Of a stretch of 64,000 bases of DNA, positions 1 through 64,000 are shown piece by piece. Each line of letters opens with the position of its first letter. Within the stretch, counting starts at the first letter, position 1. Source of the stretch: Sacculina carcini (lineage: Eukaryota; Arthropoda; Thecostraca; Sacculinidae); contig OU696582.1 of the NCBI GenBank assembly GCA_916048095.2, positions 118,501 to 182,500 of the forward strand. Direction: 5' to 3'. Both the position numbers and the translations under genes were made by a program. A model generated the notes under the pieces. That model was not told where the DNA came from. It did no database searches and saw only the letters and a list, made by a program, of their open reading frames with translations.

Positions 1-39
1 ATAAACACACAATCACATATACTTGCACATAGATAAGCA

Positions 40-478
40 TCACGCTACACTGGAGTATTGTTTGGCCAGTAAATGTTTTCTGAACTCATTTATGAATTTG
101 GTAAAGCTTCCTTCTATAAGAAGTTGTTTTATCTCTGACGGCAGACCGTTGAATATTTTTGGTACGTCGTATATAATACTGTTCTTGTATATTTGTGTTC
201 TATATGACGGTACTTCCAGATATATGTTGTTTCATCTTGTCAGTCTTTCTCTGTTCAGCAATTGAAAAGGTGATCCACACCGTATTTTTTTATGTATCAG
301 CAATACTGCGAAGTATTGGCGTATGGAGTTAATGTTCAGTATGTTTTTGTTGTGATAAACTTGTTCCGTTGATTGGTATTTTTTCATGAAGTAAATGCAC
401 CGCAGGAACCTGTTTTGTGCCATTTGTATAGTTTTGAGAAAACTTGGCTAAGTGCTCGTCCATATTGATACGAAGTAT
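40..478 (-). mobile_element. LINE family B fragment: C-terminal part of reverse-transcriptase ORF (interrupted)
   Basis: Minus-strand translation gives the usual tail of a non-LTR reverse-transcriptase ORF: a YxxxxWxST segment, then MAQNRFLRCIYFMKK (the common 'QNR-xLR' motif after the thumb), and, after frame changes near 230-265, 'FNGLPSEIK' and 'FTKFINEFRKHLLAKQYSS' ending at a TGA at 40-42. An in-frame stop near 455 and frameshifts show it is dead. The upstream part of the same ORF lies at 2740-3045 on the same strand, so the element was split by the insertions now at 484-2256 and 2310-2648. The clade is not certain (Jockey/CR1-like). Confidence 0.7.
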
Positions 479-483
479 GTTAT

Positions 484-2256
484 ATGTATGGTGTTTTCTT
501 GTCAGACAAACATGCTATTGTTCGACCCATTATAAAAAAACCTACTCTTGATCCCACTGCTCTCACCAATTACCGTCCTATATCTCTCCTCAGTCTTCCC
601 TCCAAACTCCTTGAATCCGCTATTTCATTGCAACTCTCTCCTTACATCTCCAAATTCCTTGACCCGTGTCAATCTGATTTCCGCTCTGCTCACTCTACTG
701 AATCTGTACTTATTTCCTTGTGTAATGACACCCTTTCACACTTCTCCTACCGTCAATCTGTCCTCTTGGTATTACTTGATCTGTCCTCGGCTTTTGATCT
801 TGTTAGTCACCCTATTATTATTCGTGATCTTTCCTGTTTGGGTCTATCTTCTTCCGCCCTTTCTCTTCTGAAATCTTACCTCACTGATCGTAGTTACTCA
901 GTTGACTTCAATTCCTCTACCTCTTATCACTTCCCTCTTCGATCTGGTGTTCCCCAAGGTTCCGTCCTTGGCCCACTATTATTTAGTCTTTATATGTCTT
1001 CTCTTTGCCCTGTTCTTTCGAAAACATTCCATTACTTTCAAAATCTATGCCGATGACATCCAATTCCTCATTCCTGTCACTCCTGATACTCCCTCCTTTC
1101 TCTCTGATATACTTTCTGAAATTTCCTCATGGGTCGCCTCTGGGCAACTGTACTTGAATACTTCTAAGTCTAAGTTCATCGTCTTCCATCCACCTCGTAT
1201 TTCACCTCCTCTTCTCCCATTTCCTATCTCAACTGCTGTTCGCAATCTCGGCTCTATCTTTGTCTCTTCGCTCTCCTGCTTTGACAATATCGTTTCTGTC
1301 ACTCGCACTTGTCGTCTTATTCTGCGCTCTCTCTTCCCTATACGTCCCTATCTTGATAAAAATTCAACCATCACTCTTGTTCATACTCTCATTTTCCCCA
1401 GGTTAGACTACTGCAACTCGCTTTACTTTAGTGCTCCTCGTTCTCATCTCTCAATCCTTCAGCGTGTGATCAACCAATCTTGTCGATTTGTCTTTCATCC
1501 TACCTTTTCTCGCCACACGTCTCACCTACTTTTTCAACTCCACTGGCTTCCTATCATCCCACGAATTCATTTTCTCGTTTGCTGTCTCATTTACAAGCTT
1601 CTGCATGATCCTCACCAACCTTCTTATCTTGCTAATATTTTGTCTCCCACTGACTTACACTCTTCTCGTCGCCCTCTTCCTCTCGCTTGTCCTCGTGAAT
1701 CTAACGAATCTTCCTGGTCCTCTAAATCGTTCTTCTTTTACGCCCCTCGCTTGTATAATTCTCTTCCCTCTCATATCACCCGCGCCTCTACATTCTGGTC
1801 ATTCCGCCGTCGGCTTCGCCTGTACCTATTTGACATTTCATTTGATCCCGTCTCTCACTCTCTCTCTCTCCTTTCGCCTCTCTGTGATATTGTTTCAACA
1901 ATTTCTCCGTTTCATTATTGTTTCAATTCTCCTCGTTGTCTTATTTTTCCCTGTCTTGAGCACAGTTACTGCTTCCTTTCCTTCCTTGCTGCTATATTTA
2001 TTCTATTGTGAATGTTCTCTGTAATAATTCTCTGTCGATTTTATTGTTCGAACATACCACTTGATTTTTTGGAACTGTGCCCTTTGTGCTTGTGCTTGCT
2101 ATTTACCCATTTTGGCTGTTTTGTGACTTCTCTCTCTATCACCTGCTCATTTCTCCCATATTCTTTACAATTTTCGTTTTATCTCAATTGATGTTTTCCG
2201 TTTTTCGCGCTTGTGTTTTACCGGCGCTATAACAAATACACGTTGTTGTTGTTGTA
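484..2256 (+). mobile_element. LINE family A copy 1, 5'-truncated L2/CR1-like non-LTR retrotransposon
   Basis: Two overlapping frames read one reverse transcriptase. 484-1056 encodes SDKHAIV, NYRPISLLSLPSKLLESAI, LLDLSSAFDLVSH and GVPQGSVLGPLLF (fingers and palm). A frameshift near 1030-1050 leads into the second frame with the catalytic YADD box (KIYADDIQFLIP) and the C-terminal 'WSSKSFFFYAPRLYNSLP' block, ending near 1960. The endonuclease domain is missing. The 3' end carries the family signature GCGCTATAACAAATA at about 2227-2241 followed by a (GTT)n tail. It landed inside the minus-strand LINE B. Its last 770 bp are nearly identical to the copy at 30752-31525. Confidence 0.9.
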
Positions 2257-2309
2257 TGTGGGTAGAAGAGTGAATAGTACAGGTTCATCATTAATTCTGA
2301 AGATATATT

Positions 2310-2648
2310 GTTAAAGGTTAAAGGTTAAATGTCTAAGTGGCAGCTGCTACACGGGAAGAAGCCGAAGCTTATGAACACACAGGCGTGCCCCGTGCAGCTC
2401 GCTGCCACCGCAGAACCGACCCTCTCCACGCTATGGCGCCACAAGGACGTAAGACGTATTAGAGAGGGCCACCTCCCCAGAATGCATGGCACAACTCATG
2501 ACTGATATCTGGTACCATCATTTTCTGCTGGGTGGACAGGGCTGTGGGCTTGTAGAATTCGCCCAATGAAATTCTGCTCCGCCGGGTTTCGAACCACGGA
2601 CCTCCCGCTTGTGAGGCGGGTGTGCTAACAACTGCACCACGGAGTCCA
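2310..2648 (-). mobile_element. SINE family A copy 1 (tRNA-derived, full length)
   Basis: On the minus strand a tRNA-like head starts at about 2648 (GGACTCCGTGGTGCAG, A box), with an anticodon-like CAC (tRNA-Val-like) in a CCCGC/GCGGG stem and a B box GGTTCGAAACC near 2583-2593. A body of about 250 bp shared with the copies at 42022 and 55873 follows, then a short tail repeat of the type TTAACCTT at 2310-2330. The head is too degenerate at the acceptor end and too tightly joined to the repeat body to be a working tRNA gene. It sits inside the remains of LINE B next to LINE A copy 1. Confidence 0.85.
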
Positions 2649-2650
2649 CA

Positions 2651-2795
2651 AATGTTGTGTCTTGTGCGATAAAATATACCAGTAATTTTTGTGTGAATGT
2701 GAATGTGAAATGTGTTTAATGTGTTTAATGTGAAATGTCACAAATGTGTTTTGTGAATGTTGTGTCTTGTGCGATAAAATATACCAGTAATTTTT
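2651..2795. repeat. 40-bp direct repeat flanking 65 bp of (AATGTG)-rich DNA
   Basis: The 40-bp segment beginning AATGTTGTGTCTTGTGCG occurs at 2651-2690 and again at 2756-2795, 105 bp apart. The second copy is the LINE B coding sequence (minus strand) and the first abuts the SINE head. This looks like a local duplication made when the SINE inserted; it is far longer than a normal target-site duplication. Confidence 0.8.
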
Positions 2796-3045
2796 TAGAG
2801 TTTGCTGCCCACTTCCTCAATTTGATGTCTCCAATTTAAATTTTCGTCGATGTATAATCCAAGGAATTTGGTTTGTTTTACCATAGATATAGGTCCTCCG
2901 TTGATAGATATTGCTGGAAAGTCAAATTGAAGTGATCTGTTCTTGAATAAAACACATTTTGTTTTACTGGTGTATATTTTTAACTTATTGTCTTGTACCC
3001 ATCTATTGATTTTTTCCAATTCCTCAGTTAAAGTGTTTGTTTGTT
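2740..3045 (-). mobile_element. LINE family B fragment: palm/thumb part of reverse-transcriptase ORF
   Basis: Minus-strand translation reads TLTEELEKINRWVQDNKL, then YTSKTKCVLF and KFLGLYIDENLNWRHQIEEV, the conserved block just after the RT active site (W..DNKL..N..KTK..LF; FLG..ID..L.W). After a stop at about 2795 the frame continues as KITGIFYRTRHN, typical of the next RT segment. The catalytic YxDD lies further upstream and has been replaced by a (TG)n stretch at 3050 and beyond. It continues in 40-478. Confidence 0.75.
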
Positions 3046-3049
3046 GTTT

Positions 3050-3290
3050 GTTTGTTTGCAGTTTGTCCAGTGAGTCATCTCCAGTGAGTCCAGTGTGTGC
3101 ATGTGTGCGTGTGTATGTGTGTCATTGTACTATTTGCCTGTATCGACGTGTTTATGTTAGCATGCCAATGCATTGTAAATCGCCGTCAAGCATTGTGTGT
3201 GTATATGTGTGTTTGTGTTTGTTTGTGTGTCTGTGTGTTTGTGTTTGTGTTGGTGAGACACACACACACACACAGACATACACACTGATC
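3050..3290. repeat. (TG)n/(TTTG)n low-complexity tract
   Basis: Imperfect TG and TTTG repeats with a short CA run at 3257-3275. The reading frames across it are a by-product of the repeat. Confidence 0.8.
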
Positions 3291-3317
3291 GTTGTAAATC
3301 TTGTTTTGTGTTTGTAG

Positions 3318-3470
3318 GGGTCACTGTTTCCAATGAAATTCAGGTACACATGGACAGATATATGACAGGGTTTGATTTGAACACTAGTCTGATTGTGCCA
3401 CGAGAACTCAGCTGGGATGGACAATATAATATCTGTCTCTCTTACACATTATACGCCAGGAAATTGAACG
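3318..3470 (+). other. Possible orphan internal exon, unidentified protein
   Basis: A 153-bp stretch is bounded by an acceptor-like TTTGTAG before 3318 and a donor-like G|GTATAT at 3470/3471. Read from 3320 it is open and has ordinary protein composition, with segments such as HMDRYMTGFDLN and ELSWDGQYNICLSYT. Downstream, other coding-like pieces with stops occur (3542-3620 reading ITPAHLEELGIKKNIKFP; 3660-3840 reading MLDELFGRMDDTYAILEANIK then a stop). Together they could be remnants of a decayed or retroposed gene. I do not recognise the protein and see no start or end. Confidence 0.25.
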
Positions 3471-3479
3471 GTATATTTC

Positions 3480-4690
3480 CTATTTAGATATCATTTGTAA
3501 TTCTTCATTTGAGTTTGAGTTTCCTGGTCCTGACTGAACACATGATGCAATCACAATCCCATCACTCCTGCTCATCTGGAAGAGTTGGGCATAAAGAAGA
3601 ACATCAAGTTCCCAACAGTCCAGACATATCACACTTGAGATAATCCGATGAAACTTTGCTGCTCGGAAGATCAGCTTTCTGAGAGCCAGAGTGAGGTATC
3701 TTTCTTCATATCCATGCTAGACGAATTATTTGGCCGAATGGATGATACTTATGCTATCCTTGAGGCAAATATCAAGTGACATAAGGCTTATAAATCAGCC
3801 GAAATTTTACAGAGAATTGAGTTATCAAGACAAGCTTGAGTACAAGCTGCACATCATGCATAATGAAGCCGCCGTTTGAAATCAAATCATTTCTCACCTT
3901 TTCATTATATATTTTACTCAGCTTATATTCCAACTCATTCTCTAATTACATTGTTTTTGTGTATGGCATAGCTAAAACTCAACTGATGATTAAAACAAAG
4001 TAGAAAAAAACTAAAAACAATTTCTCGAGGTAATAATTGTTATTAATTCTAAATCTCACTGATCCTAAATGCGAGTGAAAATCAAAAAGTTAATAAAAAT
4101 ATCGAATATATTACAGTATTTATACTAGTGCATATATACGCTGTCATTCCCGCTCGTGAAATCCTACTTGTGAATCGTAATGAGTAGAGTTGGGAATTTT
4201 ATGAGATAATTTTTGGCGTTTTATGTTTTTACTAGCGACAAGTTCAGCACTTCGTGCGGTTATGGTCGCTAGTAGATCCGCACTACGTGCGTCTCGTAGC
4301 TTCGTTTGTAGTATTGTAAGTGATGCGGTCGCCTTGAGTTTTGTCTGGGATAGCAATGCAAATATGATGATAATGCACTTGAAGCAAACGTCAAGGCCAA
4401 TGCAAACAAATGGTGTCATGGTTATGGCATGTCAATGGTTCTGGTATGTTTAACCAGCCTGCGACAGAATCGCCGTCTGATCATCAAAATGTTGCACAAT
4501 CCGTGTGCACGACATTATATAAGTTCGCATCGCACATACAGACGCACACGCATACAAACACTGGCTGCACACGTGTTCGTTCATAGAATTTCGGCACACG
4601 GACACACATACCAATACAAAATGCAAAACGGTATCGTGTGTGCAATTCCTGGGAAGAATTGCAAAATTATGCAAGAACAGTTCGCAGAAA
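3480..4690. other. No intact gene seen
   Basis: Apart from the broken coding-like remnants at 3542-3840, this stretch is AT-rich with stops in all frames. Short open frames at 4144-4453 on both strands have no recognisable motif. Confidence 0.5.
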
Positions 4691-4696
4691 AGATTT

Positions 4697-5482
4697 GGTG
4701 GTAATCTGGCAGGGAAGTTTCTAGCAATCGCTCAACTGAATGACAAAAGTGTGTAGAATAAAGGTAAAAAACAAACACCAATAGAAAAATATATGATAAT
4801 TACAATTACAATATTGGTAAGCTACACATATACACTTGAAAAACGCTTCTGGAACACGCACATGCACGACGATGTACTTAATTAAACACTCCGTTTTACT
4901 ACGCACTCTGCACGCCACTGTGCATTTGCAAACGCTCGCTTCAATGCACGTGAGTCATGGTATATCGACACAAAGACACACACACCAATATATACATCAG
5001 TGTGCCGTTCTGTACACTGTGTATGTATGTGTGTGTGTGTGTACGTGTACCTGTATGTGTATGTGTGTGTGTGTGTGCATCTATGTCAGTGTGTATGTGT
5101 GTGTGTGTGTGCATGTATGTCAGTGTGTATGTGAGTGTGTGTGTGCCTGAGGTGGCAATCTCGCATGGGCGTTTCTAGCAATCGCTCAACTGATTGGCGC
5201 AGTGTGTAGAATAATGGTGAAAAACAAACACCAGTAGAAAAATAAATGTTAATTACAATTACAATATTGGTAAGCTACACATATCCACTCGAAAAACGCC
5301 TGTGGAACACGCACATGCACGACAATGTACTTATTTAAACACTCTGTTTTACTACGCACTCTGCACGCCACTGGGCATTTGCAAACGCTCGCTGCAAACG
5401 CTCGCTGCAATGCACGTGAGTCATGGCATATCGACACACAGACACACACACCAATATATACACCAATGTGCCGTTCTGCACA
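4697..5482 (+). repeat. Tandem duplication of an approximately 300-bp segment (offset 454 bp)
   Basis: The block starting GTTTCTAGCAATCGCTCAAC at 4717 recurs at 5171 with about 90% identity through the segments ACAATATTGGTAAGCTACAC, CACGCACATGCACGAC and GAGTCATGG, ending near 5019 and 5482. A variable (TG)n array (5020-5145) separates the copies. The second copy has an extra internal GCAAACGCTCGCT duplication. No coding function is apparent. Confidence 0.85.
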
Positions 5483-5489
5483 CACACTC

Positions 5490-6955
5490 ACACATGTACG
5501 TTGAGCTTTATTATTATAGATTATGCGACGAAAAATGCCAAAATATGCTATTTAATTTTCATAAATGTGAATTTTGAACTCTTTCTTAAGCTTTTTGCAT
5601 TTTAAGCATGTTTCCACCGACATTCCATTGGGGAGCCACTCTCAGGGAGGCGAAATGTTCGTAGTCAGTAGCAAAAGTTTCACCTTGATTGAGCCTCTCT
5701 GATCCGATAATGCTGGAGTGCAGTGGCGGCGCCAGGATTATTCTGGTGAGGGGAGTTGAGGGGGGCTAAGGAAATATATGTGTGGCTATGCGAAACATGA
5801 GAAACCGCACTCGAAATGTTCATGTAAGAGGTGCCACTGTAGGAGTGTAATTTTGGACTTTTGCTCCAAGGCGATAATCCCATGATTCGATTCTGCATGC
5901 ATAGTTGATATGATGCTTTTCGAGTGAGCAGCTGATTTGTTGTGTTGATCGAGCTGCGACTTGTGACCAGCGGACACGTTTTACTCACATGCAACTCAAA
6001 ACATTCTCTTCCCATCAGACATGTTATTCTGGGAAAATTCGACTTCACGTTGAATTCATTAAACCCTTTGAGCGTGACGATACAGTACAGACAGACGCCA
6101 TTTGAGGAATTTGTGTTGAATAATTTTCGAAAATGTAAATATGAAGTACATGTATGATCCTACCTTCCCAAAACGCCAATGACACGTTTACCTAGCTTGA
6201 AGCGATTGAATCACACCAAATAGACGACACCCACAACTCATATGGTAGTTGACTAGGAGTGTAACACCGTGCTACGATCTTGGTGTCCAGACTTGAGAAG
6301 CTATCAGGAACGTTGCTATATTTTCATCGTAAATGTTGCTGGCGTTAGATTAAACCTATGTACAGTATTCGAGTGTATCATAACATGTTGAATCCGTTAT
6401 CTATGTAATTACAATTATTAACAAGATAGATTAATTAAAAGCAAAGCCTATATAATTATATATTTAGACAACATTTTTCTGTGAAAACGGCATTTCATGT
6501 TCTTTTCGCAAAAAACGTCTTTTTATGTGAAAAAAAATGTTTCTATGTAATCACATAAACCTCCCAGCTCTAGTAATGAGTGAACATTTCACGTGCAAAA
6601 CCTACTGACCCGCCGCCAGTAGATGTTTGTCTTTCTTAAAAGCTTGCACTAGAGTAGAACACGCAACACCACTTTCTCCCTGCCGTCATATTGAGCCACA
6701 ACCAATCAATAATCAGCGGGTCGATGGAGAGCCAATTGTGACAGAATCAGTGTCGCGCCACTTTACGCCGCAAAAGTCAGTCGTGTACAAATTCGACGCA
6801 CGCGCATCCATTTCCGGTCGAAATTGCGCCACAAATGGACACGCGCGTGTTTTTTGCCTCCGAGATCCAGCAAACATCAAATACATTGATTCTACAAACT
6901 TACTTCTGCATCTCACATCTTACATCAAACATCTTCCTACGTCTTCCATCAACTT
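5490..6955. other. No gene seen
   Basis: Stops are frequent in all frames; no domain, RNA gene or long repeat is recognised. A CAGTGGCGGCGCCAGG at 5721 resembles the end of a hAT-type element, but no partner terminus was found. Confidence 0.5.
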
Positions 6956-6958
6956 ATT

Positions 6959-6959
<1 letters not shown>

Positions 6960-7026
<67 letters not shown>

Positions 7027-7084
7027 GTGTGTGTGTGTGTGTGTATGTGTGTGTGTGTGTGTGTGTTTGTGTGCGTGTGTGTTA
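6960..7084 (+). repeat. (TG)n microsatellite, about 120 bp
   Basis: Nearly uninterrupted TG dinucleotides, with occasional TTG, TATG and GCG interruptions in the right half. Confidence 0.98.
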
Positions 7085-7424
7085 TATACTGGCCAACTTC
7101 TGCAGATAACATCACCTCCATAAAGATATTTCTTAACAGAAGGATCGCTTAGTTCAGAAGCAATCAAATCTAGTTCCGCTATATCAAATCAAAATCAAAT
7201 TTTTAACTTGTTAAAATTTATCAAGTTCAAATATTCTTGTTTTTCTGAAATATCTACAGCTCCTTCTGTTAGAAATCATAAGCCGTTTTTGAATAATTTT
7301 CGTTCTTGTTTCTATTTGTATTATCATCCATTTATCGTTCACCTGTTTGTATTAGCTATCATTCATCTTCCATATTCCTTCTATTCGTTTGAGTTTCCAT
7401 CTTTTTGCACTGTTTTGCGAGAGT

Positions 7425-7890
7425 TAGATGAACAAACTCGGGTCATACAAGTTATTCATGTATTTCATGTTATACATGCTATGCATGCGTTTCATGTTAT
7501 ACTTGTTATTCAAGTATTTCATGATGTACATGTTATTCATGTATTTCATGCTATACAGGCTGATCGTGTATTTCATGCCTTCCATGTATTTCATGTTATA
7601 CATGCTATTCATGTATTTCATGTTATACATGGTACTCATGTATTTCATGTTATACATGCTATGCATGCGTTTCATGTTATACTTGTTATTCATGTATTTC
7701 ATGTTGTACATGTTATTCATGTATTTCATGCTATACAGGCTGATCGTGTATTTCATGCCTTCCATGTATTTCATGTTATACATATTATTCATGTATTTCA
7801 TGTTATACATATTATTCATGTATTTCATGTTATACATGTTATTCATGTTATTCATGTATTTCATGTTATACATGCTATTCATGAATGGAC
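7425..7890. repeat. 9-bp CATG minisatellite with 180-bp higher-order repeat
   Basis: The sequence is built from 9-mers of the type TATTTCATG or TTATACATG, so CATG recurs every nine bases. A run of 20 such units (180 bp) is itself duplicated: the block at 7461 recurs at 7641 including the odd unit GCTGATCGTG. Since 9 is a multiple of 3, frames stay open on both strands (a His-x-x repeat on plus, an MYNMKYM repeat on minus). That is a repeat artefact, not evidence for protein. Confidence 0.9.
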
Positions 7891-7899
7891 CGAGTGTTG

Positions 7900-8284
7900 C
7901 AGAGGCCCATGTATGGTTGTTTATTTAATAATAATGTTATTTATTGTTGGTTGTTTCTCATTGAATCATATTTATTGTTCTTGATTGTTATTTATTACTT
8001 ACTTATTAATATTTATTCTTATTTATTGATGGTTGTCGTTTATTGAATCACATATATATTGTTGATTGTTGTTATTTATTGAGGAACGTGGGCGGAGTGA
8101 CATTATGAAGTGTTATCGGATGATGGTTTATTATTTATTGTTATATATTTACTATTTTCCTTTCAAACTCTCTTTCTAGACTTTTTTCTTTTCGAACTCT
8201 CTTTCTCTCTGAATCCACCTTAGGGTGCCACCTTAGGGTGGTAATAGTGCTTTCACTCTTCCCATGCTACTGGATTTGTCTGTA

Positions 8285-8315
<31 letters not shown>

Positions 8316-9590
8316 TTCAACTTTAAAAAGCCATTTCCAGTATTTTTGGAGTGCACATCATAATAATGTTTTAATCATTGAATAATGGAAAAATCAATAA
8401 ATGAATTATTGTGACATTTTCTCAAAAACATGCATATATCTTCTGATTTTGATGTTTTGCCCTGCGGTGGCAGAAAGTCATAGGGAACATAATCTCATGT
8501 TGAATTGTTGAACTCAACGTATTAATAGGCATTTTAGTCTCAAAGCCGTACTTTGAAATTATTATCTGCAGCAAAATGTCAAATTCACTCAGAAACCAGG
8601 CGCATCGCTCCTATGATAATCATAGCAATTATCATTACGTCATAACAAGCCTTCCATACGCATAATTGTGTATGTGTATGTATGTGTGTGTGTATGTATG
8701 TGTGTGTGTGTGTTTGTGTGCAAGTATATACAAACACACAGACACGTAGAGACGTGCGAATTGGAATTGTTGATGTTCTCAGACTAGATTGACGCGCAGT
8801 TCTGGCAGATCAGAGCTGATTGCAATTGACACATGAATTACGCGCGACAAACACGTGCAATGTTGACAACACATCTCTCAGCGCCTGATTATCTCGACCA
8901 TCTTCGGCTGAATTTAATGTGAGAGTGTAGAATATTGGCAATGTTATATGAAATCTAAGTTGTGTTAATGTATCAATGTATTTATGTGTTAATGTGTCAA
9001 TGTATTAATTAAAAAATAATTACGCATTATTGTATTAATTTATAATTGTTTAATTATAATATTATTTGAAAAAGCAGTTAATACAGAGATATTGTGTAAT
9101 TGTGTGAGTGTGATATCAATGTGCATGATATATTAAAATATTTCAAGTTGTAATTCGGCTAGTAGTTTTATAATTCGATCGCAATACGAGATTGTCACAT
9201 ATCTGTCAATAATTGTCTCGAACAATAGCCTCCATTATTTAATTTATCTTGTCGTGTTCCGTGCCGTATCTACAGCGAATCTCCATTATGTCGCATTTGG
9301 ACGTCAATAATTCGATATTTTCTCGTGATTGGAGAGGTGGAGGTGCCTCAAGTGAAACATCTCGTGCCTCTACTGCATCAGCACTTACATTTCCTCGAAT
9401 GGTTTTATTGGTTGTATTGATTTACGAATTTGCTGAATAACAAAGACTCACTATCTACGATACGTCAAATACGATTTACCGTATAATACCGATTTACCGT
9501 ATACCGTACTCGTATTACCCAATATCCACCAAACGCAAATCCCAGGTGAAAATAACCAATTATTACCATATCACAGGTAAAATTACCAGA
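7900..9590. other. AT-rich DNA without a recognised gene
   Basis: Contains (TTATTTAT)-rich DNA (7920-8090), an (AAT)n run at 8289-8313, a (TG)n run at 8665-8725 and AT-rich DNA around 8940-9140. Nothing coding is supported. Confidence 0.6.
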
Positions 9591-9596
9591 TGCTTT

Positions 9597-9610
9597 GTGT
9601 GTGCTTGTGT

Positions 9611-9651
<41 letters not shown>

Positions 9652-9677
9652 TGTGTGAGTGTGAGTGTGAGTGTGTG

Positions 9678-9709
<32 letters not shown>

Positions 9710-10090
9710 GGTGTATGTGTGTGTGTGTGTGAGTATGTGTGTGTGCGTGTTTGTGTGTGAGTGTGAGTGTGTGTGTGTGCGTGTGCGCATGAGAGACAGT
9801 GTATTGTTATCGAGCGGAAGAGCGCACGTGCAAACACACTAATTAACAGCTGAGGTGTACTGCCCCACCGGAAATGCATGTGGTCTCTATAAGCCTGTGT
9901 GTCAGATTGTCTGTGTGCGTGTGCGCACATACATTTATCAAAATTTGGGCATACATTTGTGTGTATGTGTATGTGTGTGTGCGTGTGTGTGTATGTGTGC
10001 GTGTGTTACTCCAAGATTGTCAACTCACTAGTACGAGCTTAAAATTAATTACGCATGCAAATTTGCCCCGAATAACACACACACACACAT

Positions 10091-10134
<44 letters not shown>

Positions 10135-10145
10135 ATAGACAAACA
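9597..10145. repeat. Cluster of (TG)n and (CA)n microsatellites
   Basis: (TG)n with GAGTG interruptions at 9597-9790, (TG)n at 9955-10008 and (CA)n at 10074-10145. The TG and CA arrays face each other about 65 bp apart and could form a hairpin. Confidence 0.95.
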
Positions 10146-11100
10146 CACGTTCACCGGTGATTTAATTGAATATATAATGTAATTATATCAAACAGTAGAA
10201 AAAAACACAAATAAATATATACCATGTCAGTGTAAGAAATGCAATAATAGTTTGGATGTAATAATAAAGTACAAATGGTGTGTACTATTATTTGTTAATC
10301 CAAGGTGCAGGTGGTCTTGTGAGGAAAAATTCATAGCATTTGTTAAATAGCTTGATATTTTCATAATTGCATTTTACAGCCTCATCAAACGGTTTATGTC
10401 GGCCCAGTCATGAGAGAGACTCTTGAATTCCTCACGTATTGTGCACGAAACGCTCATTAAACCATGTTTTTCCCAAACACTCTGCAATACTCGACTTGAA
10501 CCTAACACCAGCCGCTGTGAAGCAGAGTAGAGAGCTGGGGTCAAAGGTCACGGGTCGTGTCAATGGCAGTGGTTAGTGGCTGCACTGCACGTGGGGGTCT
10601 CATTTACGTGATATTGCCGGTCTCCTTGTGAATGTCGTGTACTTCCAACCCCTGTAGCTTTTAGAGTTTTCTGTGAGAACCGGAGACTTAATATGCAAGT
10701 TATATGGCGACCATGAATCAGGAAACCAGCAGTAACTGACCAATACTGACTTATTCCGGTTTTATAACGGATTAAATCCAAAATGAATATATATGATTAT
10801 ACCTATGAGTATGGTTTCCATATATACAGAACAGAGAATAAAGCGGAATAAATAATAAAGAACAATGAATATAGAGGGTAAAATATGTCACATATCAAAA
10901 TTTTCGATGAAAAACATCAATTTTTGTTTAGTCGGTTTCTCATAAAGGATTTCCCAAGAGGAAACATTGAAAGTTTTTTTCGCCAACTTAAAAATAATTT
11001 ACTTAATTCATGCAATTCAATACAGACGTTAAATGCGCACTTGTGTTTTTCTGTCAATTTACCTAACCGAGGTCTATACAAATATCATAATCCCAAACTC
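10146..11100. other. No gene supported
   Basis: A 78-codon open frame at 10885-11121 has plausible composition but no recognisable motif, no splice context and no neighbour it could belong to. The rest has frequent stops. Confidence 0.4.
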
Positions 11101-11107
11101 TGTAATG

Positions 11108-11158
11108 TGACGTCAGACTAATGATGGTGATGACGTCATGCAAATGACAATGACGTCA
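11108..11158. promoter_or_regulatory. Cluster of three palindromic CRE sites with an octamer
   Basis: TGACGTCA occurs at 11108-11115, 11131-11138 and 11151-11158, spaced 23 and 20 bp apart (about two helical turns). An octamer ATGCAAAT (11138-11145) overlaps the end of the middle site. An inverted CCAAT box (ATTGG) follows near 11248. TGACGTCA is the full CREB/ATF palindrome and ATGCAAAT the POU-factor octamer. No gene starts nearby that I can identify, so the target is unknown. Confidence 0.5.
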
Positions 11159-11159
11159 C

Positions 11160-11684
11160 TAATTTTTCAGTTGGCAGCATTTGAAATATATTCTACCAAA
11201 TAGGTGAAGTTCCCGCGCGATCACTTGTGTCTTACCATGTGAATCTGATTGGTCGCTGTTTCCTGTTTGATTGTTATTATCAATACTCTTAATTTCTAAT
11301 TTGATGTCTGTTTGCGGTGATTGATATGTGACTCACTATCTATCCCGTTTTGGTGGGTGCTTGTGTTCCACTGACTGGTTGGTTGTAACAAAGTTTCAGT
11401 CGGACCAGATTTTCTCTTTCTTCATTTGCTTTGTGTTGAGTTTCCATAGATGAGCTTAGCAGTTATAATTAACATTGCGATATGCGTGTTTACATCCGAA
11501 ATGCTGTGTGTAGACTAACAATATGCATGTGTTCTTCTCATTGTGTAAATGTGTTCATTGCGTTATTTGAATAGTGTAATATTTATTTATTCGTGTGTTC
11601 TTTTTATTGTTTCCGTAATTGTATTTATAGCTTGTTTTCTTTTTATTGTAACTGTTTCAGCTTTGTCCGCTTGTTCATAGCTGC
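11160..11684. other. No gene seen
   Basis: T-rich DNA; may be partly 3' untranslated sequence of the LINE A remnant that ends at about 11745. Confidence 0.4.
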
Positions 11685-11745
11685 CGCGCGCCCGTGTATG
11701 ACAGGCGCTATAACAAATATACTGAACTGAACTGAACTAGTTCGT
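11685..11745 (+). mobile_element. LINE family A 3' terminus (fragment)
   Basis: CGCGCCCGTGTATGACAGGCGCTATAACAAATA matches, in parts, the 3' ends of the coding LINE A copies (GCGCTATAACAAATA preceded by a CGCG-CTTGTG-like element). It is followed by an (ACTGA)n tail. No RT coding sequence was found directly upstream. Confidence 0.6.
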
Positions 11746-12028
11746 AAATTTCTTTTAAATCTGACTGATTTAAAAGATTGAGTATGTGCATGTGCATAGG
11801 TGTGGGTGTTACATTGTCTGAATCAGTATAGTGCTACTAGGATTGACTGATTTAGGGGCTGTGTACGTGCATTCGCATAGGTATACTTGTGTTACATTGC
11901 CCGAAATGTTATGCTTTTGAGCTTGACTGATTGTAAAATTATGTGCGTACATGTGCGTAGGTGTATGTGGGTTACATGGGCTACATATATATGGCAGACA
12001 GCATACACAGCAAATCCATACATTCAAG
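11746..12028. repeat. Degenerate tandem repeat with unit about 80 bp
   Basis: Elements of the type 'GACTGATT...TGTGCGTACATGTGC(A/G)TAGGTGT..GTTACAT' recur three times (about 11762-11818, 11844-11900 and 11925-11985). No coding potential is recognised. Confidence 0.5.
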
Positions 12029-13630
12029 TTAAATAAATAAAAATTATCGTCCTGTGTCTCTCCTCAGTTTTCCGTCTAAACTCCTTGAGTCTGCTATCTA
12101 CTCTCAACTGTCTCCTTTTCTAAATCAATCACTTTGCTCCGCTCAGTCTGGATTTCGGCCTTCTCATTCTACTGAGTCTGTGTCTATTTCTATCTTTGAT
12201 CACATTTTCTCTCACTTTGCTTTGGGTCGCTCTGTCCTTGTTCTACTAGACATCTGTCCTTGTTCTACTCTCTGTTCTTGTACTACTAGACATGTCCTCT
12301 GCTTTTTGATCTCGTTGACCACTCTATTCTCATTGCCGATCTTTATTCTCTTAGTATTTCTTCATCCACCCTTTCTCTCCTCAAATCTTATCTCACCAAT
12401 CGAATATATTCTGTGAATATCAATTCTTATCTCTCTTCTGTGTTTCCTCTGTGTTCTGGTGTCCCTCAAGGTTCTCTGCTTGGTCCTTTACTTTTCAACA
12501 TCTACATGACCCCACTATGCCCTATTCTTGAACGTCACTCTCTCACCTTTCACGTATATGCCGACGATATTCAGTTTTTCATCCCTCTTCCTCTTCGCAC
12601 TCCTTCTTTCATTGCTGATGTTCTTTCTGATGTTTCTGCTTGGGCTGCTTCTAGACGTCTCCTTCTGAATCAATCTAAATCTGAGTTTGTTTTCCATCCT
12701 CCCCGCATTTCTCCTCCTCTTCTTCCTTGGCCTGTCTCCCAGTCAGTGCGTAGTCTTGGTGTGATCTTTGATTCTAATGTTTCGTTCTCCTCTCAAGTCA
12801 CCTCTATTTCTCGAACATGTCGCCTTATTCTGAGATCTTTATATCCTATTCGCCCGTTTCTTGATCGCCCTTCGGCTATTAAACTTATTATTTCTCTAAT
12901 ATTGTCCCGTATTGATTATTGTTGTTCACTCTATTTTCACGTTCCCCTTTATTCCCTCCGCATTCTTCAGCGTGTTATCAACTCTTCTTGTCGTTTTGTC
13001 CTGTCTCCTACTCCTTGTCGCCATACTTCTGAATTTTTGTTTCAATTTCGTTTGCTTCCTATCATCCCCGCATTCATTTTCGCCTGTGTTGTGTTATTTT
13101 CAAACTCATTCATGACCCTTCTCGGCCTTCCTATCTTTCTCGCCTTTTGTCTGAATCTGTTGTTTCTTCTCGACATTCACGCCCACTTGTATGTTCTAGA
13201 GCTTTGAATGAGTCTACCTGGTCTTCCAAATCGTTTTTATTTTTTGCTCCGCGTGCTCAATTGTCTTCCCTCTAATATTGTTCAATCTTCCTCCTTCCAT
13301 TCGTTCAAGTCCTCTTTGTTTAAATATTTGTTCCTGTTCCTGTATTGTGTATTGTTTGAGTGTTGTGTGTGTATATGTGTTTTCTTCTTGCTATTCAATT
13401 GTAATTTTGCGCGCATGTGTATTTATATGCGCTAAAGGAAATATATTTATTTATTATTATTATTATTCATACTATCTTCCTAGCGTAGTTGGCTTTTGTA
13501 GTTGTCCGCATGTTATTTTGTGTGTGTGTGTGTGCGGTGCTTTCATGTTTAATGTTTGTATTTTCCCAATTTCGTTGTAGTTTGCCGCGCTTGTGTCCCT
13601 GGATGAGCGCTATACAAATAAATGAATGAA
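12029..13630 (+). mobile_element. LINE family A copy 2, 5'-truncated, frameshifted
   Basis: Starts within the RT fingers (NYRPVSLLSFPSKLLESAI), continues to HSTESVSIS, then a 40-bp local duplication around 12240-12290 (LVLLDI repeated) breaks the frame. The frame from 12413 holds GVPQGSLLGPLLF, the YADD box (HVYADDIQFF) and LPIIPAF. A second shift near 13200 leads to the LP.. tail ending near 13435. A family-type 3' end (GCGCTATACAAATA plus an AATG-rich tail) lies at 13607-13632. The element is inactive. Confidence 0.85.
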
Positions 13631-13639
13631 TGTTATTCA

Positions 13640-14640
13640 ACGGCGTTAAGCACTGTTATGGGCGTAGAAACGAGTGCGCTTGGTAAATGGCTGGCTGGCG
13701 TACGCTGCTTGTGACCGCGATGAATGGCTGGTGTTCACCGCTTCTATTTTGCATCGTGGTGGTTACTTCATAGCTAATCTGGTATCCTCTAAATCTAAGA
13801 TCCTTTAAATATTTTGCTTTCTTCGGTCCACGCATCTATAATTATCTTCCTTCTCATATTACTTCACTACTTTCTTATTTTTCAGAGCTGATGCATAGTA
13901 GTAAGGCCGGAGTGTTGTCGCTTGTGTATATCACAACGTTTGGTGGCCTATGTGCCAAACTGTGTCTGTGTTATGTGACTTGCTGTTGTGCTATTGTGTT
14001 TTTTGTTTTGTGGTTTTTGTTGTGCGATTTGTGGTGTATTTTGCCTTGTGATTTCCTCTGCTTCTTTTTTATGACATATTCTCTCTCAATCATTGGTTTG
14101 TTGGTAATATGAAATGTGTTCGGTGTCTTGGTATATTTATCGTTGCATTGTTATTCTGAGTTTTCCAGCGAACAAGGACCTGATCTGAGGGACTCTACGG
14201 CTTTCAACACTGCTCTGGGCGTTTGTACGAGTACGGGCGGTGCATATGTAGTGGCTTCAATTGATTAGTTTTTGTATATGACTACTGTTTATTCCGGCGA
14301 TCATTTCATATATGTCCATGTCCACTTCATTTATGTCCATGTCCTATTACTGTCGTTTCATTTAATCTTCCTGTTATACATTGCACAGCATCACGTGTTT
14401 TGTGTCCTGTGTTGTTTCATGTGTTGTGGCCTCTCGAGCAAATTTCTCTCCTAATGTCGCTTTTCATTAGTTTGTTATTTTCTTATTTCTGCTCTTATGT
14501 AATATTTCCAGTTTCTGTGAGCACGTGTTTGTGTTTTGTGTTGTTTTGTGTAATTGTCTCGTGACTTGTATTTTGTGTTGTGACTTCGTGTTATATGGTT
14601 TTTTCTTTTCTCTCTTGTGGTCTCTTGATTAGTTTTCTTT
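13640..14640. other. T-rich DNA containing a diverged 159-bp satellite unit
   Basis: 13888-13960 resembles the satellite unit that follows at 14645 (AGTAGTAAGGCC, GTATATCACAACGTTTG). The remainder is T/G-rich without a recognised gene. Confidence 0.6.
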
Positions 14641-14644
14641 TTCA

Positions 14645-15855
14645 GTCTCCAGTGAGTGAGTGAATCTTGTCTTTATCAGATCTTGCACATAGTAGTAAGG
14701 CCATGCGTTGTCGCTTGTGTATATCACAACGTTTGACGAACTAAGTGCCAAGCTATGTGTCTGGTCTACCTCTGTGTAAATTGTATCGTGTTCTCTTCTG
14801 GTTGTCTATTTTTGAGTGAATCTTGTCTTCTCTATCTCTACCTCTATCAGATCTTGCACATAGTAGTAAGGCCATGCGTTGTCGCTTGTGTATATCACAA
14901 CGTTTGACGAACTAAGTGCCAAGCTATGTGTCTGGTCTATTTCTGTGTGAATTGTGTCGTGTTCTCTTCTGGTTGTTTAGTTTTGAGTGAATCTTCTCTT
15001 CTATATCAGATCTTGCGCATAGTAGTAAGGCCATGCGTTGTCGCTTGTGTATATCACAACGTTTGACGAACTAAGTGCCAAGCTATGTGTCTGGTCTATT
15101 TCTGTGTGAATTGTGTCGTGTTCTCTTCTGGTTGTTTAGTTTTGAGTGAATCTTCTCTTCTATATCAGATCTTGCGCATAGTAGTAAGGCCATGCGTTGT
15201 CGCTTGTGTATATCACAACGTTTGACGAACTAAGTGCCAAGCTATGTGTCTGGTCTATTTCTGTGTAAATTATGTCGTGTTCTCTTCTGGTTGTCTATTT
15301 TTGAGTGAATCTTGTCTTCTTTATCAGATCTTGCACATAGTAGTAAGGCCATGCGTTGTCGCTTGTGTATATCACAACGTTTGACGAACTAAGTGCCAAG
15401 CTATGTGTCTGGTCTATTTCTGTGTGAGTTGTGTCGTGTTCTCTTCTGGCTGTTTAGTTTTGAGTGAATCTTGTCTTCTCTATCAGATCTTGCACATAGT
15501 AGTAAGGCCATGCGTTGTCGCTTGTGTATATCACAACGTTTGACGAACTAAGTGCCAAGCTATGTGTCTGGTCTATTTCTGTGTGAATTGTGTCGTGTTC
15601 TCTTCTGGTTGTTTAGTTTTGAGTGAATCTTGTCTTCTCTATCAGATCTTGCACATAGTAGTAAGGCCATGCGTTGTCGCTTGTGTATATCACAACGTTT
15701 GACGAACTAAGTGCCAAGCTATGTGTCTGGTCTATTTCTGTGTAAATTATGTCGTGTTCTCTTCTGATTGTCTATTATCTGAAGCTATGTGTCTGATCTA
15801 CCTCTGTGTGAATTGTGTTGTGTCTTGTGTTCTCTACTGCTGGTCTAGTTTTCAG
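14645..15855. repeat. 159-bp tandem satellite, seven units
   Basis: The landmark AGTAGTAAGG occurs at 14691, 14862, 15021, 15180, 15339, 15498 and 15657: one 171-bp step, then five exact 159-bp steps. Units are about 95% identical. A partial diverged unit follows at 15780-15855 and an isolated one precedes at about 13888. No open frame persists across units. Confidence 0.97.
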
Positions 15856-15859
15856 TTGA

Positions 15860-17483
15860 AACTTTTCTAGTTCTTCTTGATGGGATGTCTTTCTTTTCAC
15901 CCCATGCTTGATTTAGCATTTCATTCAGCATTCCTACTAAACATTTGTTTCATATTTTTTATTAGTTATTTCCTTTTGTTTCACTTTTTCCATTTTCTAC
16001 ATCATGGATGCCATTGTTTTTGCATGATTGCCTTTGGAGTTTTGTTGTGTGATTTTAATATTGATAAGGTTCTACGTGCGATTGTTTTTTTGTTTATCGG
16101 TTGTTGAATCGGGAAAATATATTTCAACTAGGGGTTAGGCTAAAACATCAATGTGGTTCATTGGATGTCTTAGCTTAACCTATGTGTCTTTCTCTATCAA
16201 TATGATCCATGATTTGATTGAAGACGGTATAAGATCTGTGATGAGTAGTGCTCAAACAAGATGTTAAAGTCCTAAAGGAGCTAATGTGACTATTAGTTGG
16301 ACTGTTGAGAGTGCCCTCTATATATCTAAGAGAAATTAACTATTAAGCGATCTTTCCAAATTTGTGTGCAATGCATTTAGCTCGTAATATAGCTACAAAT
16401 GAAGTTGTCTATAATGTTAGAAATGGAATTGTTAGCGATCTGCTTTTGTACAATTTGTTCAACCAGAAATAAAGTATTCTCCATATAGATATTCTCCATA
16501 TAGAGTTGAATTGAGCGATCTACTTTCTCGCATTTTTGTACAGTACACAAGTTTGTCAAATGAAATCCAGTGTAGCATTGTGTTTCCATCATACAACATT
16601 TTGTGCCGCGCATACAGGGACACGGCAGAACTTGCACAGCTCTAACGTTTTGAGTGTATGGATATATGATTTTCCTGCAAAACAAAAAGCTGGGAGGAAT
16701 AAACATGACATATTTGCATCAACTCTGTTGTTTACCTCCAACTAGTTTCGCACGTCTCGTCGATTAATCTACGGATTGTTATACTCTGATATTGTACTAA
16801 GATCTAAGAATCTTCGTTGTGTTATAATGTTTGTAGGACATTCACGGAATAAAACCTGAGCAACATTGTCAACCTTGTGTTTGTCAAGGCTCCGGGATGA
16901 CAGCCATCAATTGTGTTCAAGGATGACTCCCATAGTATGAGATGAGAGTATACGCAATAAACTGGGGCTTTTTCTATGTTCGTTACGTATGTGCGTTTCT
17001 ACTGTAGCGAACGCAAATACGGTAGGAACAATACCCGTGTATTATCGCCATCTCTCTTGACAAGCGAATGAATTCGGCACTGGTTGAGCTTACACGCACG
17101 CTAAACTATAGGTCGTTGACCCCACCGGTCACGTGCGGTCACAATGCTCCCTGCTCCAGGCGCGTTGCTCAGGTTTTACATCAAGGCTATACAACAATTA
17201 CTAAAAGTCAATGTACGTACAATTATGCATATCATATCTGCACATATCTATGTATGCAGACTTCATAACAACAAATTTATTTTGTATAGCGCACACATTA
17301 ATCAGAGGCGCCAAATGGTATAAAATAATTGGACGAAAGAAAACAAAATTAAGTAGCTCAGTACGATGCATGGATATGTAATCCGTATAGAATATGTGAG
17401 ACTGAATGACACTGCCTGATCTTATATTGTGTTCTTATACTGTTCTATCTGCTAAGGAAATTATATGAATGAGAAAAACAATA
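15860..17483. other. No gene seen
   Basis: AT-rich; short open frames (for example 16377-16706 on minus and 15877-16107 on plus) lack motifs. At 17266-17300 the minus strand reads a family A-like 3' end (GCGCTATACAAAATAAA then TTGTTG), a probable short retrotransposon remnant. Confidence 0.5.
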
Positions 17484-17651
17484 AAATAACTAAATTTTCA
17501 AATGTGGAAATATAGCGAAACTCTAGATAGCGAACAACTGGTAAGCCTACATTTATGGTACGTAACTAAATAACTAAATTCTCAAATGTGGAAATATAGC
17601 GAAACTCTAGATAGCGAGCAACTGGCAAGCCTACATTTATGGTACGTCACT
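17484..17651. repeat. Tandem duplication, unit about 84 bp
   Basis: The segment containing CAAATGTGGAAATATAGCG, ACTCTAGATAGCGA and ACATTTATGGTACGT is present twice in direct tandem (17484 and about 17567) with about 95% identity. A palindromic TGACGTCA follows at 17666-17673 together with two ACGTCA half sites. Confidence 0.85.
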
Positions 17652-18055
17652 GTAAACGTCATCAGTGACGTCACGCTAAAGGAAAGAGTATGGGATAAAT
17701 TTAGACATTGTGTCTCAACCTCTACCTAACCTAGTGTTGTGGGTTCATTGTTTGTTTTTATAGTCTTATATTTTCCCTTTATAATATTAATCATGCTCGT
17801 TTGAAGCTGGCTTTATCATTTTTGTCAACGTGGAGTACATATTTTATTCATCAGCTGAAAGGTGAATAATATAAACATGATCGTGGATATTTCCTTTCGT
17901 AATTGAGTATTTCTCATATTGTTACCATATTTTATTGCATATCTTGGACGCGTCAAATATTTAAAACCATGGTTTATACTCATTTCTCTCAGTTCGTCCC
18001 ATTATGGTTCTAATTAATTTTGTCTCAACAGAATCACTCAATTTTCGTTATCCGA

Positions 18056-20575
18056 TTCAATCAATCAATCAATCAATCAATCAACGATGTATTTGTTATA
18101 GCGCCCGTGGTCACAAGCGCGAAAATGACAAAAACAAGACTACTACATACACAAGTACAAAGTGAGAATCAGAAAGAGAATATTCACATAGAGTAGAATA
18201 AGAAACCCATAGCAAACAAACTTACTTAAACAAGAGAAAAATTAATAAAAGAGTGGATATGCACAAGCGACTTCACATGACAAAATCAATAGAAAATAAG
18301 AACAATATAAGCATGAGTACAACAATACAATGGAACAACAATAGACACAAAACAGCACCACAGACATGTAGAGTCAGACCGAGGCATAAGGAGTGAGAGA
18401 GTGGGAAACAGTGTCAAAAGAAATTGAGAATAGATATTTGCGGAGGGAAGAAGAAAATTGGCGAAAAGAAGGGGATGAAGTAATAGAGACAGGAAGTGAG
18501 TTGTATAGTCGAGGAGCATAGAACGAGAAAGATTTAGCTGACCAAGGAGATTCATTCAAGGCGCGAGGACAGAACAAAGGAAGTGGAATACGGGACGATT
18601 GATTGATGGAAGGATCAAGAAGATCAGCTAAGTAAGCTGGAGATTTATAGACACGTAGTAGTTTGTATACAAGACAGCATAGGCGAAAGTGGATACGTGG
18701 AATGATGGGGAGCCAGTGAAATTGGAACAGGAAGGAGGAAGTGTGGCGACAGCGAGTGGGATGGAGTACGAAACGACAGGATTGATTGATGATGCGCTGA
18801 AGGATTTTCAAAGAAGACCGAGGTAAGTTGAGGTGGAGTGAGCTGCAGTAGTCAAGACGGGAAAAAATAAGAGAGTGAACAAATTTGATAGCCGAAGGTT
18901 GGTCCAAACAAGAGCGGATAGGGTAAAGAGAACGCAGAATAAGGTAGCAGGTTCGAGCAGTGGAAATGACGTTATTGGTAAAAGAAAGATTGGAATCAAA
19001 AATAGTGCCGAGGTTACGTACAGTAGTGGAGAGAGGCAGAGGAAGTAAAGGAGGAGTGATACGAGGAGGGTGAAGAATTATGAACTCAGATTTAGAAGTA
19101 TTGAGAAGGAGGCGTCGAGATGAGGTCCATAAGGTAATGTCACGTAGGATATTGGAAAGAAGAGAAGGATGAGAGAAAGGACAGGGGATACATAGTTGGA
19201 TGTCGTCGGCATAGATATGGTAAGCAACACTGTGGCTCCGTAGAACTGGACAGAGAGAGGACATATAGAGGTTAAAAAGTAAAGGACCTAAGATGGAGCC
19301 CTGAGGAACTCCAGACAATAGAGAAGCAGAACTAGAAGTTGAGGAATTGAAATTTATGGCAAAGGTCCGGTTGGATAAGTAAGAACAGAGAAGTGATAGG
19401 GCAGATGAAGATAAGCCAATGTGGGAAAGATCATGAGTAAGAATAGTGTGGTCAACTAGGTCAAATGCAGAAGACAAATCAAGGAGTACAAGAAGAACAG
19501 ACTGTTTAAAAGAGAAATGCGATAAGATGTTTTGAGAGAGGGATATGAGGACAGTTTCAGTTGAGTGAAAAGGACGGAAACCAGATTGGAAAGGATCAAG
19601 TGCACGACAAATAAAAGGAGATAGTTGAGAAAAGATGGCAGATTCCAGAAGCTTGGAAGAGAAACTCAAGAGTGATATAGGGCGGTAGCTTTTACAATCA
19701 GAGGGATCAAGAGAGGTTTTTTTTAGGACAGGATAGATAATGGCATGCTTGTCAGAGAGAAATTTACCGTGGAGAAATGAAGAATTAATTAGATGAAGAA
19801 AATACGGGACCAGTGACATAATAGAAGAGGAAATGGCAAGGAAATTTATTGGATCGGCCGGTGAGAAAGATATTTTTAACTTGGAGATTAGAAAAAGAAC
19901 ACCAGGGAGGTCAATCTGAGAGAAAGAGGGGAAATCATCAACAGAGGAAGTATGAGTCAGAAGAATATTGGAGTGGTTAATTTTAGCTTGTGCAGATATA
20001 ACCTTATCAGTAAAGTAGGATGATAGATCGGAGGCTGATAGTGAAGAAACAGGATGAGAGCGGTTGCCAGTGAGTTTGTTGAGAGTCACCCAGAGGGCCT
20101 TCGGAGAACGGGAAAGGGAGGAAAGACGAGAAGTGTAAAAAGATCGCTTAGCTGAAGAAAGAGCAGTAATGTACAGAGAGCGAGAAGTGGAAAACGCCAA
20201 CAAATCAGTGGACAGGAGAGAGCGTTTCCAGGTTCGTTCTAAGGAGCGTAGATTTTTTTTTAGCTCGAGAAGATGAGAGTTTATCCACGGAGGAGCTGAC
20301 CTGTGTTTATGAGGACGAGCAACTAAAGGAAAAATGTTATCATTGATGGAACATAGAACCGAAGACAGAAAAGTATGAATTTCATCAGGACTGAGAGAGT
20401 AAAGAATGTGAAGAGGAAAGAGTGAACTGAGTAAACCATGGAAGTGAATTGGATCGAATTTTTTATAGTCACGGTAGAAAGAATTAGATGGGGCAAGGGT
20501 CCGAGAGTGATCAGGAAATGAAAGTGGAAGGGAACTCAGTAAAATTCGTAAATTTCCTGGAAGAACAGCCTCTTT
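18056..20575 (-). mobile_element. LINE family A copy 3: long open reverse-transcriptase ORF, endonuclease missing
   Basis: The best-preserved copy. One frame stays open on the minus strand from about 20570 to 18374. It begins with the linker after the endonuclease (APPWINSHLLELKKNLRS, a motif typical of L2/CR1 elements), continues through SYRPISLLSFSSKLLESAI, QSGFRPFHSTET, LLDLSSAFDLVDH, GVPQGSILGPLLF and YADD (HIYADDIQLCIP), then FHWLPIIPRIHFRLCCL and APRLYNSLP. The endonuclease is absent (5' truncation; a TGA precedes at about 20580). The 3' end at 18056-18105 carries GCGCTATAACAAATA and an (ATTG)n tail. The lack of frameshifts suggests a recent insertion. Confidence 0.92.
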
Positions 20576-20584
20576 ATTTCAGAT

Positions 20585-20930
20585 TTCTTAATTAATTTCC
20601 ATTTATCTTCTGCACCTTAACACGATTATTAATTCAATCCAATTTTCAAGACTGTGCACTGAAAACTGCAAGTAGCACGTGCTACGTCTAAATGTATTCA
20701 ATTAAAATTTAATTAAATTTCTACGTCTTGCTTCATTTTGTATGTTACTCTTGCGTTTATCTTTCACTGCATCGAATTTCCAGTGTTTTATTTTTCAACG
20801 CTATTGTTCTGCGTGTTTGTTGCTGATCAAAGTGCATGGGAATTGCAGTCACGTGATTTATAACGTTCTCGTTCTTCCTACTTGACCGTGTTCATCGATA
20901 CTAATAATAAGAGCGCTTGTAAGGTGTTGG
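20585..20930. promoter_or_regulatory. Upstream region / probable 5'UTR of GID8
   Basis: AT-rich DNA up to about 20840, then an E-box in GTCACGTGAT (20848-20857), about 90 bp before the GID8 start codon. The transcription start is not visible. Confidence 0.35.
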
Positions 20931-20933
20931 CAT

Positions 20934-20945
20934 ATGACGCGATGA
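20934..20945 (+). promoter_or_regulatory. Minimal upstream ORF overlapping the GID8 start codon
   Basis: ATG ACG CGA TGA: the stop codon overlaps the GID8 ATG (20942-20944) by two bases, giving an ATGA overlap. Such an arrangement could make GID8 translation depend on leaky scanning or termination-reinitiation. Confidence 0.5.
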
Positions 20946-22904
20946 GCAAGCAGTCTGACGCGGCGGCGGCGGCTGTCTCGCGGGAGGAATGGACGGCGCG
21001 TTTGGAGAAGGTGCACGTGAGTCGCACCGACATGAACCGCTTGATCATGAACTACCTGGTCACAGGTGGGTGCAAACATTGTCGCAACAGGGTCACGTGA
21101 TTTCTGGCGGCACTGTTCTGTTGCGCTTGTTGGTATTGGCGTTGTTTTAAGTGTGCACGACAAAGTCAAGCCTGGCCAAGATTCAAACCACAGCAAATAT
21201 CTGACAAACGACTATTGGGCGTCACTGTGTGTGTGTGTGTGTGTCTGTACCTGTGTGTATGTGTGACGGTATTTTGGTGGTGGTTGTTGTTTTGACACCA
21301 GAGGGATTCAAGGAGGCAGCCGAGAAATTCTCCGAGGAGGCGTGTATTGGCGCCGACGTTGATCTCTCCTCGCTCGACGATCGCATCAAGTGATCCAACA
21401 CACACATACACACACGGATATGATCGCATCAAGTGATCCAACACACACACACACAGATATGATCGCATCAAGTGATCCAACACACACGGATATGATGATG
21501 TACAAATGAGACATCAGTTAAAGAGAGGAAGAAGGAATGAAAGAGTGAAAGTTGCATAAAGAAGCATTTGCTAAACCCTGAAAGTAGCATCCGAAACGTG
21601 TGAAACACACAACTTACAGCTGTCTGTGTGTGTGTGTGCTATTAGAATTCGGGACGCCATTCGTGAGGGTCGGATCACGGAAGCGACGGATCTTGTCAAC
21701 AGATTGCACCCGGAACTGCTGGACAATGATCGACATTTGTTCTTTCATCTGCAGGTCGATCATCACTCATCTCATCTGCCTGTTTCCGCTCATAATTCCT
21801 CATCTTCTTCCCTCTGTCCAACATGCATTTTGAGTGTGATTGTTACTTTTTAATGTCTTCTTGTTTTTACAGCAACAACATTTGATCGAGCTGATCAGAG
21901 AAGGGAAGATTGAGGAAGCGCTGTGGTAAGAACACCATATTTATCATTTCATCGCGCGCTTTCCATGTCTGTTTTATGTATCCCTTTTTGTCTTTGAATT
22001 CCCACACAAATATTATTAGGCAGCGTAACTGCAAGCAGCATTGCTAAATCTCAATAGACCCGCCTCAGCATCAATAACGACCTTGATTTCACTATTTCAA
22101 CGCTTCTCTACGAGTTATAACATAGTGTACGTGCTATGCTGGAGGCGATATGTGAGTGTATGAAGTGATGTACAATATGAGGCAGGAATCATGCCGACTT
22201 GCTGTTTCAAAATATAATTCAACAATGGACTTTGTGATTCATCCGCACATACAAAGTGGAGATTGAGTGATATTGGAAACATCCTAAGATATATATATGT
22301 GTGTGTGTGTGTGTGTGTCAGTTTTGCACAGCAGAACTTATCAGAGAGAGGAGAGGAGAGTGCCGACGTGTTGGCAGAGCTCGAGAGAACGTTGTCCTTG
22401 TTGGCCTTCGATGACCCCTACAACAGTCCATTTGGAGAACTACTCAACACTTCTCACAGGCAAATGGTACTGCACTCTGACACACAGGATAGTTACTAGA
22501 TATCAGGATAGGGGCGGGTGATGAGTGATGAGTCTTGCACAGCTAGAGTTTTGTTTGAGAAGAAAGATGTCGTGTGAGACGAACACCGAGCACGCACACT
22601 GACAGATCGTGTACGATATCAATATTAACGTTTTACATTAGAGCAAGTGCGATCAGACATAGTCCTGTGTCTGAGCTGTTCGATGCGACAACACTGATGA
22701 AAGCCGACACTTGTGTGTGTGTGATGTTGACAGGTTGCCAGCGAGTTGAACGCGGCCATTGTGAGACAGACGAGCTGTTCTGACCCGACCACAAGACTAG
22801 AGACGCTGCTCAAACTGCTGCTGTGGGCGCAGAACCAGTTGGAAGAGAAGAAGGTGCGGTTCCCGCGCATGAGTGACGTCACCAGTGGGATCCTGGACGA
22901 GTGA
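20942..22904 (+). CDS. GID8: GID8 / TWA1 homologue, CTLH E3 ubiquitin-ligase subunit (6 exons)
   Basis: Exons 20942-21065, 21302-21389, 21646-21754, 21873-21925, 22322-22466 and 22734-22904; all phases agree and give 229 aa (human GID8 is 228). The protein follows GID8 end to end: an N-terminal LisH region with VSRTDMNRLIMNYLVT (about residues 27-42), EGFKEAAEKF, a CTLH segment IRDAIREGRITEA..LHPELL, QQHLIELIREGKIEEAL, then the CRA domain GEESADVLAELERTLSLLAF and LLKLLLWAQNQLEEKKV. GID8 links the CTLH (GID) E3 ubiquitin-ligase complex; the human protein is mainly nuclear and is also linked to beta-catenin. Start: the first in-frame ATG, with a G at -3. Acceptors of exons 3, 5 and 6 carry (TG)n tracts. 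Exon 2's donor is triplicated. Confidence 0.96.
21379..21489 (+). repeat. Triplicated exon-2 end plus 5' splice site of GID8
   Basis: GATCGCATCAA|GTGATCC followed by ACACAC.. and GATAT is present three times. Candidate exon ends are 21389, 21432 and 21471. Only the first keeps the frame into exon 3; the others would add 43 or 82 nt. The units are separated by (CA)n. Confidence 0.9.
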
Positions 22905-23140
22905 GAACCTGGCATATGGTTCCTTGTGGTCTAGTGCTACTGAACAACACGGTGTGTCAAGAATGTGTTCATGATGTGTGTCGGCGAGCGATTGAAACAC
23001 ACCACTCTTCTCAACGTTGATGAAACTCTCTCACGCCCTGATTGTTTATGTGTTTTTATATTTGAACATTTGTGCGACTGCGCTCAAGTACCCCAGTTCT
23101 CAACGCTTGTGTGCAGTCATGATGTCTGATGAAGTGTCAA

Positions 23141-23146
23141 AATAAA
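23141..23146 (+). terminator. Poly(A) signal of GID8
   Basis: AATAAA 237 bp after the GID8 stop codon, the first such hexamer in the 3' flank, followed by TGTTGTGTCGTG (GU-rich) about 20 bp downstream. Confidence 0.6.
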
Positions 23147-23164
23147 CGCAACGAACAAGCTATG

Positions 23165-23925
23165 TTGTGTCGTGCCAGTGTTATCGTGGTTCCAGATGCT
23201 GTCACCAATCTGAGCAGCAATATCAAACATAATGCCTGATTGACGAATTTACACTCCCAGATGTCTGACCGTTTTCACGTTATAACAACGAATATGAAAT
23301 ATGGAAAAGGGCAAACGTGTGTTACAATTACCATACACTATCAGGAAAGACAATAGTTTTTTCATTAATGCATGAGTGCAGGTTGCAACGGTGTTGAAAC
23401 AAGTTAGTCACGAGAAGAAGTTGAAACAAATTTGTCAATAATTAAAAACTGGCGCAGTGTGAGAAAGACGACTTACAATAGCATTATCAGTGAGTATTAT
23501 CTGAAAGATCAGCGCAAATATACTGGCATATTGTTGGACATACTGCTCGACCAGATCCATTTGAACCAACAATCAACACAAACAGCTGAAATGAACTGAC
23601 CTGTTGTTATTCTCAACACAGAAAACATCTCAACAAAACAAATTGCCTTCAGCACAAAGCACACTTGCGACATAACCAAGATCATCTTTTGATAAAACCG
23701 ACCTGGTATAATAAGTTTACGCCGACCAAACCTGCAACTCGGAACACAGTCAACAATCCAGCCTTCATATAAACACATAAATATATACTGACACATTGAC
23801 ACACACGCAGTTCATAGCAGTGAAGTGCGACACGACACTAAACACACGCACGATCGTAGGAAAACTGATTACCACCCATATAAGCCTCATTTTGTCATGT
23901 TGTGTGAGTGTGAGAGTGACGGGGA
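23165..23925. other. Intergenic, convergent between GID8 and PLGRKT
   Basis: No open frame with recognisable content. Probably includes the PLGRKT 3'UTR (minus strand), but no clear AATAAA was found for it. Confidence 0.5.
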
Positions 23926-23929
23926 GGTG

Positions 23930-25610
23930 TCACGTGGTGAACATATCGTGTACCTTGTATCGTTTCTTGTCGTCATACTGCAGACGAGCAGCATCCACCA
24001 TGGCGGCACTGGGAACTCCGCCCGGTGGCTCCAACACACCTGTCTCAAACTGCATTATAAAATCCGCCTCGGCTGACACACACACACACACACATTAATA
24101 CATACACATATATATATTCACACATTAAGAAGCATTTACGAACACAGGCACTCAAATGTCCACATTGTGTGCATTTAACTTCTAGTATTGCTGTTCTCTG
24201 TCCGCCTCTTAATGAACAAGTTGTGTGTGAATTGCAGCTGCATGTAATTGATATCATTGTTGCTATCTTCCCATCTCACATTGTTCATTGGTTTCAATAG
24301 CAGCCATACTAGACAGCGTGCAGTGACAATATATTGTTGTGCGGCCAACTAACATTTGATGCGTTCCAGTTTGTTACCGTAGGACAGGTCAGCCTGGTAG
24401 CCGACAATAAAAGACAACGGCAGTATGGGCAACAACACGGGCCTGCGTCGTGTCCTGTGAAAACTGCCACAACCAAACCACAAACACACACATATGTGAA
24501 AACTGCCACAACCAAACCACAAACACACACACACACACACACACAAAAACACACACACACACAAATACACACAAATTACACTTCATTATATCATATTATA
24601 TCTAGCGGCAGTGCTTCTAGACTTTTCCAACCATAACAAAACATCAAACCTGTATTGACAGACAGGCATCAATACCCCACGCGCGCCTGTAAGACGTCAC
24701 CACACTATCACACCACGAACACGACTCCTCAAGACGCATCCACGCGCACACCTTCACATACGAGAGCACACATGGACACGCACTCAAACACACACACGCC
24801 CAGTTCCAACACTGACATACAGACACTGCAGCGACCAATCAGCGGCGAGCTGGCACTTGCTTTGCTCCCAGACAAATAAACAGAAGCTGTCTAGTTAAGT
24901 GGTGTGTGTGAGAGGGGACGTACACTGCAAGCGCGCCCACGGTGGTGATCGTGTAGAAAGCCGCCCACCAGTAGAACATCTCCCGGGCACGAGCCAACTG
25001 CAACGCCTGCATGCGAATTCTCATCTGGTCCTGCATGTGAATCTGCCTCTCCAACTGCTCACAAACACGCGATCATCGTGCCATAATCACCATTCTATGT
25101 GATGTGACACCAATAAAACCCGGTCGAGAAAAACACAACATGTATGACATGGAAAATAACAAAATGAAGTAATAAGGAAGTAAAAAGGATGTATAAATAA
25201 TAGAAAATGAAGCACAAAGCAAACATAAATACACGCAAGCAACAATAATATAGCGTATAGATACAGCAGTCAAAAAGGAGCCTTGAAAACTCAACGTGAC
25301 CAGTATTTAACATCCAAAATCCACCCCAAGAGTCAAACTTCATAGCTCAACAAGTAAACTATTCAATAACTAGCCTGGATAAATTTCGGTCAAGCCACAC
25401 ATAACAGAATAAACAGAATATTCATAAAAAAAACCCGTTCTCACAGCATATCAAAATATAACAGGGTAAAAACTACATATCTAACCAAAACGTAACGCCA
25501 GAAAACATCAGTCATAATATAGCACAAACCTGGACACTTTGCAGCTCCAGCATGAAATTCCGATTCTTCTCAAAGTTTTCCTCCATCGCTTTATGCATAA
25601 AATTCCCCAT
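23930..25610 (-). CDS. PLGRKT: PLGRKT (C9orf46) homologue, small two-helix membrane protein, lacking the C-terminal lysine (4 exons)
   Basis: Minus-strand exons 25610-25530, 25054-24924, 24454-24354 and 24072-23930 join in phase into 151 aa (human 147). The order matches the family: MGNFMHKAMEENFEKNRNFM (human MGFIFSKSMNESMKNQKEFM), LERQIHMQDQMRIRMQ, AREMFYWWAAFYTITTVGAL (first membrane segment, about residues 49-68), RRRPVLLPILPLSFIVGYQ (second segment), DLSYGNKLERIK, and a C-terminal tail aligning with the human one. In vertebrates the protein exposes a C-terminal lysine that binds plasminogen. Here the tail ends HDMFTT before the TGA, so that function is not expected. Acceptors of exons 3 and 4 carry sense-strand (TG)n. 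Confidence 0.93.
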
Positions 25611-25614
25611 CCTG

Positions 25615-26945
25615 TTATTCGACAGGACAAAAAATCAAGCAAATAAGACAGAGAACACCTGTCTCGAAGTTCAACGCAAGGACATTTAAATTTATTGAAA
25701 TGCTGCCAGATTGAGTGTGGATTTCTTCGTTTTTAAATTCTCATATTATAGTTTTTTAGCGTAATAATACGAAATTACGATTAAAAACTAAAAGTACGAA
25801 ATAAAAAAAGAGGGTTCCAAATTTAAAATGCAAAATATATTTGCGCATCATACACTTTAATTGAGAATACAACATATTAATATAAGTATTTCTGTCATTA
25901 AGCGGTATAAATCCTATCCTAAAATAAATGTTGACAATAAAATACACAGATTATAGCCATAATATCTGTTAGATATTGGGCAAAATCAGTGCACGCAATC
26001 AAAGGCCAAATATAACGGAAAAAGACATAGGAACAAAACACCGCGTGGGAAATGAGATATTGATATTTATTACAGCATCAGTAGCCACGCGCTTCCTACA
26101 CAACAACACTTATATCCATATATCACAATAAAATAAGCAAGTGAATGAAACACAAAGCCGACAAATGGACGACAAAACCAAATAATATGCGAAACAAAGC
26201 TCGTCTACGCAACAAATACAGCTTTTTGAGACGAGACCGACGCAGATGCTACGAACGCCAAAATTAGTATAACGACCAAAACAACCATAAATGGCGTCAA
26301 AAAACATTCACAAACAAAAAAGGTCTCAAACTTGTATACAATTGGTCCCACAAATACGAAATCACAATTGAATCACTAAATGATTCCGCCACACACACAC
26401 ACACACACATACATCAATCACTCGGGAACAAAATTGTCCCAGCAACTAGACAGTAAACCGGATCAAAAGATTTCTCGAAATAAAACAGCAAAACACACCA
26501 GACATTCAAGAAGAAGTGAGGCATTCATTAAGGCACGTGCATAAATGACATCACAACCGTTGAGACAATTGTTGAGACTCTACGACAATACACAAGTTAC
26601 AAAATAGATGAATTTTCTGAAATTCACCAATTAAGAACAAATTAGATGGTCTTGAGCCCGGGTGCACACGGAAATAACTCATTAATATGGGGTAAACTAC
26701 ATCAGACATGTTCTCAAAACGCCTACCACGAAATCTCTTCAAACCCAATACAGTTAAAACCCCAACTCCCATGACAACACCCAAACGTTTTCTACCAGGG
26801 ATAAATTCTACTGCAACGATGAAGGGTCTGATAAACTCTTGTAAAACTGAGGCAGTCGGGATATAATATTTGAATGACTTGAAATAAGCAGACTAGGCTT
26901 GATAAAAAGACCTCTTCCACGTTCAATGACGAGTAATAAATGGCG
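25615..26945. other. Intergenic DNA between PLGRKT and the GT92 gene
   Basis: AT-rich with stops in all frames. It should contain the PLGRKT promoter (right of 25610) and the GT92 3'UTR. A short (CA)n lies at 26391-26410. Short minus-strand frames (26110-26307, 26551-26784) show no motif. Confidence 0.5.
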
Positions 26946-26950
26946 GGGTA

Positions 26951-29763
26951 TTACGTTGCGGCGGCCACCAGAGTCTGGTCGCGTAGTTGCCGATACGTCT
27001 GATAGAGGGGCGAATGAACCACGCGAGTCTTGTGTCTCACAGCCGCAGTCTCAGAAGCGGTGGCATTTTGCCAGCCACGCGGCATTATCGCCGCACACTC
27101 GCTGTACAAATGCACGGCCATCACCGTCGGGTTGACGGAGCGAACTGTCAGTGCACGTGCATCACTGGCAGCAGCCGGCGATGACAGCGCCCTCTCTGCG
27201 GCCGGCACGCGAACTATCCAGACAGCATTGTGCAAGGCCTTAGCAGGCAGGTGCGAGGTTTTGGTATTTATCAAGAGATAAGGTGGATGGCCACTGTAAG
27301 GTCCGTCAACAGCGTCAGTACACATAATCTACCCACACACACACAAACACATTAATAAGTAAATCACACAAACAGAATTAAAATTGGGAAAAGAAAACAT
27401 TTTCGATATCCTCAATTAAAAATACAAAACGTATTTATGCGCAATAAGTAATCAGAAATTATTCAATCAAGAATCAAAACGAACTGAATGACCGAGAAAA
27501 GACGTGCTAAAGGCGAAAAACTCAGGTCCCGCCGAGATTTGAACTCGGATCGCAGGATTCAAAGTCCTGAGTGCTAACCATTACACCACGGGACCGCTGA
27601 GAAACCTGCGCTTATTCCGGCATATAAGCTCGTTACATCTTTACCTCAAAGTAATTGTGTTTCCATTCATGACTGGAGTATTAAACTAAAAGTTAAAAAA
27701 ACCAAAGTCGAAGATATTATCAATTAGTACAATTGATATGTTCAAATATCTGCAGTATCTTTCAATGTTATTTATTTAAATATTTGTAGACAAAATAATT
27801 TAAGTGTGTGTGTGATTGTGTGCATGATATATTTATCAGTGTTTAGATGAGTAAATTAGTGCGCGTGAATATGTTTATATGTGAGCGTGTATGTATTGCA
27901 TCGTATTAACAATTTGATTTAACCCAGGCAACACAAGATATTTAGCTTCAATTGCCTTTCCAGTTTTGGTTTAATTACATATTTTGGTTCTGTTGACATG
28001 AAGGCTGGAAAAAATACATGAATGAATGAGTGAATGGAAGACAAAATTGTCCCGAATATAGATTGAATGCTTCTGAGATGAGAAATATCATAGACTTAAA
28101 TGGATACTTAATTTATATATCATTGAATTTGCATTGTTCGCTACAACGATGATATACTGGCAATACTTATACCTAGTTTTGATCGGGTAAATAAGGTATC
28201 TCGTAGTTTTCAATTATTATAAACACAAGATTACAGCAATACATACACACTGACAAACACACACATATACACTGACACACCCTGGCACACAGACAGCCGA
28301 ACTGACCTGTTGAGTTAGCGAGAAGGCGTCAATGTGCGGTTGTCTCAATTGTTCAGCCATCAGTGAGTAGACAGCGTGTATGGGCGTCACTGCACGTGGC
28401 ACCACGTACTGACTCACATTGAGCACGACCACGTGCGCCACGTGACCGGCGGCACGTGCCAAACAGTCACGTGTCAGCACGTGGCGCGCGTGCAGACGGT
28501 CGGCCGGCGTGGTGACGTGCAGTGGAAACTGCCAGGCGACAGGACGAATGTTCACTTGTCCGCCGACGGCCGCCCAGCGACGCAACAGTCGCCGCAGAAA
28601 CGGCGCTGGCAGTGGTTCATACAGCCACAACCAGGTGGCGCCAGCAGAGCTGTGAAATGCGGCGAATTCGGCGAGACGCGCCGGCTCCACCGACTGCCAT
28701 GCGTTATCCGCAGGCGGCACGCACACACCTAACGTCGCGTAGTTGCCGGCACCGCCACCAGAGGCGCTAGTGTCGCCCGCACTGCCGTCAGTCGTGCGCC
28801 GACCGTCATGGCGAGCGGACGTGTCAGCTGCGACCGGTATCAACGTGGGCCGCAATCCACCGCCTGTCTCGGTCGCGCCCAGCTCCTGGCGACTGGCCAA
28901 GCCCAGCATGTAAACACGTGCCAAATCGCTGACGTTACCGCCACGGCTGCTGGTCACAGTACAGTTCACCAGCCAACTGGAGAAGGTAGAGGAGGGAACG
29001 GAGGGCAGTGGCTGCACGCTCACTCGACCAACACGTGCGTCCGACACGGAGCCGCTCGAATCGCTCCACAGCCAACAAGACAGCAGTGACGCGTAATCTG
29101 GCTGCGAGGCTGAATCAGGCTGGTCAGCCGATACAGCCAGAGCTGTGACTTGGTGAGGAGCCGTAGTGAGCGCCGAGAAAACAAACAGTTTGAGATTGGA
29201 CACTCGCCGCCACACGGTCAACGGCTGATCAGAGAAGACAGCAGTGGCGGCCGCTGCCAGGACGCGGTCGATGTTGTCAGATTTTCCACCGCCACCAGAG
29301 TTGCCAGTGAACAAACTGCCGGCTGGTTCACCAAATGTGTCCAATACCTGGCAACAATGATATCCCAACATTCATTCATTTTCACCACGTCCTCTGTACA
29401 ATGAGCCCACCGAGTATATAAATACCTCAGATATATATCCTCGTATATCTGAAAGTTTGCTGATTTGACATGCTGATGCTGAAAGACAACAGCAGGTATT
29501 ATTCGTGTGTAGTCAGGTGTAATGATTTTATTGATAGTTATATCATCTTGTACACATATTTTCCTCGTTTTACACCACTACGCTTCTCGCAATACTATGA
29601 TACAGAAAACGGCAACAAATTTCCACATGAGAACAAATCTCACGACACTAGCACGCACCTGGAAGGCATCGAACATGCGGTCGTACTGGTGCTTGTAGAA
29701 AATCATCAAGCAAAAGCAGACGATCGCAACAGAGACCAGCAGCAACTTCAAATACTTGCGCAT
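26951..29763 (-). CDS. GT92 (DUF23) family glycosyltransferase-like type II membrane protein, degenerate active site (3 exons)
   Basis: Exons 29763-29659, 29347-28307 and 27328-26951 join in phase 0 into 507 aa. MRKYLKLL followed by a hydrophobic segment VSVAIVCFCLMIF (about residues 10-22) is a signal anchor for Golgi topology. The middle holds a GT92-type core: 'GVCVPPADNAWQSVEPARLAEF', 'HSSAGATWLWLYEP', 'VNIRPVAWQFPL' and 'RDCLARAAGHVAHVVVLNVSQYVVPR'. The last segment normally contains the acidic DLDE motif before the (V/I)VP; here it is NVSQ. The C-terminal exon (SGHPPYLLINTKTSHLPAKA) resembles the family's end. GT92 enzymes add galactose, for example to fucose on N-glycan cores. The lost acidic residues suggest a pseudo-enzyme. 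A tRNA-Gln lies in intron 2. Start: the first ATG before the anchor. Confidence 0.82.
27525..27595 (-). tRNA. tRNA-Gln(TTG): tRNA-Gln (anticodon TTG)
   Basis: Minus strand GGTCCCG..CGGGACC gives a perfect 7-bp acceptor stem. A-box TGGTGTAATGGTTAGCAC, anticodon stem CAGGA/TCCTG around loop CTTTGAA (anticodon TTG), T arm with B-box GAGTTCAAATCTC. It is nearly identical to animal tRNA-Gln(TTG). A TTTTT Pol III terminator follows 4 bp after the end in the sense direction (27516-27520 on plus). It lies within intron 2 of the GT92 gene, same strand. No intron and no SINE body are attached. Confidence 0.96.
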
Positions 29764-29769
29764 GATGGC

Positions 29770-30045
29770 CAAGTATGTGCCTCTGACTGCAGAAATAACA
29801 AGCTGACAATATGAGGCCACTCAACAAGAGCAGAATGAAAAAATGACACAAACACATGGTGAGTTGGTTAGAAACCGAACTGTTTGTCTTGGTTATGATT
29901 ACATGAATGCTTACATTAACAAATTAATCAATCTTGTCCATTTTGTCTCGTCAAGTTCATATCCAGTAGTCAAATAAGACGCTATAAACATCAAGCGACA
30001 AACAACATTCAAATCCAACAACTGTATACACCAATCTATGTGCGT
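29770..30045. other. 5' flank of the GT92 gene
   Basis: An acceptor-like TTCTGCAG (minus strand, about 29793) just upstream of the start codon suggests a further non-coding 5' exon. Nothing else is recognised. Confidence 0.35.
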
Positions 30046-30046
30046 C

Positions 30047-30240
30047 AGCTCCCGAGAAACTCAGTGGTTAGGCGCTGAACTCCCTTGTCAGAGGTTCGCG
30101 GTTTGAATCCTGACCCGGGTTCGTTCATCCACATCTCCGTTTGAGTCTACCGGGAGTCACCACAGTAGATGGGCTCACAATGGGGCGTGTCATGTAGTCC
30201 AAACAGGCTGGTGTGCGCTTAAAACGCCAATAACAGTAAT
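30047..30240 (+). mobile_element. SINE family B (tRNA-derived, different from family A)
   Basis: Head with an A-box-like CTCAGTGGTTAGGCGCTGAAC (30059-30080, split by one base) and a B box GGTTTGAATCC (30100-30110), then CCTGACCCGGG. A non-tRNA body with CGGGAGTCACCACAGTAGATGGG follows, ending in a (CCAATAACAGTAAT) region. The head's stems do not fold as a complete tRNA. Only one copy is seen in this window, so family status is inferred from the A/B-box-plus-body structure. Confidence 0.55.
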
Positions 30241-30321
30241 CTATGTACGCCGGAAATAACCCGAGCACGAAGAGCATACAAGACATAGACATATTCAACT
30301 TGATCGATCCAATTAATTTAT

Positions 30322-31655
30322 CAACAACAAAATTTATTTGGTATAGCGCATGTCAAAAACACACGCGCGTTAAACAGCAAGATAAGCCAAAATATTCAAA
30401 GATTAACACAAAACATGAACAAGCACAAGAGTAACTGACAAAAGCGAACATGACTTAATTAGGATACATCACAAAAAGCAAGTAGATAAAAAAGGTCAGA
30501 GCAAGCGTAAGAAATCAGACTGAAGCATAGGAAGTTAGGGTGAGAGAAGTGGAATTAAATGATAATTCAAATAAGTATCTAAAGAGTGCCGAACAAAATG
30601 AGGAATAGGAAGTGGCTGATAGAACAGTACGAGGAAGCGAGTTATACAGTCGGGGAGCAAAGGAAGAAAAAGACTTCGAAGACCAAGATGACTCGTTCAA
30701 GGCTCGATGGCAGATAAGACGGTGAGGATGACGAGAAGGGGCAGTAGCATAGTGTCGATTTGTCTTTCATCCTACCTTTTCTCGCCACACGTCTCACCTA
30801 CTTTTTCAACTCCACTGGCTTCCTATCATCCCACGAATTCATTTTCGCGTTTGCTGTCAAATTTACAAGCTCCTGCATGATCCTCAACAACCTTCTTATC
30901 TTGCTAATCTTTTGTCTCCCACTGACTCACACTCCTCTCGTCGCCCTCTTCCTCTCGCTTGTCCTCGTGCATCTAATGAATCTTCCTGGTCCTCTAAATC
31001 GTTCTTCTTTTACGCCCCTCGCTTGTATAATTCTCTTCCCTCTCATATCACCCGCGCCTCTTCATTTCGGTCATTCCGCCATCGGCTTCGCCTGTACCTT
31101 TTTGACATTTCATTTGATCCCGTCTCTCACTCTCTCTCTCCTTTCGCCTCTCTGTGATATTGTTTGAACTATTTCTCCGTTTCATGATTGTTTCAATTCT
31201 CGTTGTCTTATTTTTCCCTGTCTTGAGCACAGTTACTGCTTCCTTTCCTTCCTTGCTGCTTTATTTATTCTATTGTGAATGTTCTCTGTAATAATTTTCT
31301 GTCGATTTTATTGTTCGAACATACCACTTGATTTTTTGGAACTGTGCCCTTTGTGCTTGTGCTTGCTATTTACCAATTTTGGTTGTTTTGTGACTTCTCT
31401 TTCTTTTACTTGCTCATTTCTCCCATATTCTTTACAATTGTCGTTTTATCTCAATTGATGTTTTCCCTTTTTCGCGCTTGTGTTTTACCGGCGCTATAGC
31501 AAATACACGTTGTTGTCGTTGTTGTTAGCAACAGTGAGTAGACCAGAAAGATAAGAGGGTTGACTAGGATCGTGAATAAGTTTAAAAATAATACAGCAAA
31601 GACGAAAATGAATACTAGGAATAATGGGGAGCCAAAATTACGCATTCAACTTAAT
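30322..31655 (-). mobile_element. Older LINE family A copy, split by a later insertion
   Basis: Minus-strand 3' terminus at 30322-30345 (GCGCTATACCAAATAAA then TTGTTG). RT C-terminus at 30515-30752 reading RALNESSWSSKSFSSFAPRLYNSLP. The next upstream part, FWLPIIPSIHFRLCCIIFKLIHDPSQPSYLSGLL, lies at 31527-31655. The two parts join in register when the plus-strand insertion at 30752-31525 is removed. Stops and the short length show it is dead. Confidence 0.85.
30752..31525 (+). mobile_element. LINE family A copy, heavily 5'-truncated, nested insertion
   Basis: Begins abruptly at TGTCGATTTGTCTTTCATCC, matching copy 1 from about 1481, and runs to the same 3' end (GCGCTATAGCAAATA, GTT tail). Identity to copy 1 is about 95%, with an 18-bp or smaller indel near 31128 and 31199. 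The flanks share only a short possible target duplication (AGCA). It encodes only the RT C-terminus. Confidence 0.9.
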
Positions 31656-31659
31656 TAAT

Positions 31660-32490
31660 CAACACTATACCAAAATAACCACTAAATTACATTTAATTTG
31701 CCGGAATCAAATTACAAAAATGTCACACTAGCACGAACAAATTTCATATTGAGGTCATTCGCGCGATATTTGGCTACATTATGTACGCATCATATAGGTA
31801 AATTATAAAAATGGTTATAATGTACCTGTTCCAACGACCACATGGCACATAGAATAAAAAATATAGATTATAAAAAAACACGGATTTGGATCTACAACAA
31901 TAATAATAATTTCATGATTCATTAAATGGGTCATGTATGCCACGTCATGATTTTTATTGTAAAATAAAATTAGCACAATTCTATTTAATTCAGCCATTCT
32001 CATATACTGAAAAAGCATAAAACAAATTCCAGTCATGTTTATTTTGTGTAAATTCAACATAAATGCACATACAAACAGGAAGTTCATAAAATACTCGTAT
32101 TTTATACAAAATGAAATAATGCGCTGAAACACGTCACATTTGAAACACGTCAAATTTTTGTGTAAATCCTTCGTTACATGCACAAATACTACCATATTGA
32201 ACGTACACTTCTTGAATCGATATATGTATGCGATATGTATATATGCGAGTATGTGTATGTATGTATGTGTATGTATGTATGTGTGTGTGTGTGTGCACGA
32301 ATTTCACTTGGAGTAATAACAGGACAAATGATCATTTCCATCACCTCAAACAAAAATATAGAACTTCAATTGAAAAATGTTCAACAAATAATGACTAACT
32401 AATTTAAAATGTTATATTGTGTAATACAAAATAAATACGAATAAATCATTTCTTTATGAATACTGGAAGCGAAAAATTGAATACGGAAAA
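31660..32490. other. Intergenic, 3' of the UGT gene
   Basis: AT-rich, stops in all frames; short (TATG)n/(TG)n at 32222-32296. Probably includes the UGT 3'UTR. Confidence 0.5.
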
Positions 32491-32491
32491 A

Positions 32492-33706
32492 TCATTGTTG
32501 TTTTTGTTTTTCATAAAGACCATTGGAGTGTAACTTGAAGAACACATTTTGTGCACAACAGCGCAGTATAATCCACAATATGTAGACCAGCAATAGAAAC
32601 GCAGCCAAAAACACAAGCATTACGTCCAGCAGCCAATATTGATACCAGCTGAGATGTGATTCCACCATGCGCAAGTGAGTTAGCGGTGCAAACTGGGCCA
32701 CAGTGTTTATCCAATGAACGGCCCGTTCCATGGCTTGCCAGTTGTCTGCGCGCCATATTTGCGACATGCGCCGAACATTGTCTCCGATTCTGAGCAGAAA
32801 TCAACAATTCTTGAAAATCACTTGCATTTGAAATAAAATAAATTGGATCTAAATTAGTAAATATTTATAAATATCAAGAAAAATCCAATAATGATTATAA
32901 CAATAATTCTAAAAATACTAAACAACATTGGTGTATTCAAAATGTAATTCCAAAAATGGTCAATTTTGAATTAATTATATTTCAGACTTTTTTCTATAAC
33001 TACAATATCAACATGTTTAAGGTGTGTTTAATAAAATATTTATCTTATTTGATCTGTCTCAACACAAACGTTTTATTGTGCAGCAGTTGAGTAACAGCAT
33101 CGTACAGGACATCTTCTGTCAGACCAAATTTGTCCAGACCAATGCCAAGACGGCGATAATCAATGAATTTAGAGTTATCTCCTTGATCGCCAAATATCGG
33201 CACACCCACTGTGTCAAAAAAACAACACAATAAACAACCAATTATTAGTACATTGATAACAAGTTGAATAGTAAATTCAAATATATAAATCAAATATATA
33301 TTATAACAAAATAATATGAATATAAATTAAATACAAATATGAACTAAATATAAATTATATTATAATATTATAAACTACTAAAAATACAATTCTAACAACA
33401 ATTATAAAAATATACTTTTTCTTCATAAATATTTATTTCATTTCATGAACAATGTAAAACCTTATTTTTTAAATTACCTGCAACGACAATAATTTAATAA
33501 ACATATTTATATTCAACCTACCAATGTTTAATTAGCACGAAATTATTCTAAATGTAATTTTGTTAATAAATTTCAGATGAATATGTAGGATAACATGAAG
33601 CAATGAGGCACAGCTTACAAATAGGAACCCCGTGATAAACGGCCTCCATAACCCCGTTCATTCCGCAATGACTTATAAAAAGCCTCGTATTCTTATGACC
33701 TGCAAA

Positions 33707-33755
<49 letters not shown>

Positions 33756-36700
33756 AATACACCAATACACAATACCAATACACAAGCACAAACACACACA
33801 CACACGGATACATAGACAAATATATATCATCCCGGAATTCAAATAAAAACACTTTTCAAATAACAACTATTTCTAGACAAATTATCATTCGCTATAGAAA
33901 CTGAACTCAAGTGTAAATATATTGAGTCTCATGAAATATCACCGTGCATAAACAATTTATAATTATAGCATTTTGCGCAATACCACGCGTGTGTGTATGT
34001 GTGTGTGCAGGCAGGTGTATGTTCACCGAGCAGGTCGAGCTGATTGAACCAGTCGACCACGCGCACATTATCTGGCACGTGCATGCCAGATAATCTCTTT
34101 CTGCTGAAACGCATCAACACCTGACAGCATAATCAAGAAGTTCACTTAATCAAATTTAGGTGTTAAGAAAGTGTAAACTATATATTCAGTCTATTTCAAT
34201 ATAATAGTAAAAATAAATTTTTCAAAAATATATTTATGTTAATTTCATAAAGGAGTGGCAAAGTATGGCTACATTAAAAAATGAATAATGAATAATAATG
34301 ATAATAATTGAATAATAATTGAATAATGAATAATGAATGAATTTCGGAATATTTTTGAGAAAGCCGTATTAAAGTTATGACACTTGAGAATATATTTGTA
34401 AACTGTTATAATTACATGTGTCGATATTTTAATAGTTCTTGATTTTAGCCAGCATTTTGCACGATAATTTAATATTCTTGATTGAGCTGAGCTCGGCCTA
34501 CTTTCTGCTTGAGTCTGGCAAAAACTCGCAGGAAGATCTGGAGATAGTCTTCAGGAACGGAATTCGCCTCATAACCAGTAATTCCCAGACTGAACAAAAC
34601 GACTCCATCTTCTCCACACTCATCCATAAAAGACTTCTCATTCTGAAAAAAATGTATATTCAACAAATTATATAAAACCAATATTAATTCTACACCGCTG
34701 GATAATTTATTTGTATATTTCTGGCTTTCATCAAATTTAGACCGACATTTAGCATAAGAAAATGTTTACACGTTACATAAATTTGAGGTTAAATATATTT
34801 ATGAATAATATTTGTAAAAGGTCCCTAATTAAGTTAATATAATGATTATTAAGACAATTTGATTAACATTATCTGAGCTTTTGTTCTCCCCAAAATAAGT
34901 TTTGTTACAATTTTTAAGATTCTTGATGTTGTGTTTGTGGCGCACTTGAGACAAAGGCTGCGCAGGCCGACACTGTGGACAGCCGATCATTTGTACGTTG
35001 GGAGGTAGCAGTAGAGGTTGAGATGTGAAGAAATTCGACATCACTAGCACAACATCCACGTTATGAACCAGTCTAGCAACATCTGGCAGTCCTGGGTAAT
35101 ATTTCTGTATTTCCAGCCACACACACAAATTGCGCCTAAATTTTCAATATCCTTTCAATTGATGATATAATTTTATTTTCTCCCAAGTATTCTCTTTTTG
35201 AATATATAATGAGTGATTTTATTTGAATTTACATTTTCCTTAATATCCCGTTTCCAATCAATACTACTTAATAATCTGTAATATTTCACTCAGACACAAA
35301 AAAACGTTCAATTTTGTGTTTCCACGTTTCCTTTACTAAATATTTCACTGAATATTTTATCCTTAAATAATTTAATAAACTAAAATAAAACTTAAATGAA
35401 CTTAAATAAGCAAGCTAATCAATTTAATAAATTTAATCATGTAAATAAGCATACATAATTAAAAATTGATAGTTAAGAAAACAATTGTATGATAATTTGA
35501 AGAATCAAGACGACTCGATCTCCTGCCTGGATGTAGTAGTTGGCGATCGAGGTTTGTTTGGCGAGCAGAGCTTTGTGGACGAGTAGAGTGGCCGTGTTGT
35601 AGAGTCTCTGCCAGAACGTCATCTCAGGACCGAGATCTGACAGAAACGTGGTAACCACAGACGGCAGGTTGAGGGTCGACGTGAGCAAACTCTGAAAATC
35701 CAGATAATGCACGAATAGTCGCCGACAACGAAATTTCGAAATCAAACAGTCAAGAAATGAACATAATTTGAGAACAATTGAAATACTGGAAGACTGAAGA
35801 AACTGTCATGATCAGAACATCTTTCTGTCTCCAAGTGGCCTTGTCAACATTTGTGCTAGTTTGTTGGTTGTTTGAGAGCAAGAATTATGACCCCAGTAGA
35901 ACAACTCATGATCGGTTTATCATTTTCATTGGTGAGGCCGCTCTGTGTCAGATATCACCTCTCCTCCGCTGAAACTGAATCCCCAGAATCCGACGGTGGG
36001 CAGTTTGAGAGCAGCGGCCATCGCAAGACCACACTCATTGCCGATCAGATCCACCAGTGCCACACTGAAGTTCCTGCTGCTCAGCGAGTCCATCAGAGAG
36101 GTGTCGCCGAGCAGATTCGAGCAGTGCGCATGAGTGAGCACGTAGACGTCGGGGGGAACACGGTCGAGACGTCGTCTACGCTGCCACAACAGCTGGGTGG
36201 GGATCTGGAAGATGCCCTGCTGGTTGAAGTAGGGAGAGCTGGACAGAGAAGATGTGTTCACTCGACGATCAACAACCTCCACGGACGATTTCACAGGAAT
36301 AGTGGATTTGCTATTCAGCCATCTGCCGAATGAAAGCATGTATGAGATGAATATCATATGTGAGAACAGCTACACTATGGTGAACTACTGTGTTGATGTA
36401 TCAATTAATGTAATTGATTAATTAATACGTTAAAATAACGATGAAGAATTTAAAATATTTAAATTCAATTTCAAATTATAATAATCCATGTGAATTCACA
36501 AAAATACAATCGTTTTTCAGTTTGCTTCGAGTTTTTGGCAGCAAAAAATCTGGAAAACTTGCCTTTATTTCGATATATAGCGACACTTGTATATATACAA
36601 GCCAGATATACACACATGAATCATGAATTATAGGCAATAAACTATGAAATATGAACAATACACACCACACACACATACATGTGGGCTACACCGACATGTT

Positions 36701-36903
36701 GGTGCGTGAGTCAAGCGTGTATCGTACCGAATTTGCGTGACCTGATGACCTTGTGTCACCAGGTGTTCTCCCAGCGATCGCAGTGACATCTCATGACTGC
36801 CGGCGAAGATGGGATGCAGAATGAGGATGTTGTAGGACACACAGCAATGCCAGATTGAAGACAACGTCAGCAAGAAGGTGGTTGAACGCAGGGTGGGGAT
36901 CAT
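32492..36903 (-). CDS. UGT: UDP-glucuronosyltransferase (UGT, GT1 family), ER type I membrane enzyme (9 exons)
   Basis: Minus-strand exons 36903-36728, 36322-35959, 35691-about 35527, 35104-34946, 34642-34502, 34120-34027, 33699-33619, 33208-33070 and 32789-32492 give about 538 aa in frame, normal for UGTs. Signal peptide, then NILILHPIFAGSHEMSL with the catalytic-type His (about residue 37); NFSVALVDLIGNECGLAMA with the Asp partner; YYPGLPDVARL; GEDGVVLFSLG; the nucleotide-sugar signature WFNQLDLLG..RLFISHCGMNGVMEAVYHGVP..FGDQGDN; a C-terminal membrane helix (LLDVMLVFLAAFLLLVYIL) and a polar tail. UGTs conjugate hexuronate or hexose to small lipophilic compounds in the ER lumen. Oddities: WFNQ for WxPQ and HCG for HGG in the signature. 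The exon 3 donor is uncertain (GC at 35526, or GT with end 35515). Confidence 0.92.
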
Positions 36904-36909
36904 TACGAA

Positions 36910-37505
36910 TGCACGTTGGACGATTTAGTGCTGGCTTATCGCATACAAATACAATAAATGCCTGTGTGAGCTTGAATGTCTAAAAGGCTAAGAAATGAGA
37001 TAAAAAAAGTCGCAACAAATCTCAACGCCGAAATTCTTGACAAAACTGAACAAAATATTTATAAATATGACTAGACAAGTTCAATTATTTGTATTTTGTA
37101 AAGTATTCAAATGATATTTAAATAAAATAAAAACAGGACAAATATACCATAATACATATTAATATTCTATATAGATAACGAATAGCAGAATTGCTTATTC
37201 AAAATTCAAATTATTTTTGCATTGAATGACTTTTTTGCACAAAAAAACTAAATTCTTACCTACAAAATATGATAAATTAAATGATATATTTTGCTACGCT
37301 CACGTGCCCAAGTAATCGTTGCACCGCAAGAAAAATCAATTTGTTTCGTGATGAACCATTTGTTAGTTTAAAAAAGCACAACAATAATATCTGCAGTACA
37401 CTGGCTTACACAGTACACAACACAGCTTACACAGCTCACTTCACTTCACTTCACTTCACTTCACGACAACACTCACACTGTTTCGTCTCTTCACAAATGC
37501 ACTTC
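36910..37505. other. 5' flank of UGT, no gene seen
   Basis: AT-rich DNA; a (TTCAC)n run at 37438-37463. Confidence 0.5.
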
Positions 37506-37509
37506 TCCG

Positions 37510-37858
37510 AGACAACACACACACACACACACACACACAAACTGAACATCTCACACACTCACACCATATATGCTGCCAATCTGAGTTCTACACTTCGTGT
37601 GCATGTTTGTGTGTGTATGTATGTGTTTGTGTGTGTGTTTGTATCTACTGGTTCTTCACCTACGTATCCAGCAAGACTGATACAAACACGTGTGTGTGTG
37701 TGTGTTGCTCTGTGCATGTTTGTATAGAGTTTGGTGCATACACTCTATGTTGCGTGTGTGTGTGTGTGTGTGTGTGTGTTAGCCGCAGGCACTAGGTCAA
37801 CATACACACACACTCGTATGCGCGTGCAAGCAGCACACACACACACAACCACACACAA

Positions 37859-37906
<48 letters not shown>

Positions 37907-38119
37907 ACTACTAGCGATCATATATACAGGTAAACAAAGTGATAATTTCGTACAATTTATTAGACAATTTGCCTTGTTTAAGTGCTAAATTAACTATATT
38001 GTCTCTTGTTCTCTTCCAAATATCCATCCAACTGAGGTAATAATAGATATGTTATATGTGTTATATGTGTGCTATATATGTTATTACTAGATATTAATGT
38101 GAATCAGTGTGTGTGTGTC

Positions 38120-38193
<74 letters not shown>

Positions 38194-38610
38194 AGTGTGT
38201 GTGAGTGTGTGTGTGTGTGTCAGTGTGAGCGTGTGTGTGTGTGAGTGTATGTGTCAGTGTGAGTGTGTGTGTGTGTGTGTGTCAATGTGAGTGTGTGTGT
38301 GTGTGTCAGTGTGAGTGTGTGTGTGCGTGTGTGTGTGTGTGTGGCGTTACTCCGGAAATACGCTTGACTTTGTCATGCAGAGTAAGCACATTACGAAAAT
38401 GTCCGTTATGTTTCTACACTCTTTCTCTTCTGCTCTTAACTCTCTCTCTCTCTCTCTTTCAACACAATTCTTGATTGTGTGAGTGTATATGTGTATATGT
38501 GTGTATCAGTGTATGTGTTTGTATGTGTGTATGTGTTTGTGTGCGTGTGTGTATCAGTGTATGTGTGTGTATAAGTGTATGTGTTTGTATGTGTGCATGT
38601 GTGTGTATGT
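37510..38610. repeat. Dense microsatellite cluster (CA)n, (TG)n, (GTGA)n
   Basis: (CA)n at 37515-37543 and 37833-37902; (TG)n at 37690-37780 and 38107-38342 with CAGTG/GAGTG interruptions; TG/TATG repeats at 38478-38610. Open frames across it are artefacts. Confidence 0.97.
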
Positions 38611-38614
38611 TGTC

Positions 38615-38900
38615 ACACTTACTGACCTAGACAATTCGCCATACATTCCTTGAACAAGCACAAACACATACAAACACACACACATACACACACATACAGA
38701 AAACTATATACAGAAAGCTTGACAATTTCAAGATGAACAATTCCTTTCTGTTGAATATATTTTGTTGCATGCAATTGAAAAGAAAGAAATATGTTAGTGC
38801 GGTGACAGAATTTTGAAGTTATTTCACACGGAGCGTTCTAGAAAACAGTGTGGCTGACAGTGACTTCAACTGCGAACAACAAGCTAACACCTAGCGTGTC
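38615..38900. other. No feature seen
   Basis: A short (CA)n at 38670-38700, otherwise unique AT-rich DNA. Confidence 0.4.
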
Positions 38901-38908
38901 TACTAGAG

Positions 38909-39230
38909 CAGTGGTCCCCAACCCCCGGGCCGAGGTCCGGTACCGGTCCGTGGGTCGTTTGGTGCCGGGCCGCACAGAAATAATAAATGACTTACATTAC
39001 TTCCGTTTTATTGATTTCGGATTGATTTTTTATTGATTTCCGTTTTAACGATGTTTTATTTTGAAAAATTACCCGATTCTCTGTAACATCCGTCTATGTC
39101 ACTTTTGTTTTCATGCAGGTCATATCATGTTATTTTGTTGTATTTATGCGCCACACCTCAAAGGCCGGTCCCTGAAAATATTGTCTGACATTAAACCGGT
39201 CCGTGGCGCAAAAAAGGTTGGGGACCGCTG
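38909..39230. mobile_element. hAT-type MITE (322 bp) with perfect 8-bp target-site duplication
   Basis: Terminal inverted repeats CAGTGGTCCCCAACC (left) and GGTTGGGGACCGCTG (right; one mismatch in 15). Flanked by an exact 8-bp direct repeat TACTAGAG at 38901-38908 and 39231-39238, the hAT signature. Subterminal GGTCCG/ACCGG motifs occur at both ends. No transposase ORF, so it is non-autonomous. The CAGTGGTCCCCAACC end is of the hAT-Charlie type known from vertebrate genomes. The perfect target duplication implies a fairly recent insertion. Confidence 0.93.
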
Positions 39231-39244
39231 TACTAGAGTTTAGT

Positions 39245-41035
39245 CTACAAAACTGTGGTGTGATCGTGTGCAGTGTGGATCGTGTGCAGTGTGGATCGTG
39301 TGCAGTCGTGTTCAAAGTGTGGTAGGGTTGTGACGTCTTGTAGGCGTGCGTGGGGCGGTGATGCCCACACGTGCCTGTCTAATATATCTTAGTTTTTTTA
39401 ATTTTGGTTACAAAAACACAAATGTGTAAAATTAAAACAGTTTAATTATATCATAGATGCGCAATGTTTTAAAATTATATATATTAAATATTAAAAATGA
39501 TCAGATTGTTATTAAATCCACAAAAAACGTTCTCAAAAGAAATTATCGCTTGAAGATTAACAAACAATTATTATAGATCAAAAATTCAATATGAGAATTG
39601 GAAATCATTATTGATATAAACATTGAGATTTGTTCACAATTTATTGCAGTAATTTTGCCTGTATTATCAACAATAAGTTGTATGATTCATAAGTTCAAGC
39701 ACAATGCGTGTCACTCAAGTCGCTATCATGTAATTTCCCACGAGTAAAACTCAAAATCCACCTGATGAAACCCGCTGTTCATTATCAACATGCATGCGGT
39801 CGCGATCGTCGGATTGGCAGTGCTCCGCTCTATCCATTTCATTCACTGATTCTAATAATAATATTAATACTGATAATAACATGCCAGCTAGTGAAGCCGT
39901 GACTCAAATGTTCCAAGTTGCCGTCCACCAATATCGTAATCTGAAGCGTTCCTAGTGATGTCCCCTTTCATCAGCCACTGGGTCTTGTAAATGTTTATTT
40001 GGTGCCAAAATTGACACAACCAGCGTATAACATTCAAACACACGATATACATATGTCTATCCATATATTTCTCGACGTGCAATAAAATTTGTACAAACAA
40101 TAAAAAACTCCCAAACGTGATAAAGCACATCTGAAATACACTACTGACACACAAACACTAACATACACACTGACAAACAAACACACACACACTGACACAC
40201 AAACACTAGCATACATACTCAAGGAGATGATATGGAGATGGCGTAACGTGCAGACACCAGAACAGTCAACACTCGGGGCTCCCCCCGCCACCCCAGAACC
40301 GGGAACCACTGCTCTGGTGTCTCACGCATGATATTGAAATGTATCATAAAGTAGCGCATAAAGTAGCGTAAGTGTCCGGGAGACCGAGGAGCTGCTTGTA
40401 ACTGCGGTTCACCAAAGTCCTACCTCTATTATAATGGTACTTTATTTGTAATGAGGGCTCCAATTATTGCCTTCGACGAGGGGGAAATAAGACCATGTAA
40501 CCACTCTGACACACACGCACACACTTCTATAGCCCTGAATATAATAGAAAGAGACACGTGCTTCTCCACCAGCTCTAGCGAGGAGGACGAAACAATAAAT
40601 AATAATTTCGGTATAAAACTGATTGAGCGGGTAACAATTAACATCACGTCAACAAAAACAACAAGAACAGAATAAGAGAGACAGAGAGAGAGAGAAAAAG
40701 AGCAATTAGCATGAAACACAGCGATATAGTAATTATTTCCGACGCCTGTGCCAACAACAAACCAGGAAACATACATATCGCACTGACACACGCGCATACA
40801 CATACATATATACACATACATATATACACACAAACACACACACGTACTAATTTAAACAGGACAATGGAGAGCGAAAAATCAGCCAGAGTATATGAAACGC
40901 CAGCTCAGGGAAGACATCAATACTAAGGTATATTTTCACTCTCTCACACACACATGCACAGTATCTAACCTTGATACAACATTAAATACGACAAGATGAT
41001 ACGATACGATATGATGCGTTTACAGTAACAACCAA
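39245..41035. other. No gene seen
   Basis: Contains a tandem GTGTGCAGTGTGGATC (39267-39305), AT-rich DNA to 39880, (CA)n-rich segments (40140-40210, 40795-40845) and a GA-rich run at 40676-40700. A terminus-like 'GGGAACCACTG' at 40301-40311 resembles the right end of another hAT element; a left end was not found. Confidence 0.45.
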
Positions 41036-41288
41036 CAGCCACACACATACACACACACACTAACAGACAGACATACACAAACACACACAGACAGACAGAC
41101 ACAAACACACAAACACATACGAAGGAGTCCATAGTGTGTCTGAATAGAATTATCATGTAGCACAAACAGTTAAATAGAAGATCAAACAAACAACAACTGC
41201 AAAAAACTGAGTGTAAATTGAACTGCACAAAATAATCATAGACAAATAAACACACTAACACCGACACACACACACACTCACTCACACT

Positions 41289-41345
<57 letters not shown>
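41036..41345. repeat. (CA)n microsatellites
   Basis: CA and CAGA repeats at 41040-41120 and a pure (CA)n at 41262-41345. Confidence 0.95.
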
Positions 41346-41347
<2 letters not shown>

Positions 41348-41526
41348 ACTAACAGTCACACACTGAAACACACACGCGAGCTAACATGGAAAATTTGTGA
41401 CTAGAAAAATACGAGTCTCGCAAGAGAGACGGCCAGTGTTGATAAATTAATCACTCCAACATGAACTATCACCACCACAGTCACCAGAGATATGTGTGTG
41501 TTTGTGTGTGTGTCAATGATAGGCAA

Positions 41527-48047
<6,521 letters not shown>

Positions 48048-48049
48048 TG

Positions 48050-48180
48050 AAAAGCACGCACATATTACCGACTGCCCGCTTCAAAACGGCTCACGCACGC
48101 GCACGCACACGACAGAAGCCCCGTCTCCCGCACACTGACACAACGCACGCACACATGCGCATACACAACCGACGAACAGG

Positions 48181-48211
<31 letters not shown>

Positions 48212-50275
48212 GCGCCTTCCAATGTGTGGCTGCGAACGGTTGATAAGAATCTGAACGCCTCGGGCGAAAGGTAATGGGGATCGGGAGTGGCGCCAGTGTC
48301 CGTCCACGGTCGTCCTTCTCTGTGTGTGTATGTGTGTCCCGCCATAGTATCGCGCAGAGGCAAACTCAGTATGCAGTAATTTGGGAGCTGATTCCGACAC
48401 TAAAATTGCACACAATTTTACACTAACTTCCCGACATTAAATTTGCATTTAATTGGGCCGTGGTATAACCCCAAAAAACAAAACTTTTTCATGAATATAT
48501 TTTATTATATAGCAACATTATTTGAAGTCATGTATTTAATCTTATTGTATTTATCTAAATATTTCTTGTGTAATATTTTGTGTCTAAATCTAGTGTATCG
48601 ATTTCTTGAAATGTTCGTTCATGAAGAAAAATTGATGATCAAACAGTGACTGATGATGTTGTTAATAATAAAAATATTTACCATTATTTAAACCCATTTA
48701 TATTTTGAACTATCTGAATATTAAATTAAGTTGTGTATATATGTTAATTCATATACTTCTGCCCCGACGCAAAATAATACTCGAATCGCCCCTGTTTCCG
48801 CTTGAAAACCACATCAGGCTTTTGCTAACACGCATTCCATGTCAGCAAGCGCTAAAACGTCTATAAAAGAATGCCATTAGTTTGTTCCTACCATCGCGCG
48901 TGTGCGTGTGCGTGCGTGTGTATGTAAGTGTGCGTGTGTATGCTGGTGCATGTGCCCTATATGGAATCAGTCGGCTTGTGCTACCTTGAAATAATTCAAT
49001 TTTATACCACAATTCAGTCTAAAAACAAATAATAATATATTTCCCTCTCGATAAATTGAAGCAAATCGTTTTTGAAATACGCTCTTAACTTATCCCTCAT
49101 TATTTTTTATTTTTGTGAGGCTCATTGAACATTTACATCACAAAAAAAGGCTAAATGTATTTCAATTTTTGAGATAGAGAAAATACATTATTGATAAACT
49201 TGAGAAATGAAACTAATGAAAGTGAACCGTTTCATCAGTGACAGCTAGCGACCTCTATATTCAAATCATGTTGTTCCAGTACCTGACATCTATAGCCAAA
49301 TCATTTCCACAATAATAAGATATACATAGACGCCAAAGGTAGTGATACAAATTTATGAAAAATATATAAAACTTAGTTTAAAATCACAATCATAACATTT
49401 TTTATTCAAATAAAACTGGCAAGGAACATTAATTATATACCAGTCTATTTGCATCTATTTTTCACAAAGCAAGCTCTGTAAAGTGCTGCCACCTACAATG
49501 ATAGAATGTTCCAGAAGATCTCGAAACTTTGGCCATGTTTCCAGAGTTGTTTGCTCCCTACCGCTTCTGTTGAAAAATCAACGAAATGAATTAAACTTTA
49601 TTCTAAATGTCGATGTCTAGACATTTTCACTTCAGGATCGAATAATTAAATCCCTCGCCAAAACGGTGTAGTAATATAATGCTTTCTCGTAATAGGAAAC
49701 CCGCTCATATTATCAGACGAAGTAGGAATTAAGATATATTATCCATGAATTAATACACTTGCATACCAGCATTGAGTGGATTGTTACACTTGAATACCAG
49801 CATGCCTTTGCAAACTTTTCACCATTTTTTGCGTGTTGCGTTTGCAAAGCCAAATTGCGCTGTGGATTTGCTCGAATGCAATTTTCATTGGCATTTTTTC
49901 GCGCATCATGTATCACTAGCAAAGTTACCATCGCATAGCATCGTACATCTCGATAAACACCGCACCGCAGGCTCTGCAGGCAAATGTGTCCTTTGTTTGA
50001 CCTGTGTGCGTGTGTGTGTGTGTGTGTGTTTGTATGTGTGTGTATGTGCCTATGACGTCTATGGTGGCACCACTTTATCCACGTATGCGTTTCGCTGATT
50101 TGTTCATTGAACAATCTAAAATGAATTAGGTTTAATGTAAATTTTTGCTTTTCTTCGATATAAATTCATTTTGAAATAGGAAAATGATAAAAAAAAGGCT
50201 GAATATTTCTGAGAAATGTAAACGCTAAATTAAGGTTCAGCCAAATAGAAATGCCTCGTCAGTGGGCGGAGCTTA
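48050..50275. other. Divergent intergenic region between SMAD (-) and MNK (+)
   Basis: Starts with (CA)n/(CACG)n at 48080-48212, upstream of the SMAD start, then AT-rich DNA, a (TG)n at 48897-48940 and another at 50006-50046. No ORF with a recognisable domain. Confidence 0.5.
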
Positions 50276-50533
50276 TTTGTTGGTGGCTGCCGTTGTGGGG
50301 ATGGGAGTGTATCATGCTATGACGCGTCTCAACACATCCAGACATAATACGCAGTTGGAAACCAGTCGTTGGCGTGTTGTGGTGTGACTTCGTTGCGGAG
50401 CTTGGTCATTCTAGCTCTGGAGGTTGTCGTGGGAGGTCGTGGATTGTGAGCGTGCTGGTATCCAACTCAGGCTGTGAAATTATATCTTTTTGTAATATCT
50501 GCTCGTCCAATCTGCACATCGTCCAGCTCCAAT
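50276..50533 (+). promoter_or_regulatory. Probable promoter / 5'UTR of MNK
   Basis: A GC-box-like GTGGGCGGAGC at 50262-50272 is followed by a less AT-rich 260-bp stretch ending in the short first coding exon. Inferred from position and composition; the transcription start is not visible. Confidence 0.35.
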
Positions 50534-58928
<8,395 letters not shown>

Positions 58929-58929
58929 C

Positions 58930-59118
58930 AGCCTCGTCCAGTCCATGAACAAGAACCAATGAGCTGTCCGTGTCCACTGGTTCAAGTTCAGTATATATGT
59001 GTGTGTTTGTGTTTTGGTTCAGTGGATGAGGTCTTATTGAGGTTAATTGTTCATGAGATCTTCATCTCCAATTTGTCTTGACTTTGGTTGTTTGTTTGTC
59101 TTGAGGTTTCCCTATACC

Positions 59119-59161
<43 letters not shown>

Positions 59162-59705
59162 TGTTTGTGTAATTAGTGTACACAGTGAAATCGTACACGC
59201 AGTAATTCATGCGGTCCCCCATTGGGTCGTTGTTATGTACAAAATGTCTACTACATATATAAATATGTCTGCTTGTGTTTCTATGTGTGCTGTTTGGTCC
59301 AGCGTTAAAATTACCTCTCCTGAATATGTGTCAGTGTCATGTCAGTGTGTCATGTCAGTGTCCGTGTCAGTGTCATGTCAGTGTCCGTGTCAGTGTGGCA
59401 TGGAGTCTCGTGCTATTTGGTGCCATTCTGGCCAGTATATGTGGGGGAAGGTGGGTGCGTTTGTCTGATTATCCGCGTAGACACGCAGGAAAGCAAGACT
59501 GAGAGCCTCCAAGTCTCACTGGTGTGTGTGTGTGTGTGTGTGTGTGTGTTGAGCTGTTTTTTATCAGCCGTTTGTTATAAATGGTCTCAGGTTATCTCAC
59601 TTCTGGCTTGTCGAAATTTGCGTGCAAGTGTCAGTGTGTGTTGCGCTCCTGTTTAGGCTGTGATCATTGACAGGAGCGGTCTGAGCTCGTATTTTGGTCC
59701 AGTTC

Positions 59706-59743
<38 letters not shown>

Positions 59744-61840
59744 ATACAGCGCGTTTCGTCCCGCTAAAATTCAACCAATAAGCCAAAAATAATATGCGCG
59801 AACGGACTTTGTCTTGCGTGTGTGTTTGTGATGTTGGAGAAATCTATCGGAACTGTATTGTTTATTATTTACTTGTCAATTGTAAGGCCTCCCAATCTAT
59901 GTTTGTTTGTATGTTTGTGTGTGTTTTGTTGTTTGTGTTAACGTGCTCAACAAGTGCGGTCTTCTCAAGCGTACTTCTATATTGACAAATTGTTTGCGTG
60001 TCGGTGTGTGTGTGTGTGTGTGACTGCGTTGTGTTATTATTTTGAAAGTGATTTTCGCATTGTTCAGTGCGGCTTTTTATAAAATCTATTATATTATTGT
60101 TCAAAATAGGGCGTGGAGCAGATCCGCACGCTTCTTCTCATTCACACGGATGCCATATTTTTGCCTCAGCAGTTGGCTTGAGCTAGTCACTTCCTGTCTC
60201 CCTACAACACATAGCATTACCACCGACCCAATTTCAGAAACAGAAATTTCCTCTGTGTCTCTCCGTTCGTACTTTTTTGCTAAATAAATGAAAAAAAGCA
60301 ATTTTGTTCGTTTTTTTTTGCTGATGAAACGCTTAAATTTCGATACGTACAGCCGTCGCTTTGACAATTTATCAAGATCACTCGGTCACTCACACAGTCA
60401 CAGTGTGTGTGTGTATGTATGTGTGTGTGTGTGTGTGTGTGTGTATGTGACGACCAACCAGAAACTGTCACTCGACAAGCAGATCTATCACAGCTCTTGG
60501 GCTTCAACTCTCAGGAAACACGCATCACAACTCAGACGCAGTAAATATATCAATGTATGTATTTTCAACCTGTTCGTCACACGGGCGTAGGTCCTGGGGG
60601 TATGTCCCCCAGTCAAATTGGCCAGGGGGTTGAAAGTGTAATTTTAAGCCCCGATAATTCTGCTGATATCAGTTTATTGGGTATATTTCATTGAGGTAGG
60701 TGAATTGTAATTGAATAGGCTGAAACTAGTTGAGGGACCTATGCAATTGACCAATTGAGTCCAGTTTGAACACTAATGCTGTCATCACTATGGCTGTCAT
60801 CCCCCGATATTCGGCCACGACATAAGAAACGTGTTTGTTTTACGTTGCTTATTTCAGTGTTCTACGAGTTGCGTAGTTGCGAAATCAACCGTAAAATGCC
60901 TGCATCTGGATTTGGCCCCTGCTTCGGGTTTATACACACACACACACACACACACATACACATACAAACACGTATAATGATGAAAAGTCACATTGGCTGA
61001 CTCATTTCTGCTTTATTTCGCCATCTGTGAAAAGGTGCGCACTGCGTAATTATCAAACGTTAGGCCCAACTCTGACACACACACACACACACACACATAC
61101 CGACATGCGTTGTTTTGTGGTTGACACACACACACATACACACACACACACACCTGTGTGTGGTGATGCAGTCCTATGACACACAGACATACACACACAC
61201 ATGCGCACATGCGTACATACAAGTAGAGGCAAGTTGAGTCATACAGCATTGTGCAGGTTATGCTGCTGTCCTGTGTGCTTGTGAAGCGACCAGCGTCATT
61301 GCTAGCAGGTTTCCAGGAAGAAGATAGTCAACTGAGAACGAGCCAGTCAAATGACGTGATGCACATGACATTGAGTATTAACTGCCATCACATTTCATCT
61401 GCACCAGCAATGATATGTTCATCTGTTCTCAGTACAGAAACGTGCGTGCGCGACTGCTTCCCAGAAAAGTCGCGCCATGACGTTATATTCAACTGTATTA
61501 TTTGATTTTTTGATACGATTCTGCTGCGTTCACATATGAGGAAGATAGTGTGAATTGCCCACGTCTCTAACAGTGCTTTAACAGTTTGTATGTTCTACTC
61601 AAAATGATTTTCAATAAATGCTGGCGTTGATTATAGTTAGTTTGGTTGTGTGGCCTCATCTAACTTGTTATTTGGACAATGACAGCTGGCGCATCTGAAA
61701 GTTCTAGAACATCGTCGAAGCTTGGCTGTGTGTGTGTGTGTGTGTGTGTTTGTTTGTGTGTGTGTCGTGACGTTCCTAGCAGATCGGTGATTAATGGTCT
61801 GCTAGTGAAATGTTCATAGATAGAGAAGATGACATAGAAT
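58930..61840. other. 3' flank of MNK; no further gene supported
   Basis: Holds (CA)n at 59121-59160, a (TCAGTG/TCCGTG)n run at 59333-59398, (TG)n at 59521-59548, 59707-59738 and 60006-60021, and (CA) runs at 60941-60965 and 61076-61155. AATAAA at 60283 is a distant candidate poly(A) signal. Open frames are short and featureless. Confidence 0.5.
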
Positions 61841-61844
61841 AGCT

Positions 61845-62012
61845 GCCAATACAGTGGATAATAATATTATTAGAATAACTGCCAATACAGCGGATAATAA
61901 TAATATTAGAATAACTGCCAATACAGCGGATAATAATAATATTAGAATAACTGCCAATACAGCGGATAATAATAATATTAGAATAACTGCCAATACAGCG
62001 GATAATAATAGC
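61845..62012. repeat. 36-bp minisatellite, about 4.5 units
   Basis: Unit ATAATAATAATATTAGAATA + ACTGCCAATACAGCGG repeated with almost no change. As 36 is a multiple of 3, frames read through on both strands; not coding evidence. Confidence 0.95.
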
Positions 62013-62489
62013 AAGTATAACCGCTCCCCTCTTCAATGCTGGGCTTCGTTCCTTAATATATGACTTTTTTCGCTTCAAAGCAAAACTTCATTTGTTGAAA
62101 GAATTTTTTCTGTTGGATTGCGTCATTCGATCACGCATGGCTTCGTATATTCTACTGTGCACTTGCAGACGTATTGTACATTTTACTGGGAATTTCCAAA
62201 CAATCAAATTCCTATTTTGCAGCGGCGTAAAAATTCTGGAATAAATTTACATATAGATAAAAACATGAGACTTGTAATAACGTGATCATGGTTTTGCCTG
62301 GACTTGTGAATCGATAATTCAGAAGATGAAAATAGAACGGGAATATCACTATATTTTGCCAGTTGCCGTATTTATCATTGCCTGTTCTTCTCTCTTTCAT
62401 TTATTTTAATATTCTCCGATATTCTGGCCTGTATTCTGGTCAAAATTCTGACTAAACGCAATGTAAAATATATGAATTAACTGCCCTAT

Positions 62490-62840
62490 GATCATGTGAT
62501 AGTGATTGTGATTATGAGAAATATTGTGATTATGGTTGTGTGATAACGATTGTGATTGTGATAATGATTATGATTGTGATTGTGATTGTGCTTATATGAT
62601 AATGATTGTTGTTATGCTTATAATTCGGATTATGATTGTGATTGTGATTATGAATATGTGATAATGATTACGCTTCTTATCTGATTATGATTGTGATTAT
62701 GAGTATGTGATACTGATTGTGATGCGAAATTGTGATGTGTGATTGTGATAATGATTATGATGCGAAATTGTGATGTGTGATTGTGATAATGATTATGATT
62801 GTGATTGTGATTATGATTGTGATTGTGATTGTGTGCGCCT
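62490..62840. repeat. (TGATTG/TGATTA)n hexamer array
   Basis: Degenerate 6-bp repeats GATTGT/GATTAT over 350 bp, with a 45-bp duplicated block (ATGCGAAATTGTGATGTGTG at 62722 and 62759). Confidence 0.9.
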
Positions 62841-62849
62841 AACTTGTGT

Positions 62850-64000
62850 GCTGTCAAGCCCTGGCTTCTGTTTCACCATGTGCATCACTCAACACACACA
62901 CATACACACACACATACACACACACATACATACACACGTAGATACGTTCGATGCAGCCAACTACGCAGTAAAACTCGTTTTGCACAGATGTGTGTCTGTT
63001 TGTCTGCTTGTCTGTGTATGTGTTCTTATCATTCGGTTTTGTATGTATGTACGTTTATGTGTGTGTGCGTGTGTGTATGTGTGTGTGTGTTGACCGCTTT
63101 TTACCTGGTGTGTGCGTGCGTGTCTTGTGCATTGTGGCATTGCACGAGGCATGCAAGTGATGTTGAATCTGCGAGAATTTCGAGGATAGAACATCAACAC
63201 TGCCGTGTCATTCGCCATGTCACCAGGTGGAAGCAGGAGACAAATGATGGATAAATGACATTGAAAACACACACATAATATATAGCAAATGTGTATTGTG
63301 AATTGGCGTTGAGTTTAGAACAATATGAAGGCGAAATCGGTGTGTGTTTTTGTCAGTGAACGCAGTTTACTAGCTCAGTTAAATATTGATAATGTTTGTA
63401 TTGTGTGTTTCGTATCAGAGTAATTCCGTTCAATATGGTGCTGCAACCAAACTTGAAATCAGTGTGATTGAAAAATTGCGTGCTGGTTGGAAAAATAAAC
63501 CGCTCTATCAGGAATAATGCAGCTGATAAACATGTTTCATTCACCAGAACATCCTGACAGACACACTTATCACAGATCACATGCGAACACATGATACACT
63601 CGGCTTGCTTGTCAATTGGTCAGTTTCAAACAACATTCTGCATTGCTAACAATATATATTTACCCGTGTGTATGTGTGTGTGTGTGTGTGTATGTGTGTG
63701 TGTGTGTATGTGTGTGTATTGTAGTTGTGATGTGGTAAATATGTGTGTTGTGTATGTATGAGTGTATGTATAGATGCGACCTAAAAAAACGATGTTTTTT
63801 TATTTATAAAATAACTTAATTTTACATTAAAAAAATCAACCAAAAAACACGTTCTTTTTTAGTTTTTTTGAAGAGTCATGCAAATAATTAAAATTATAGA
63901 AATGATATATTTTGGGATGTTCAATGAAATATTTGTATCGGCATATAAGTTATTCATGCTATTAGTGACCCTATTGTAACGAAAACAAAAAGACTAAAAT
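62850..64000. other. No gene seen to the window end
   Basis: (CA)n at 62893-62937, (TG)n at 63058-63090 and 63665-63720, then T/A-rich DNA. A 79-codon minus-strand frame (63353-63592) has Cys-rich ends but no recognisable fold or splice context. Confidence 0.45.

Follow-up and report, generated by a model that had tools for sequence, protein, structure and literature searches.

Genes and introns of the window

The window, a 64-kb stretch of the Sacculina carcini genome, holds six genes with 24 predicted introns within their coding sequences, namely GID8, PLGRKT, a UGT, a SMAD, an MNK-like kinase, and a sixth gene, possibly a GT92 glycosyltransferase, to which Pfam assigns no family. The other five carry CTLH/LisH, DUF2368, UDPGT, MH1/MH2, and kinase matches. 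Splicing leaves an open frame in every gene except UGT, which is open only downstream of its intron 3; the sites chosen for that intron are out of frame, and it is counted among the 24. Intron 1 of the gene without a family represents one choice out of two possible. Six-frame Pfam searches (E <= 0.05) of 2000-7000, 7000-12000, 13300-18300, 36900-41400, 48100-52900, and 59300-64000 yielded no credible further genes, and three Pfam families in 13300-18300 were rejected as genes, their matches sitting on a 159-bp tandem repeat. At gathering score, Rfam finds two tRNAs in the window and nothing else.

An initial annotation had proposed that GID8 intron 2, PLGRKT intron 2, and UGT intron 6 each begin with a CA repeat just after the donor and end with a UG repeat close to the AG, such that the two arms could pair. 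The splice sites and coordinates it gave for these introns agree with the sequence as predicted splices, and the AC run lies near the donor in all three, starting ~8 (GID8), ~13 (PLGRKT), and ~19 nt (UGT) into the intron. In GID8 and UGT, the GT run stops 7 and 11 nt short of the intron end, respectively, much as described. For PLGRKT, the phrase "close to the AG" applies more loosely because the nearest short GT run ends ~30 nt from the intron end and the long run begins at 58 nt. Two of the arms lie within tandem duplications, namely the GID8 AC arm and the acceptor-proximal part of PLGRKT intron 2. In GID8, three identical 18-mers (GATCGCATCAA followed by GTGATCC, at 21379, 21422, and 21461 on the + strand) are copies of the exon end and donor.

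Table 1. Introns, repeat arms, and tandem duplications of the window
Feature	Position	Strand	Remarks
GID8 intron 1	21066..21301	+	GT-last without AC-first
~39-bp tandem repeat spanning the GID8 intron 2 donor	21379..21487	+	2.7 copies; holds the AC arm
GID8 intron 2	21390..21645	+	AC-first/GT-last; frame-consistent predicted splice
GID8 intron 2, 5' AC arm, first copy	21398..21415	+	sequence reading
GID8 intron 2, 3' GT arm, then CTATTAG	21621..21638	+	sequence reading
GID8 intron 4	21926..22321	+	GT tract adjoins CAG; AC run only >60 nt from donor
GID8 intron 5	22467..22733	+	fourth intron with the layout, in weak form; absent from the initial annotation
PLGRKT intron 3	24073..24353	-	GT tract adjoins CAG; without AC-first
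PLGRKT (DUF2368) intron 2	24455..24923	-	AC-first/GT-last; spliced protein matches PF10166
39-bp tandem repeat, 3' end of PLGRKT intron 2	24456..24531	-	1.9 copies
PLGRKT intron 2, long GT arm (CA on + strand)	24513..24575	-	
PLGRKT intron 2, 5' AC arm	24902..24910	-	sequence reading
Intron 2 of the gene without a Pfam family	27329..28306	-	GT-first/GT-last, differs from the proposed layout
UGT intron 6	33700..34026	-	AC-first/GT-last; strongest predicted end-to-end pairing
UGT intron 6, 3' GT arm (AC on + strand)	33711..33805	-	imperfect
UGT intron 6, 5' AC arm (GT on + strand)	33989..34007	-	
MNK-like kinase intron 2	53816..53955	+	GT tract adjoins TAG; without AC-first

Orientation and composition of intron ends

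New introns (n = 112) were drawn from the window's own assembly (264 Mb), independently of the initial annotation, and comprise 67 anchored introns, which are flanked by protein-family exon matches, and 45 ab initio introns, which are predicted. From a total of 195 anchored pairs, 75 were taken (68 plus 7, the latter being the shortest among those remaining); 67 were resolved and 8 failed splice or frame criteria. In-frame GT/GC...AG ends, which the intron search itself imposes, are found in these 67 of 75 pairs and in the 24 window introns, UGT intron 3 excepted. Introns of TCP (C15 8171864) and kinesin (C15 756651) have doubtful donors within GT repeats and are kept in the set of 67 and outside the strict set. 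A first fit of the ab initio predictor over-called, returning 1332 introns and 14 of the 24 window introns exactly. After refitting, it returned 241 introns and 19 of the 24 exactly; 72 of these pass the filters, and a stricter strand criterion leaves 45. Part of the training data for the predictor's non-coding model came from introns of the window and the anchored set. False introns may be present among the ab initio predictions and would inflate any association; introns from the same gene are non-independent. The main tests were fixed before the anchored DNA was taken, yet after inspection of the window and retrieval of a 200-kb block. Analyses by length class and of tract composition, and the contrast between AC-first and GT-first starts, were added afterwards.

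Introns were classed as AC-first or GT-last, or the reverse, by a run of at least 6 nt within 60 nt of the intron end. In the window, 4 of 24 introns are AC-first/GT-last and none is GT-first/AC-last, and AC-first is associated with GT-last (Fisher p = 0.047). These 24 include the three introns that raised the idea, so the weight rests on the independent set, in which 22 of 112 introns are AC-first/GT-last as compared to 0 of 112 in the reverse order. The proposed layout is thus commoner than its mirror image, the comparison on which the initial annotation had staked its proposal. Introns with a CA start and a UG end are a real and recurrent feature of the S. carcini genome, extending beyond the named sites.

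The orientation is in line with structure-bridged introns of the kind reported for zebrafish, in which the CA and UG arms would pair and loop out the intron, lowering the need for U2AF2. However, it is by itself a weak argument for AC-GU bridging, and the test has no power to isolate pairing because each intron end carries its own bias; such end-specific preferences can explain the orientation. Among the 112 new introns, 68 are GT-last, 5 AC-last, 27 AC-first, and 26 GT-first. When 87 new introns of at least 300 nt are compared with random interior windows, GT in the last 60 nt is ~2.7-fold as frequent as in the interior (53 vs 19.7 expected, p 0.0005), and AC is depleted there (3 vs 12.2, p 0.0005). 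In the first 60 nt, AC is in excess (19 vs 12.2, p 0.004) and GT is not enriched (17 vs 19.7).

The excess after the donor could mean that AC repeats act alone as sites for a regulator of the hnRNP L type, a splicing regulator that binds CA repeats, with the 3' arm being irrelevant. Such a role is quite improbable as the origin of the layout. The excess is small, is contributed in part by adjacent introns of the 200-kb block (between 97 and 104 kb), and does not reach significance when the anchored introns are taken by themselves (11 vs 7.9, p 0.07); the corresponding values are 8 vs 4.3 (p 0.016) for the ab initio set and 2 vs 1.5 (p 0.41) for the window.

Neutral microsatellite growth would leave both arms functionless, with CA/TG repeats spreading genome-wide. 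Splice-site-like seeds (GTGTG, GTCAGTGTG, and donor copies) would nucleate arrays at intron ends, and AC-strand repeats, being harmful to the tract, would be purged near acceptors. In agreement with such growth, the + strand of the window contains 119 AC and 153 GT runs of at least three units, the GID8 and PLGRKT arms lie in tandem duplications that reproduce the donor and the 3' end, respectively, and CTGACACA-type arrays lie close to the donor in several new introns. However, growth alone fails to produce the GT enrichment before the acceptor relative to the interior, and this account is considered unlikely.

A stronger pattern than any matching of the two ends is the abundance of UG directly upstream of the 3' splice site. 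Animal introns usually have a polypyrimidine tract at this position. In the 67 anchored introns, the tract from -20 to -5 is composed of T.42, G.31, C.15, and A.13, as compared to T.34, G.19, C.19, and A.28 in the intron interior; 1279 interior YAG sites resemble the interior. Within 40 nt upstream of the YAG, the longest run of pyrimidines has a median length of 4 nt. A pyrimidine run of at least 7 nt is present in 4 of the 67 acceptors, a GT run of that length in 32, and neither in 34. As a set, the 67 anchored introns do not display the pyrimidine-rich acceptor tract that is usual in ordinary metazoan U2-type introns. Acceptors with repeats account for the UG bias, since the 29 anchored acceptors without a 6-nt GT run are only mildly G-rich (G.21, C.21) and 34 of 67 have neither run.

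Predicted pairing of the two arms

If the arms were maintained as partners, they should occur together. In the pooled new set, GT-last is found in 22 of 27 AC-first introns vs 46 of the remaining 85 (p 0.0088), and in introns of 400-1000 nt in 8 of 9 with AC-first vs 18 of 39 (p 0.022); for GT-first starts in that length class, there is no corresponding excess (p 0.32). Both associations favor bridging. However, GT-last is equally frequent after GT-first starts in the pooled set (17/22 where the start is AC-first only, 16/21 where it is GT-first only; Fisher p 0.61, of low power with 22 vs 21 introns), and the AC-first arm is missing in 46 of the 68 GT-last introns. The coupling also depends on the set and on the run-length threshold, with Fisher p values of 0.098 for the first 60 anchored introns, 0.42 for the strict subset of 46, 0.030 for all 67, 0.21 for the strict 52, and 0.53 for runs of at least 8 nt.

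Permutation of duplex energies between own and swapped ends gives p 0.037 for the 24 window introns and 0.045 for 22 of them. In the new sets, the values are 0.58 (anchored), 0.07 (ab initio, which leans towards pairing), and 0.20 (pooled). Of the signals seen in the window alone, the Fisher association included, that in duplex energy is not replicated in the anchored introns. Pairing was set aside as the default cause after the tests on the new introns.

The predicted capacity for CA/UG self-pairing is better supported than the coupling of the arms. At least 15 expected end-to-end pairs are obtained for 11 of 22 AC-first/GT-last introns vs 18 of 81 others (100-1000 nt, window and new sets). 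The AC-first/GT-last class has a median MFE per nt of -0.272. This lies 22 to 32% below the remaining classes, whose values run from -0.206 to -0.222 (p 0.020, exact length being unmatched). Both lines of evidence speak for bridging, yet lower MFE and end pairing are nearly implied by the definition of the class. The ends of the named introns, all three of which had been proposed as potentially self-pairing, differ in this respect. UGT intron 6 has 47.7 expected end-to-end pairs in the model and, if naked, would pair strongly, whereas pairing is predicted to be weak in GID8 intron 2 (8.4) and PLGRKT intron 2 (7.6). The layout and orientation bias behind the suggested structure-based splicing mode stand, while at this sample size the new-set tests do not establish that the arms belong together, and bridging appears a rather unlikely explanation.

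Interpretation and related systems

The AC-first/GT-last layout probably reflects, for the most part, separate preferences of the two intron ends in a genome very rich in CA/TG repeats. The observations that support this reading are the GT enrichment and AC depletion on the acceptor side, the UG-rich tract itself, and the equality of GT-first and AC-first starts in the pooled set. On the acceptor side, a UG-rich tract, often (UG)n, stands at the site of the usual polypyrimidine tract; UG repeats would be favored or tolerated beside the acceptor and AC repeats kept out. After the donor, AC repeats would be tolerated or mildly favored, independently of the acceptor end. With CA/TG repeats so abundant, both preferences would combine into AC-first/GT-last introns. 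Pairing of the arms may occur in single introns and need not be what maintains the layout.

The UG tract may do the work of the polypyrimidine tract by binding U2AF65, a UG-binding protein such as TDP-43, or both. A U2AF65 model matches two single-frame loci in the genome (421 and 412 bits); RRM2 of one is conserved and aligns without gaps over 88 residues with a U2AF65 chain in the PDB. Three loci encode a TDP-43 N-domain. A metazoan with U2AF65, several TDP-43-type loci, and acceptors that are commonly UG-rich would offer a natural test of the latitude in sequence that the 3' tract allows, and of whether UG-binding proteins can join constitutive splicing. A bolder scenario, which is doubtful, holds that the lineage largely swapped the polypyrimidine tract for UG repeats and that about one-fifth of introns also gained a donor-side CA clamp. 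If true, UG repeats would serve in one genome both as a protein-bound tract and as half of a structural clasp.

Three known systems bear on these introns. The acceptor tract of CFTR exon 9 has the form (TG)m(T)n. TDP-43 binds this UG tract and is reported to promote missplicing of the exon (PMC12171016). UG-rich sequence lies directly upstream of the 3' splice site in both cases; however, CFTR exon 9 is a single human exon, whereas here UG-rich tracts are frequent before ordinary coding exons in conserved genes.

Human introns are described, in a passage of a further source, as containing pUG repeats without CA partners (PMC12962679). The likeness lies in UG repeats without a complementary CA arm, as in the 46 of 68 GT-last introns above. 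In contrast to that passage, in which a link to the acceptor is absent (PMC12962679), UG adjoins the acceptor here.

The third system is that of the zebrafish (AC)m-(GU)n introns (Lin et al. 2016 Genome Res), which carry AC near the donor and GU near the acceptor (PMC9024468, PMC9198270, PMC12962679) and have a predicted folding energy 50-100% below that of conventional introns (PMC9024468). The S. carcini introns share the AC by the donor, the GU by the acceptor, and the orientation; their predicted folding energy is also lower than that of other introns, by the 22 to 32% given above. The two are likened by sequence layout, and U2AF65 is present here at two loci. Unlike in zebrafish, UG arms greatly outnumber AC arms, and the case for coupled arms is doubtful, duplex permutation giving p 0.58 (anchored), 0.07 (ab initio), and 0.20 (pooled).

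Composition of the intron ends

A UG-rich tract before the acceptor, together with separate biases of the two intron ends, probably accounts for the repeat layout described here, on the basis of predicted splice sites; pairing of the CA and UG arms is a rival explanation. The initial annotation reported an AC run near the donor and a GT run near the acceptor (AC-first/GT-last) in GID8 intron 2, PLGRKT intron 2, and UGT intron 6, whose positions and ends are correct as read from the sequence with predicted splice sites. In the window annotation, the layout occurs in 4 of 24 CDS introns (runs of at least 6 nt, at most 60 nt from an end) and the reverse, GT-first/AC-last, in 0 of 24; GT-last alone is more frequent (9/24).

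The assembly containing the window (264 Mb, 43 contigs) supplied two further intron sets. The anchored set derives from exon-by-exon matches of six families (myosin, SNF transporter, TCP1, kinesin, dynein DHC_N2, and UCH); contiguous profile segments flank 195 introns, of which 75 were retrieved and 67 resolve to GT/GC...AG in frame, and the tests on them were fixed before their DNA was read. The ab initio set comprises 45 introns predicted in 200 kb adjoining the window with splice-site scores blind to the tract, and is less certain than the anchored set, with false introns possible.

AC-first/GT-last is found in 22 of these 112 new introns and GT-first/AC-last in none; thus, the layout observation stands, being correct and recurrent in the genome. 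The counts can be explained by the margins of each end alone (GT-last 68, AC-last 5, AC-first 27, and GT-first 26). Relative to windows placed at random inside these introns (87 new introns of at least 300 nt), GT runs before the acceptor are 2.7 times as common and AC runs there four times rarer, while AC runs after the donor are 1.6 times as common (p 0.004) and GT runs after the donor show no enrichment. The donor-side AC excess is 11 vs 7.9 expected in the anchored set (p 0.07) and 8 vs 4.3 in the ab initio set (p 0.016); because it is not significant in anchored introns alone, confidence in the reading of separate end biases is slightly reduced.

Metazoan acceptor tracts are normally U- and C-rich and G-poor. 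In the 67 anchored introns, positions -20 to -5 contain 42% T, 31% G, 15% C, and 13% A, vs 34%, 19%, 19%, and 28% in the interior, whose composition is matched at the same positions of 1279 interior YAG sites. The tract agrees in the window (G 29%, C 8%) and the ab initio set (G 35%, C 10%). Within the 40 nt before the anchored YAG, a pyrimidine run of at least 7 nt is present in 4/67, a GT run of at least 7 nt in 32/67, and neither in 34/67. Composition is milder in the 29 anchored introns that lack a GT run of 6 nt (G 21%, C 21%), such that the UG bias comes from repeat-bearing introns. The UG-rich acceptor is the part of the result worth following.

Coupling and predicted pairing of the arms

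If the self-pairing suggested in the initial annotation were selected as a unit, a GT end should follow an AC start more reliably than it follows a GT start. Across the pooled new introns an AC start is no better a predictor (17/22 vs 16/21 after a GT start), although with about 20 introns per class, and several of them sharing a gene, moderate real coupling might go undetected. GT-last occurs in 30/64 introns with neither start; hence, repeat-bearing starts accompany repeat-bearing ends regardless of their letters. Fisher tests on all 112 associate GT-last with both AC-first (p 0.0088) and GT-first (p 0.013). By length, GT-last frequencies for AC-first and GT-first are alike below 400 nt (10/12 and 9/11), are 8/9 (p 0.022) and 6/9 (p 0.32) at 400-1000 nt, and favor GT-first above 1000 nt (4/6 vs 6/6). 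Duplex energies of an intron's own 5' and 3' ends, compared with permuted partners, give p 0.58 for anchored (65 introns), 0.07 for ab initio (37), 0.20 for pooled new (102), and 0.045 for window introns (22).

Among window and new introns of 100-1000 nt folded alone, the pairs expected to join the first 60 nt to the last 80 number at least 15 in 11/22 AC-first/GT-last introns vs 18/81 others, and median MFE per nt is 22 to 32% lower in the former; both features come close to restating the class definition. Expected end-to-end pairs number 47.7 in UGT intron 6, the best case, 8.4 in GID8 intron 2, and 7.6 in PLGRKT intron 2, the latter two possibly being weak because inner AC/GT repeats compete. 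The self-pairing claim keeps its predicted end pairing, but draws no clear support from the pooled coupling and duplex comparisons. Pairing is read as undemonstrated overall and possible in a subset of introns, as one of several possibilities, with the controls favoring another.

Gene structures and repeats

Window genes match the Pfam families LisH/CTLH (GID8-type), DUF2368 (PLGRKT), UDP-glucuronosyltransferase, MH1/MH2 (SMAD), and kinase (MNK-like); one of the six has no Pfam match. The SMAD, kinase, and other genes indicate an animal genome. The names GID8, PLGRKT, and MNK are more specific than these families and are presumed from the annotator's judgement of the sequences. The frame failure at UGT intron 3 may reflect an overlooked small exon, an unusual splice site, or a frame break.

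Elsewhere in the assembly, near-complete DHC_N2 domains occur seven times within a single open frame (4025-4695 aa); these giant dynein genes apparently lack introns, and other dynein loci are split into exons. Each of 26 near-full-length kinesin motor matches lies in one frame (23 stop-free), with eight clustered on contig C11. These kinesins and further single-frame genes (SNF transporters on C10, a myosin on C7, and several UCH) may reflect retrogene formation.

Coordinates of features in the window (W) and on assembly contigs (C)
Feature	Location	Remarks
GID8 intron 2	W 21390-21645	
PLGRKT intron 2	W 24455-24923 (-)	
UGT intron 6	W 33700-34026 (-)	
UGT intron 3	W 35136-35526 (-)	frame not rejoined at chosen splice sites
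GID8 exon end + donor, tandem copies	W 21379-21487	three identical potential donors; frame beyond first donor runs straight into TGA (AAG TGA)
Minisatellite, MNK intron 3 start	W 54111-55180	~1 kb, ACTAACACTCTTCA-like
Tandem repeat	W 14842-15771	159 bp, 5.8 copies, 97% matches
Non-LTR reverse transcriptase-like open frames/pieces	W 18374-20578 (-); 469-2011; 12033-13275; 30515-31167	by eye
Look-alike translated stretches	W 2459-2737; 42005-42190; 55837-56068	by eye; perhaps tRNA-derived SINE
tRNA-Val match	W 2574-2646	overlaps look-alike stretch 2459-2737
GTCAGTGATGTCGTGTCAGTG-type arrays	~148-154, 173-176, 218, 241 kb of window + L002-L021 (adjoining 200-kb block)	adjoin coding-scoring stretches
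U2AF large-subunit genes	C26:1032223-1036658	two, head to head, ~2 kb apart
TDP-43 N domains	C26:5886003-5886991	two of three, head to head
Single-frame DHC_N2	C23:2822191; C25:7199950; C25:590607; C31:1330910; C8:9765751; C6:516292; C1:2636606	
Kinesin motor cluster	C11:1881371-2062534	main region

Splicing factors and relation to known introns

A profile search of the assembly finds two single-frame loci on C26 above the cut-off of the large-subunit U2AF model (421 and 412 bits). The sequence comparison with U2AF65 PDB chains covers RRM2 of one of the two loci, in a 300-nt piece whose translation aligns ungapped over 88 residues (E 5e-37). The N-terminal domain of TDP-43 has matches at three loci. 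Thus, the standard tract reader and UG-binding candidates are both present, and either U2AF65 or a UG-binding candidate could act at the UG tracts.

Titles and abstract openings, a partial and hence weak coverage of the literature, yielded no description of UG-rich acceptors as a widespread feature. The (AC)m-(GU)n introns of zebrafish are described in PMC9024468, PMC9198270, and PMC12962679, and this work is also cited in PMC7404189 and PMC5766209. According to PMC12962679, fish introns pair UG with CA, whereas human pUG introns occur without CA partners.
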